This document shows positions 1 through 64,000 of a stretch of 64,000 nt of DNA, one piece after another. This stretch comes from Turritopsis dohrnii (lineage: Eukaryota > Cnidaria > Hydrozoa > Anthoathecata > Oceaniidae). Below the pieces are notes generated by a model. It had not been told where the DNA came from and did not search any database. It saw only the letters and a program-made list of their open reading frames with translations. The stretch is taken from positions 186,001-250,000 of the forward strand of contig BQMF02000018.1 in assembly GCA_027922465.2 (NCBI GenBank), given 5' to 3'. Positions within the stretch are counted from its first letter, which is position 1. Each line of letters begins with the position of its first letter. Made by a program: the position numbers and the translations under genes.

Positions 1-566
1 TTTCGGATTGCAGATTAAATAAGATAAAACTTTTCAAAAATTACGTCACATACAGCCGAATAATGACGTTTACAAATGAAACTATAACAATAATTTGATT
101 ACAAATAAAAAATTACACTTTGAGTAATATCATGCATTTCTCTTAGTTCAATTAAAACATTTGCTACACCATCATCACCCTTCATGGAACAGTGCGGCTC
201 AAAAACTGATCATCAACATCTTCATCATCACTGCTATCACCAGCAAGATTATTGTCACTTGCATTGATATCTAAAAGTCAATTCGAGTGTATCATTCTCT
301 GAACTAAGTCTTCATGTTAAACTTTGATGTTTTTGCACAGCTCTTTTGATTTTTGAATTTCAATACACATCCAGAAGAATTGCATTAAATAACGAAGTTG
401 CCCTGCATTGCATGAAAGTTCCAAAAGTGTCGCACGAGCCATTTGTAATTGACTGTTTTATAAGAGCAATCAAATTTACAGGAAAATTTCATAATAAGAA
501 TCTAAAGAAAAAGTAATATACTGTAAAAATTAAAGCTGTCACAAGTAACCAAAATATAGTAGCTAA
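1..566. other. AT-rich flank, no gene recognised
   Basis: No ORF of note, RNA gene or repeat boundary is visible. The last base, A566, is the host base expected just before a canonical Helitron insertion. Confidence 0.5.
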
Positions 567-1504
567 TCTATATATTAATAGCCGATTCTCTGTCTGTCTG
601 TCTGTCTGTTTGTTTGTAAGTCACGCAAAATGGTAGATTGAGTTGTGAGCGAAATTATTTCTTTTTTTGTGTGCGACGTGAGTTCGAAGCAAATACATTG
701 CAAACCCAATCGAACGTGACTTTTTTTGGCTGATGAACTAATAGGAATAACGTTTTGTTTTTATCATTATTGTTAGTTTTATATTCCACGTTGACTTGGC
801 TTTGAAAACAGTACATCAACTTAATACAAAGAAACTAACTGATTAAACATTTTGTACAAAAAGCAGCAGTGGCAGAACGTGGCAGCATATGTTCGGTTTG
901 CCACTAACTCTTGCCTGACTGGGTGAACTTTTTTTTTGAGCAATCAAAATGTTTAAAAACCGATAGGTAAAAAAAGAGTATCATATAAAAACAAAATGTT
1001 GTTTTTTTTTTTTTGCTTTTGTCGTAATAGTTGTCTTAATTTCTTTTAATCGATTTCTTTTAATCTATTTTAATCTGATCGAACGTTTTTTTATTCTCTT
1101 TATTCATTTAGCACGTGCATTTTTTCTCTCCTCCCGTGTGAACATTTTAAGAAGAGAAACCATTTTCGACCTGTTTGATAGCACCCATGTTTGAGCGCGT
1201 AACTTTTTTAAAAAAGCTTTTTTACAAAAGCTAATAAAAAGTGGAAGTTGTTCTTCCTACGTTTTGAGTGCATTGTTGTACTGATTAACGATTGGTTTTA
1301 AAAAATAAATAAGTCACACATAATGAAAAACCTGAAAAATAGTTAATGTAACACTGATGTAACACTGACTGCACACCAGAGGTTGTGACTTCGAATCTTT
1401 TCCAAGTTGTATGAGCCGTTTATAAAGTAATTTGCCGTTTATTGACACAGTGATACACAGAGCAGGTGGATATGGGCGGCGAGCGACGCCGCCTTGGCGG
1501 CTAG
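567..1504 (+). mobile_element. Non-autonomous Helitron, tandem unit 1
   Basis: The unit starts TCTATATATTAATAGCC right after an A and ends CTAG. The end is preceded by the GC-rich hairpin GCCGCC-TT-GGCGGC. These are the hallmarks of canonical Helitrons (5' TC, 3' CTRR with a subterminal hairpin, insertion between A and T). A CTGT/TTGT microsatellite lies just inside the 5' end, followed by a conserved segment beginning AAGTCACGCAAAATGG. No coding capacity is seen, so it would need a Helitron Rep/helicase supplied in trans. The last base is followed directly by the TC of unit 2. Confidence 0.8.
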
Positions 1505-2326
1505 TCTATATATTAATAACCGATTCTCTGTCTGTCTGTTTGTTTGTAAGTCACGCAAAATGGTAGATTAAGTTGTGAGCGAAATTATTTCTTTTTTTGT
1601 GTGCAACGTGAGTTCGAAGCAAATACATTGCAACCCCAATCGAACGTGACTTTTTTCGGCTGATGAACTAATAGGAATAACGTTTTGTTTTTATTATTAT
1701 TGTTAGTTTTATATTCCAAGGACTACGTTGACTACGTTGGCTTTGAAAACAATACATCAACTAAATACAAAGAAACTAACTGATTAAACATTTTGGACAA
1801 AAAGCAGCAGTGGCAGAACGTGGCAGCATGTTTGCCAGTGTATCCTAACGTATCCTTGCCTGAGTGTCTGAGACGGGTAAACTTTTTTTTCGAGCAATCA
1901 AAATGTATCATGAAACAAAATATTTTTTTGCTTTTCTATTAATAATTTAATTTCTTTATTTAATTGTTAAGCGCTTCAGATCGAACGTTTTTTTTATTCT
2001 CTTTATTCATTTAGCACGTGCCTTTTTTCTCTCCTCCCATGTGATCTTTTTAAGAAGAGAAACCATTTCCCCCTTACGTTTGATAGCACCCATGTTAAAG
2101 CGCGTAAATTTTTTAAAACAAAAGCTAATAAAAAGTTGAAGTTTTCTCTCTCTGAGTTTTGAGTGTATTGTTACACTGATAAAAGATTGGTTTTACCAGA
2201 GGTTGTGACTTCGAATCTGCTTCTGGTTGAACACAAGTTGTACGAGCCGTTCACAAGGAAATTTGACGTTTATTGATACAGTGATACAAAGCAGGTAGAC
2301 ATTGGCGGCGCCGCCTTGGCGGTTAG
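1505..2326 (+). mobile_element. Non-autonomous Helitron, tandem unit 2
   Basis: Same structure as unit 1, with TCTATATATTAATAACC at the 5' end and the GCCGCC-TT-GGCGG hairpin at the 3' end. The terminal tetranucleotide is TTAG, a one-base departure from CTAG. The internal sequence is collinear with unit 1 but carries small indels and a shorter microsatellite. No ORF. Confidence 0.78.
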
Positions 2327-2798
2327 TCTATATATTAATAGCCGATTCTCTGTCTGTCTGTCTGTTTGTTTGTTTGTTTGTAAGTCACGCAAAATGGTAG
2401 GTGTGAACTGCGAAAGAAATCGGGGAGTCAGCAATGTAAGATCACACATAAATTATTTCTCTTCTTGTGCGCGACGTCAGTGTGAAACCATTGTATTGAG
2501 ACCCTAATCGAATGCGACGTTTAGGGAAAATTTTTGGGGTCCGCAATAGAGGCAATGGGGTGACAAAAAATTTGGGTCTTTTTTTGGGGGGGAGGGGTCT
2601 GTGACGTCATCGAAACCTTTGAACAATGATATCTCTGTAACGGTTGATCGTAGCGGAACAATCCCATACATTTTTTTGATCAGTTTTTGGAGCTCTACAA
2701 CATGGGAACACTTTCGGTTACCAATTCCTTAATTTTATTTTTCGTGAAGTCAACGCATGCTGAACATGGGCGGCGAATGACGCCGCCTTGGCGGCTAG
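2327..2798 (+). mobile_element. Non-autonomous Helitron, short variant (unit 3)
   Basis: A 472-bp unit with the same 5' TCTATATATTAATAGCC and 3' hairpin plus CTAG. After the shared first roughly 75 bp the interior differs from units 1 and 2: it holds a segment with TGACGTCATCG and CGGTTGATCGTAGCGGAAC. The inverted solo element at 15981-16477 has the same interior, so this is a distinct subfamily sitting within the array. Confidence 0.78.
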
Positions 2799-3878
2799 TC
2801 TATATATTAATAGCCGATTCTCTGTCTGTCTGTCTGTCTGTTTGTTTGTTTGTTTGTAAGTCACGCAAAATGGTAGATTAAGTTGTGAGCGAAATTATTT
2901 CTTTTTTTGTGTGCGACGTGAGTTCGAAGCAAATACATTGCAACCCCAATCGAACGTGACTTTTTTTGGCTGATGAAATAATAGGAATAACGTTTTGTTT
3001 TTATCATTATTGTTAGTTTTATATTCCACATTGACTTGGCTTTGAAAACAGTACATCAACTAAATACAAAGTCACTAACTGATTAAATATTTTGGACAAA
3101 AAGCAGCAGTGGCAGAACGTGGTAGCATATGTTCGGTTTACCACTAATTCTTGCCTGACTGTCTGAGACGGGTGAACTTTTTTTTGAGCAATCAAAATGT
3201 TTAAAAACCGATAGGTAAAAAAAGAGTATCATATCAAAACAAAATGTTTTTTTTTGCTTTTCTTTTAATAAATTAATTTCTTCTTTTAATTGTTAAGCGT
3301 TCTGATCGAACGTTTTTTTATTCTATTTATTCATTTAGCACGTGCCTTTTTTCTCTCCTCCGTGTGAACTTTTTAAGAAGAGAAACCATTTTCTCCCTGT
3401 TTGATAGCACCCATGTTAGAGCGCGTAACGTTTTTAAAACAAAAGCTAATAAAAAGTTTTTTTCTCTCTACGTTTTGAGTGCATTGTTGTTGTACTGATC
3501 AACGATTGTTTTAAAAAATAAATAACACATGAAATTTGGGTTTTCTTGGAACCATTGTTTAAACTGATATTTGATATTTGATTTCGAATCTGCCTCTAGG
3601 ATAACTGACGTTTTTTCGGGTCCGCGATACAGGCGATGGGGTGACAAAAAATTTGGGTCTAATTTTTTTGGGAGGGGTCTGTGACGTCATCAAAATCTTT
3701 GAAGAATGATATCTCTGTAACGGTTGATCGTAGCGGAACGATCCCATACATTTTTTTAATCAGTTTTTCGAGCTCTACAACATGGTAACACTGTCGGTTG
3801 CCAATTCCTTAATTTTATTTTTCGTAAAGTCAACGCATGCTGAACATGGGCGGCGAGCGACGCCGCCTTGGCGGCTAG
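2799..3878 (+). mobile_element. Non-autonomous Helitron, mosaic (unit 4)
   Basis: A 1080-bp unit with the same ends. The 5' roughly 770 bp match the long type (units 1, 2 and 5) and the 3' roughly 290 bp match the short type (unit 3). It therefore looks like a chimera of the two subfamilies, as expected from template switching, end bypass or unequal exchange within the array. Confidence 0.75.
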
Positions 3879-4791
3879 TCTATATGTTAATAGCCGATTC
3901 TTTGTCTGTTTGTTTGTTTGTTTGTTTGTAAGTCACGCAAAATGGTAGATTGAGTTGTGAGCGAAATTATTCTTTTTTGTGTGTGCGACGTGAGTTCGAA
4001 GCAAATACATTGCAACCCCAATTGAACGTGACTTTTTTTGGCTGATGAACTAATAGGAATAACGTTTTGTTTTTATCATTATTGTTAGTTTTATATTCCA
4101 CGTTGACTTGGCTTTGAAAACAGTACATGAACTAAATACAAAGAAACTAACTGATTAAACATTTTGGACAAAAAGCAGCAGTGGCAGAACGTGGCAGCAT
4201 ATGTTCGGTTTGCCACTAACTCTTGCCTGACTGTCTGAGACGGGTGAACTTTTTTTTGGAGCAATCCAAATGTTTAAAAACCGATAGGTAAAAAAAGAGT
4301 ATCATAAAACGAAATGTTTTTTTTTGCTTTTCTTTTAATAATTTAATTCTTTTTGTAAATGTTAAGCGTTCTGATCGAACGTTTTTTTATTCTATTTATT
4401 CATTTAGCACGTGCCTTTTTCTTCTCCTCCCGTGTGAACTTTTTAAGAAGAGAAACCATTTTCTCCCTGTTTGATAGCACCCATGTTAGAGCGCGTAACT
4501 TTTTTAAAACAAAAGCTAATAAAAAGTTGAAGTTTTTTCTCCCTACGTTTTGAGTGTATTGTTGTACTGATCAACGATTGTTTTAAAAAATAAATAAGTA
4601 ACACATCATGAAATTTGGGGGTTTTTGGAACCATTGTTTAAACTGATATTTGATATTTGATTTCGAATCTGCCTCTGGCTGAACATAGGTTGTACGAGCC
4701 GTTTTTCAAGAAATATGAGGTTTACTGGGGTCTCCGGGGTGACACAGAGCAAGTGCACATGGGCGGCGAGCGACGCCGCCTTGGCGGCTTG
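3879..4791 (+). mobile_element. Non-autonomous Helitron, last tandem unit (5)
   Basis: The 5' end reads TCTATATGTTAATAGCC and the 3' end is hairpin plus CTTG, a variant of CTAG, followed by a host T. The interior is of the long type. The array as a whole (567-4791) therefore sits between a host A (566) and a host T (4792), the canonical Helitron target. Confidence 0.76.
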
Positions 4792-5689
4792 TCATTCAAA
4801 ATCATTTAGCTTTTCCCCAAATACTTTGAAGTCTATGGCTGATAAAGGAAAAACGGCGTACTTATAACATATTCAGTTACTGTCTGCATAGCCGACCGTG
4901 TTTTGTGGGCCATCATCAGTATTGTTTTGTTGTTCTTTAAAAGCAGTCTAAGTAGTAAACAAGCTAACTTATCATATAGAATAATAATAGCCGATTATTT
5001 AAGAACAAGAAAACAAACGAAAGAAACTGTCAGTCACACGGACACATTCAATTTCGTCAAGAAAATAATCCAAGAATAGTACAACTACAAACCTCCTAAT
5101 ATGAAATACATATATGTTACCAATGAAACCAGTGAACCAGTGAAGTTGATAAATTATAGATTTTTTTTTTATTCAATGCGATCGTACGGTCGTATTAAAT
5201 AAGTTTACAATTTTTGTAATTATACAGGCAAATATCTATACAAAAGAATGATTATTTAGTAAAATGCAAAGAAAGTACCCCTAAGAGTTAATAACCGTAT
5301 TTTTATTGTTTCAAGGTGTAAAATCTTTATGTGACATCTGAGACTCTCATTTAAAGAATTGCTTATGTAAAATTTTTTAAAGCGTGCGAAACAGTGGCTT
5401 TGTTTTTCGATTTGACTTTCCGGCGAGCATCAAAATGATTCCCTTAAAGAGCCATTAAACTTACATCACTTATGATCACTTAAAGGAGTCAAATTGATTC
5501 CCTTCAAGGTGGTCATTTTAAGGAAATTGAAATTGACACCCCTTAAGAGCAAAATGACTCCCTTAAGATGCTCTCTGTATCATCTGATTTACTCTCTTAG
5601 GTTATCATTGTTCAATGACTCCCTTTTAGGAGTCGCAATGACTCCGCTAAAACTGCCAGTGTATTGCCGTGGAAATATTATCATGAGAA
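4792..5689. other. Intergenic, no gene recognised
   Basis: AT-rich. Positions about 5420-5660 contain a degenerate recurring ACTCCCTTAA-like motif (roughly 20-30 bp spacing, both orientations), probably relics of an old repeat. No convincing coding sequence. Confidence 0.4.
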
Positions 5690-7000
5690 CATTCCTTGTA
5701 GGCAATATTTATGTTTAGTCGACTCTGGGAAATGTTCTTGAAAAAGAAGATGAAGGATTGATAATAAACAAAACTGCGCTGTGAAAAAACTTTGAATATC
5801 ACAACAGAAACGTATGTAACATTACTGGTGAATACGTCTTATCAATAAATCCATGAAACATGCTCATTTCATTTAATAAATATTACACTGAAAGTTGAAG
5901 ACATTGAAAAAAAGTAAACAAGTGAAATTGTCATTGAAAGCAAACAAATATACTTTACTTGTGACTGAATTGACCCATATGTCTACACACTGATACAAAC
6001 TAAAGTATAAACATCATGCGCAAGATATTGGTGAACGATTATGTTTAATAAAACTGTTTTCCTGGCTCCGAAATGTCACAGTGAATTGAAAAGTGGTTGA
6101 GATTAACATTAAGTTTAATAAATTAAAGAAGGGAGTAATTTGGTGAATTCCAGAATGTATCAAATTATTAGTCACTGTACAATGCTCGTGTGGGACTGAT
6201 TAGTGTTAAACTCACACTGAAAAAGATGACATTGTTCAAAATAATCAAAATTGTTTCTACTGCAAACCACTCGATGCAGGCACAGATTAAGTATGGAATA
6301 TATACAATGTCAGGTAAAAAATCTTTGGATGATAATTAGAATCAAACCAATATACATACATATAATTTAAAAATTTGGCGTGTAATATGTGTTAGGACAC
6401 AATATAACATGTTTGAAAAGAACATTGTAATACGGATCCTAAAAAAGTTTTATTGTGTCATTTGTCTTTTCGTGCACAATTACCTTATTTATAAACTCCA
6501 TGAAAAGATTCAAGTGGTAATATGCAGTCAGTGGCGGATTTAGAGGGCAGGCGCAACTTGTGGAGAAACGCATTAACATAATTTGTCAATTCGGTTTATA
6601 TTACCAATGGGATTGTTTGAATGTTTTTCTTTTATGTTTGAATTGTTAACACTCTCTTACACAAGTTGCGACTTACTTCTTGATCCGCCACTGGCAGGTT
6701 TAGTAGAAATAGACTTTCATATTGTATGCTATGTTGATTTAAATTATATACAATATAATTTTTATATTGTCATGGATTAAAATCTTTGAAATGCTCAAGT
6801 TTCTCCTGCTCCTACTAATCCAAGTTGTGAACAATTTTATGAAACGTTTACTTAAATATGTTACCAATTCGCATTTCTGGCAAAATTTGGAAGGTTTGCA
6901 CAAAGAGCAATTGGAAGGTCCTGATGTTAAATTTGGCAGTTACTTTTGCAGATTTGACAAGGTCTTCAGTTTTTAAGCAAGTTTGACCTATTTCAACTCA
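5690..7000 (+). repeat. Dispersed repeat family D1, copy 1
   Basis: About 1.3 kb that aligns by eye to 34395-36345 on the same strand. Shared blocks include GACTCTGGGAAA, GAATACGTCTTATCAATAAA and AGTTTCTCCTGCTCCT. A fragment of the same family lies at 13745-13870. It contains a 165-bp MITE at 6529. No protein-coding capacity is recognised; the family is unknown. Copy 2 has an extra 424-bp insertion that is absent here, so this copy supplies the empty site. Confidence 0.7.
6529..6693 (+). mobile_element. 165-bp MITE, hAT-like, copy 1
   Basis: Terminal inverted repeats CAGTGGCGGAT / ATCCGCCACTG enclose 165 bp. The flanks are GCAGT (6524-6528) and GCAGG (6694-6698), a 5-bp target duplication with one mismatch. 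Two further copies of exactly 165 bp lie at 17750 and 35895. CAGTGGCGG-type TIRs are common in hAT elements, and a 5-bp duplication fits the hAT5 subgroup; that assignment is an inference. Confidence 0.75.
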
Positions 7001-7102
7001 TTTGATTGTAATAGATCTAATAGTGTTGAAGTCAATACAATTGTGAAAGTCTTCGATCCATATAATTTTACATAGTTTATGTTAGGTATACTTCTGCAAC
7101 TT

Positions 7103-7243
7103 ATTCAATTTCCGCGCTTATAGCGTAGGAAATTGTTTGGTTTACACATTCTATCTATCTATCTCTGTCACAGTTTTTCGTCGTTTTCGGAAAATCCGTT
7201 CGGATTTCGGATCGTTTGTTTATTCAGAATAGTTAATGACTGA
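7103..7243 (+). repeat. Dispersed repeat family D2, copy 1
   Basis: About 140 bp closely matching 33953-34093. It starts with a palindrome of the form CAATTTCC...GGAAATTG and continues with conserved TTTTCGGAAA and GTTTATTCAGAATAG blocks. The element class is unknown. Confidence 0.6.
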
Positions 7244-7269
7244 CCTATGCTAGGAACTTAGGACAGGTT

Positions 7270-7495
7270 TGACTAAAATTGGGCAATTTAGACAAGGTGC
7301 TGATTTATAGAAGTTTGTCAGACTTCACTAAAATTGAACAATTTGGGCCAAATTTGGACCAAATTTCGAAAGTTCTTCAAATTTTATGAAATTTTGCATG
7401 GATTACATTTGAAAGGTGCTGATTTCAATTCTGGCAATCATTTTGTCTGAAATGACTAAAATTGGACAATTTGGGCCAAATTTGGGCCAAATTTC
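7270..7495 (+). repeat. Roughly 125-bp minisatellite, left block
   Basis: About two copies of a unit containing GACTAAAATTGGACAATTTG, GGCCAAATTTGGACC and AAATTTTGCATGGATTAC. The same unit continues at 13450-13745 on the other side of the Penelope element. Confidence 0.65.
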
Positions 7496-7526
7496 TTTGA
7501 GTTATCAGTTGATTCCATCAGTCGTC

Positions 7527-7748
7527 ATGTTCTCCAGAATATCAGTGAACAGAACCCGAGAGGAAGTTTTGCGAACGCAGAATGATAAATTGAGACGTCT
7601 GTCACAAGAGCAAAGCCGACCGCTATTCGAGGTGAAAGATACAGTGAGAATATTTAATATTGACGTAATTCCACCAAAATACGTTATTGATACACTGGCG
7701 TTGGGACCAAAAAATTCAGTATTAGCAAAGTTCAATACACTGGATACA
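7527..7748 (+). pseudogene. Penelope ORF, N-terminal fragment
   Basis: From the ATG at 7527 this encodes about 74 residues ending in ...LGPKNSVLAKFNTLDT. It contains the conserved N-terminal block seen in PLE proteins (a Leu/Ala-Leu-Gly-Pro-Lys motif ahead of the RT). The frame runs open further upstream to 7416 but enters minisatellite sequence, so the ATG at 7527 is only a plausible start. The CR1-like LINE interrupts it at 7749 and the reading frame then meets TAA at once. It continues in frame at 11543. It cannot make functional protein. Confidence 0.7.
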
Positions 7749-7849
7749 TAAAAATACTGACATAAAATATACTATTCTAGTCAGTAAAAGATATCTACTA
7801 ATCAAAAAGTAGAAACAAACAATCTATCAAAATATACAATACCAGAAGG

Positions 7850-10800
7850 ATGGTGGCTCCAAAATGTGGTCACTGCTACAAAGCTGTTGCAATCACTCAT
7901 CGATATTTACCCTGTGGAATTTGTCAAAAGATTTTTCATATAAAATGTGGCAATATCAAGCCAAAAGATTATGAACAATATAAAATCCAAACGCCATCAG
8001 TGAGTTGGACCTGCCAGTCTTGTGGATTGATGGGCGCAGGGGTAAATGTGGCCGTTGAACCAAGTCGGCTGGCCTTTAGGGAATTGGTCGGTGACATCAG
8101 AAAGTGTCGGGGTTTATCGGTCGAACATATTAACATAAACGGAATTTATACAAAACGTAATCAAATTAAGCTACTTCTTGAAGAAACTGATATTGACATT
8201 CTGGCAGTTTCTGAGACACATTTACACAGTGGGATTGATGATGGCGAAATCACAGTCAAAGGCTATGAACTGTTGAGACGAGACAGAGTGTCTGATACTG
8301 GTTGGGGTGGTGTCTTAATTTATCATAAAACCCCTTTAAATGGTATTGAATTTGATATTAATGTAAATGATCTCGAAATGCTTTGGATCGAATGTACGGT
8401 AAAATCTCAAAAGATTTTAGTTTCGTGCCTTTATCAGCCACCAAGAAACAAGAAAACATTTCTCGCAAAATTTGACCAAATTATGGACGTTGTCAACCAG
8501 AAGAGAACAAATTTTGCCATCCTCGGAGACTTCAATATTGACTTGATTAGCGACAACAACTCAGTTTATCAATTCAACACACTCCTAAAGAAACACCGAT
8601 TGTGTAATATCGTAAAAGAACCAACACGAATAACCGAAAACACAACAACCTTGATTGACCATATCATAATTCCAAAACATTGCGATTCAAAAATAAAAAA
8701 CACTCATGCCATTGATCTTGGCTTATCTGATCATCATATAGTATATTGTACAATTGATATTTTGAAAGAAAGGAGCAAACCTATCTACAAAATTGTAAAA
8801 AACTACAAAAATGTTGATGTTAAACAACTTAAACATGACATCAGATCAGCACCTTGGCATATCTGCGACATATTTGATGATGTGGACGACATTGTTTCCA
8901 CTTGGGAAGAGCTATACAAATCAGTTATCAACGCTCATGTGAAAGAAAGGAAAGTGAAACTTAGAGCTAAAACACACCCTTGGATGAACAGTGCCATTAG
9001 AAAACAGCTAAACCAACGTTATAAACTATTAAAACTAGCTCAAAAAACTCCTAAAGGCTCACATGAATGGGAACTCTATAAACGAGCCAGGAATTATTGT
9101 ACTAACTTGCTCAGAGTAGCCGAAGCTAATCATTGGAAGGAGAAATTCAAAAACCTGAACTCTTCTAGCAAGGAATTCTGGAACTGTATAAACGAATTCA
9201 CAGGAAAATCAAAATCTAATCAAATCGGACCATTAGAAGACCCAGCTGGTCAAATAACCAATGATAACCAAGTTAAAAGTGAAACCTTAAACGACTTTTT
9301 CGCCAATATTGGTAAAATCGACAAGGACCCAAACAATGCAATGTTACAGTCCCACATTTATCGTATTACACCTACTATCAATGAAGTAGCCTACAGTCGA
9401 GACGATTTATCATCAGCTTTTAAACAAGTGTTCAAGCCAAACAAAGCTGGAGGTCACGATGGCATCAGCTCAAAAGTTGTTAGAATGATAGGTGAAGATA
9501 TTCTTGATGGTATACACTACATAGCTAAAGGTAGCTTCAGTTCACTCAAATTCCCTACTTCTTACAAAACATCTAAAGTGAGCTGTATCTTCAAAAAAGG
9601 CTCCAAAGTTAAAAGCGAAAACTATCGACCAATATCATTGTTGTGTCTCCCAGGAAAGGTTTTGGAATCAGTTTTCTCATCACGTATTGACTCACACATA
9701 TCCCATCACCAACTTCTGAGTAAACACCAGTGGGGATTCCGAAAAGGAAGATCACCAGAACTAATGCTTCTACGGTTAACTGAAAAACTGTCTCATCATT
9801 TGATTGAAGGAAAATATGTAGGGATGATTTTTATTGACTTCAGCAAGGCATTTGATAGTGTATGGCACACAACACTCCTAAAAAAGCTGCAGGCCATTGG
9901 AATCAGTGGCGATTCGTTCGAATGGTGTAGTAGTTACCTAAAAGACAGGCAGCAATTTACCATCGTCAATGGCTCTAAATCTGGTTTAGCATCAGTTGAC
10001 CAAGGAGTACCTCAAGGTTCTCTCTTAGGTCCTCGCTTCTACTCTTGTCATGCAAACGATCTACCTGATACCGCTGAAGATACCGTAGATCAAGAGGATG
10101 AAGACCAAGTCGAAATGTTTGCTGATGACACGAATGGTATCACCATCGCATCAAATTATGATATACTAATCGCTCAAATCCAAGATCTTTGCAACCGGCT
10201 TCAGAAATGGGCGAAACTTAATGGGATGATCATCCACCCAGGAAAAACCAAAATAATTGTCTTATCTCGAAGACAATTTATCGGCCCAACTGCTAGCGTA
10301 GCACTTGAAAATCGCCACATCGAAATTGTTAAAAACCATAAAGTATTGGGTACCACCATCGACAACAAGTTAACTTGGAAAGCTCACACTGATAAAGTTA
10401 TTACCAAATTTAAGGTTAAGGTCAAGCAACTCAAACGAATGCAAGCCCTTAGCAGCAAAGTTCTTGAGGACTTTTACTTCAGAACTGTAATACCATCCGT
10501 CACATATAATATCTCTATCTGGGGTAGCTGTCATAAAAGTTATATTGATGCACTAGATGAGATTCATGCAAAGGCAGCAAAAGTAATACACCACTTGCCA
10601 TACCAGTTGTCAACGTTCGATACACTTGAAAAAGTGAAATGGATGTCAATATCGTATCTGTACAAACGACGTCTTCTTTGTTTAATGCACAAAGTTTATT
10701 ACAAAACAATCGACCCTGAAATTGTGTCAATGTTTAAGTATGCTAATCCTTGCAGAAGATTTCGTCGTGAAAATCAATTGGCTGTTACTGCCGATCATGG

Positions 10801-10981
10801 AAATAAAAACTGTTTTTCTTACAAAGGTGTTAGGATCTGGAATTGCATGCCAAATGAACTCACTGGGATTGAATCACATTTGCTTTTTAAACAAACTCTA
10901 TCGGAATATAAAGAACAAATAAACTCTTACTCTTTTGAATATGACACCTTTCATATCCATAGGGATTTTATTTTCCTTTAA
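7850..10981 (+). CDS. LINE ORF: PHD finger, APE endonuclease, reverse transcriptase
   Basis: A 1043-aa non-LTR retrotransposon polyprotein that nicks target DNA and copies its own RNA (target-primed reverse transcription). Residues about 5-60 form a Cys4-His-Cys3 PHD-type finger (CGHC, CGIC, H, C, CQSC). Residues about 85-305 are an APE-type endonuclease with the catalytic signatures NINGI, SETHLH, GDFNID, IDH and SDHH. The RT core spans about 540-830, with catalytic Asp663 in FIDFSKAFDS and FADD at 757-760. The C-terminal part (about 840-1043) includes the usual His/Trp-containing region and GVRIWNCMP. There are no stops or frameshifts. A separate ORF1 is not visible; the PHD region may stand in for it. 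The ATG at 7850 directly precedes the PHD domain. Confidence 0.93.
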   Translation: MVAPKCGHCYKAVAITHRYLPCGICQKIFHIKCGNIKPKDYEQYKIQTPSVSWTCQSCGLMGAGVNVAVEPSRLAFRELVGDIRKCRGLSVEHININGIYTKRNQIKLLLEETDIDILAVSETHLHSGIDDGEITVKGYELLRRDRVSDTGWGGVLIYHKTPLNGIEFDINVNDLEMLWIECTVKSQKILVSCLYQPPRNKKTFLAKFDQIMDVVNQKRTNFAILGDFNIDLISDNNSVYQFNTLLKKHRLCNIVKEPTRITENTTTLIDHIIIPKHCDSKIKNTHAIDLGLSDHHIVYCTIDILKERSKPIYKIVKNYKNVDVKQLKHDIRSAPWHICDIFDDVDDIVSTWEELYKSVINAHVKERKVKLRAKTHPWMNSAIRKQLNQRYKLLKLAQKTPKGSHEWELYKRARNYCTNLLRVAEANHWKEKFKNLNSSSKEFWNCINEFTGKSKSNQIGPLEDPAGQITNDNQVKSETLNDFFANIGKIDKDPNNAMLQSHIYRITPTINEVAYSRDDLSSAFKQVFKPNKAGGHDGISSKVVRMIGEDILDGIHYIAKGSFSSLKFPTSYKTSKVSCIFKKGSKVKSENYRPISLLCLPGKVLESVFSSRIDSHISHHQLLSKHQWGFRKGRSPELMLLRLTEKLSHHLIEGKYVGMIFIDFSKAFDSVWHTTLLKKLQAIGISGDSFEWCSSYLKDRQQFTIVNGSKSGLASVDQGVPQGSLLGPRFYSCHANDLPDTAEDTVDQEDEDQVEMFADDTNGITIASNYDILIAQIQDLCNRLQKWAKLNGMIIHPGKTKIIVLSRRQFIGPTASVALENRHIEIVKNHKVLGTTIDNKLTWKAHTDKVITKFKVKVKQLKRMQALSSKVLEDFYFRTVIPSVTYNISIWGSCHKSYIDALDEIHAKAAKVIHHLPYQLSTFDTLEKVKWMSISYLYKRRLLCLMHKVYYKTIDPEIVSMFKYANPCRRFRRENQLAVTADHGNKNCFSYKGVRIWNCMPNELTGIESHLLFKQTLSEYKEQINSYSFEYDTFHIHRDFIFL

Positions 10982-11512
10982 ATTAGATTAAAGTTTAACT
11001 CCTTAGCACCTCACTTCGAGGCTAATAAGCCCTTATCAATCTCACCGCCTAAACTGAGGTTTGTTATTATCATCTTCTTACTTTTGTTTGTTCCAATGTT
11101 AGCTTTTAACGTATTATCTAAATATTTTAACTTTGCAAAGGTATTTAAATTTGTTCAATATTAATTTCAGTTTTAAATTTTTATATATATATAAACAATA
11201 ATATATTTGTGTGCTAACTCTAGATATCTTTTGTTTGTGGTTTTAGCTTCGTTTCGATCAATAATCCTTTTTAGTTTTGTGCTAACCTACCTTCTTTCGT
11301 GTCCTGTGTCTTAGTTCATATATCCATTCTAGTCTTTTAGTTTCCATTACCTTAACTATAACATCTAAGAACATTTTATTCCTTATATCTTATTTATTCA
11401 ATATTTATTACGTAATATTTTTATTGTATATAGACCATATATATTATTTTTTATCATAGTAGGTCCACATCAGCTTACGCTGCCTTTTTTTGTAACCTGC
11501 TTTACCAAATGA

Positions 11513-11542
<30 letters not shown>
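10982..11542 (+). repeat. LINE 3' UTR and (AAT)n tail
   Basis: Noncoding 3' part of the LINE, with a TA run near 11180 and an (AAT/TAA)n microsatellite from about 11513 to 11542. The tail is the 3' terminus, probably used to prime target-primed reverse transcription. Confidence 0.75.
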
Positions 11543-11547
<5 letters not shown>

Positions 11548-12877
11548 CGAGCTTTTATCGGAAATTGATATACTTTTGACTAAATTGAACGAACATGGTA
11601 TATCAGACGAAATGAGTAATGACATAAACGCAGCAACCATGAAATACATAAAGAACTGTTCTAAGCAGAATTTACCGCGTAACCTCAAAATGACCCAGCG
11701 TTTTCTCAAGGAAAATGACTTACTGGCTGTACCTTTCGACAAAGGTACTGGGATATGTCTCATGAAATCGAGTACATACCGGGACAAACTGGGCGATATA
11801 TTGAAACTAGATCAATTCGAGAAAATAACCATCACTCGAAAAAACGCGAAGGAAGTGTGTTTCAAAGAGGAAGAACGCATCAATAACGTATTGAGTCAGC
11901 TTCATCGAGACGGGAAGATTTCCGAATCATTGGCAAACGAGATGAAGTCAATGGGTGGCCAAATGCCGAAATTATATGGATTGGTCAAGGTCCATAAAAG
12001 CAACGTTCCAGTCAGACCAGTACTCTCCATGCCCGGTTCTCCATATTACAAGATCGCAGACAAAGTCACGAAATGGATGTCCGTGATACCTGAATCTCAA
12101 ATAAATTGTTCGACCAAAGAGACTGTTGATAGTCTAAGGAATGTTGAGCTAGACCCGGATGAAATAGTCATCTCATTCGACGTGTGTTCGCTGTACACCA
12201 ATGTACCGGTAAACGAAGCAATCATGGAAGCAGCCGACCTTCTATACTCCGGTGAATTCCAACAACCTCCATGCGATAAGGAAACATTCATTACGTTGAC
12301 AAAACTAGCCGCAACTGATGTCATCTTATCCACCCATGATGGCTATTATCGTCAAACAGATGGGTTGGCGATGGGATCACAGCCAGCTCCCCCACTTGCC
12401 AATTTGTGGATATCAAAATACGAACCGATTATAGGTAATGACGCGAAATTGTTTAAACGATATATGGATGATATTCTTCGGTCTATACATCGAGACCTAG
12501 TTCAAAACAAACTGATCGAAATTAACAGTCTTCACCCTAATTTGAAATTCACGATAGAGGTGGAGGAAAATGGAAAATTACCATTCTTAGACATGTGTGT
12601 TATCCATTCTGACAGTAAGCTTCAGTCCACCTGGTATTGCAAACCAACGGATACCGGCCTTGTAATGAACTTTCACGCCTTAGCACCGAAACGATATAAA
12701 CGTTCTGTCGTCGAGGGACTTGTCTACCGCATTCATAGAGCGTGCAGTAATTGGGTTTATTTTCATGACAACATTTCAAAGGCGAAGGTTATTCTCGAAC
12801 GTAACCAATACCCTCCCGAATTTTACGATCCAATCATTGCAGCAACTTTTGAGAAAATCCCATTCAACCAGTATTAA
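11543..12877 (+). pseudogene. Penelope reverse transcriptase, C-terminal to the LINE insertion
   Basis: Open from the LINE junction; the first Met is at 11576. Numbered from that Met: DKG at 55-57 (a PLE hallmark), the RT2-type block VKVHKSNVPVRPVLSMPGS, catalytic Asp202 in SFDVCSLYTNVP, LAMGSQPAPPLANLW, YMDD at 296-299 and the thumb region to NQYPPEFYDPII. RT residues are intact, but the protein has lost its N-terminus to the LINE. It stops at 12877 in a different frame from the endonuclease. The usual linker between thumb and GIY-YIG appears shortened, pointing to a small deletion near 12850-12875. Confidence 0.88.
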
Positions 12878-13239
12878 CATTACGAAAATTGAAAACCACA
12901 CTACCCAGTTTAAAACCAACAACCAAAATGGAGCTTCAAAGTCGATTAGTATACAAAATAACGTGTCCAAGATGTAAGTCTTGCTATGTTGGTCAAACCA
13001 GACGACATTTGCTAAGTCGATTCAGAGAGCACCGAAATAATAAGAAGGGTTCCATTTTCACACATTTTAGAGAGTGCATTTCCGAGAAACCGTCCATCCA
13101 GGATACGGAGATAATTGCGTCAGGAATTCGTGACCTTGAACATTTATTGACGATAGAAGCCTTATTTATTCGTCAGCTCAAACCAAGTCTTAATACGAAG
13201 GACGAGTTCAGGAGTCGGGAACTGATCATCAAAATATGA
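12862..13239 (+). pseudogene. Penelope GIY-YIG endonuclease domain, out of frame with the RT
   Basis: The frame is open from about 12862 as ...NQPVLTLRKLKTTLPSLKP and on through the ATG at 12889. Numbered from that Met (116 aa): LVYKI at 20-24 and YVG at 33-35 form the GIY-YIG pair, Cys26/Cys29/Cys32 with His40/His48 give the PLE-type CCHH zinc signature, Glu90 is the likely catalytic acid and Asn102 the conserved C-terminal Asn. The domain looks complete. It is shifted one frame from the RT ORF that ends at 12877, so the PLE would need a frameshift to express it; inactivation by deletion is more likely. Confidence 0.88.
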
Positions 13240-13449
13240 CAATGCTATGATATTTTAATTTTCATTGTCGCTGAATGTTAGCCTTGGGAATATTTTAATA
13301 AATTATTGTATTATATATATATATCAATTAGCACCTTTTACTTTTAGCTGTTCATAATTTAACTTTTAACAAAATGTTTTTTAGTTGATTGAGAATGATC
13401 GAGATGATCGAAATATATTTCCAAAAATTTTACATTGTCGTTTTATCAT

Positions 13450-13745
13450 TTGATACAAATTTCGAAAGTTCTTCAAATTTCATGAAATTTTGCATGAATT
13501 AAATTTGAAAGGCGCTGATTTCAATTCTGGCAATCATTTTGTCTTAATTGACTAAAATTGGACAATGTGGGCCAAATTTGGACCAAATTTCGAAAGTTCT
13601 TTAAATTTCATGAAATTTTGCATGGATTACATTTGAAAGGTGCTGATTTCAAATTTGACAATCATTTTGTCTGAATTGACTAAAATTGGACAATTTGGGC
13701 CACATTTGGACCAAATTTCGAAAGTTCTTCAAATTTCATGAATAA
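13450..13745 (+). repeat. Roughly 125-bp minisatellite, right block
   Basis: About 2.3 copies of the unit described at 7270-7495, each with AAATTTCGAAAGTTCTTCAA and CATGAAATTTTGCATG. The last copy runs directly into a fragment of dispersed family D1 (AATAAACATCATGCG). The short stretch 13240-13449 between the PLE ORF and this block is noncoding PLE 3' sequence with a (TA)n run. Confidence 0.7.
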
Positions 13746-14103
13746 ACATCATGCGTAAGATATTGGCGAACTGTTTTTCTGGCCCCGAAACATTATAGTG
13801 AATTGCAAGGCTGTCAAGATTAAGTTAAATAAATTAAAGAAAGGGAGTAAAGAAGAAAGAAGGGAGTAATTATTAGTCAGTGTACAAGTCATTCAGATAT
13901 CTTAAAAGTTAGCCTAAAGCAATTTTCTCAAGGGCTGAGGCGGAAATTGTTCAAGCCTAATGGCTTCTAGTTTAGTCTTCGCTTCGTACTAGCCTCTCAC
14001 TATAAGCGTCATCTCAAAGGGCTTGCCTGCAATGTAACATTGAGCACAATTTAATCGCAATTATAACTGTTATATCGGCTGAGTTACCGCCCTTTAGGGC
14101 TGT
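13746..14103. other. Fragments of dispersed repeats, no gene
   Basis: 13745-13870 matches the 6010-6130 part of family D1. 13890-13975 matches 36465-36550 (AAATTGTTCAAGCC and GGCTTCTAGTTT are shared). Nothing coding is seen. Confidence 0.5.
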
Positions 14104-14892
14104 TTTATTTCTTATGGTTTAAAGATTATCTCACTGATCGGAAACAATGTGTCTCGTGTGAAACAAAAAGAACCCCTCTTAAACTTTTAAAATGTGGTGT
14201 ACCCCAAAGGGTCCATTCTTGTCCCACTTTTTTTATTGTATGTGAATGATCTTTACCTAGCATCTAATATTTTAAAATTTGTTCTCTTCGCTGATGACAC
14301 TAGCCTATTTTTTTCGCTCAAAAATATTAAATAACTCGTTGACATTGTTAACAAAGAACTTAAACATATAGAAGAGTGTTTTAGAAGTAATAAACTTTCT
14401 CTAAATGTAAATAAAACTAAACATGTCTTCTTTTGTAAGCCATCAAGCGTCGATGATCTTCCATTGAAATTACCGACACTCTCAATTAACAATAATGAGA
14501 TAAAAAGAGAAAATTTCATCAAATTCCTTGGAGTTCTTCTTGATGAAAACTTGACATGGAAGAATCATATTAATGTTATCCAAAATAAGATATCTAAAAA
14601 TCTTGGAATACTTCGTATAGCAAAACCATATGTCAACTTAAAATCTCTAAAACTACTATATTTTTCATTTATACATAGTTACCTAACCTATTGCAATATA
14701 GAATGGGCAAATACTAACCAAACTAAGCTTAAGAAACCATACTGCAAACAAAAGCACGCTTGCAGGATTATTTTCGGAGTAGATCGATTTACTCCCTCCG
14801 AAGCTTTATTCACCAACTTTAAAATCCCAAAAAGGTTAAAAATAAGCACTCACTCCATTCTATATCGAGGTCCTACCTTATGGAACTCTTGA
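14104..14892 (+). pseudogene. Decayed LINE reverse transcriptase, 3' half
   Basis: A broken non-LTR RT. It begins near WFKDYLTDRKQCV, has a one-base frameshift in the VPQGS motif around 14205, retains LFADDTSLF, then has a stop at about 14330. The longest open piece (14464-14892, 142 aa) holds the post-RT region FLGVLLDENLTWKNHI and ends GPTLWNS. It differs clearly from the intact LINE at 7850, so it belongs to another, older family. No endonuclease is present; the copy is 5' truncated, as is usual for LINEs. Confidence 0.82.
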
Positions 14893-15455
14893 TTGATTGA
14901 TGTCTCAATCAATCAATTCAAAAGATCTGTTAAATCAGGTTTATTTATTTTTATTTATTTATTAATGAATGTAAATGTCATTGGAAGTGTTTTGTTGACC
15001 GTGCTCAATACGAATGTAGAGCTTTTTATATTCAATTCTATTCAAGTTAAAAACATAGATAGCTAAAATGAGTGCAATACTCAGAGTTTCACGCTACTGC
15101 GATCTTCGGATGCTATCAATGTTTGTCTGCTACTTAATAGTGACACTGATGTTTCCCAATTTTTTAGGCAGTCCCTTTTCATATTCATATTCGTTTTGTT
15201 GATATTTTTTTCGTTTGTTTTGTTACTTAGTCCGGACGCTGTCCCCTTGCTTGTATATTCCTATCTAGACATTGTAGTATTATTCGTAGGTATATTAAAA
15301 GTAAATTAGTTATTTTGTATATATCTGACTACACGGGGCTTGGTAAAAAGGCACTTCAGCCTTCTGCTTGCTCCAGCCATTATCTACGGTCATAGGTTGT
15401 AAGATTTATTTATACACTGGCGAAATAAAAATAAACTAACTAAATAAACGGACGA
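14893..15455 (+). repeat. 3' tail of the decayed LINE
   Basis: Noncoding continuation of the LINE, including GGGGCTTGG and GGCACTTCAGCC near 15335-15360 and a tail of the form TGGCGAAATAAAAATAAAC at about 15417-15440. The end of the element is placed from this A-rich tail and is approximate. Confidence 0.5.
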
Positions 15456-15980
15456 CATGTTCTTGCTTGTAATCCTATCAGAACTCCTTAAATTTCCGAC
15501 GATGAACAATCGCATCATGGAAAGACAAGGTATGGAGCGTATGAAAACATAATTAAGAAACTGATTGTTGAAATGTTTAGGATGAGTCTGTAGAGGATAT
15601 ATTGAAGATCCGATAAAGGAGGTCATCACCCGGTACAGTACTCGCCCGGTTAGTGAAACCCTGGACAAGTAGAACTTTCATATCATTGATGGAATGTTAG
15701 AGTAAAAATTGTGTTGGATAAGACAGAAAGAGTTCGATGAAAAATTTGACTCGGAAGAAATTTTCATCCATTTTGTACCATCCAACCATTGCTTTTCAAT
15801 TTTCGCTTTCGACCAAACACATCAAGACCAATAATGATGAAGATGATGAAAACAGATCACACTGATTAAAAGAAAAAAGAATCGACATACTGGGAAAATG
15901 TATGCATGCCATTACTAAAATTATCTGCTGTTTATTGGAAGTTTTTAGAGATTAAAAAAGCGATAGAAGAATAATTAAGA
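15456..15980. other. Intergenic, no gene recognised
   Basis: AT-rich sequence with only short chance ORFs. A15980 flanks the solo Helitron. Confidence 0.4.
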
Positions 15981-16477
15981 CTAGCCGTCAAGGCGGCGTC
16001 GTTCGCCGCCCATGTTCAGCATGCGTTAACTTCACGAAAAATAAAATTAAGGAATTGGCAACTGAAAGTGTTCCCATGTTGTAGAGCTCGAAAAACTGAT
16101 CAAAAAAATGTATGGGATCGTTCCGCTACGATCAACCGTTACAGAGATATCATTGTTCAAAGATTTTGATGACGTCACAGACCCCTCCCAAAAAAAATTA
16201 GACCCAAATTTTTCGTCACCCCATCGCCTGTATCGCGGACCCCAAAAAACGTCAGTTATCCCTATTGGTTATCGAGATAATTTTCCCTAAACGTCGCATT
16301 CGATTAGGGTCTCAATACAATGGTTTCACACTGACGTCACGCACAAGAAGAGAAATAATTTATGTGTGATCTTACATTGCTGACTCTTTTTCGCAGTTTA
16401 CATCTACCATTTTGCGTGACTTACAAACAAACAAACAAACAAACAAACAGACAGAGAATCGGCTATTAAAATATAGA
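15981..16477 (-). mobile_element. Solo non-autonomous Helitron (short subfamily)
   Basis: On the minus strand it begins TCTATATTTTAATAGCC, has the CTGT/TTGT microsatellite, and ends in the hairpin CGCCGCCTTGACGGCTAG followed by T. Its interior matches unit 3 (2327-2798), including CGGTTGATCGTAGCGGAAC. The apparent 60-aa plus-strand ORF inside (16108-16290) is a by-product and not a gene. Confidence 0.8.
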
Positions 16478-17247
16478 AGGAAATCTAATGTACTATTTGG
16501 TATAGAGATGTACTATTTTTGGTATAGAGATAGCAAGAGATACTTCAAATGATGGCGGATCTACACAATCTACACCATTAGCAACGGCAGATTTAGAAAG
16601 TTAGATCCTCAAAACCCCCCTGTTGTCAGTTTCAACAAGATTCGCAATAATGCGACTATATATTTCCAGAAAATTGCGAAACATCAATGTATTATGTGTA
16701 CTTGATAACCACAAGAAAGATGTACCATTAAATAATTACTATGGTATAACTACCATCAACCTGATACTCAGATAAAAAGGTTGTCCTTACTAAACAGGGT
16801 GAAATTGAATTTATTATTAGAAAAGAAGATATTTTGAACTTATTATGAAATGAAGATGTTCATTGTCAAATGATAAGGCTTCTCTTAGTTTTGCTGAGGA
16901 GTTAAAAAGTGACTGAGAAGTTACTATGGACATAGCTAAGAATTATACGACCTAAATGTGACTAGTATTTCTACTTAAACAACTGAATATTAAGAACCAC
17001 ATCAATATGAAAGGCAACTTCATCATAATAAATGACATAGACATAGATATACAAGCGACGTAGGCATATAAGCAAACATATATATAACTATCACAAGCAA
17101 TCAAAATCTCTACTAAAAAATATTATGTGTAGCAAATTAGGGCAGACCCAGTTATTTTCAAAATCGAGATGGGTTTTTTAAAGTGACAAGTCATAAAATT
17201 TAAGTATTCAGAAAAAATATGTTGTTCGAAAAAATATGTTGACACTC
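16478..17247. repeat. Repeat related to the inverted-repeat element's inner arm
   Basis: 16640-17200 reads in the same sense as the reverse complement of about 19050-19700. Shared blocks include GAGGAGTTAAAAAGTGACTG and AATCAAAATCTCTACTAA. It is a third, diverged piece of the element family that forms the large inverted repeat to its right. No coding sequence. Confidence 0.6.
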
Positions 17248-17749
17248 ATTATATATTTCCCCATAGGGCGAAATATATGTTAAAACCGGCATTTTCCTTC
17301 TCCTCCTTCTCCTCCTTCTCCGTTCACTTTTATAGCCGCGGTTCGGTATTGAATTTTCGCCTAGCCGCCAAAGTAGATAAGAATAGAGGCTAGTCTACAG
17401 CACGCCATTTTTTTCAGTCAGTCCAGATGAGTGGAAGATTTTTGTTTTTTTCTGCTAGCTCTTAAAATGATTCAATAGATGAAACGTTAAATGATGGAAA
17501 TGAATCGTTTTAGTTCAGTGTTGTCTTAAAAAGCTTTGTAAAAACTTTTGAATGAACGAGTAAAACCAGAAAAAATTGATGTATCAATGCAATGATGTTT
17601 TGTTTTTGTTGATAACATTGTTATGATGACTGGTAATTAGTATGCTTCGAACAGCAAACCATTGAAGCTGTGGTTTCAGTGCAAAGGTGAAAATTCATTA
17701 TCAATAGCCAGGCTGAAGATTTATTTTTATTTTACATCCTGATATAATG

Positions 17750-17914
17750 CAGTGGCAGATCTAGAGGTATGTCGAAATTTGTGTAGGAGAGTGTTAGCAA
17801 TCTAACCATAAAAGAAAAGCGTTCAAATAATCCCATTGGTAATATAAATTGAATTCACAAATTATGTTAATGCTCTCCTACACAAATTTCGACATACCTC
17901 CAGATCCGCCACTG
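17750..17914 (-). mobile_element. 165-bp MITE, hAT-like, copy 2
   Basis: CAGTGGCAGATC / GATCCGCCACTG termini, flanked by an exact 5-bp duplication TAATG (17745-17749 and 17915-17919). Same length as the copies at 6529 and 35895 but opposite orientation. It sits in the left arm of the large inverted repeat; the corresponding place in the right arm (near 20240) lacks it. Confidence 0.8.
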
Positions 17915-18477
17915 TAATGTAGAGCTCAACTGAACTGAAAGCACGATGTACCAGCCATAAAGCAAAGGAAACCCTTTTCATGTGGGGAGAACGACCAGTT
18001 CAACCAGTTTCAAAAAGTACATACAAAAATAGTTAGTAAAAACATGATGTCGTATATGCAACATGAAGTACAGAAAACCTATTACGTATAATATTTTAAA
18101 ACGTATTATATAGTCATTTAATCCAACAACGGAAACATAGTTTACTATGGATGACTTCCATGATCACGTATACTGTTTTGATACTGTGTTTCATATTTTA
18201 TTTTGCAAAATTTAATATATGTACTATCAATTTTCCTGTACGAACAACGAACGTAATTCAAAACACAACACAAATGAGAGTCTGTAATTTAAATCAAGAC
18301 GGAGCACGAACTTCTACTTTCAGCTATGTAGTGATTTGGTTATGGATATACTACCAAAGTTTTTTTTTTCCATTTGGGATTTATATATGAAGGTCATTTT
18401 TACCACAAAATAAACACAAAATAAATATTTCTGTTTTTCTGAATACTTGAATTTAGTTTTATAAATTGCCACTTTAA

Positions 18478-19034
18478 GAGTGCGTTTACATGAGAGCCTT
18501 AGTGAACTCAAACCGGTTTGAAATTTCAATCCTCCCGTTACGAGTTTCGATATGGGTAATTATTTCACTACGGTTCCTGGTCAAACCTTTAGCGGTGTTT
18601 ACATGATAACGGCTGTACTGAAATTTTACCTACTTAAGAAGTAGGTTTGAAATTTCGATACAGCTTGGAAAGGTGTGAAAGTTTTCACATTTCATTGTTT
18701 TATCATAAAATGTGTTAACAAGCATGTGCATGTTAATTAAATTTTGCTGACACATGAAATAAAAATATAGAATGTGCTTAATTTATTCCATCGTGCATAG
18801 AAAATATTTCTACCCGTATTGAAATCCCAAACCGGTGTGAGTTCAGTATAGCTCTCGTGTAAAAACGCACTCGTATAGAGAGCTAGAAACTAGTAAATCT
18901 ATTGTTTCGATTTTTACTCGACAAAACTCTCCAAGACCGTATCGAAATTTCTCATGTAAACAGAATGGCGATTTCAAACAGCTAAAAATTTCAAACTGGT
19001 TTGAGGTCACTACGGCTCTCATGTAAACGCACTC
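18478..19034. mobile_element. 557-bp TIR element with TAA duplication
   Basis: The ends are GAGTGCGTTTACATGAGAGC and its inverse, flanked by TAA (18475-18477 and 19035-19037). Arms similar to the termini extend over roughly 200 bp on each side. A 3-bp TAA duplication fits PIF/Harbinger-type insertion; the assignment is an inference. No transposase is encoded. Confidence 0.65.
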
Positions 19035-20873
19035 TAAGGCCATCTTTTTTTAAAAAATAACTATTCTGTCCTAATTTGAAATGTTGCACGTAATATTTGT
19101 TAGTAGAGATTTTGATTACTTTTGATAGTTATTTGCTTATATGTCTACCCCAAAGTAAACTGTGGTATCAAAATTAGGTTTAACAATAATTTTCTTTTCT
19201 TCTTTTGTACAGAAAACCTGTATACAAATTTGATTGTATGATGTTGTAAGATAATTTTATTTGAGTTACAAATAGGAAACTTGTCAAGCTTCTGCAACAA
19301 TAAAGATCATACATCTTATATTAAGATGAAATTGTCTTACACATTGATGAGTTTTTTGATATGCAGTTGTTTAAGGGAAAATATTAGTCGCATTTAGGTC
19401 TTCTAATTTTTAGCTACGTGTCCATAGTAACTTCTCAGTCACTTTTTAACTCCTCAGCAAAAATTTTAAGAGAAACCTTATCATTTGACCGTGAACAATT
19501 TCATTTCATAATAACTTCAAAGTAAGTTTTTTTGTGGCATTAAATTCAACCTGAGTATCAGGTCGATGGTAGTTATACTGTAATTATTTAACGATACATT
19601 TTTCTCATGGTTATCAATGTACACACAATAATTGGTAAAATGTTTGCAACTTTGGGGGAATATATAGTCGCATTTTTGCGAATCTTGTTATTGTTAAAAT
19701 GACCTATGTAAATCCGAAATGGAAAAAAACAACGGATTTTGGTAGTGAAAATACACATCCATAACCAAATCACTACAAACCTTAAAGTAGAAGATCGTGT
19801 TTGGCTTGACTTATTTATAGATTGTTAGGTTGGATTGTGTTTTGATTTACGTTCATTGTTCTTGTAAGGAAAATTGGCAGTGTATATTTAATTCGTACAA
19901 AATATGATATCACTACAGTAACAAAACAGTATATGTGATCATGGAATTAATTTATTAGTATAATATGTTTCTGTTGTCAGATTGAACGACTATCCGGGGA
20001 ACCACATTAGACCAGATTCTTTCAAGTTCTTATGTGTATCAATCTTTTAAAATATTATACGTAATTGGTTTTCTGAACTTCTTATTGTATATACGACATT
20101 ACGTTTTTACTTGCTGTTTTTGTAATGTACTCTTTGAGTTAATGTAACTGGTTGAACTGGTTATTATCCACAAAAAGAGTTTCCTTTATGGCTGTATGAT
20201 ATCATGGTGTGCTTTCACAGTTCAGGTGGGCTATACATTTATCAGGATGTAAAATGAAAATTAATCTTCAGCTTGGCTATTGATGATGAATTTCGCCTTT
20301 GCACTGACATCACAGCTTCAAAGGTTTGCTGTTCCAAGCATTTAATTGCTAATCATCATAGGATAATATTCAAAAGTTTTTGCAAAACCTTTAAAGACAG
20401 CACTGAACTAAAATTATTTATTTCCATCATTTAACGTTTTGTCTGTTGAAAAGCTTACAGAAAAAAACCAAAATCTTCTACTGCCCATCTGCACTGACTG
20501 AAAAAAATGGCGTACTGCTTCTCGGTAGATTAGCCTCTATTCTTATCTACTTTGGCTAGACGAAAATTTAATACTGAACCGCGGCTATAAAAGTGAACGG
20601 AGAAGAAGAAGGAGGAGAAGAAGGAAATTGCCGGTTTTAACATATATTTCACCCTATGGGGAAATATATAATAATTCTCAAAAACAATTAGGTCTCATTT
20701 TGGATAGCAAGCTAGCTTTCGATCGTCATCTCAATGAGAAGTTTTTAAAGGCCAACAAAGGTATTGGTTTTATAAACAGATTTCGCAAGTTCCTTCCAAG
20801 GTATTCACTTCTAGGTATATACAAAGCCTTCGTAAGACCAGATTTAGACTATGGGGATATCGAGTCTGCTAAA

Positions 20874-20998
20874 TGACGTGCCCTACGTGCCTTACGTGCC
20901 CACGTGCCTTACGTGCCCACGTGCCTTACGTGCCCACGTGCCCTACGTACCTTACGTGCCCACGTTTCTTACGTGGCCTATTTGCCCTGCGTGCCCTA
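20874..20998 (+). repeat. ACGTGCC tandem repeat in left TIR
   Basis: About ten copies of a 9-11 bp unit (ACGTGCCCT, ACGTGCCTT, ACGTGCCC). Several copies create CACGTG E-box palindromes. The inverse array is at 22155-22277, so the TIR is built largely of this satellite. Confidence 0.8.
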
Positions 20999-21028
20999 AT
21001 GTCATTATTATGACGTCATAATGACATT
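20998..21028. promoter_or_regulatory. CRE-centred palindrome inside the MULE
   Basis: A near-perfect 31-bp palindrome centred on TATGACGTCATA with outer arms AATGTCATTA / TAATGACATT. The core TGACGTCA is a consensus CREB/ATF site. It lies at the inner edge of the left ACGTG array; a regulatory role is an inference. Confidence 0.4.
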
Positions 21029-21358
21029 GTTTTTTTAAATCAAGAAAGGCACTGCACAATGCTTTTAATATGCATCGTAAAAACTTTTAACTCGAATGTG
21101 TTTATTTTCACAATATATCATGTATACACTTAAGCATAAAAATGTTATAAATTTAACAGTTTAAAGAACCCATTATTTGCGGACTAGTTCGTTTGTCATA
21201 TAAACACCGCTTAATGTCTTTGAACAGAAGAAACTGAACTTGATAGTTCATACGTGCAAACAGCAACACAACATAAACAAAGGATGGTTTACTCAAAGAA
21301 CTACGTATAAAAAAGAGCGGTAACAAAGTCGACCAACCTAAGAGTAACTATATAAAAG

Positions 21359-22272
21359 CTATTGTGATTGATACGTTAAATTGCATTCTTTTGCAATTCG
21401 TTCACAGTCCTCTACAGTAACATTTCCTAAAGATACGAAAGTACTTGGAATTGCAATGTTTGACCAGGAAGGAACGTTTTTGAAGCAGAATTCTTTAACA
21501 CAGAAATAGAATTTCTGTTCAACAGAGCGGTTGCTTGCATAAGGAACGGTTAAGGCACCATCCACTACGAAACATTCTGTACCTTTTGATATAATCTTTT
21601 TACAGCGTGGTGATGCGCATTTGCACTCCTATTTGCTTTTAGATGATATGCAAAGGTTTGTATTTGTCCAAACTTTTCATGTTCTTTAAGAATAGTTTGG
21701 AAATCCTTTCTTTGCGTTGTTGATGTTTTTGGTTGCATGAAATCTTTGATATTAGGTTGGTTTACGAATATAGTTTTCAGTTCGCTATCACTCAAGTAAA
21801 CGTTCATCAGGGAGGGAATCAAACTTTTGCCTTGCAAAACGACTACAATAATAAATAAGATATGTTGACAAAGAACCCTGCCGCAATGCTTTACGTAGTC
21901 AGAACATGTACATGATGGTGTGTTCGAAACATCTACTGTGAAGCTAGACTTCCCTTGTGCACTGTTACTCACAATGAATGTTTGTTTTAATGCGGACTTT
22001 TTTTTGATGTTTCTTATTTTCATTACTGTGGAATTATTTTCAGCAGCGTCCAGACGATTCTGAAACAACTTCTCAGGTTTTTTTGCTTTTTTTGTTGGCG
22101 GATAACACCCAGAAGTGGTTGAAGAAAAATGAACAGCAACATTGTTTTCATTAGTTACGTGGGCACGTAAGGCACGTGGGCACGTAGGGCACGTAAGGCA
22201 CGTAGGGCACGTAAGGCACGTGGACACGTAAGGCACGTAGGGCACGTAAGGCACGTAGGGCACGTAGGGCAC
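21359..22272 (-). pseudogene. SWIM zinc-finger protein, frameshifted
   Basis: The first ORF (22272-21565, 235 aa) starts inside the terminal ACGTG array, giving an artefactual repetitive N-terminus (about residues 1-38). It then contains a SWIM motif, SCTCSDYVKHCGRVLCQHIL (Cys-x-Cys ... Cys-x-His). Near 21630 a one-base frameshift moves the coding frame. The next frame reads ECKCASPRCKK, then TECFVVDGALTVPY and FYFCVKEFCF, ending at 21359 (68 aa from the GTG at 21565). The two halves look like one protein with a SWIM domain and a second Cys-rich zinc-like module. SWIM domains bind DNA or proteins and occur in MULE transposases; this protein's function is unknown. Confidence 0.72.
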
Positions 22273-22277
22273 GTCAT
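22155..22277 (-). repeat. ACGTGCC tandem repeat in right TIR
   Basis: Inverse of the array at 20874-20998, read on the plus strand as GGCACGTAGGGCACGTAAGG-type units. It provides the in-frame start of the SWIM ORF. Confidence 0.8.
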
Positions 22278-22360
22278 TTAGCAGACTCGGGGATATCGAA
22301 TACGACTATCCAGGAAACTTTATTTTTTCCCAAAGGATTTGAAGATACTCAATACCTTAT

Positions 22361-22496
22361 TACACAAAATTAACGTGGGAATTAATCATCGTGGATTTTA
22401 AAAATCCGCGCTAATTTAAACCGTGTTAATTTGTGCCCCGCGTAATTTAACCGCTCATTAATAATTAATGTATCGTGTAATATAATCACTCGTTAT
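22361..22496. other. Short intergenic piece of a TTAATT-rich repeat
   Basis: Contains CCGTGTTAATTTGTG and a CGTGTAATATAA block resembling 33070-33190. No gene. Confidence 0.4.
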
Positions 22497-22567
22497 TGGA
22501 TTTCTGCGAAAGCAAGAAATACTTTAAAACCGGCTTTGTTTTTCTTTTTTTCTTTTTTTTTTTTTTT
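22497..22567 (+). repeat. Helentron-type hairpin mini-unit with T tract
   Basis: ATTTCTGCGAAAGCAAGAAAT forms a hairpin with a GAAA loop and one bulge, followed by ACTTTAAAACCGG and a long T run that abuts the Helentron 5' end at 22568. Close relatives occur on the minus strand at 40770-40817 and 50099-50143 and in the 48-bp arrays. Confidence 0.6.
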
Positions 22568-23165
22568 CTGCTGTCCAAACCTAGCGGTATTTTGTATATT
22601 TCGTGCGTTTGTTTACATGCATTCATTACGTGCATGCGTAAAGGCATTTTTCGGTTGCACGAGGTCTCTTCCACGAGAAATTTCCAGCGACTGGTTGTAA
22701 TTGGACTGCGGTAAGAAAGAAATCGAAAATTCTCTTCTCAAACTTCGGCATTTGAAACTTTTATTGTTCGGAAGGCTTTCCTTAGTGCTTATTTATCCTC
22801 CATTTGCTTTCTTGGAGGCTTATATCCGGGGGCATCGGAATAAAAGTGAGGTCTGTGAAGTTTGTCAGCAAGCCCCTAGCTGACCCCTAGCGAAACCCAG
22901 CTGATCCTAGATAATCCTAGATAATCCTAGCTGACTTAACAAAGCATTGAAGCAAACTTGAAAAATACCAAACTAGCTCTTGAAATACCAAACATATTAC
23001 AATATCATATTGCATACCATTTATATAATATATCGTATTATTATATTGTCAGTTTTATCTGACTACATACAGCAACATTCGTATTATATTGTCAGTTTTA
23101 TCTCACTAAATATTTACAACAACTAATATTCCTGTGCATTTGCATTTACATCTCTTATTATTAAC
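22568..23165 (+). promoter_or_regulatory. Helentron 5' leader / presumed promoter region
   Basis: About 600 bp before the ATG. It carries a short repeat AGATAATCCTAG / AGCTGATCCTAG near 22895-22935. The first roughly 410 bp recur, inverted, as the 5' part of the non-autonomous element at 39743-40752. Transcription signals are not demonstrated. Confidence 0.5.
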
Positions 23166-26100
23166 ATGATTACTGTTGACCAATGGCGTGCAGCATGTGG
23201 CATTTTTTATTGTAAAGTACGTACAGACAGTGTGTATGTAAATCACTTTGAACTGTTATTGTTAATTATGCATAACTTTTGTATTGTTACGTTACGATTA
23301 ATTTATTTCATCGGAGTTATTATTGATTTAACCTTTCTAAAAAATATTGAACTTCTTGTTGGCGGCGATATTGAAAGTAATCCTGGCCCAACTTATAACA
23401 TAGTTAAATTGACTAAGGCATCTTTCCATCAAGGAAATCCTATGTTTGGTGACAGTGCTGGTATGCAGTGTGCATGTAATACATTGTTGAGTTTGTGTTG
23501 GTCACAATTCAAACGAATGTCTTTTTGGAAAACAACTGACCTAGATTTTGTAATGATCAAAGGAAATGAATTATATCAACAACTGAATTTGTCACGATAC
23601 CTATCAGTTGATGATTTACCTCCTCAAGTCTCTATAGAAAACAATAATTACACTGTGAAATATGGAGAGAATGTTACAGCAGAAATTGCTGAAGGCAGAT
23701 ATGACTTTATGAAATCTTTCAAAGAATATTCTCCTGAATCCAATGGCATCCTGTTCTTTGTTAACCAAATGACATTCAGCATAACTTGGGATACAAAATC
23801 GTTCTATTTGTTTGATTCGCACAGTCGAAATGAATTGGGCATTAGTATTGAAGATGGCACTTGCATTTTGTTAAAGTTTTCTAGCCTCTCGCAACTTCAA
23901 AAATATATCAGTGCAGTACAATTACATGACCGTGGACATGTGTTTTGTCAAATACAATATGTTTTGATAGAAATGGAAGAAGCATTTCCTACAATTTCTA
24001 AAGGTGGTGCAGCAAAGAAAAGAAAACGTAATCTATCAAAAACGCTTGAGCCTGATAACCATGAACAGATGTTAAAGCAAAAGTACATTAAAACACAAGG
24101 AACTCCTAAACATGCAAATAAATTGAAAGCCATGCGAGATAAATATTTGGAAAGTAAAGGCACACCGGAACATTCAGAAAAATTAAAAGACTTGCATCAT
24201 AAATATAAGGAAAGCAAAGGAACTCCTGAACATGCTGAGAAATTAAAAGCCTTGCATCATAAATATAAGGAAAGTAAAGGAACTCCTGAACATGCTGAGA
24301 AATTAAAAGTCTTGCATCATAAATATAAGGAAAGCAAAGGAACTCCTGAACATGCTGAGAAATTAAAAGCCTTGCATCATAAATATAAGGAAAGCAAAGG
24401 AACTCCTGAACATGCAAATAAATTGAAAGCCATGCGAGATAAATATTTGGAAAGTAAAGGCACACCGGAACATTCAGAAAAATTAAAAGACTTGCATCAT
24501 AAATATAAGGAAAGTAAAGGAACTCCTGAACATGCTGAGAAATTAAAAGCCTTGCATCATAAATATAAGAAAAGTAAAGGAACTTCTGAAAATTCAGAGA
24601 AATTGAAAGCAATGCGAGATAAATACATGAAGGGCAAAGGAACTTGTGAGCATGCTGAGAAATTGAAAGCCTTACATCAGAAATATAAGGAAAGTAAAGG
24701 GACTCCTGAACATTTGGAAAGGTTAAAACGAAAAAGAGAAAGATATTCAATGATGAGTCTATCTACCTTGAAAGCTGCAAAACGTGTTAAAACATTTAAA
24801 GACATGATAATTCAAGGGCCGTATTACATATGTGTTGTTTGCAATCGTTGTTTGTATAAACGATCTGTTGTATTATTCAATGAATGTAATTATGCAATTG
24901 TTTCTAATAGTTTTCAATTTTCACTTGTGGAAAGCTTTGATGGTTACCAATACATATGCAAAACTTGTCATCTGAAGTTAAAAAGAAAGAACATCCCAGT
25001 TCAAGCTGTTTGCAACAATCTCGAAGTTGATAATCTTCCGTCTGATCTTTCTGAAATCAACCGATTGGAGAAAGTTTTGATAGCTAAACGAATTCTTTTC
25101 AAGAAAGTTGTAATTCTACCCAAAGGCAATTTTCCAAAAGTAAAAGGAGCCATTTGTAATGTACCAATTGAGGCTGAAGATGTCTGTAATGTTTTACCAA
25201 GACCAGCCGACAGTAATGGCTTACTTTTGTTGAAATTAAAAAGGAAACTTATGTACCGTGGACATGTCTACTTTGAAGCTGTTCGACCTGAGTTAATTCT
25301 GAGATCTTTAAATTTTTTGAAAGAACACAACCCATTATACAGCAATGTTATTGTTGATTTGAATAGTCTTTCTGAAGAACTGATCAGCTTTTCGAACGAG
25401 AATGAAAATATTGATCTGAACTCAAGCCTTTCACAGGAAATGGATGAAGAGGATGATAATCCATTAGACGCTGACAGAACTGCTACTAATGAAACATTCA
25501 TGGCCTCCAAAGTACCTATTCATGTCAATGAAGACACAGTTACTATTGCACCAGGTGAAGGTGTTACTTCAATTCCAATTTACACAGATAAATTTTGTGA
25601 AGAGATGGCTTTTCCACACCTGTTTCCTTTCGGCAGATTTGGATACAATACTGATCGGGAAATAAAAATTTCACTTGTAAAATACTTTAACCAAAGATTG
25701 TTAAATTATACTCAAAAATTTTCTTCTGATGCTGATTATATATTTTTTGCTAATTATCTCCTTCTGTCAACAAATTTACATAGCAAGATAAATATTGCAA
25801 TGAGGAAATTATCAGGAAGTAGACTAACAGCCGGTATGTTGAGTCAAAGTTTCAGCGAAACTGTTCGGACTTTCATTGCTAATGATGAAGCATTTAACTT
25901 CATGAACCAAATTAAAGGCACCCCAGCATATTGGAAAAGGTTTTTGCTTGAAGTATTAGCTATGGTGAAACAACTTGGCGTTCCAACATTTTTCTTGACA
26001 TTATCATGTGCAGATCTGAGGTGGTTCGAGTTGCCTTCTATACTGTCAAAATTGTATAAAATGAATTTGCAGGATGATGAAATTCAAAACATGACATACC

Positions 26101-29100
26101 AAGAAAGATGTGAAATGTTGAACATGAATCCTGTTTTTCTGGCAAGGCATTTTCAGTATCGAGTGGAAACATTTTTCAAGGAAATTGTCTTAGCTGGTCC
26201 ATTAGGAAAGGTTGAATATTACGTAATTAGGGTTGAATTTCAAGTACGTGGAAGCCCACATGTTCATGTATTTATTTGGATAAAAGACCCACCCATATTA
26301 ACAGAAGCTACTAAGGATGATTATATTGCATTTGTTGATGGAGCCATAAGAGCTGACATGCCTGATCCTGAATTAGAACCAGAATTGTTTGAGTTGGTAA
26401 AAGCATACCAAGTACACAATCACTCCAAAACTTGTCGCAAGTACAAAAATAGTACATGCAGATTCAATTTTGGTCATTTTTTTACAGATCGTACTATCAT
26501 TTCTAGTCCACTTCCTGTTGAGGTGAGCCCTGATGACAAGGAAACAATATTAGAAAGTAGAAAAGCACTGTTAGATACTGTGAAAAGTTATATCGACGAA
26601 TATCTATGTCCTAAGAAGCATAATGTTATTGATCCATTGAAAGATAATTATGAAGATGCTGGAACTATTTCAGATATTTTGGATAAACTCGGCATAACCG
26701 AAGAGGAATATTACACTGCACTCTCAATTTCTAAAGATAATGACTTTGAAATTCACCTTAGACGCCCACCAAATTCTTGTTTTGTCAACAACTATTTTGC
26801 GGAAGGTTTGACTGCATGGGAAGCAAATTTGGACATTCAGCCTGTCTTCAATCACTATAAAGCCATAACCTACATGTGCAAATATCTTTCAAAGGCAGAA
26901 GATGATTGTTCCAGAGCAATGAAACAAGCGTTGGATGAGGCTAAGTCCAATAACTTGAACAAATTTGAACAAATGCTTACAATTGCAAAAGCATATTCAT
27001 GTAAAAGAGAATGCTCTGTGCAAGAAGCTGTGTATCATGTAATGCCTGAATTGTGGTTGCGTAAAACATTCCCAAAGGTCATTTTTGCCAATAGCAATGT
27101 TCCAGAAAACAGATTTCGAATTTGCAGATCTGAAGAGGAGTTAAATAATCTTCCTGATGAAAGTACAGATATTTTCAAAACAAACATGTTAGATCGTTAT
27201 CTTGACCGACCCGATAGTTCTTTCAAAAATGGAAAGTTTGCAACTCTGAATAGCATGTGTTTTGCTGAGTTTTTGGCACATTATTATTTGGAATGTAAGT
27301 CCGATGCTAGCAATGGAAATGATAACCAGCCTGAAATTTTGAATGAATTGCTAATGGAAGAAAACCATCCGTCACCACACCCCCCAGTTGTACCATTGAT
27401 GAACAGTAAATCTAAATTAAAATGCAGGAAAATCCGTGCAGTTTTAAGGTATCACATTCCAAACAGGCACAAATATCCAGAGAGATATGCTCATCATTTG
27501 TTGTTCATGTACTATCCTTTTCGATCAGAGGCTGAACTATTACACAATACTTATGTTGAAAAGCTTGGTCAACCTGGTGTTCTGGACATTGTAAATGAAA
27601 ATAAATCAAAGATTGAACCATACGATGAACTAGTAAATGATGCTTTCCAAAACTACAGAGCTGACCTCGATGTGACTTCCGATCCATTTGCACAACAAGA
27701 GAATGAGGCTGTCCAAGATATTTTGGATGCTAACAATGACATATCTGATGAGGAAGATTTTCAAGATACACCATGTGCAACATCAGGAATTATCCCTGAA
27801 AGGCAATATGTTTTAGATGATAATGTGTTGAATGACAAAATCCGATCACTCAATATGAAACAGAGAGAAATTTTTGATATTGTGTTAACATGGTCGCGGC
27901 AACTTGTCAAGAGGAGAAATTGTAAGGAATTCAATGATCTTAAGCCATTGCATATTTTCTTAACAGGCCAAGGTGGTTGTGGAAAATCACATCTATTGAA
28001 AACTATCTATCATGTTGTATCAAAGGTCCTACTTCGCAAAGCAACAGATCCAGCAAAACCAAGAGTCTTATTGCTGGCACCTACAGGTGTAGCTGCTGTA
28101 AACATTGCAGGTACTACCATACATTCCGGCCTTGGTATTTATGGTAAAAATTATGCACCGTTAAGCGATAAGATGAGGACATCCCTGCGTAATAAACTTT
28201 CTGAAGTGTCTGCTGTGATAATTGATGAAATATCCATGGTTTCCGATGAATTATTGAAAAATGTTCACATGCGGTTATGTGAGATATTTGGTGTAAGTAT
28301 TCAGATTCCTTTTGCAGGTAAAACTGTCATTGCTACCGGAGACTTTTTTCAGCTGCCACCCGTAATGGGAAGACCTGTTTATTCACCATATGGCTTTGTA
28401 GAGAATTTATTGAAATTATGGGACACTTTCAAAATTGCTGAATTAACAGAAGTGATGCGACAACAAGGAGATTCCGTATTCATTGATTTGTTAAACAATG
28501 TGCGTGTTGCCAATATAACAGCTGATGACGAAGATCTTCTTAAAACAAGATTTATTAGTACTAATTCTCCCGAGTATCCAGTCGACGCCCTTCATCTATT
28601 TGCTGAAAATAAACCAGCTATGGACTATAATGAGAAAAAATTAAGAGATTTAGAAAATTCAGATGTTGTGATAAACGCAATCGATGACTTACCAAAAGAT
28701 GTTCCTCATCGACTCATCAGTGATGCTCTCAATAGAAAACACACTGAAACCGGTGGTCTACCGACGAAGCTTGTTTTAAAAATTGGTGCTAAAGTGATGC
28801 TCACATCAAACATAGATATAGAAGACAAACTGATCAATGGCCAAATGGGCATAGTATATAACTTCATAACAAATGGTAGTAAGGTTTCAAAAATTTATGT
28901 TAAATTCCTTGATGAAAGTGCTGGCATTATGAAAATGGCATCTGACAGATACGCTGTGATCCATAAGTGTGTTCCGATTGAACGTGCTGAGACTGATATT
29001 AATATCAACAAAAGAATAACCACATCACCTGTGATAAAAAGAACACAATTTCCCTTAGTTTTATCTTGGGCAACGAGTATTCATAAAGTACAGAGTTTGA

Positions 29101-29948
29101 GTGTTCCTGAAGCTGTTATTAGCTTTGACTTACAAAAGCAAAGGCGGTTTAATCCTGGTCAAATGTATGTTGCAATGAGTCGAGTTACTAGTTTATCTGG
29201 CTTGTATTTAACTGGAAAGTTTGACAAAAATGCCATTAAGGCCGACAAAAGAGCTTTCACGGAATATGAACGGATGCGACAAGCTTGTCCATTGCCACGG
29301 TTAGAGACGCTTGAACCATTGTGTCCGAATTCTTTAAGTATCAGTATGCTGAATACTCGTTCATTGTCATTGCATGCAAAAGATATTGCTTGTGTAAATG
29401 AACTGGTAGAGAGTGATGTTTTATGTCTTACTGAGACACAAATGTTGCAACATGACGATTGTTCTGAGATATGTGGGCTGTTGGATTTTGAAATAACATT
29501 CTCTGTTGGAGATGATAAATACCAGAGCTTGGCAATTGGATTAAAAAATCATGACATTTATTCATGCTCAACTGAATCTGGCTTTTTATATGTTAACGTT
29601 TTAAAACACAGTTTTTGCAGTGATTTGGTTGGAATTGCGGTACTGTACAGGAAACATGGTGAACCATTGCAACTTTTTTACAATAAGTTATCTAATTACA
29701 TCCATTCTTTTGATATTGACATTCTGCTTGGTGATTTAAATATTGATTATTTTACGTCTAGTGATACTCTTTCAGAAATTCTTAGCGATTACAAGATGGT
29801 TGTAACTGAGCCGACTTATATTGATGGGTCACTACTTGATCATGTTTACATCAAAAAGAGCTTCCTTGCAAATTTCAAGTTAGATACAATGGTAAAGTGC
29901 ATTTTTTTCTCAGACCATGATGCAATCAAGGTAAAAATTTCAATTTAA
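23166..29948 (+). CDS. Helentron protein: 2A site, protease-like domain, repeats, Rep, helicase, endonuclease
   Basis: A 2260-aa Helentron protein for rolling-circle-type transposition, with an uninterrupted frame. In order: hydrophobic leader (about 29-66); 2A-type motif GDIESNPG/P at 67-75; putative cysteine protease at about 80-270 with Cys102 (GMQC) and Asp217-x-His219 (DSH), resembling the peptidase C76 (herpesvirus tegument deubiquitinase) arrangement; a basic stretch; eleven 20-residue repeats (about 302-522); CxxC pairs near 550-620; a Helitron_like_N region from about 800; HUH His1032/His1034; Rep tyrosines Tyr1236 and Tyr1240 (YMCKY); PIF1 Walker A GQGGCGKS 1601-1608, Walker B IIDE ending at 1688, GDFFQLPP and the C-terminal helicase motif VAMSRV; and an APE endonuclease from about 2058 (LNTRS, TETQ, GDLNID, LLDH, SDHD). 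All key catalytic residues are present. Met1 and Met35 both precede the 2A site; either may start translation. Confidence 0.93.
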   Translation: MITVDQWRAACGIFYCKVRTDSVYVNHFELLLLIMHNFCIVTLRLIYFIGVIIDLTFLKNIELLVGGDIESNPGPTYNIVKLTKASFHQGNPMFGDSAGMQCACNTLLSLCWSQFKRMSFWKTTDLDFVMIKGNELYQQLNLSRYLSVDDLPPQVSIENNNYTVKYGENVTAEIAEGRYDFMKSFKEYSPESNGILFFVNQMTFSITWDTKSFYLFDSHSRNELGISIEDGTCILLKFSSLSQLQKYISAVQLHDRGHVFCQIQYVLIEMEEAFPTISKGGAAKKRKRNLSKTLEPDNHEQMLKQKYIKTQGTPKHANKLKAMRDKYLESKGTPEHSEKLKDLHHKYKESKGTPEHAEKLKALHHKYKESKGTPEHAEKLKVLHHKYKESKGTPEHAEKLKALHHKYKESKGTPEHANKLKAMRDKYLESKGTPEHSEKLKDLHHKYKESKGTPEHAEKLKALHHKYKKSKGTSENSEKLKAMRDKYMKGKGTCEHAEKLKALHQKYKESKGTPEHLERLKRKRERYSMMSLSTLKAAKRVKTFKDMIIQGPYYICVVCNRCLYKRSVVLFNECNYAIVSNSFQFSLVESFDGYQYICKTCHLKLKRKNIPVQAVCNNLEVDNLPSDLSEINRLEKVLIAKRILFKKVVILPKGNFPKVKGAICNVPIEAEDVCNVLPRPADSNGLLLLKLKRKLMYRGHVYFEAVRPELILRSLNFLKEHNPLYSNVIVDLNSLSEELISFSNENENIDLNSSLSQEMDEEDDNPLDADRTATNETFMASKVPIHVNEDTVTIAPGEGVTSIPIYTDKFCEEMAFPHLFPFGRFGYNTDREIKISLVKYFNQRLLNYTQKFSSDADYIFFANYLLLSTNLHSKINIAMRKLSGSRLTAGMLSQSFSETVRTFIANDEAFNFMNQIKGTPAYWKRFLLEVLAMVKQLGVPTFFLTLSCADLRWFELPSILSKLYKMNLQDDEIQNMTYQERCEMLNMNPVFLARHFQYRVETFFKEIVLAGPLGKVEYYVIRVEFQVRGSPHVHVFIWIKDPPILTEATKDDYIAFVDGAIRADMPDPELEPELFELVKAYQVHNHSKTCRKYKNSTCRFNFGHFFTDRTIISSPLPVEVSPDDKETILESRKALLDTVKSYIDEYLCPKKHNVIDPLKDNYEDAGTISDILDKLGITEEEYYTALSISKDNDFEIHLRRPPNSCFVNNYFAEGLTAWEANLDIQPVFNHYKAITYMCKYLSKAEDDCSRAMKQALDEAKSNNLNKFEQMLTIAKAYSCKRECSVQEAVYHVMPELWLRKTFPKVIFANSNVPENRFRICRSEEELNNLPDESTDIFKTNMLDRYLDRPDSSFKNGKFATLNSMCFAEFLAHYYLECKSDASNGNDNQPEILNELLMEENHPSPHPPVVPLMNSKSKLKCRKIRAVLRYHIPNRHKYPERYAHHLLFMYYPFRSEAELLHNTYVEKLGQPGVLDIVNENKSKIEPYDELVNDAFQNYRADLDVTSDPFAQQENEAVQDILDANNDISDEEDFQDTPCATSGIIPERQYVLDDNVLNDKIRSLNMKQREIFDIVLTWSRQLVKRRNCKEFNDLKPLHIFLTGQGGCGKSHLLKTIYHVVSKVLLRKATDPAKPRVLLLAPTGVAAVNIAGTTIHSGLGIYGKNYAPLSDKMRTSLRNKLSEVSAVIIDEISMVSDELLKNVHMRLCEIFGVSIQIPFAGKTVIATGDFFQLPPVMGRPVYSPYGFVENLLKLWDTFKIAELTEVMRQQGDSVFIDLLNNVRVANITADDEDLLKTRFISTNSPEYPVDALHLFAENKPAMDYNEKKLRDLENSDVVINAIDDLPKDVPHRLISDALNRKHTETGGLPTKLVLKIGAKVMLTSNIDIEDKLINGQMGIVYNFITNGSKVSKIYVKFLDESAGIMKMASDRYAVIHKCVPIERAETDININKRITTSPVIKRTQFPLVLSWATSIHKVQSLSVPEAVISFDLQKQRRFNPGQMYVAMSRVTSLSGLYLTGKFDKNAIKADKRAFTEYERMRQACPLPRLETLEPLCPNSLSISMLNTRSLSLHAKDIACVNELVESDVLCLTETQMLQHDDCSEICGLLDFEITFSVGDDKYQSLAIGLKNHDIYSCSTESGFLYVNVLKHSFCSDLVGIAVLYRKHGEPLQLFYNKLSNYIHSFDIDILLGDLNIDYFTSSDTLSEILSDYKMVVTEPTYIDGSLLDHVYIKKSFLANFKLDTMVKCIFFSDHDAIKVKISI
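23364..23390 (+). other. 2A-like ribosome-skipping motif
   Basis: Encodes GDIESNPGP, matching the consensus D-(V/I)-E-x-N-P-G-P. It follows a Leu/Ile-rich stretch (IELLVG), as in active 2A peptides. Skipping would occur between Gly74 (23385-23387) and Pro75 (23388-23390), releasing a peptide of at most 74 residues and leaving Pro at the N-terminus of the main protein. Activity is an inference from the motif. Confidence 0.85.
24065..24735 (+). repeat. 60-bp in-frame tandem repeat (eleven units)
   Basis: Exactly 60-bp units coding KYKESKGTPEHAEKLKALHH and variants (MRDKYLESKGTPEHSEKLKD). A three-unit block is itself repeated almost identically at 24113-24235 and 24413-24535, pointing to recent unequal exchange. 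The product is charged, Lys/Glu-rich and likely helical, located between the protease-like domain and the zinc motifs. Confidence 0.9.
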
Positions 29949-32627
29949 TTTTGTTTTGTTTTAAATCTTAATAAAATGATTAATGTTCAGCAATTTAATA
30001 TTTTCTAGTCACTTTTTGTATAATTCATGTTTGATGTATAATTATTTATCCAAGTCATTGTAAGTTATTCAAATCATTTTCTAATACTAGTCTATTACCT
30101 GCTTGTTTTATTGATGCACAAAGTGAAGAAGGTAAAGCATATTGTCCAAGCAATGTTTGATTTGCATTCAAGGTTGTAATTTAATTAATTGAAGTTGTTT
30201 AGTTATTCAAAATAGTGAAGGTTGTACATGACTATGGAAAGCTGTTGACAAGATCCTGTGGCTGTGTGTGTATCTGTGTGTGGGTGGGTGTGGTATTTGT
30301 GTGTTTTATGTATATGTCTACAGCAGGGACAGTTACATGTTCTATTTATGTATGAAGTGGAATGAAAGACAGGTATAATCTGTTTGATCTCATTAGGGTC
30401 TTATTAAGTACGTTATCTGTCTCTGTTGTTTTAGTTGTCTTTGTGGGTTGTTTAAAATATTTTTGTGCTGTTTAAATTGTAAAATTGAAGTTGAACACTT
30501 TTTGAAGTTTTTTGTTTATTTGCAGATGATTGAATTTGTAATTATTTTTTGTCTTATCTTTTCAGATCTGTTAAGATGGCAGTACCAAATCATGTTTAAT
30601 GAAATATTTCTTATAGTTGCCCATTTCTGCGATATCAATTGAATGGACTCATGCACCATCAGTTTAGATTTATATTCAATTCATGTAAATATTAATGTCA
30701 AAAATTTGTGAAAATTTATGCATGAATTTAAGTTGGAAATTAATTGTAAATATCTGAATTTTAATTTTATATTTTTACACTAATACAATTTTTGAGAGGG
30801 TTGTCAGTGGTTGTGTATGTGGTGGTCATAAAATGCTCCATTTTTCTCAAACAAAGGAACCGGATGTGAAATTTTTCTACAAAATATGTGAATTTCAATT
30901 TCAGTTAATTTCGCAATGTTTCTTATTTTCTCTAATTTCACAGTGTAAGTATAGCATTTTATGATCACACTGTGCTTGCATGTTAAACTAACGTGAGGCG
31001 ATCATCATTTCTCTTCTAATATACGTTCCAATAGCCCACACAGAAAAGAAATAGTTTTGCACTGCTGAATGGTGATCTTTTCGCATTGGTTTAGATGTAT
31101 GTTGTGCCACAGGAGTTGACCAAAAGAGATAGTAATATAAGTAATCATCAGAGTTAAAGATTTGAAATGCACTTCCAGAAAATCTACATTTTGTCTTCAG
31201 TGTTTGTTAATGTTGTAAAAATTGTGAGTTAGTGATTGTGCCACCCTCTCTATTTTTTATTGGATAGGGAAGTAATTTTAACTAATTTAATCAATTTTAA
31301 TATTTATTCAAAAGAATTTGTAAATTATTGAATGTCTTCGTGAGATGGAAGTGTAAGCCTTCGTTCCAGTCGTAATCGGTGAAGTATAATTGCAAGAACT
31401 GATGTGTGTATGCAAATGTTGACGAACTGTGTGAGAGCAAAATGTGACGTTTATTACGGAATGATATTGTCGTTGATTAAAGCTGCCGTATTGTATTCGC
31501 CTTCATGGTTCTACATGTTATTCGAAGGGGATTCCAGAAAAGATGCTAAAATGTATGTGAAAGATTAACTTTGATTGTTATGTGATATACTTTCGATATT
31601 TATTAACTGTATTTTTTCTCTCTTTTAGACGGCCGTCTTAACCTTTTTGGTTGTGTACGATAACAGGCAAATGAAAATAAATGATGTTTGATATGAACAT
31701 GACAGAATTTTCTGGATGGACGAACTTGAATTTCGATCGATGTTTTAAGCATGCGTACCAAATATATCCTCCGACACAGATATTCGACCGTGCTGTATAT
31801 CTTTTATATGTAACAATGTATACTACTTCGTGCAGCTCGTTTGTTCGTTACACACGAAACTTGGCATTGATGAAGTGGTTCAAATTCCTGTATAGATGTA
31901 TTCAAGATAATGATTATGAAGGCTGTTTCAACAACAAAATATACTCCTTTTGTCTCTCGCATTTTGGAGTAAATAATGCTGTCAATCACGAAGAACTCAT
32001 TTAATTTATATTTGTATCAAAATTTATAAAAAATGATATCAAATTGTTACTTTTGTTTTGTTTTTGTTTTTTCGTATCCGCTGGTACCTAATTTCTTTTT
32101 TTGTTCAAGTAATTTGAGTGGAAAATGTTCGAACCCGAAGAAATGAACTGAAATATGAACTTTTCAATGACTGGACCAAAAGGGGCGGTGCTATATAAAA
32201 CAACGGCGTTTGTAATAGCGTTTGCATGAGATTGGGTGTGAACAAATATATTTCGTCACCCGTCCCGCCTAGTTATATGATGGTACTGCCTGTTCGTGTC
32301 TTTGGAACAGACATGTCAACATTTCAAAACGTGAAAAAGGCAGATTTAATTTGTGGTTAAGACGGCTATGCGCAGCGTTGTAGTGATGATGTCCACCACA
32401 TGATATCAGGGCGGCCTGAGCATATGCAGACCTGCACATAAACTTAATACAGGGTGAAAATAAACAAGAAAAGTGGAATTAAAAAGAACTTATAAATTAA
32501 AATTATAAATTTACATTTCGTTTAAGTTGATGTTTGTCAAAATAATTGAAAAGTTTTAAACCGTAGGAAACAAGGGAAAGCGTCAAGGCTGCTGGTTTTG
32601 CATTTCTGTGTATTTTCAGCAAATCTT
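29949..32627 (+). other. Helentron 3' noncoding region
   Basis: About 2.7 kb between the stop codon and the terminal hairpins. It contains a GT-rich tract (30255-30310), a small inverted repeat with arms TCATAAAATGCT / AGCATTTTATGA at 30829-30964, and one 107-aa ORF (31681-32004) of doubtful status. It could hold captured host sequence. Confidence 0.55.
31681..32004 (+). CDS. Possible small ORF in Helentron 3' region, unknown
   Basis: A 107-aa ORF starting MMFDMNMTEFSGW, Cys- and Tyr-rich, with CSSFVRYTRNLALMKWFKFL and CLSHFGVNNAVNH. No family is recognised. A pyrimidine tract ending TTTTAG lies about 50 bp upstream (31621-31629), which could be a splice acceptor, so this may be a captured exon or a chance ORF. 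It is the only ORF over 100 codons in the 2.7-kb tail. Confidence 0.25.
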   Translation: MMFDMNMTEFSGWTNLNFDRCFKHAYQIYPPTQIFDRAVYLLYVTMYTTSCSSFVRYTRNLALMKWFKFLYRCIQDNDYEGCFNNKIYSFCLSHFGVNNAVNHEELI

Positions 32628-32654
32628 GCAGAAATCCTTCTGCCCGTAAGGGCA
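32628..32654 (+). other. Helentron 3' terminal double hairpin
   Basis: Two overlapping hairpins: GCAGAA-ATCC-TTCTGC (32628-32643) and TGCCC-GTAA-GGGCA (32641-32654). They share TGC, so only one can form at a time. The second lies five bases from the 3' end and corresponds to the Helentron subterminal hairpin that signals termination of strand transfer. Confidence 0.7.
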
Positions 32655-32659
32655 TCTTG

Positions 32660-33952
32660 TTTTGTAATATTTTTCAATTTTTGGAAGAAAATTGTTGAAA
32701 TGCAGTAAAAACAATCGGTTTTCTATTTTTTATGACAGCTATTTAACGGAATATATATAAAAATACAAACATAACGAGTCACTCGCACAGTTTGAAACCT
32801 GACCACGCCAAAGTTATAAGCGGTATCTGGGATTACCTGAGTTCAGAGAAAGGAAAAGCAATAAATAAAGGCTAGATGGAAGGCAGCTGGGATACGAGAG
32901 GCATTAAAAGATGCAAGATTAAATGAGAAGCGCTTTGAACCATTAGTATAATCGCAGACATTAGCACGCCTACTGTTTGTATTTAGTTTTCGTTTTTGTG
33001 TTTTATTATGTAGACTGGTAACTCTGTAAACATTGAAGCTTTTGATTTCCTTTAAAAATTACAATCTTTGAACCGTGTTAATTAAAGTCCACTTTCAGAA
33101 AGCCTCTTCGTGCATCCGCGTTAATTTGTGACCGCGTTAACTTATGGCGCGTTGAATAGTCCGCTTGTTAATTTCGTGTAATAAGGTATAACTTTTTTAA
33201 GGAATTTTCACTACTACGTGTGAGTTAATTTTTCGTCAGGGGGTTTGCACACGGAAAAGGTGAATTTGACACATTCTTTTCGAAGTTAAACTCGATAAAA
33301 ATTTTGGGTTGAATGACATTAAAACAAGACGTTAACATCAATGTGTCCCAATTTGAAAGAGTAAAAAGATTACGTATAATATGATTCTCTGTTCTTGCAC
33401 TATACGCTATTTCACTGTATTCTTGCTATTACAGGTGAAATTTTAATGAGCAAACAGAAGAAAGACGAGTAGATTACAACTTATAACTAGACTAGCAACT
33501 GAAATGTTGCTGAAGCTTCTGTAACTGTAAGCTGAAGCTTTTGTAACTGCAAGCTGAAGCTTCTGTAACTGCAGAGGTTTTTTTGTGATGTTACCATTAC
33601 GCTACAGGTCTGAATGACAATATAATGAATTTACAAACAACAAAGGTAAAAGGTAAAATTCTGAAAGTTTTTCCGTCCGAAAATTTTGGATTTAATGAAT
33701 TTTGTAGAAATAAGTTTTTGGTTGATTTGGGGTCTGATAAGTAGTGGCGTGCTTCAAATATCCTTTCAAAGGAGAAGCCCAAAGCTGCTCAGCAATGGCC
33801 GCTCAAAAGCATTTTAGAAGAAGTGCCTCGCATCAAAGATATCAAAGGCACGAGGTACGAGACGATTTATTACTATTAATGTAAATACATCATTTTATAC
33901 ACCGTTGCAAAGAAAATCTATATGCTCTACACGAATTCACGAAATAATTCAA
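32660..33952. other. Intergenic, no gene recognised
   Basis: AT-rich. 33070-33190 resembles the flank at 22380-22490 (CCGCGTTAATTTGTG and related blocks). Three 22-bp tandem copies of GCTGAAGCTTCTGTAACTG-type sequence lie at 33509-33574. No convincing CDS. Confidence 0.45.
33509..33574 (+). repeat. 22-bp tandem repeat, three copies
   Basis: Units at 33509, 33531 and 33553 share GCTGAAGCTT(C/T)TGTAACTG and differ only at one internal and a few terminal positions. Confidence 0.85.
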
Positions 33953-34093
33953 TTTCCGCGCCTTAGCGAAGGAAATTGTTTGATTTAGACATTCTATCTA
34001 TCAATATCTCCGTAACAGTTTTTTGCCGTTTTCGGAAAGTCCGTTCGGATTTCGGATTGTTTGTTTATTCAGAATAGTTAATGACAGACCCAA
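33953..34093 (+). repeat. Dispersed repeat family D2, copy 2
   Basis: Second copy of the roughly 140-bp repeat at 7103-7243, including the CAATTTCCGCGCC...GGAAATTG palindrome at its left end. In both places it lies near a copy of D1 (after it at 7103, before it here). Confidence 0.6.
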
Positions 34094-35117
34094 AACTCTA
34101 TGCAAAATGTAATACAAAAAGGCCACTGTCAATATTAATTCATAAAATAATAAGCTTTTTATACTTTTGAAATACTTTTAAAAGTTATTTTAGCCGTTTT
34201 ATGTTGAAAACTTCCCAATTCAGTTATCTTTAAAATTTCTTTAAAAAGTCAGTAAAATATGCACACCAAACACGTGAATCGTTCTCGAACCGTTTGGTTT
34301 ATGTTTTGAGGAACTTGTAGAATTAGAAGAAGCTTTGAAGAAGAATTTTAAGACTTTATCTACTATTGCAATCGAAATATAATCATAAGAACATTTCTTA
34401 TGGAGGAAATATTGATGTTTAGCTGACTCTGGGAAAAATTCTTGAAAAAGAAGGTGAAGGTTTGATAGTAAACGAAACTTTGCTGTGAAAAAAACTTTCA
34501 ATATCGCAGCAGAAAAGTATTTAGTATCAAAACATTACTGGTGAATACGTCTTATCAATAAATGCATGAAACATGTTCATTTCATTTAATAAATATTACA
34601 CCGAAAGTTGAAGATATTGACAAAAACAAACAAATGAAATTGTCATAATAGCAGCACAAATCACTAGTGAATGAATTGACCCAAACATACACATACATAC
34701 TGAAAGAATAAACATGTACAAGATATTGGTGAACGATATGTCTTGTATAACTGTTTTTCTGGCTCCGAAACATCATAGTGAATTGAAAAGCGGTAATGAA
34801 TTAAAGAAGGGAGTAATTTGGGGAATTCCAGATTGTATCAAATTATTCATCACTGTACAATGCTCGATCAAGTTATCACTTGTGTGGAACTGATTAGTTT
34901 TAAATTCACATTTAAAAGATTTTAAGATGACATTGTTCAAAATAATCCTGCAAACCGCTCAATGGAGGCACAATGATTTAGTTTGGATATATGTCAGAGG
35001 AAAACAAACTTTGGATTATTATTATTGAATATTTACCCAGGATAAAAACTTCAGTAACATGTACAATATTTACAATATATACAAAATACTGTTATCAATG
35101 TTTGTCCTGCATAGTAT

Positions 35118-35269
35118 TCAAAATAAAAAATAAAAAATAAAAAATAAAAAATAAAAAATAAAAAATAAAAAATAAAAAAAAAAAAAAAAAAATAAAAAAT
35201 AAAAAATAAAAAATAAAAAATAAAAAATAAAAAATAAAAAATAAAAAATAAAAAATAAAAAATAAAAAA
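35118..35269 (+). repeat. (TAAAAAA)n heptamer microsatellite
   Basis: About 20 copies of TAAAAAA with a central pure A run near 35175-35190. The long low-complexity ORFs it produces on the minus strand (Phe/Tyr/Leu/Ile only) are not genes. Confidence 0.95.
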
Positions 35270-35358
35270 TATGATGATTAGAATCCAACCACTTATACAC
35301 ATACAATGAGATCACTAAAGCCTTGTGAAAATTTGGAGTGTAGTTCTAGGACACAATA

Positions 35359-35782
35359 CCTTAAGGGGATTTTTTTTTTGCGTGGATTAAGTTTTGCAAC
35401 TTTTGCGAATTTTGGGCAATTTCGCAAAAATAAATCCACGCAAAACATCAAGACATGAACGATTCGCAAAAATAAATCCACGTAAAATTTCATAATTTTA
35501 TTTGCTCATTTTTTGGCTCTGCGTACCTTTCATATATTAACTATTTCCTTGTACTTATCAAGCACCCATTGATTTTACAATGTGGCAGGCATGGAAATGG
35601 TGATTTTTGCTGCTACTTCTAAGCTATATTATAAAGTACACACATTGCACTGTGGCCCATTCGCAAATATAAATCCAAACATTTTCCTTGAGAAGCTCTG
35701 ACTCGAAAAAATTAATCCACGCAAAACGCTCTCAAACCTTCGCTGGCAAAAATTAGTCCACGCAAAAAATATCCCCTTAAGG
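35359..35782. mobile_element. 424-bp TIR element with TA duplication
   Basis: Inverted termini CCTTAAGGGGAT / ATCCCCTTAAGG, both followed inward by TTTTTTGCGTGGA-like sequence, and flanked by TA (35357-35358 and 35783-35784). The D1 copy at about 6400 reads ACAATATAACATG at this place, so removing the insert plus one TA gives the empty site. The interior has repeated AATAAATCCACG(C/T)AAAA. TA duplication suggests the Tc1/mariner superfamily. No transposase. Confidence 0.8.
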
Positions 35783-35894
35783 TATATCATGTTCGAAAAG
35801 AACATTTTCACACAGATCCTAACAAAGTTTTATTGTGTCATTTGTCTTTTCGTGCACATTGGTGTTTGACTCCATAGAAGTGGTAATATGCAGA

Positions 35895-36059
35895 CAGTGG
35901 TGGATCTAGAGTGTAGTCGCAACTTGTGGAGAAGCGCATTAACATAAGTTGTGAATTCAGTTCATGTTATCAATGGGATTATTTGAACCTTTTTCTTTTA
36001 TGTTTGAATTGCTAACACTCTCCTACACAAGTTACGGCTTACCTCTGGATCCGCCACTG
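35895..36059 (+). mobile_element. 165-bp MITE, hAT-like, copy 3
   Basis: CAGTGGTGGATC / GATCCGCCACTG, flanked by GCAGA and GCAGG. Same orientation and same D1 context as the copy at 6529. Confidence 0.75.
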
Positions 36060-36345
36060 GCAGGTTTAGTAGAAATAGACTTTCATATTGTATGTTATGT
36101 TGATTTAAGTTTTGTATATAATTTTTATCTTCTTGTAATGCTGTTAAATGTCAAGGATTAAAATCTTTGAAATGCCCAAGTTTCTCCTGCTCCTATTAAT
36201 GCAAGTTATGAACAATTTCATGCAATGTTTACTTAAATATATTACCAAATTCACATTTCTGGCAAAATTTGGAAGGTGTGCACAAAGAACAATTGTAAGG
36301 TCCTGATATTAAAGTTGTCAGTTACTTGCAGATTTTTCCCTGATT

Positions 36346-36886
36346 TTCAAATGATTTGGGTTCACTTCTATCGAATATCATTTTATTCTTCATGTGAACC
36401 ATAAGTCATATTTTGGGAATTGTGATAGACCTGTTCTCACGTAAGCAACAAGAACAGAATGGATAGTCATTCAGATATCTTGAAAATTAGCCTTAAGCTA
36501 TTTCCTCTAGGCCTGCTGCGGAAATTGTTCAAGCCCTGAGGCTTCTAGTTTTACTTTAATGGCATAAAGAAATAACGGAAAATTTTATGCTATGCATATG
36601 TGAGCAAAACGTACGCTGAATGTTTGATATCTAAAATCTTCGAAAATTGCAGTAAAGGCTGGGTTCTTTCATTACAACTTACATTATATTATTAGCACTC
36701 TAAATCGCAGTCTAATTGCCATTTCGGCCGGAGTAGTAGGAGTAGGTGTAGGAGTCCACGGCTGTTTTCATACGGTACTCGCAGGGGAAGGAGTCCACGG
36801 ATGTTTACATACAGTGTTCCCTAGCAAAATGAAATGGAGCGTTGTCCGAAAGTTTTTCCTTTCGAAATCCAAGAACCCAGTGGGCA
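36346..36886. other. Intergenic, fragments of dispersed repeats
   Basis: 36465-36550 matches 13890-13975. 36725-36810 contains GGAGTCCACGG twice with GTAGGAGTAGG repeats. No gene. Confidence 0.4.
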
Positions 36887-37483
36887 CAAGAAGTCTTTGA
36901 GACGTCTCATTTAAATCCTAAAATAGTCGTTTGGGACGTGATGGGACGTCGCAATTGGGATCTTTTTAGATTAAATTGCGACCTGACAAAAATTTTCAAA
37001 TTTCATTCTGCAGTCATTAAACAGTATGTATTGAGTAACACTAACATGCTTATATAAAATTTAAATTCGTATCAAATTCTTTTTATTGGTCGTGTGAGGG
37101 ATGATTTTACGACGTTTTTGGGACGTCTTTATACGGATTGAATAACGGCCTTCGAAACAATTATAAACTTTCAAAAGCCATCAGTCTGTATAGAATGATT
37201 TATTGTAAATGTTTTTAAACGTCTTGAGAACAAGCACCGATGGCATAACGGTTGCGAGTTTGGATGGCGCACCAGAGGTTCTAAGTAAGCTGTTTCTCCT
37301 TGGTACCAACCTAGGGCAAGTAAGTGAGTAAAGTAAGTAAACATTTATTTGTCTAAAACTCGACGGGAGACCACACTCATAGAATTAATCTAAACTGAGG
37401 AGGTGGCCCCCTACAAAATAATACAATTTGAAATATTTTTACGAAAATAATTATGGTTACAATTAAAACGTTATTAAATTTTT

Positions 37484-37521
<38 letters not shown>

Positions 37522-37653
37522 AACAAAAAAACAAAGCTAAATAAACCAAAAATTGATTTATGCATAAAACGATAAAAAGTAAAATTTGACAAAATATTTG
37601 AGACGGCCTAATGTTAAGTTTGATATGTCGTCAATGGCAAGATAAATAAAACA
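36887..37653 (+). repeat. Left half of a GACGTC-rich TIR element
   Basis: Starts CCCAGTGGGCACAAGAAGTC and holds several GACGTC or near-GACGTC sites (GAGACGTCTC, GGGACGTGATGGGACGTCG, GGGACGTC). The matching right end, inverted (GACGTCTTTGTGCCCGCTGG), finishes at 50590. A poly-A run lies at 37490-37520, and a weak tRNA-like A/B-box sequence at 37234-37296. Confidence 0.45.
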
Positions 37654-38313
37654 AGATGCCCTGACAGGCATAAGGATTTCTGCGAAACCAGCTGAAGCAT
37701 AAAAAATGAAAGACTAGTGACATTCTTCAAATTTGAAGATTGAATGACTTCTACAATACAACATCACATTTTTGATCACACACTCCCTAGGAAACCATGA
37801 AAGCATAACTGATATTATATATACAGATCAAAAATAGATAGAACAAAAATAAAACTATAACAGTTAATCCCGCTAGAAAGTTTGTCAACTTTTGTTCCAA
37901 GGGATGATGGAAATTTACCTTTTAAAAAGTGTAAATAGGACTTAACTAAAAACAACAGATGCTTTTACATACAAAGAAAAGAAATACGCGTAAGGTGCGA
38001 ATCGTAACCATGGATACACATTTTATAAGACAGTTTTTTTAAAAAAGAAACGATGTAAGAGCTAAAAGAAAAAAAAAAAAACTTTTTTGAAAAAAAAAAA
38101 TTAAGAAACAAAGTAAAAGGGAAAAACTCATCAGAAATACTTTGTTTAAAACTAACTACGTATCTACCTAATCTAGCTACTAAGCATTTAAAAATATAGC
38201 TTTTAAAAAGTTTAACTATGAAAAATACTAAAATACTTTATAAAGAATGTTTTGGTAGTTTTCATGTAAATGTACGCACGAAATTTCAAAAAACCGCTAG
38301 GTTTGGACAGCAG
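37654..38313 (-). mobile_element. Non-autonomous Helentron, array unit a
   Basis: On the minus strand it starts CTGCTGTCCAAACCTAGCGG and ends in a GGCAT-CTT-type 3' end (plus strand AAGATGCCCTGACAGGCA). Only about 50 bp at the 5' end and the 3' terminus match the autonomous Helentron. No coding sequence. Confidence 0.7.
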
Positions 38314-38333
38314 AAAAAAAAAACAAACAAACA

Positions 38334-39733
38334 AGATGCCCTTGCAGGCATAAGGATTTCTGCAAAATCAGCTGAAGTATGAAAAAAGAAAGACTACGAC
38401 ATTCTTGAAATTTAAGAAAAGTTTAATCTGCAATATATATTTATTAAATTTCTGATCATGTACTCCCTAAAAATCTGGAAAAACATAATTGTCACTATGG
38501 AAAACTTTATACCAATAAACATCAATAAACTTGATTATATCTGAATGACATAAGCTCTTTATTTTGTTGGTACGAAATGATATTAAGTATTCAGTGATCA
38601 ATTGTGATAAGACAATGAGTATGCATGTAAGTCAATGTAAATGTTATGAATTTAAATATGTATTGTCAATCTTCCTAACAGAATTCCTAAGGACAAAAAG
38701 GAAAGCGTAGATTTTAATGATACGAAATACATCCATATACATACAAAATCAACATACATAACTGAAACTTAAACTTAAAAACTTAGGAACTTAAAAAAAC
38801 ATTAAATTTTTAATTACGCATACACCCCAGGAAATTATTAAAGCATAGCTGACACAATATGAAACTTACGTTAACTGCCAATAAACTTAATGAACAAAAG
38901 AACAATAAATTTAAATAGATGCTGTAAGATATCACAGTGATTACGTAAGTCTTTCAATATATACGGTCAATCTTCCTAATAACGAAAAGACTTCCCAAAC
39001 AAAAAAAATAAACAAAGATTTGGATTATGTAAATATGTGATTTAAATTAGCAAACATAATTGAAAGCAGTTAAAATTTAAATACAGTCAAGATAAGTTTC
39101 CTATTTGCTATCGTAAGTAGGGAGTCCCATTCCTAATTAAGGGCATTGATAATAATACAGCCAAAAACTATACAAGTAAATATGCTAACATAGCTAGAGA
39201 AATATCAAACATAAAATGATGCAGGCAGAGGTTAGACAGATATTCTTGTTGTTGGAGCTGAAGAGGAAACTGAGCTGAGCTGCACGTATCCAGAACTTAA
39301 AAGGCATTACAACCCACAGATGAAACATTCAAAAAAAATAAAAACCTTTCCTTTTTGACACACTGTTTTTATAAAACATTGAGAACTTGTTTTTAAAAAA
39401 GAATGAACACAGTAGAATCTTTGTAAGATAATCATAAATTTCTACCCTCTACTCTTGGTCTTGGAACTGTAAATCTATTCAACATTGATCAATCAACTTT
39501 TGGAAGTTTCTTCGGTCACGCTGTAGTGTACCATTTTGCGAACGGCGTGCAAATGTAAGTCGAAAAATACGCGGATGATCACATGGTGGAAATTCAAGCC
39601 AATAAACTAGCGCTACTAAAGTTAATTAGCACCCTTGCGAAATAGTGGCGCCTTATGCACCAATGAACATTAAGACGGCTTTTGTATGAACCAATCAAAT
39701 TGGAGAAACAAATATGACTAGGTTTGGACAGTA
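38334..39733 (-). mobile_element. Non-autonomous Helentron, array unit b (type B1)
   Basis: 1.4 kb ending on the plus-strand right with CTAGGTTTGGACAGT and starting on the left with AAGATGCCCTTGCAGGCA, whose hairpin is TGCC-CTTGCA-GGCA. It is collinear with 47860-49305. No ORF. Confidence 0.75.
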
Positions 39734-39742
39734 AGATGAAAC

Positions 39743-40752
39743 AAGATGCCCTTGCAGGCATAAGGATTTCTGCAAAACCAGCTGAAGCATGAAAACCCTA
39801 GAAATCTATGAAAGCATCAATGATACATACTATAGATCCAAAAAATATTAAAGCTCCTCTTTCCTGTTGAGCATTTTGAACACTTTACACACAAACGTTA
39901 ACAAGATTTTATACTACTTTTATGGTTATGGAGAGACGATTGCTTAATGAATGAAACTTTAAGTACAAAATGAAAGTAGTTTTTTCTTGAAAACAAACAT
40001 ATTATATACTGTAGATCAAAAATAGATAAGACAAAAATACTTTTAAAAAGTGTGAATAGGGCTTAACTAAAAACAACATAAGCTATTACATACAAAGAAA
40101 AGAAAGGTGCGAATCGTAACCATGGATACGCGATTTATATGACAGTTTTTTAAAAAAAGAATCTATGTATAAGAACGAAAGAAAAAAAACACAAACATTT
40201 TCGAAAAAAATATAAGAAACAAATTAAAAAATTTATCGGAAATACTATGTTTTAAAGTAACTACGTATCTACCTAAGCTAGCTACGAAGCATTTAAAAAT
40301 TTTACCTTTTAAAAGTTTACCTATGAGCCACTTCGATGAATTTTTGTATTTCTCAAGCTTGCCTCAAAGCTTTGCTTGGTCAGCTAGGATTATCTAGGAT
40401 AAGCTAGGATAGGCTAGGAAGCTAGGGTAAGATAGGATCAGCAAGAGGCTTGCTGACAAACCTCACACAGACCTCACTTTTACTCCGATGTACCCAGATA
40501 TAAGCCTACAATTAAGCAAATGGGAAGATAAAAAAGCACTAAGAAGAAAGCTTACCAAAAGATAGAAGTTTCAAATACCGATGTTAGAAAAGAAAGTTTT
40601 CGATTTCTGTATTACCGCAATTACAACCAGTCGCCAAAAATTTCTCGTGGAAGAGACCTCGTGCTACGAAAAATTGGCTTTCCGCATAGATGTAATGAAT
40701 CCATGTAGGCGCACGCACGAAGTTTCAAAAAACCGCTAGGTTTGGACAGCAG
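39743..40752 (-). mobile_element. Non-autonomous Helentron with the autonomous 5' leader
   Basis: The minus-strand 5' roughly 410 bp (40752 down to about 40340) align with 22568 to about 22975, the leader of the autonomous Helentron, including the TCCTAG repeats. The remainder resembles unit a, and the 3' end is AAGATGCCCTTGCAGGCA inverted. It is a direct deletion-type or chimeric derivative of the autonomous family. Confidence 0.78.
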
Positions 40753-40832
40753 AAAAAAAAAACAACAAAAAAACAGAGCCGGTTTTAATGTATTTCTTGC
40801 TTTCGCAGAAATCCAAAAAAAAAACAAAAACA

Positions 40833-43023
40833 AGATGCCCTACCGGGCAGAAGTATTCCTGCGGATGACTGTAAGACTTTCTGGAGCCTTTTCAGAAAGA
40901 AATGAGTGTTAGTTCACGCTTTAAAACCATATGCATAATGCAGGAATGATGTTTGCAGTATTTTACATTTTACCTTTTAGCTACGATAACTATTAAACTT
41001 TGTTGTTTCATATAAAACTTTAGTCTTGCATCAATTTAGAGATTTTTTTAAAAAAATTTCCATTCGAAGTTGCACTCCCTAAAGCATCTTCAAGAAGCAA
41101 TTAACTAATTAAAAGATTATCGCGTTAAGAATAATCTGTGCTTTAAAAGGTGAATGTTTGTTCACGGTTTAAAACAATATGCATAATGTGGTATGATGTT
41201 CTTTGTGTTTTACAGTTTATCTTGTAGCTGTGAAAGAAGTAATATTTGTTATTTCATATAAACTGCACTGTTTTGCATCATTTAGAGATTTTTTCAAAAA
41301 GTTTTTTATTCATAGTTATATTCCCTAAAGCATCTTCAAAAAGTAATTAAGTAATGAAAACTTTGTCACATTAGCTTTTGAAGGGAAAAACTGTGGCGTA
41401 AATACAGTGTGTATCAAAATGTCTTATCCACCAACTTTCAAGGCGTATATCTCATTACATGTCTTATAAAATATTGGGAATTTTATATCACAAGAAAGAG
41501 CTTTTCGTGCTGTATCCATTAATATAAAATGTTTGCCAAAATATTTGTTCTTTGATAAGATATTGAAGAAAAACTCAACGATTTGGCTCATTAAATTCTT
41601 AAAAGTCAATTAACTCATTTTACAATGAAGGCCATTTGTAAACACAATAAAAAAATTAAAAATCATCACACAGTAAAAAAAATTTATTTGAAATTTTTAT
41701 GATTAGTTGCTATGGGAAATTGATACGCAAAGCTATACTTAAAGTTTTCTAAAGGCTTCATCAGCAAAACAAAAGAAAATTACACCATTAAAAATTCATT
41801 AGCATGTCAGTTAATTGACTTTTAAGAATTCAATGAACCAAATCGTTGAGTTTTTCTTCAATATCTTATCGAAGAACAAATATTTTGGCAAACATTTTAT
41901 ATTAATGGATACAGCATGAAAAGCTCTTTCTTGTGATATAAAATTCCCAATATTTTATAAGACATGTAATGAGATATACGCCTTGAAAGTTGGTGGATAA
42001 GACATTTTGATACACACTGTAGTAATAACTTCGAATTCATTTAATTACATTCCCGAGAGCATCATAAAAGTTAAGAGACTTTGAAAAATTTTGCCGGAGA
42101 TCAAGCTTGAAAAGGAACACCGTCAGTTTAAAAATCCATTAGAGAGCACTCTTCCGTGGACGTTTCAAAATACTCCTTTTAAAACTATACAGTATGAAAA
42201 TCTTTATGTTGTTTGTACCTGAACTTCATAATAAAAACTTTTACTTGGCCTTGCAAAATAATAAAATTATCTGTGTTTCCTTTTTATCGTCAGCTTGATA
42301 GTATACAAATTTTAGAATCATACAATATTTTAAATTCGACTAGTCAATTAAAAAAGTGGTCATCTATTGATTAATAAAATGGGTATAAGCTGATGAGGAA
42401 GATGAGCTGTGCTTCAAGATTCCAGAGCTTTATAAAAACAGGATAGCTTACCTAGGAACATGAAATAGAAAATTGTATTATATTTAGAAAAAGACTAATA
42501 GAAACCTTACGCATTTTTTTAAATCGATGTAAGCATACCGTTTTTGTAGTCGTTCATATCTGATTTGAAGCAACAAAAACTGCTTATTTATCACGAATAA
42601 CTACTAAGAGTATTAGTTTCACGTAGATTATCAGTTTGGACCATAAATGTTTTTGATTCTTTTAAGTTTGACAGCCGTATAACCTCTTCTATATCCATAT
42701 ATTCAACCAAGAAATTTTCTCAGATCTACGCGTGCTTCTTCGCTTCCATTTTTAAAACAACTATGGAAAAACGTAAGAACGTTGCATAAGACTCACGTGA
42801 AAAACATTTCTACCTTGGCATCTGCGATTTAGCCATATGTTAATTATTCCTTTCACTAGAGCTGATATTTTACACTTTTAGAGTCTTTTCAAGCAAAGTA
42901 CTTGTATACAATGAATATAGTGTGAGTTTAGACTGTTAAATCATAAAAAGAATGTAAGTTGGGAACATTAATGATTTGAGTGGCTATTTCCCATCGACAA
43001 AAATTGGTCTAGGTTTGGACAGT
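40833..43023 (-). mobile_element. Non-autonomous Helentron, 1.6-kb tandem unit 1
   Basis: Plus strand runs from AAGATGCCCTACCGGGCAG (hairpin TGCCC-TACC-GGGCA) to CTAGGTTTGGACAGT. It carries a 615-bp MITE (41405-42019) plus its TA duplication; without it the unit is about 1.57 kb. It has a diverged internal duplication (40905-41160 versus 41160-41400, sharing AATATGCATAATG, TAGAGATTTTTT and AAAGCATCTTCAA). Confidence 0.82.
41405..42019. mobile_element. 615-bp MITE with 212-bp TIRs (Tc1/mariner type)
   Basis: Inverted arms 41405-41616 and 41808-42019 begin CAGTGTGTATCAAAATGTC and differ at only a handful of positions. Flanked by TA (41403-41404, 42020-42021). Units 2-4 read AAATAGTAATAACTTC without interruption at this place, which is the empty site. 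The 61-aa ORF within an arm has its mirror in the other arm and is not a gene. Confidence 0.9.
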
Positions 43024-43043
43024 AAAAAAAAAACAAAAACAAC

Positions 43044-44611
43044 AAGATGCCCTACCGGGCAGAAGTATTCCTGCGGATGACTGTAAGACTTTCTGGAGCC
43101 TTTTCAGAAAGAAATGAGTGTTAGTTCACGCTTTAAAACCATATGCATAATGCGGAATGATGTTTGCAGTATTTTACATTTTACCTTTTAGCTACGATAA
43201 CTATTAAACTTTGTTGTTTCATATAAAACTTTAGTCTTGCATCAATTTAGAGATTTTTTTAAAAAAATTTCCATTCGAAGTTGCACTCCTTAAAGCATCT
43301 TCAAGAAGCAATTAACTAATTAAAAGATTATCACGTTAAGAATAATCTGTGCTTTAAAAGGTGAATGTTTGTTCACGGTTTAAAACAATATGCATAATAT
43401 GGTATGATGTTCTTTGTGTTTTACAGTTTATCTTGTAGCTGTGAAAGAAGTAATATTTGTTATTTCATATAAACTGCACTGTTTTGCATCATTTAGAGAT
43501 TTTTTCAAAAAGTTTTTTATTCATAGTTATATTCCCTAAAGCATCTTCAAAAAGTAATTAAGTAATGAAAACTTTGTCACATTAAGTTTTGAAGGGAAAA
43601 TCTGTGGCGTAAATAGTAATAACTTCGAATTCATTTAATTACATTCCCGAGAGCATCATAAAAGTTAAGAGACTTTGAAAAATTTTGCCGGAGATCAAGC
43701 TTAAAAAGGAACACCGTCAGTTTAAAAATCCATTAGAGAACACTCTTCCGTGGACGTTTCATAATACTCCTTTTAAAACTATACAGTATGAAAATCTTTA
43801 TGTTGTTTGTGCCTGAACTTCATAATAAAAACTTTTACTTGGCCTTGCGAAATAATAAAAATATCTGTGTTTCCTTTTTATCGTCAGCTTGATAGTATGC
43901 AAATTTTAGAATCATACAATATTTTAAATTCGACTAGTCAATTAAAAAAGTGGTCATCAAATGATAAATAAAATAGGTAGAAGTTGATGAGGAAGATGAG
44001 CTGTGCTTCATGATTCCAGAGCTTTATAAAAACAGGATAGCTTACCTAGGAACATGAAATAGAAAATTGCATTATATTTAGAAAGACTAATAGAAACCTT
44101 ACGCATTAAATCGATATAAACATACCCTATTGGTAGTCGTTCATCTGTTTTGAAGCATCAAGAACTGCTTATTTATCAAGAATGACTACTAAGAATATTA
44201 GTTTCACGTAAATTATCAGTTTGGATCATAAATGTTTTTGATTCTTTTAAGTTTTACAGCCGTACTACAACCTCTTCTATATCCATATATTCAATAAAGA
44301 AACTTTCACAGATCTACGCATGCTTCTTCGCTTCCATTTTTAAAACAACTACGGAAAACGTAAGAACGTTGCATAAGACTCACATGAAACAACATTTCTA
44401 CCTTGGCATCTGCGATTTAGCCATATGTTAATTATTCCTTTCACTAGAGCTTATATTTTACACTTTTAGAGTCTTTTCAAGCAAAGTACTTGTATACAAT
44501 GAATATAGTGTGAGTTTAGACTGTTAAATCATAAAAAGAATGTAAGTTGGGAACATTAATGATTTGAGTGGCTATTTCTCATCGACAAAAATTGGTCTAG
44601 GTTTGGACAGT
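43044..44611 (-). mobile_element. Non-autonomous Helentron, tandem unit 2
   Basis: Collinear with unit 1 but lacking the 615-bp MITE. It retains the roughly 75-bp segment after GGTGAATG that units 3 and 4 have lost. Separated from its neighbours by A/C-rich spacers of about 20 bp. Confidence 0.85.
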
Positions 44612-44630
44612 GAAAAAAAAAAAAACAAAC

Positions 44631-46123
44631 AAGATGCCCTACCGGGCAGAAGTATTCCTGCGGATGACTGTAAGACTTTCTGGAGCCTTTTCAGAAAGAA
44701 ATGAGTGTTAGTTCACGCTTTAAAACCATATGCATAATGCGGAATGATGTTTGCAGTATTTTACATTTTACCTTTTAGCTACGATAACTATTAAACTCTG
44801 TTGTTTCATATAAAATTTCAGTCTTGCATCAATTTCGAGATTTTTTTAAAAACATTTCCATTCGAAGTTGTACTCCCTAAAGTATCTTCAAGAAGCAATT
44901 AACTAATTAAAAGATTATCGTGTTAAGAATAATCTGTGCTTTAAAAGGTGAATGTGAAAGAAGTAATATTTGTTATTTCTAGAAACTGCACTGTTTTCAT
45001 CATTTAGAGATTTTTTCAAAAACTTTTTTATCCATAGTTATATTTCCTAAAGCATCTTCAAAAAGTATTTAAGTAATGAAAACTTTGTCACATTAAGTTT
45101 TGAAGGGAAAATCTGTGGCGTAAATAGTAATAACTTCTAATTCATTTAATTACATTCCCGAGAGCATCATAAACGTTAAGAGACTTTGAAAAATTTTGCC
45201 GGAGATCAAGCTTAAAAAGGAACACCGTCAGTTTAAAAATCCATTAGAGAACACTCTTCCGTGGACGTTTCAAAATACTACTTTTAAAACTATACAGTAT
45301 GAAAATCTTTATGTTGTTTGTACCTGAACTTCATAATAAAAACTTTTACTTGGCCTTGCGAAATAATAAAAATATCTGTGTTTCCTTTTTATCGTCAGCT
45401 TGATAGTATACAAATTTTAAAATCATACAATATTTTAAATTCGACTAGTCAATTAAAAAAGTGGTCATCTATTGATTAATAAAATGGGTATAAGCTGATG
45501 AGGAAGATAAGCTGTGCTTCAAGATTGCAGAGCTTTATAAAAACAGGGTAGCTTATCTAGGAACATGAATTAAAAAATTGTATTACATTTAGAAAGACTA
45601 ATAGAAACCTTACGCATTAAATCGATATAAACATACCCTATTGGTAGTCGTTCATATCTGTTTTGAAGCATCAAGAACTGCTTATTTGTCAAGAATGACT
45701 ACTAAGAATATTAGTTTCACGTAGATTATCAGTTTGGATCATAAATGTTCTTGATTCTTTTAAGTTTTACAGCTGTACTACAACCTCTTCTATATCCATA
45801 TATTCAATAAAGAAACTTTCACAGATCTACGCATGCTTCTTCGCTTCCATTTTTAAAACAACTACGGAAAATTTAAGAACGTTGCATAAGACTCACATGA
45901 AACAACATTTCTACCTGGCATCTGCGATTTAGCCATATGTTAGTTATTCCTTTCACTAGAGCTTATATTTTACACTTTTAGAGTCTTTTCAAGCAAAGTA
46001 CTTGTATACAATGAATATAGTGTGAGTTTAGACTGTTAAATCATAAAAAGAATGTAAGTTGGGAACATTAATGATTTGAGTGGCTATTTCCCATCGACAA
46101 AAATTGGTCTAGGTTTGGACAGT
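44631..46123 (-). mobile_element. Non-autonomous Helentron, tandem unit 3
   Basis: Same ends as units 1 and 2. It has the internal deletion that joins GGTGAATG directly to TGAAAGAAG, shared with unit 4, and other shared single-base differences, so units 3 and 4 are the most recent duplicates. Confidence 0.85.
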
Positions 46124-46141
46124 GAAAAAAAAAAAACAAAC

Positions 46142-47634
46142 AAGATGCCCTACCGGGCAGAAGTATTCCTGCGGATGACTGTAAGACTTTCTGGAGCCTT
46201 TTCAGAAAGAAATGAGTGTTAGTTCACGCTTTAAAACCATATGCATAATGCGGAATGATGTTTGCAGTATTTTACATTTTACCTTTTAGCTTCGATAACT
46301 ATTAAACTCTGTTGTTTCATATAAAATTTCAGTCTTGCATCAATTTCGAGATTTTTTTAAAAACATTTCCATTCGAAGTTGTACTCCCTAAAGCATCTTC
46401 AAGAAGCAATTAACTAATTAAAAGATTATCGTGTTAAGAATAATCTGTGCTTTAAAAGGTGAATGTGAAAGAAGTAATATTTGTTATTTCTAGAAACTGC
46501 ACTGTTTTCATCATTTAGAGATTTTTTCAAAAACTTTTTTATTCATAGTTATATTCCCTAAAGCATCTTCAAAAAGTAATTAAGTAATGAAAACTTTGTC
46601 ACATTAAGTTTTGAAGGGAAAATCTGTGGCGTAAATAGTAATAACTTCTAATTCATTTAATTACATTCCCGAAAGCATCATAAACGTTAAGAGACTTTGA
46701 AAAATTTTGCCGGAGATCAAGCTGAAAAAGGAACACCGTCAGTTTAAAAATCCATTAGAGAACACTCTTCCGTGGACGTTTCAAAATACTACTTTTAAAA
46801 CTATACAGTATGAAAATCTTTATGTTGTTTGTACCTGAACTTCATAATAAAAACTTTTACTTGGCCTTGCGAAATAATAAAAATATCTGTGTTTCCTTTT
46901 TATCGTCAGCTTGATAGTATACAAATTTTAAAAGCATACAATATTCTAAATTCGACTAGTCAATTAAAAAAGTGGTCATCTATTGATTAATAAAATGGGT
47001 ATAAGCTGATGAGGAAGATAAGCTGTGCTTCAAGATTCCAGAGCTTTATAAAAACAGGGTAGCTTATCTAGGAACATGAATTAAAAAATTGTATTACATT
47101 TAGAAAGACTAATAGAAACCTTACGCATTAAATCGATATAAACATACCCTATTGGTAGTCGTTCATATCTGTTTTGAAGCATCAAGAACTGCTTATTTGT
47201 CAAGAATGACTACTAAGAATATTAATTTCACGTAGATTATCAGCTTGGATCATAAATGTTCTTGATTCTTTTAAGTTTTACAGCTGTACTACAACCTCTT
47301 CTATATCCATATATTCAATAAAGAAACTTTCACAGATCTACGCATGTTTCTTCGCTTCCATTTTTAAAACAACTACGGAAAACTTAAGAAAGTTGCATAA
47401 GACTCACATGAAACAACATTTCTACCTGGCATCTGCGATTTAGCCATATGTTAGTTATTCCTTTCACTAGAGCTTATATTTTACACTTTTAGAGTCTTTT
47501 CAAGCAAAGTACTTGTATACAATGAATATAGTGTGAGTTTAGACTGTTAAATCATAAAAAGAATGTAAGTTGGGAACATCAATGATTTGAGTGGCTATTT
47601 CCCATCGACAAAAATTGGTCTAGGTTTGGACAGT
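46142..47634 (-). mobile_element. Non-autonomous Helentron, tandem unit 4
   Basis: Nearly identical to unit 3, including the shared deletion. It ends CTAGGTTTGGACAGT followed by a long A tract and a 48-bp minisatellite instead of another full unit. Confidence 0.85.
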
Positions 47635-47667
47635 GAAAAAAAAAAAAAAAAAAAAAAACAAAAAAAA

Positions 47668-47850
47668 CACGAACGGTTTCAAAGTATTCCTTGCTTACGC
47701 AGGAATACAAAAAAACACGAACGGTTTCAAAGTATTCCTTGCTTACGCAGGAATACAAAAAAACACGAACGGTTTCAAAGTATTCCTTGCTTACGCAGGA
47801 ATACAAAAACACGAACGGTTTCAAAGTATTCCTTGCTTACGCAGGAATAC
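47668..47850 (-). repeat. 48-bp hairpin minisatellite, four copies
   Basis: Exact 48-bp period (starts 47668, 47716, 47764, 47812). Plus strand CACGAACGGTTTCAAAGTAT, then TCCTTGCTTACGCAGGAATAC and an A run. On the minus strand each unit is a hairpin (TTCCTGC-GTAA-GCAAGGAA with one bulge) followed by ACTTTGAAACCG and a T tract, the same layout as a Helentron 3' end. The overlapping ORFs in three frames are artefacts. Confidence 0.9.
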
Positions 47851-47859
47851 AAAAACAAC

Positions 47860-49305
47860 AAGATGCCCTTGCAGGCATAAGGATTTCTGCAAAATCAGCT
47901 GAAGTATGAAAAAAGAAAGATTACGACATTCTTGAAATTTAAGAAAAGTTTAATCCGCAATATATATTTATTAAATTTCTGATCATGTACTCCTCAAAAA
48001 TCTGGAAAAACATAATTGCCACTATGCAAAACTTTATACCAATAAACATCAATAAACTTGATTATATCTGAATGACATATGTTCTTTATTTTGATGGTAC
48101 GAAATGATATTAAGGATTCAGTGATCAATTCAGATAAGACAATGAGTATGCATGTAAGTCAATGTAAATGTTATGAATTTAATATGTATTGTCAATCTTC
48201 CTAAAACAGAATTCCTAAGGACAAAAAGGAAAGCGTAGATTTTAATGATACGAAATACATACAAAATCAACATACATAACTGAAACTTAAACCTAAAAAC
48301 TTGGAAACTTAAAAAAAACATTAAATTTTTAATTACGCATACACCCCAGGAAATTCTTAAAGCACGACTGACACAATGTGAAACTTACGTTAACTGCCAA
48401 TAAACTTAATGAACAAAAGAACAATAAATCTAATTAGATGCTGTGAAAGATATCACATTGATTACGTAAGTCTTTCCATATATACGGTCAATCTTCCTAA
48501 TAACGAAAAGACTTCCCAAACAAAAAAAGTCAACAAAGATTTGGATTAATTAAATATGTGATCCAAATTAGCAAACATAACTGAAAGCAGTTAAAATTTA
48601 CAGGCAGTCGAGATAAGTTTCCTATTTGCTATCGTAAATAGCAAGTCCTGTTCCTAATTAAGGGCATTAATGATAATACAGCCAAGAACTATACAAGTAA
48701 ATATGCTAACATATCTCTAGAGAAATATCAAACATAAAATGATGCAGGCAGAGGCTAGACAGATGTTCTTGTTGGAGCTGAAGAGGAAACTGAGCTGAGC
48801 TGTACGTATCCAGAACTTAAAAGGCATTACAGCCCACAGATGAAACAAACGAGCTTTTGTATTTAGAAAACCTCAAAAGAATACCAGACATTTTCAAAAA
48901 AAACCAAAAACCTTTCCTTTTTGACACACTGTTTTTATAAAACATTGAGAACTTGTTTTTAAAAAAGAATGAACACAGTAGAATCTTTGTAAGATAATTA
49001 TAAATTTTTACCCTCTACTCTCGGTCTTGGAACTGTAAATCTATTCAACATCGATTGATCAATCAACTTTTGGAAGTTTCTTCGGTCACGCTGTAGTGTA
49101 CCATTATGCAAATGGCGTGCAAATGTAAGTCGAAAAAAATACCCGGATGATCACATGGCGGAAATTCAAGCCAATAAACTAGCGCTATTAAAGTTAATTA
49201 GCACCCTTTCGTAATAGTGGCGCTTCATGCACCAATGAACTTTGAGACGGCGGCTGTATGAACCAATGAACTTCGAAATAAAAAAAATCGCTAGGTTTGG
49301 ACAGT
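47860..49305 (-). mobile_element. Non-autonomous Helentron, array unit (type B2)
   Basis: Collinear with 38334-39733 (shared AATATATATTTATTAAATTT, GATGCAGGCAGAGG and TTTCTTCGGTCACGCTGTAG). Same termini: AAGATGCCCTTGCAGGCA on the left, GCTAGGTTTGGACAGT on the right. Differs by small indels, for example an extra segment near 48845-48890. Confidence 0.8.
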
Positions 49306-49324
49306 AAGATGAAAAAAAAAAAAA

Positions 49325-50150
49325 AAAACTAAGAAAAACAAAGACGATCGTAAAGGCTTTCTTGCTTACGCAGAAATCCAAAAAACACGAACGGTTTCAA
49401 AGTATTCCTTGCTTACGCAGGAATACAAAAACAAAAAAAACACGAACGGTTTCAAAGTATTCCTTGCTTACGCAGGAATACAAAAACCAAAAAAAACACG
49501 AACGGTTTCAAAGTACAGTGGAACCTCTATTAACGGTCACCTCCATACATCGGTCACCTCCTGATAAGCGGCCAGAAAAGAAAGTCCCTGCCGAATTTAT
49601 GGTCAAACTCTTATAAAAAAACCTCCATACATCGGTCACCTCCAATCAACGGCCAAACGGCCACTTTCTATTGTCCCAATGTCTAATTTTACCTCTATTA
49701 ACGGTCAAAAAAATCGTTACGCAAGCAAATGAATGTAAAAATAAAAAAATAAATAATTATTTACAAAAATAAAGTCAAGTCACGCAGCCTTATCTATTGT
49801 AGATGATTTGAACAACTTTTGTGAAACATTAGGTGGTGCTGACTTAGTAAGTGCTTTAAATCTTGTCACACAACGACTTGAAGCACTTAGGCTCAATAAT
49901 GTTGTGTTTATTTTGATCATGAATCATTCTTTATAACCCTCCCATCCTGACCAGCCTTTTTGATAAAAAAAGTATATTCATATAAAACCTCCATACATCG
50001 GTCACCTCTAATGCAACAGCCACTAAGCTGGGTCCCCCAAAGTGGCCGCTATTAGAGGTTCCACTGTATTCCTTGCTTACGCAGAAATCCAAAAAGAAAA
50101 ACAAAGCCGGTTTTAAAGTATTTCTTGCTTTCGCAGAAATCCAATAAGAT
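49325..50150 (-). repeat. Hairpin mini-units at the array end, one split by a MITE
   Basis: Further copies of the roughly 48-bp mini-unit with variable A tracts (CACGAACGG starts at 49386, 49441 and 49497), plus variants AAGACGATCGTAAAGGC and AAAGCCGGTTTTAAAG. The unit at 49497 is interrupted after AAAGTA by a 551-bp element and resumes TATTCCTTGC at 50067. Confidence 0.8.
49516..50066. mobile_element. 551-bp pogo/Tigger-type TIR element
   Basis: Termini CAGTGGAACCTCTATTAACG and its inverse (AGAGGTTCCACTG), flanked by TA (49514-49515, 50067-50068). The interrupted 48-bp unit gives the empty site. CAGTGGAACCTC-type ends are characteristic of pogo/Tigger elements of the Tc1/mariner superfamily. 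Subterminal CATACATCGGTCACCTC recurs three times. At about 49804-49936 a short open stretch reads DDLNNFCETLGGADLVSALN..., ending at a stop, possibly a remnant of transposase C-terminus. Confidence 0.82.
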
Positions 50151-50159
50151 TCCAAGTTA

Positions 50160-50591
50160 GAATACAGTTGACACCTTGGGTAAATTTATAAGTCCAGATT
50201 TAGCGCGACTGAGATGACCTCGATTATGTTGGTTGGTTCGCTTCAAATTAAATGTAGTATTGAGAACAGAAGGTAACTGATTGTTTAAAAGTTTGTAGAT
50301 GAAAACTATATTCAAAGATTTAACAAAGTCAAAAAAGGGAGAATTTTAAAACGAAGAAACAAGGGGGAAGAATGATCACGAAAATCAGAGAAAGTTTTTG
50401 AAAGAGTAAAATAAATTTATAATCCTGCGACGTCGTAACGACGTCATTGGGATGTCATTGAGACGTCTCAGTGAAGATCTGATTGGGACGTCTTTTGAGA
50501 TTCCCACTTCGCGACCATCTTGCGACGTCTTAGGGGCATCTTGGAAAGACGTGTTTACGACGTGTTTACGACGTCTTTGTGCCCGCTGGGA
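50160..50591 (-). repeat. Right half of the GACGTC-rich TIR element
   Basis: 50425-50591 contains many GACGTC or near-GACGTC sites (GACGTCGTAACGACGTCATT, GAGACGTCTC, GGGACGTC, GCGACGTC) and ends GTGCCCGCTGGG, the inverse of the left end at 36887. The Helentron array may have grown inside this element; alternatively these are two independent fragments. Confidence 0.45.
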
Positions 50592-52580
50592 AAGTATGGC
50601 CACCGAAACTTAATTCATGCCACTCTAAATAACACTTTTGAAAGCTGAAAAGTTTGCAACGAATCAGATGAAAAAGACAAAAAAATCATTATTGTGGTGG
50701 TTAAGGCGATTTTTCATTCATCAAATATGAGCGATCGATCACATTTTTGCGCGCGATCGGTCAGATTGAAACAAAGTAAACTACTTTTTGCAACTGTCCG
50801 TTCTCCTGAAAATCAATGTGTCCTTGCTCAAATTTCAAAACCAAAATTGTGATTGACCAAATTCAAGGAATGGAAACATTCTCGAACATCCTAGAACATT
50901 CATTTTTGGACGAGAACATAACGACAAATTGGAAATCAATAGTCAATGACCTACTGTCACTCACTAGTTTTTCTCCTCGCTTACGTTCAAATAATTGTGG
51001 AGATGAAAAGGTTAGGTTCAGCAACGTACTCGTGGAGATTTGGATTTAGTTGCAAGCAAATTTTGTCAGAAAGCTGAGGCTAAGGTCGATCAAAGTATAA
51101 GAAGAAAATCAAAAACATTTTGTTTGAGTCCATCAACAACAAAAAGCGAATCACAATATTTTTTCACATCATCGAGTGCAAACAACAGGAATATTGCAAT
51201 GACGTCATCAACTCAAAATTTTTTCGTGAACACGTTTGTTTCACTTTACCTTTACAGTGAAAAAAATCTTTATGGAAATCTTTACGAAATGAAAAAATCT
51301 TGAATTAATAATTGGTGTATCTGCTGCATCGACCATGAAAAGTTTGGGTCACCTGTGGGAATTCTCACCTTCTTGAGAGGTGAGTGCTTCCTGAGCAAGT
51401 TTGAGAATTCACTTTTAAGCATATTAGATATACGCAAGCCACTTGAAGCTCTTTTGTTAAAGAACTGATCTTGTTTTTCGGCTTCCACTGAAAGAAGCCA
51501 TTCCATTATTAAATTATATTTTAATTCATTCGTAGCTTCGTGGAGGTATAAATTTGAAACCATCTCACCAAAGAAAACAGACAGTAAATGAAATGTCAGT
51601 GGTTTAAATTATCTTCATTTAGTCTCTCAGTATTGTGGATACACGTTTAATCAAAACCTGGCCTGACTCACCGTAATCAAACTACACTGATTACAATATG
51701 GAGTCTAGTTCATAAAACAATCGAACAGTTGAATAAAAATGCTTGTAATTGCGAGTAGGTTTTTTTATTTTGCTTTCCGCGCTGACCAACAATTAATTTT
51801 AAGTAATTCTTTCAATGACTGTAGTTTGATAGCATGTGTCACACATGTAGAACAATCAATATTAAACGTTTTTTGAATCAATTTTAAAAAAATCAAAATG
51901 TTGTAACAGACTGAACGTTAGATTCAAAGCAGAAAGATTTCTCTACTCAATATAAAAATTTGAAAAAAGTCATCATGTCAAGTTTTGGTGGACCTTTAGA
52001 TTAGGCTTTCAAAGAAACCGTGCTCCTTCTCTCATAGTGACTCTCATCTACCTCTTCTGCAGATCAGGAGTATGAAATTTAATTTAATTTTTCTTTGAAA
52101 ATAATATTACTACGTCATGATTACATCATATTTCAGTTGTGTGCATGATTCATGCTTTTTAAGCGTCAACTAACGTTGCTTATACAACGACATAAACAAT
52201 ATACTGTGAGTAATGATTGAAACAGAGGACAGACTATCACATTCAAGGTAATTGGATAAACCTTACAAACAAGATGAGCTGGATAATAAAATATACTAGC
52301 TTATGTGCATTGCTTAGTAGAAGTAAAAAAAATATATGTTTATATAATTTTTCACTTTTTTATTTTTAACTACAAATCTGATATATATTTTCTTCGTTAT
52401 CGTACCAAACAAACTTTGTTGAATTAAGTAAAAATTCTACACCAACACAATAAAACAACATTTCACAATAAAAAAAATAAACGTAGATAGAAAGTACGAA
52501 AAACTGATTTCATCTTTTTTAGTCACGATATTCACAAAGCACGTTTTATATTTTCAGATTTCAAACTTGATAGTGGTCAT
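50592..52580. other. Intergenic, no gene confirmed
   Basis: AT-rich. It contains one protein-like minus-strand ORF open from about 51613 to 51282 (Met at 51563, 93 aa: residues such as EWLLSVEAEKQDQFF) with no recognised family, and two overlapping plus-strand ORFs (50816-51303) without recognisable content. GATCGATCACATTTTTGC and GCGCGCGATCGG at 50731-50761 form a small GATCG-rich cluster. Any of these could be remnants or exons; I cannot support a call. Confidence 0.35.
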
Positions 52581-53975
52581 TCAAACTTGATAGTGGTCAG
52601 TATTGGTTAAAACTTTCATCTCGTCTGGAGTGCCAGGTATTAACGTTGGTTTTTCAGATAATACAAAGGAAACACTAGTCACCATACTCTCACGCCGCCT
52701 GATGAACGGCTTAAATTTCATGCAGATTCCAGTACTGAGCAGGATTATCCACGAACTTTTACGTAATGAACGTGTGAACATCAAGTAAGTTAACGGGTTC
52801 AAGCAAGATACTAAAAACGGTACAAACGGGATCAACCAGTTCTGAAAACCTGTTATCTTTTGACCCATTGAGATTTCGTATATATTACATATCATGAAGT
52901 ACCCCCAGCCACCAACAAGAGGCAGAGTCATTATGGCTACATTTAACGCAATTTTAATTTCGCGGCACCTGGCCGGTCGTACTGAAGTGACTTTTTCCAG
53001 ATTGCTTCGATCCATCATACTAATCACGATGATTACTTTGCTGATCTTCTGTTCCATTTTTATGTTTTTCAACGCCGAAACCAAAATAAAACTATAAGAA
53101 ATTAGTACCAGCATACAAGGAATGAAGAAACTGCATATAACGGCTGCGTAGAAAAACACTTTCCCGTATAAAGGGCCCTCTATCCAAATTCGAAGGATAC
53201 CAAACCCAAACAGCACAATGCAATATATCCAAATCGCCTGAATGACACGTTTTGATCGCCTTTCACTCAAATATCTAGGATAATTCAGCGGCATTGACAC
53301 GGCAACTCCACGTTCTATGCTTACTGCTGTCACATGTAATAAAGATGCCGAGCCTAGGAACACGTCGAGCGATGGGAACATGAATTGTTTTACTCCATGA
53401 CTGGCAGAGTCAATTGCCCCTGTTTTGTATAAAGTCAAAAACAGTAACATTTGAACGATAACGAGAAGGTCAGCAACAGCCAGGTTACAAATGAAGTATC
53501 CTGTCGTATTGCGGAGACGTTTTACTTTATAAACAGTTAACAATATCAAAAAATTTGCAAAGAAACCAATTGGTGAACACAATGCCAGAGTAATGAAGGT
53601 AAGTAGGTTGTAAGATTTCATGTTAAAAGCACGATGAATATCTCCAGGAGGGTGAGTAACATTTGGCTTACACATGGTATTATAAAGATGTTCGTCTTCT
53701 GTACTGTTCAAGTTAGCCATGTAGTCGCACAAGTCCTTCACGAAATGTCCGTGCAGAGAACCATTTATGCTGTGCTGAACGGTTTTGTTAAGTATCATGG
53801 TTGGTATGGGATTACAACAAAGATCGTGGAAATTAATTTCTTCCATCGTAGTGTTAATATGATCTCGGTTGATAAGGCCGCATATTTCTGGTAAAATCAC
53901 ATGGATAATGTCATCTGTAAGGCTGTCAGCAATATTAACTTCACGAAGAAGTTCCTCACACGAGCCGTAATTCAT
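52581..53975 (-). CDS. Class A (rhodopsin-like) GPCR, orphan, copy 1
   Basis: 464 aa, single exon as read. An N-terminal ectodomain (about 1-122) has six Cys (6, 32, 53, 54, 83, 102) and five N-glycosylation sequons. Seven membrane segments follow: TM1 about 123-148 (Asn141 = N1.50), TM2 with NLAVAD (Asp169), TM3 with Asp204 (position 3.32) and E221-R222, TM4 about 243-265, TM5 about 273-300, TM6 about 340-366 (Pro352) and TM7 with NPLTY (393-397). The usual TM3-ECL2 disulfide is absent (Gln at 3.25, no Cys in a very short ECL2), and the TM6 CWxP is replaced by MTLP. No signal peptide is seen. On the minus strand a TTTTAG acceptor-like site ends at 54039, with the frame open to the ATG, so an upstream exon is possible. 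Ligand unknown. Confidence 0.88.
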   Translation of the reverse strand: MNYGSCEELLREVNIADSLTDDIIHVILPEICGLINRDHINTTMEEINFHDLCCNPIPTMILNKTVQHSINGSLHGHFVKDLCDYMANLNSTEDEHLYNTMCKPNVTHPPGDIHRAFNMKSYNLLTFITLALCSPIGFFANFLILLTVYKVKRLRNTTGYFICNLAVADLLVIVQMLLFLTLYKTGAIDSASHGVKQFMFPSLDVFLGSASLLHVTAVSIERGVAVSMPLNYPRYLSERRSKRVIQAIWIYCIVLFGFGILRIWIEGPLYGKVFFYAAVICSFFIPCMLVLISYSFILVSALKNIKMEQKISKVIIVISMMDRSNLEKVTSVRPARCREIKIALNVAIMTLPLVGGWGYFMICNIYEISMGQKITGFQNWLIPFVPFLVSCLNPLTYLMFTRSLRKSSWIILLSTGICMKFKPFIRRRESMVTSVSFVLSEKPTLIPGTPDEMKVLTNTDHYQV

Positions 53976-54422
53976 ATTCGGCTCAGTTCTTTTCGGTTTT
54001 CTGTATAAACAGCTTTTTAGTTGATCTTTATATCTAACCTAAAACGAAAACGTACTTCACTATTATACTTTCAAGAAGATCTGGGTTTTGTATCTGGCAA
54101 ATATTAAGAAAGATTTCAAGCACAAGATCAATATATTTATATGGATAATGAAGAAACTAATACATTTAGTTGATTCAATTATATTTTGATACATTTTGAT
54201 AAATTTTGAACGAGACCAGCCTCTCATATAACTCTTTATATATAAAACATATATATTATGAAAGAAATTTGAAATGTTATATACCTATTTTATGGCTAAA
54301 CATTTCTAGCAATAAAATGAACCTTTAATATTCAGTTACAATGAAGGCAACACAAAATCATTTTGAAATTTGTCCATTTTATTTTAGGTTTACATATATC
54401 AATGTATACGCGAAGTTGGCAT
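53976..54422. other. Intergenic between the two GPCR genes
   Basis: About 450 bp. It contains the possible 3' splice site of copy 1 (minus strand, AG at 54040-54039) and AT-rich sequence that would be the 3' UTR of copy 2, including AATAAA-like motifs on the minus strand. Confidence 0.45.
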
Positions 54423-55664
54423 TCACAGAAGTGTTTCGGATATTGATGTCGATTGTTTTCGTAAAGCTGCAAGTTTCATGAGTGGGATTTTCATCGTCTT
54501 GATGGTTTCCTTGCGAAGGGTTCGCGTGAAAATGATGTAACTCACAGGATTGATGCAGCAAATTATAAATGGTGTTGCATACAATATATCACTGATCGTT
54601 CCGATTCGGACATTACCGGTAATCACTTCATACATACTTATGATGATGTAATAACCCCAACCGATTATAAATGGTGTCGTCATTATTCCGAGATTCAAAG
54701 CGATTTTTATTTCACGAAACCGTGCTGGTCGCATCTTCAAGCTTCTCATAGCTTCTTGGGTAACAGTTCGATCAATCAACGCCCGAGATATTGCACTTTT
54801 CCGAATTTTTCGATCGGACTGCATGTTTTTCACTGCTACGAGTGATATTTTGATGTAGGAGAAAGTGACGATGAGACATGGAAAAATGAAACTTACAGTA
54901 GCCGCGACGAAAAATGAGATATTTGAATAATTTTTGTTGTTAATCCAACTTCTTATCAGGAACATTATAAACAACAAAATACAATAAGCCCATATAAACG
55001 CCATGAACTTCGCAGCTCTTCGTTTGGTTAGTATTAGAGAATATATCAAAGGCTTTGTGATAGCAACAACCCTCTCTATAGTTACCGCTGAAACACATAG
55101 TAACGATGCTGATCCAATCATGACATCAAACGAAGAGAAGATGTAATATGTTTGAAGGCTCAATGCCACGTCATAATACTTCAAAAGGATCAGATAGTAA
55201 ACCATGGTACCAACAATGTAAAGTAGGTCAGCTATAGCAAGATTGCAGACCAGATAGCCACATGTGGTTCGTAATCTTTTGCATTTACAAACAAGCGAAA
55301 TTATGAGACTGTTTGAAATAAGTCCAATTGGTCCCAGAAATATTAATAAAACCATTATGAAAAGAAACTCTTTCGGGGAATATTGTTTAATATCTTGAGT
55401 TTCTTTCGATATATTACAGAAATCCATTCTAATTTCAGTCGTTAGGTTTTCATCCAGACAATGACTCTCCGCTAAGTTCTTTACCAACTCGAAATCAACT
55501 TCCAAATTTGTAAGGTTTTTACAGCAATATCGAAAGAATGACACGGAAGCGTTAGAAATATCGTTTTTAGCTTCTTCACATATCGAAGGAATGATTGACG
55601 GTGGTATATGCAATGAAATGCTGTCTAATAAATCATCACAGGAATTGATCTCCATATTTTTCAT
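54423..55664 (-). CDS. Class A (rhodopsin-like) GPCR, orphan, copy 2
   Basis: 413 aa and a paralogue of the neighbouring receptor in the same orientation. The ectodomain (about 1-97) again has six Cys with a CC doublet (9, 29, 47, 48, 69, 83). Asn118 (1.50), NLAIAD Asp146 (2.50), Asp180 (3.32), E197-R198, Pro329 (6.50) and NPVSY (370-374) mark the helices. It shares the missing Cys3.25, the short Cys-free ECL2 (INNKNYSN), MTTP instead of CWxP, and the motifs RPARFREIKIALN and GWGYY. A TTTTTTAG acceptor-like site lies 25 nt before the ATG (AG at 55690-55689 minus). The ATG at 55664 is chosen because it just precedes SCDDLL, matching SCEELL in copy 1. Likely a plasma-membrane receptor signalling through G proteins; ligand unknown. 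Confidence 0.88.
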   Translation of the reverse strand: MKNMEINSCDDLLDSISLHIPPSIIPSICEEAKNDISNASVSFFRYCCKNLTNLEVDFELVKNLAESHCLDENLTTEIRMDFCNISKETQDIKQYSPKEFLFIMVLLIFLGPIGLISNSLIISLVCKCKRLRTTCGYLVCNLAIADLLYIVGTMVYYLILLKYYDVALSLQTYYIFSSFDVMIGSASLLCVSAVTIERVVAITKPLIYSLILTKRRAAKFMAFIWAYCILLFIMFLIRSWINNKNYSNISFFVAATVSFIFPCLIVTFSYIKISLVAVKNMQSDRKIRKSAISRALIDRTVTQEAMRSLKMRPARFREIKIALNLGIMTTPFIIGWGYYIIISMYEVITGNVRIGTISDILYATPFIICCINPVSYIIFTRTLRKETIKTMKIPLMKLAALRKQSTSISETLL

Positions 55665-58600
55665 GTTTGGTCATGAAACCAAACTTCCCTAAAAAATAAT
55701 AATAATAAACATCTGGTTAGCCAATATTCTGGACTTCGCAACAGGATTTTGGTAGTTGGACGTCATCCAAAGTAATAATAAACAACTATAACAATAACAA
55801 AAAATTAAATAAATGAGAAATGAATAACGAAAACAAATCAATGTTTTTGAAAAATGGTTTAGATCCCCCAATCCTTTAAAGAAACAAAATATCTCTAATT
55901 TGTTTTCATAAATAGACGCCGACAAATCTATTTCTTAGCTGGTTGATTAGAATGTTTTCATTACAACACATACGAACCCATTGTGATCGCCAACAAATAA
56001 ATATGCATGATAAAGAAAATTTGAATGCAAAGCAGATAACATCCGTATGAAAACATCCCTTACCAATTGTGTTTGTTCCAAAAATTTACGAAAATAAAAT
56101 CTTATGGTTTGAAAATATGTTAACAATTTTGGGATGATCCTTTCTAACAAATATTTGTTGATTCATAAACACTTGCAATTACCCAATTATGGATCGCTCT
56201 CCAACATACAGATTTTAGAAGAAGTAGTAGGTTGCTATGTTCATGATGACTATCTTATAAGCACCAGGTTGAAGTGCGTTTGAGAATGGCATTAATAAAG
56301 CTTAGATAACAACTCAACAACTAATGGTTCGTGCTAAAATGTTCATTAAAAATATGCCGAAATAAAACAAAAGCTATTATGTATGAAAAATTAAAAACGC
56401 ATAATTATGATTTCTCAGTTAGTGTCAGTTATGGTGTTAGTATTAGCCTGACTTCCACAAACTACATTTCAGTTAAATCCGTTTCTTAAACGCTTTTTCT
56501 TTTTTTTTTTTCTAAGACAATGCAAAAGTAAAAATCTTAAGCTATAAAACCAATTCTCGTGTTGCTATTAACAGACGGATTTCTGTTTATTATGAGATAT
56601 AAGTATTTTTTTGATAAGAAAATGTGAAAACTCCTCCTCGTCTAATGCTTACATATACAGCATACTTTAAAAACCTTTCATTTGCTTACTGATAGCTTTG
56701 GAGGCGGTTCATCCACACACAATTATCACTATACAGTTTCTAAACAATGCCAATAGATATTCAAACGAGTGAGAAAATTCTGGAAGTTTAAAAACCTGAC
56801 ATAATCAGAGTTTCCGGACAGAGAGAGGACATGTTGATTTTTTTCAGGTCATAACCAATCACGACACGACGACGAGAAATACCAACTACCAATCGTTTGT
56901 AACGTTTCAAATAATAATCCTTTAATTCCAAGGCTGATGCCAACACTGATTACACGTTGATAGCCATGGAAACCAAAAAAACTGTCACGTACACAAAAAA
57001 TCTGACTTAATGAGAAAAAGGTACAGTGAGCAGGAAAAAGGTCGGACGCTTCAAATGTTTTCAGTTTAATATCGCGACAATGAGGCAGGCATTTACCATT
57101 CGATGCTCGTTGAAACGTTTTCCTTTGGATTACGGAAAATTTGAATTCTGAAATATACGCATAAAGCAATGAATCGAATCTCGACTGGTTTTATCGCATT
57201 TTCTTAGCGGTGGCAGGAAGCCATGTGCTAAGAATAGAAATTAATGAAGGTTCATTAAATCATTCCCATGCATCTTCGGAAAGAAAATTTATTTTTGGTA
57301 AACCACGTCCATTAAAGATTTTAACTGAAATTTACTCTAAAATTAATTTCCCTCAATTGAATTGTGTTTCATTGTATTCAGAACTTATTACCGGCTCAAA
57401 TCCATCTTGGTCAAACATCGAAATAATGTTGGTTAGCGTTAGTTAGAACTTATAATACAGACAATACAACCATTGTTATTTATGGTCCAGACTAGTAAAC
57501 GATAAAGTTATCCAGTATTCGCAGTTTATTTGGGGGAATGTTTTTACAATGTAACATTAGAACTTTCACAATGATTTTAATAGATAGATTCTAGCCTAGT
57601 GATTGTCCAACAGAAATTTAATACATTTCGAAGAACAGTTTGTACGAAAAATCTCACCCGCTCAGTAATTCCCACTCAAAGAAAAAATATTTAAGGAAAC
57701 CATAAACTTTTAAAAAATCAGAAGTCATGAACTGGGAACATTCAACCGTCTATCACGTTGATACAAAATTTGTGGCCCATGCACATCATCTTTTTGTCAG
57801 ACATAACATAAGTAACTCATTCCTCCCAATGCCACAGCAAGTAAAACAAAACAAAACAAAACAATATACAAACCGGTTAGAGAGTAGCCTTCAGTTTGAA
57901 AAACGAAAAATTCAAGCTTAAATGATCAATGAAATTACTGTATTGAAACGCGATGGTCCCTCTCGATGTGAACACATTAAAATATACAAGAAAACTGTGT
58001 GAAATATAACGTTGTGAAGTCATTAATTTCAATGTCATTTTTAGCGTCCGCCTTCTGCAATTACGCAAAGTAACACTTATTTCTGGGATTGCAGTCATCT
58101 CTTGTTTCAATCTTTTCTCGAGCATGCGCCGTACAATATCACGATGAGCCACGATTTCCTCAATACTTACTTGAAACAGTTATCAATTATCACGAACACT
58201 TTCATCATTTTGTGATATTTTCATTGTAGGCAATTTGTCTGGCGAACGGCTTTTGTTAAGGGGCGTCATCATAAGATGGTGCCAACTGCACAGGTTGCTA
58301 CAGATGTAATGATGGTATTTACTCTCTAGTCAGCAGTTAATTATGAACCATGTGCATTCGAAGACACCTCATCTCATGGAAAGACTTTTAAACGATCATC
58401 TATTTGCCATTATGGTTAAATGGCGGTTGGCGCGCGATGACATATGTCTTAAGAATGCCTAAATGATCTTTGAAAAAACCTTGTTAGCGTTCAAAATGAT
58501 CCCTGAACGTGATGTAATTATGTGTCACTGTAATTGTCTTTCTTTATTAAAACTTCAAAATTTACCACGTTTATGTCAATAGTTTTTAAATACACAATCC

Positions 58601-61600
58601 CCACACACAGATGATGGAAATGTACAAGTTTATATTTTATGTAACTAACTAGATAATTCAGTTGCAATTAAAAAACACATTAAAACGAAATTGACACATC
58701 CTCTTCAGTCATATTTTAAAATGGTGACATATTAGATAGTCGTCATACATTTAAGTTGGAAATAAAATTTAATTGGATATTGAAATATCACTTTCTCACA
58801 AATTAAATGAAACAAATTCGATTCCAAACTGCTATATTTGCTTAATTACGAAACCGTTATGAGAAGAATTAATGAGTGCATGATATATGAATTTTGAGAC
58901 CGTGGAAAAATCTAATCTGTGAATTAACTCAAAATATATCTCAATTACAGTACAGTTGTTTACCTAATAAGATCACGTGATAGCCATGTCAACTTTTCCC
59001 TCGGATTGTTTTTGTTATTATGTTTTTGTTTTTTTTATAAAATTATTTCAAAACATATTAAATTATGAAATGCGAATCACATTGGAAACCGAAATGAAAT
59101 TTGATGTTAGGTAAGTTGGTAACTAAGTTGTTTTTTTGTATAGCAGTATCACTGATGATGTGTAGATGCTGTAAAGTACGTTTCATACGAACATGTTATT
59201 GCTCATAAAATTCTAACGAAAATATATATATTTATATATATAATTTCCAACGGATATTAAATTTTAAAAACAATATATGTATCATTACTGCACCGAATTA
59301 AAAGTTCAATTCATTTTGCATAATCAATATTATCATTGTAGCTACAACAAAAAGAAATATCCGATGAACCTGTTTAAGTGACTTTTAAAAATATGGTTCT
59401 CATGAAATTAGAAAATCTTCTTAATAATCTTACATACAGAATATTTTATGACGATGTATTTTATTCTTGATAATTATGGGAGAAAATATTTAGGAAATAA
59501 TTTTTTGAGATTGAGCTAACATTTTGTGAAGACGTAATACAGATCTAATCAACATAATTAGTTTCGTAAAATAATTAAAGAAAAAGAACAATGGATGAAA
59601 TTTACAATGAAATGTCACCTTTGATCCAGTCAGGCATCTTTACTGAAGCAAGTCTTCAAAACCCGAAGAAGTATGAAAGACCTAGTCACAACTGACAACT
59701 AATCATGCTTTTCGACAGTTATATCTAATTGCTTTTTTCAATGGACAATAAAGCTATCATAGATAACAGCTTTTGTTATTCGTTAAACAAAAGCCATTCG
59801 ATCAGATGGCCCAATTACTCTTTATCTTCAATTATTATGCAAATTTTAATAGATCGGAACACTGGCATCAAAGTAATTAGTTTGTTTTGTTCAGATTAAA
59901 AGTGTTGATGTCATAATAAAGATTTACCTGGCAACTTAGAAACCCCACTAATGCAATAAAAGTAAATAATATCACATAATACAATTCGGAATATTCGAAA
60001 CAGTAAGTGATGGGAGTTCTCATGGAAAAAACTGTTCATCAATGTTTCTCCTCATACGTTTGAAATGTTTGTTTCAGAGAAAATTATAGTAGAATAATAC
60101 TCAGTCGAGATTTGGACAAAAACAAATTATTCAGGCACGATCAGTTTTGGAAAGATTTTGCATCAGTTTCCGTGTTCCATAGAAACCCGTTTGAAAATAT
60201 CCAAAATAAGATATTTGAGTTGGACATCTGCGTTAAGGAAAAGAATGAGCACAGAGTGCAATGAGATATTATGGAAATTCTAATGTAAGCAACAATAGTG
60301 ATATCCTGTTATGTTTGCCACAACAATTTTATGTAGTGTTTTGCTGAAATCACTAACATTAACTCTTCACAAATAGAGGATGTCCTTCCATTCAGTCAGC
60401 AAAGTATAAGGACAACAAAACGTGGGAATCTATTTTATGGTATATATACAAATAAAAAAAATAAAAAAAGCAGTGATATTTTTAGAAATTTGTTTCTTAA
60501 ACATATCGGAGAACATTCACTCATTAGTCGAGAAGCAAAAGTGGAGAAAACGTCCGCATGACAACGTTAAAGATGTTCATCCGATAAACAGTCAGATTTG
60601 ATTGGTGTTTTAAAATTCGGATGAATTTCGGATGAAATCGGTGTTTTATCAGTGAATCAAATATCACCAAAAATAACTTGGTATCAGCTATGGACATCTC
60701 TTTATGACGTCATGAACGTGGAATCATTGTTCGCTATCAGTAGGATGGATTATGAAGGTGCTATATTAAGATGTTATAATCGTGTGTGTTTGTCTCAAAA
60801 CCTTCTTTCACTTCATTTTGTTGACCAGTTGAAAGCAGCAAAAGCTTTCATTTTCAACGAAATAAAAAAAATACCCATCCAGAAATATATTGGTTTCAGT
60901 TAACCCTAATATATAACTGCATGATAATCATAGCTTTATACTTTGTAAGCAGTTTCTCTCTCGATTACATTTCGAAACCTTACGGAAAATGATTAATATA
61001 TGACTTAAATAGTAGAGTAAGAAGAGCTATTTACAATCATTTATATTGGTTTAGCGTCTTACTCTTTAAAGATATATATGATGAATGTTTGTATGAGAAA
61101 AATTGAAAAACATCTTAAACAAGCCAAACAAGAAAATAAGATGAAAAAAAACTTTTACCCCTTGTCGTCATCAAGTGTTGCCCTACTGAAGAAAACATGA
61201 TTTTGTTGCAGGACATTAGATCAATAATAGCAAAGAAATGGACACAATTAAAAGATATCCGGACAGCCAAACAGAAGTGCTATCATTCAATTGGTTAATG
61301 ACTATTCTAAGCGTATGATAGGTACATTTAAATTTCGAAACGACCGATTAGTTCTGCAAATTACACCATTTACTAGAACATTATAATACCTGACAACAAC
61401 TTCAAAATATAATCTGTCCCATCGTTCCCATCGCTTCAATTTGTTGTTTTATTTATTCTGTACTTTCCGAAACTGAAGTTGAGATCTGTGGGAATTTTAA
61501 TTTCCAATTGAACGTTTTTGCGAACCCTCGCAACTTATATGGTGGCTGTATAATGAAAGCGGTATATTCCTAAACAATTCTTTAATCCTCGCAAATAACT

Positions 61601-64000
61601 TGTCATGAATAAAGAGGATTTATTAGGTGCAAAGAAGATAATGCTAATTAGAAAAGCTTTGTTTCTACAAATCAAGATGGCTGATCTTCGTGATTTGTGT
61701 GAGAGAACATTTGACTAGAAGCGTTAACCACAGGATGAAACATTCTTGGCTAGCATACACATAAATTATCTGCATGTGTAAAAAAAACTGAAGCACTACA
61801 GACGGTTACGTTTGTTGTGAAGTATCTTTATGAGACAAACGGAAAAGCAAAAAATAAATAGCTCGGAAAAGAAAACAATTAAAAATTAATTTCATTACTA
61901 AATAAACATTTTCAGCATCTGACTAGTTCAAGTGTGATTTGTAATGAAAAACTTTCTCATGCCCATCTAAGCAGGTTATGGTGTTATAAAATAGTACAGT
62001 TCCATAGGATTCAAGTAACCTTTAAAAGTTTTTCCAGTAACAACAAAACCGCTTAATAACCGGCGCGGTTTCGTTTAACATTAACGATTTCAGAAACGGT
62101 AAAAACTACTAATGCTGACGGATATCTCTACTGATGTGATAAGTTGGTTCCAAAAAAGAGAAATAAGTTCAATCATTTTCTTCAATCTGCAACATTAAAA
62201 CATTTAAATATATTGTATCATACCTTCACTGCAATGTTTATTTGTCGTACGTCAATAAAGCTTGTCAATTTTTTTCTCTTTCATAACAAATAATTCCACT
62301 ACAATAGCACATGTACAGCATCGCTGATATCTGGCCTCAACTAAACAACGTAACATGTAAACCTAATCATGTTTGCACAACAAAGCAGAAACGTCTTTAC
62401 CAAAACTAACCTATCAAAGGATTGAGATTACTAGTATGATAACACTCAGTGAAGAATGACTAAGTTGATGGACAAATAAATATTGATAGTGTGCACTTCA
62501 AGAAGCTCTCTGCGGTGGAGAAGATTATTGACATTCCATTCTAAAAATCACACCTTAAGACCTCTCTCTCTCGTTGTGTTGAAAATCTATTGTGGTCATT
62601 AATTCAATAGCATCACTCAATTAAGGTAAATATTTTATCAGTGCTAAAAGATTAGCAGTGTAGGGGACATGGGCCAAGTATGACGTGATCATGGAGAAGG
62701 GGCACGTTTCAAAACACTGAGAATTTCCTTCCTCCGCTAGTTGAAGACGTAACAAGTGTAATATGTCTTACCTCGTATAAATCTGAAATCGATAGCAGAG
62801 ACTTCCTTACAAATGATCTTTGGATATCCAATTGTGAAACTTAATAAAACATCAGAGACGTAATCGTTTTGACGTCATCACTTAATCGACTTTTCGTTCT
62901 CCGTTCCAAATATTTCTGTCTCCAAAACATCGTCAAAAGGTAATAAGAACTCGGAAATCTGTGTTGGATGTAATTTGTATCAGCAACGAAATTTCTTCTT
63001 CATACAGCAGCATCTTCATAGAACAATTCTATAAACAATTCATCAGGAATTCGGATTTTTTCTTGCATGATTTTCCCCAACCATCATTTATCATGGTTTT
63101 CCGATATGTTTTCGGATTTCATAGTGTATCAAATGTGTCATGAACGGCAAATGATCGAAAGATAAAGTTATCATTTTCAGTGATAAAAGATCTGCAAAAC
63201 TAGATTCTATCTATTGGCATCAAAACGCTAATAGTAATAACAAAAATAATGGGCATTAATTGGTGGAAAGGTCAATGAAAGCAAAAATTTTGCTTGTTTA
63301 CAAAACACCTCTCACTGAGAAGTATGTCACAAGCACTCCACAGATATTCTACACGAACTTTAGTGGTGAGTGGAATATTTAAAATGACTTTTAGTAATTA
63401 ATAATAGGTTATTTTTGTCGCTTAGCTCTTTGACCATACGATCCCTCCTCCCTTCTGTTTTATGTTAACCAAGAAATCTTCAGAATCCTTAGGCTTTTGT
63501 CATTCCCTGATCTAAAAAGAATATTATCATATGATCATTTGCTTTCACTATCAAGTGTCACTATTTCTTCGTTTTGGCAAACATATCATATCTTTAGTTT
63601 AAAAAGAAAAAATAGAGAAAGAATTAGGAAGCGAAATCGAGGTTAATAAATTTTGTATAAATAAAGTATATTGGTTTCTAACGAAAAACAAAAAACGCCT
63701 ATAATTTACCTTCAAAAAACACTTGTTGTAATTAATATTTAATTACTGATACAATAAAAATAGCGCCACATCCTTCATCCTTAGATACTCCCTCGCATGC
63801 TTCGTATTTTTTCTGTTTTGTAGAAATGGTTCAATCCCTGAATGATGAACAATATTTGCGGAGCACGTGATTTCGTAGTCAAAGATTTATCGCGATATGT
63901 TTTTTGTTCGAAATTAATCTTTCTTAAAATGAGGTTCCAAAAAATGTCAATGTGGAACTGGAAATCTCAGTCAATCTGAAAATAAACGTTGGGATATTTT
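55665..64000. other. Long stretch without recognised genes
   Basis: Over 8 kb of AT-rich DNA. ORFs are short (at most 106 codons) and none has recognisable motifs. Possible upstream exons of the GPCR genes could lie here but cannot be picked out by eye. There is a (TA)n stretch near 59224-59245 and poly-T near 56505. None of the repeat families of the left part of the window was noticed, so this region looks like ordinary single-copy sequence. Confidence 0.45.

What the first reader, a model, noticed from the sequence alone, without database searches (positions are those of the whole stretch)
23364..23390. 2A ribosome-skipping motif near the N-terminus of a Helentron protein
Seen: GDIESNPGP at residues 67-75 of an intact 2260-aa ORF, preceded by a hydrophobic leader. 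Known: 2A peptides release the nascent chain at NPG/P, and N-terminal 2A-like motifs have been described in some non-LTR retrotransposons and in some invertebrate proteins. Inference: the Helentron makes a short hydrophobic peptide plus a separate Rep/helicase protein starting with Pro75. If the leader acts as a signal sequence when skipping fails, the same ORF could send protein to two places. I do not know of this being described for Helentrons.
Basis: partly seen in the sequence, partly recalled or inferred. Interest (0 to 1): 0.88.

Follow-up and report, generated by a model that had tools for sequence, protein, structure and literature searches.

The report
Ribosome-skipping leader shared by jumping genes
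This rolling-circle transposon carries a 2A motif, kept in all 21 genome copies examined and in many distant relatives, that is predicted to make the ribosome release a short leader peptide and then build a separate protein that starts with a likely ubiquitin-removing enzyme; a similar leader plus 2A sits at the start of a retrotransposon reading frame in the same genome.

The parts
22496..32661 (+). whole Helentron copy, about 10.2 kb, bounded by T-rich sequence
   Evidence: similarity to other genome copies begins at 22488-22496 in 13 of 20 copies, later in 7, and ends at 32661-32663 in 9 of 11 copies, earlier in 2; exact ends and repeats
22498..22507 (+). 5' subterminal inverted repeat GGATTTCTGC
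32628..32637 (+). 3' subterminal inverted repeat GCAGAAATCC, 24 nt from the 3' end
32642..32653 (+). 3' palindrome GCCC-GTAA-GGGC, 8 nt from the 3' end
23166..29948 (+). ORF of 2260 aa: leader-2A-VTD-repeats-DUF6570-Rep-helicase-EN-like
23166..23363 (+). leader peptide, residues 1-66: conserved N-terminus (MITVDQWRAACGIF), then a variable hydrophobic part
   Evidence: pN/pS 0.18 among 15 distinct genome copies; 15 of 15 proteins with this leader type carry 2A
23364..23390 (+). 2A (StopGo) core G-DIESNPG|P, residues 67-75; predicted break between Gly74 and Pro75
23406..23975 (+). predicted tegument-like deubiquitinase (VTD, PF04843), residues 81-270; triad C102, D217, H219
24085..24718 (+). array of 60-bp repeats coding for a 20-aa KGTPEH-type unit
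24984..25361 (+). DUF6570 (PF20209)
25683..26273 (+). Helitron_like_N (PF14214), Rep region
27936..28523 (+). PIF1-like helicase (PF05970)
29352..29918 (+). C-terminal endonuclease-like stretch, weak by Pfam
   Evidence: PF03372 E 0.0089, below the curated cut-off; matches a LINE endonuclease of the same genome at 24.1 bits, E 4.6e-9 in a three-sequence comparison

Best explanation
In this Helentron GDIESNPGP is a conserved 2A (StopGo) sequence that likely makes the ribosome release a 74-residue leader peptide and carry on into a separate protein beginning at Pro75, four residues ahead of the first predicted strand of a tegument-like deubiquitinase domain that is fused to the Rep/helicase. Shown by sequence: the motif, its conservation, its usual place just ahead of the deubiquitinase domain, and selection on both the leader and the 2A. 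Inferred: that the motif works on the host's ribosomes, that the domain cleaves ubiquitin, that the purpose is to give the deubiquitinase-Rep-helicase protein its own near-native N-terminus while a leader peptide is made alongside, and that the leader, when hydrophobic, goes to a membrane. The leader-2A unit is likely a portable module, because a related leader precedes 2A in an intact non-LTR retrotransposon ORF of the same genome.
Against: No translation experiment. 26 of 66 VTD proteins lack an upstream 2A (3 of them cut short at the N-terminus), so it is dispensable for the wider family; on the tree 2A needs 8 changes, 7 forced by starred branches. In 3 of 40 the 2A lies 58-122 residues before the VTD, and P0039 has leader and 2A but no VTD, so the link to the deubiquitinase is not strict. 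Upstream context also decides 2A activity and cannot be scored here. Gene models of the relatives come mostly from unnamed contigs; some Met starts could be prediction artefacts.
Confidence: 0.82

Rival explanations
1. Dual targeting: when skipping fails the hydrophobic leader acts as a signal or anchor and sends the whole protein to the membrane system, as in sea-urchin NLR proteins.
For: Best 19-residue hydrophobicity is at least 1.6 in 12 of 13 type-A leader cluster representatives, and in 7 of 13 it exceeds 95% of shuffles of the same letters. The mechanism is demonstrated for sea-urchin leaders (PMC4981915, abstract, introduction and passages seen).
Against: The type-B group keeps 2A in 15 of 15 with a basic leader whose peak is 1.09 or less. 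In type A the peak stretch ends 8-28 residues before the skip site, so it would mostly still be in the exit tunnel at skipping (general knowledge). For the window copy the peak is no more than its composition gives (413 of 1000 shuffles). A nuclear DNA transposase gains nothing obvious from secretion.
Confidence: 0.2
2. The NPGP stretch is a plain linker or a relic inherited from a captured retrotransposon leader and no longer skips.
For: Not every relative has it (26 of 66 VTD proteins without), and retrotransposons with a similar leader exist in the genome.
Against: A relic would decay; instead it is the most conserved block of the N-terminus across 12 families, intact in 21 of 21 copies examined, with pN/pS 0.08.
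Confidence: 0.07
3. Translation really starts downstream of the leader and the leader with 2A is untranslated or a spurious extension.
For: 10 of 26 relatives without 2A start with Met just before the VTD.
Against: Leader pN/pS is 0.18 with pS 0.26, close to the VTD's 0.20 and 0.25, so selection is on the peptide. The leader start is shared across 12 families at 56% pairwise identity. In the window copy there is no Met between residue 35 and residue 93, which lies inside the VTD.
Confidence: 0.05

Closest known systems
2A/StopGo sequences of RNA viruses (FMDV and others)
   Same: core D[VI]ExNPGP, Gly at p11, leucine-rich stretch upstream
   Different: viral 2As separate parts of a polyprotein; here the first product is a short leader of a DNA transposon; activity not tested
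2A-like sequences of APE-type non-LTR retrotransposons (Odon et al. 2013, seen only as a reference in PMC12846837; paper not held)
   Same: motif in a transposon ORF; in this genome 33 of 40 sampled 2A loci (of 740) lead into an endonuclease
   Different: retrotransposons copy through RNA; the window element is a rolling-circle DNA transposon with Rep, helicase and a predicted deubiquitinase
Sea-urchin NLR N-terminal 2A signal sequences (PMC4981915)
   Same: N-terminal leader ending in 2A
   Different: host immune proteins there; here a transposase-deubiquitinase whose leader has a conserved start motif, and a related group with a basic leader
Helentrons with a VTD deubiquitinase (PMC9741609; zebrafish DrT1, DrT2)
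   Same: VTD fold and triad, Rep-helicase, EN-like C-terminus
   Different: that paper has no occurrence of '2A peptide' and the passages I saw do not mention 2A; here the VTD lies directly behind a 2A

Membership tests
Helentron | Rep/Helitron_like_N and PIF1-like helicase in one ORF | tested here: met
   PF14214 E 7.9e-29, PF05970 E 7.4e-29
Helentron | AP-type endonuclease at the C-terminus | tested here: inconclusive
   PF03372 E 0.0089, below cut-off; 24.1 bits, E 4.6e-9 to a LINE endonuclease in a set of three; relatives P0035 and P0039 pass the cut-off
Helentron | subterminal inverted repeats, 3' palindrome, T-rich flanks | tested here: met
   GGATTTCTGC/GCAGAAATCC, palindrome 8 nt from the end, T flanks. 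The 3' repeat lies 24 nt from the end, against 38-60 in the mite families of PMC4067079 (passages seen)
Helentron | no target-site duplication | not tested
   no empty site was compared
2A/StopGo element | core D(V/I)ExNPGP | tested here: met
2A/StopGo element | skipping activity in translation | not testable with these tools
   needs an in vitro translation assay
VTD deubiquitinase | VTD fold | tested here: met
VTD deubiquitinase | Cys plus Asp-x-His catalytic triad | tested here: met
   C102, D217, H219; triad kept in at least one matched stretch of 64 of 66 homologs and of 40 of 40 with 2A
VTD deubiquitinase | ubiquitin cleavage | not testable with these tools
   needs an enzyme assay
Dual-targeting 2A signal sequence (sea-urchin type) | leader works as a signal when skipping fails | not testable with these tools
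   only hydrophobicity was computed; no signal-peptide predictor on hand

The most novel reading that the evidence does not exclude
Probability: 0.5. Interest if true: 0.8.

Novelty: new variant of a known kind. Interest (0 to 1): 0.72.

Why it matters
2A skipping is described as mainly viral and rare in cells (PMC12846837, passages seen). Here one eukaryotic genome holds 740 matches of the core pattern, and a DNA transposon keeps it as the most conserved block of its N-terminus. That gives transposon biologists a translation step to test (leader peptide, deubiquitinase with a free N-terminus) and 2A researchers a large, evolving, non-viral set of natural sequences. It is also a concrete candidate for a coding module shared between class I and class II elements.

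Full report
What is there. The window holds an intact ORF, 23166-29948 (+), 2260 aa. No other 2A core occurs in six frames of the window. Pfam finds, in order: a herpes-tegument-like domain at 86-223 (PF04843), DUF6570, Helitron_like_N and a PIF1-like helicase. The C-terminus resembles an endonuclease weakly (PF03372 E 0.0089) and matches a LINE endonuclease of the same genome at 24.1 bits in a three-sequence comparison. Between the first two domains lies a 60-bp tandem array coding for a 20-aa unit.

The element. The window lies in a 436-Mb genome. Compared with 20 other copies, similarity begins at 22488-22496 in 13 and later in 7. On the 3' side it ends at 32661-32663 in 9 of 11 copies and earlier in 2. 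The ends carry GGATTTCTGC and its inverse GCAGAAATCC, a palindrome 8 nt from the 3' end and T-rich flanks. This agrees with the Helentron ends described in PMC4067079 (passages seen), except that the 3' repeat lies 24 nt from the end where the mite families have 38-60.

Conservation in the genome. The search scored 21 of 3730 first-look candidates, so copy number is a lower bound. All 21 copies, the window's included, keep D[IV]ESNPGP at residue 68. Among 15 distinct N-terminal coding sequences, compared codon by codon without gaps, pN/pS is 0.18 in the leader, 0.08 in the 2A and 0.20 in the VTD (pairs are not independent). So the leader is most simply read as translated and kept as a peptide.

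Conservation across families. Two homology searches gave 74 proteins besides the window's own. Of all 75, 41 carry the core, in 20 of 51 clusters at 70% identity; shuffles gave a mean of 0.0. A VTD is detected in 66; 40 of these have a 2A upstream, and in 37 of 40 the proline lies 5-9 residues before the VTD; in the other three the gap is 58, 58 and 122. Of the 26 without 2A, 10 have the VTD start at residue 2-13, 3 are cut short at the N-terminus, and 13 have longer extensions. In those 10 the initiator Met stands where the skip-site proline stands in the others. Leaders chosen without regard to 2A carry it in 15 of 15 (type A, start motif with [YW]RxxxGxF, 13 clusters) and 15 of 15 (type B, basic, 2 clusters). 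In 12 type-A representatives with a VTD, mean pairwise identity is 56% for the first 14 residues, 9% for the leader body, 29% for the 14 residues before the core, 85% for the core, 19% for the linker and 35% for the VTD. On a tree of 63 proteins built from the DUF6570-to-Rep part, presence of 2A needs 8 changes, 7 of them forced by starred branches (quick tree, long branches noted); gain and loss cannot be told apart.

Leader types. Type-A leaders have a hydrophobic peak of at least 1.6 (Kyte-Doolittle, 19 residues) in 12 of 13 cluster representatives, ending 8-28 residues before the proline; in 7 of 13 it exceeds 95% of shuffles. In the window copy it is no more than its composition gives (413 of 1000 shuffles). 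Type-B leaders carry net charges of +24 to +32 and peak at 1.09 or less. A released type-A leader would have its hydrophobic part near its C-terminus, much like a tail-anchored peptide; this is inference.

A shared module. The 2A DNA pattern occurs 740 times in the genome (reversed control 0). Of 40 loci read (30 and 10, out of 740), 33 lead into an APE-type endonuclease, 6 into a VTD and 1 into neither (two of the 33 were among the three seeds of the endonuclease profile). Two of the 33, L063 and L069, have a type-A leader. With the 2A core removed, a profile of 13 Helentron leaders scores them at 20.2 and 23.8 bits; the best of 500 shuffles of each was 8.7 and 9.4, and no other retrotransposon leader exceeded 6.2 (37 of 40 leaders were long enough to score). 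L069 is an intact 1165-aa ORF with endonuclease and reverse transcriptase. The genome holds four matches at 99-100% over the whole 571-aa query, itself included, and a sister family at about 55% identity whose matches start at residue 1 in nine places. Whether the leader moved from retrotransposon to Helentron or back, or arose twice, cannot be told here. Helentrons are thought to have gained their endonuclease from CR1-type retrotransposons (PMC4067079, passages seen), so an exchange has a precedent.

Literature. 2A in non-LTR retrotransposons and in sea-urchin NLR proteins is known (PMC4981915, abstract, introduction and passages seen). VTDs in Helentrons are known (PMC9741609, passages seen). 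A 2026 survey calls cellular use rare; no word beginning with transpos or helitron occurs in its main text, and retrotransposon occurs once, in the reference list (PMC12846837, passages seen). No held paper has both NPGP and helitron; searches listed no report of 2A in Helentrons. Odon et al. 2013 and Rao et al. 2025 are not held and may contain such cases.

Verdict. Observation confirmed. The likely mechanism is 2A skipping that separates a selected leader peptide from a deubiquitinase-Rep-helicase protein. Dual targeting remains possible for type-A leaders only.

Noticed in passing
L047, L049, L053, L054, L058, L060, L062, L064, L066, L080: Retrotransposon ORFs of this genome often open with a signal-like hydrophobic start and a YYxN-type motif shortly before 2A: by a loose pattern 16 of 33 have the motif, 18 of 33 a hydrophobic stretch after a Met, 10 both.
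   Followed up: partly
window 40342-40819, 49274-49384, 50091-50147, 47620-47713, 38263-38327 (minus strand): Copies of parts of the first 480 or so nt of the Helentron, four of them beginning at its 5' end; likely non-autonomous derivatives or fragments.
   Followed up: partly
L012, L013 (5' flanks): The sequence just before the Helentron 5' end looks like the 3' end of another Helentron copy, so elements may lie head to tail.
   Followed up: no
P0017 residues 31-38 and 100-107; P0018 residues 31-38 and 101-108: Two 2A cores in one N-terminus, which would give two leader peptides.
   Followed up: no
P0039 residues 66-73: Type-A leader plus 2A ahead of a zinc ribbon, with an OTU protease further in and no VTD.
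   Followed up: partly
window 24085-24718: In-frame 60-bp tandem array coding for a 20-aa KGTPEH-type repeat; P0002 has a shorter, diverged version.
   Followed up: no
window 52581-53975 and 54423-55664 (minus): Two single-ORF rhodopsin-type receptor genes side by side.
   Followed up: no
window 7850-10981: LINE ORF with endonuclease and reverse transcriptase and no 2A core.
   Followed up: no
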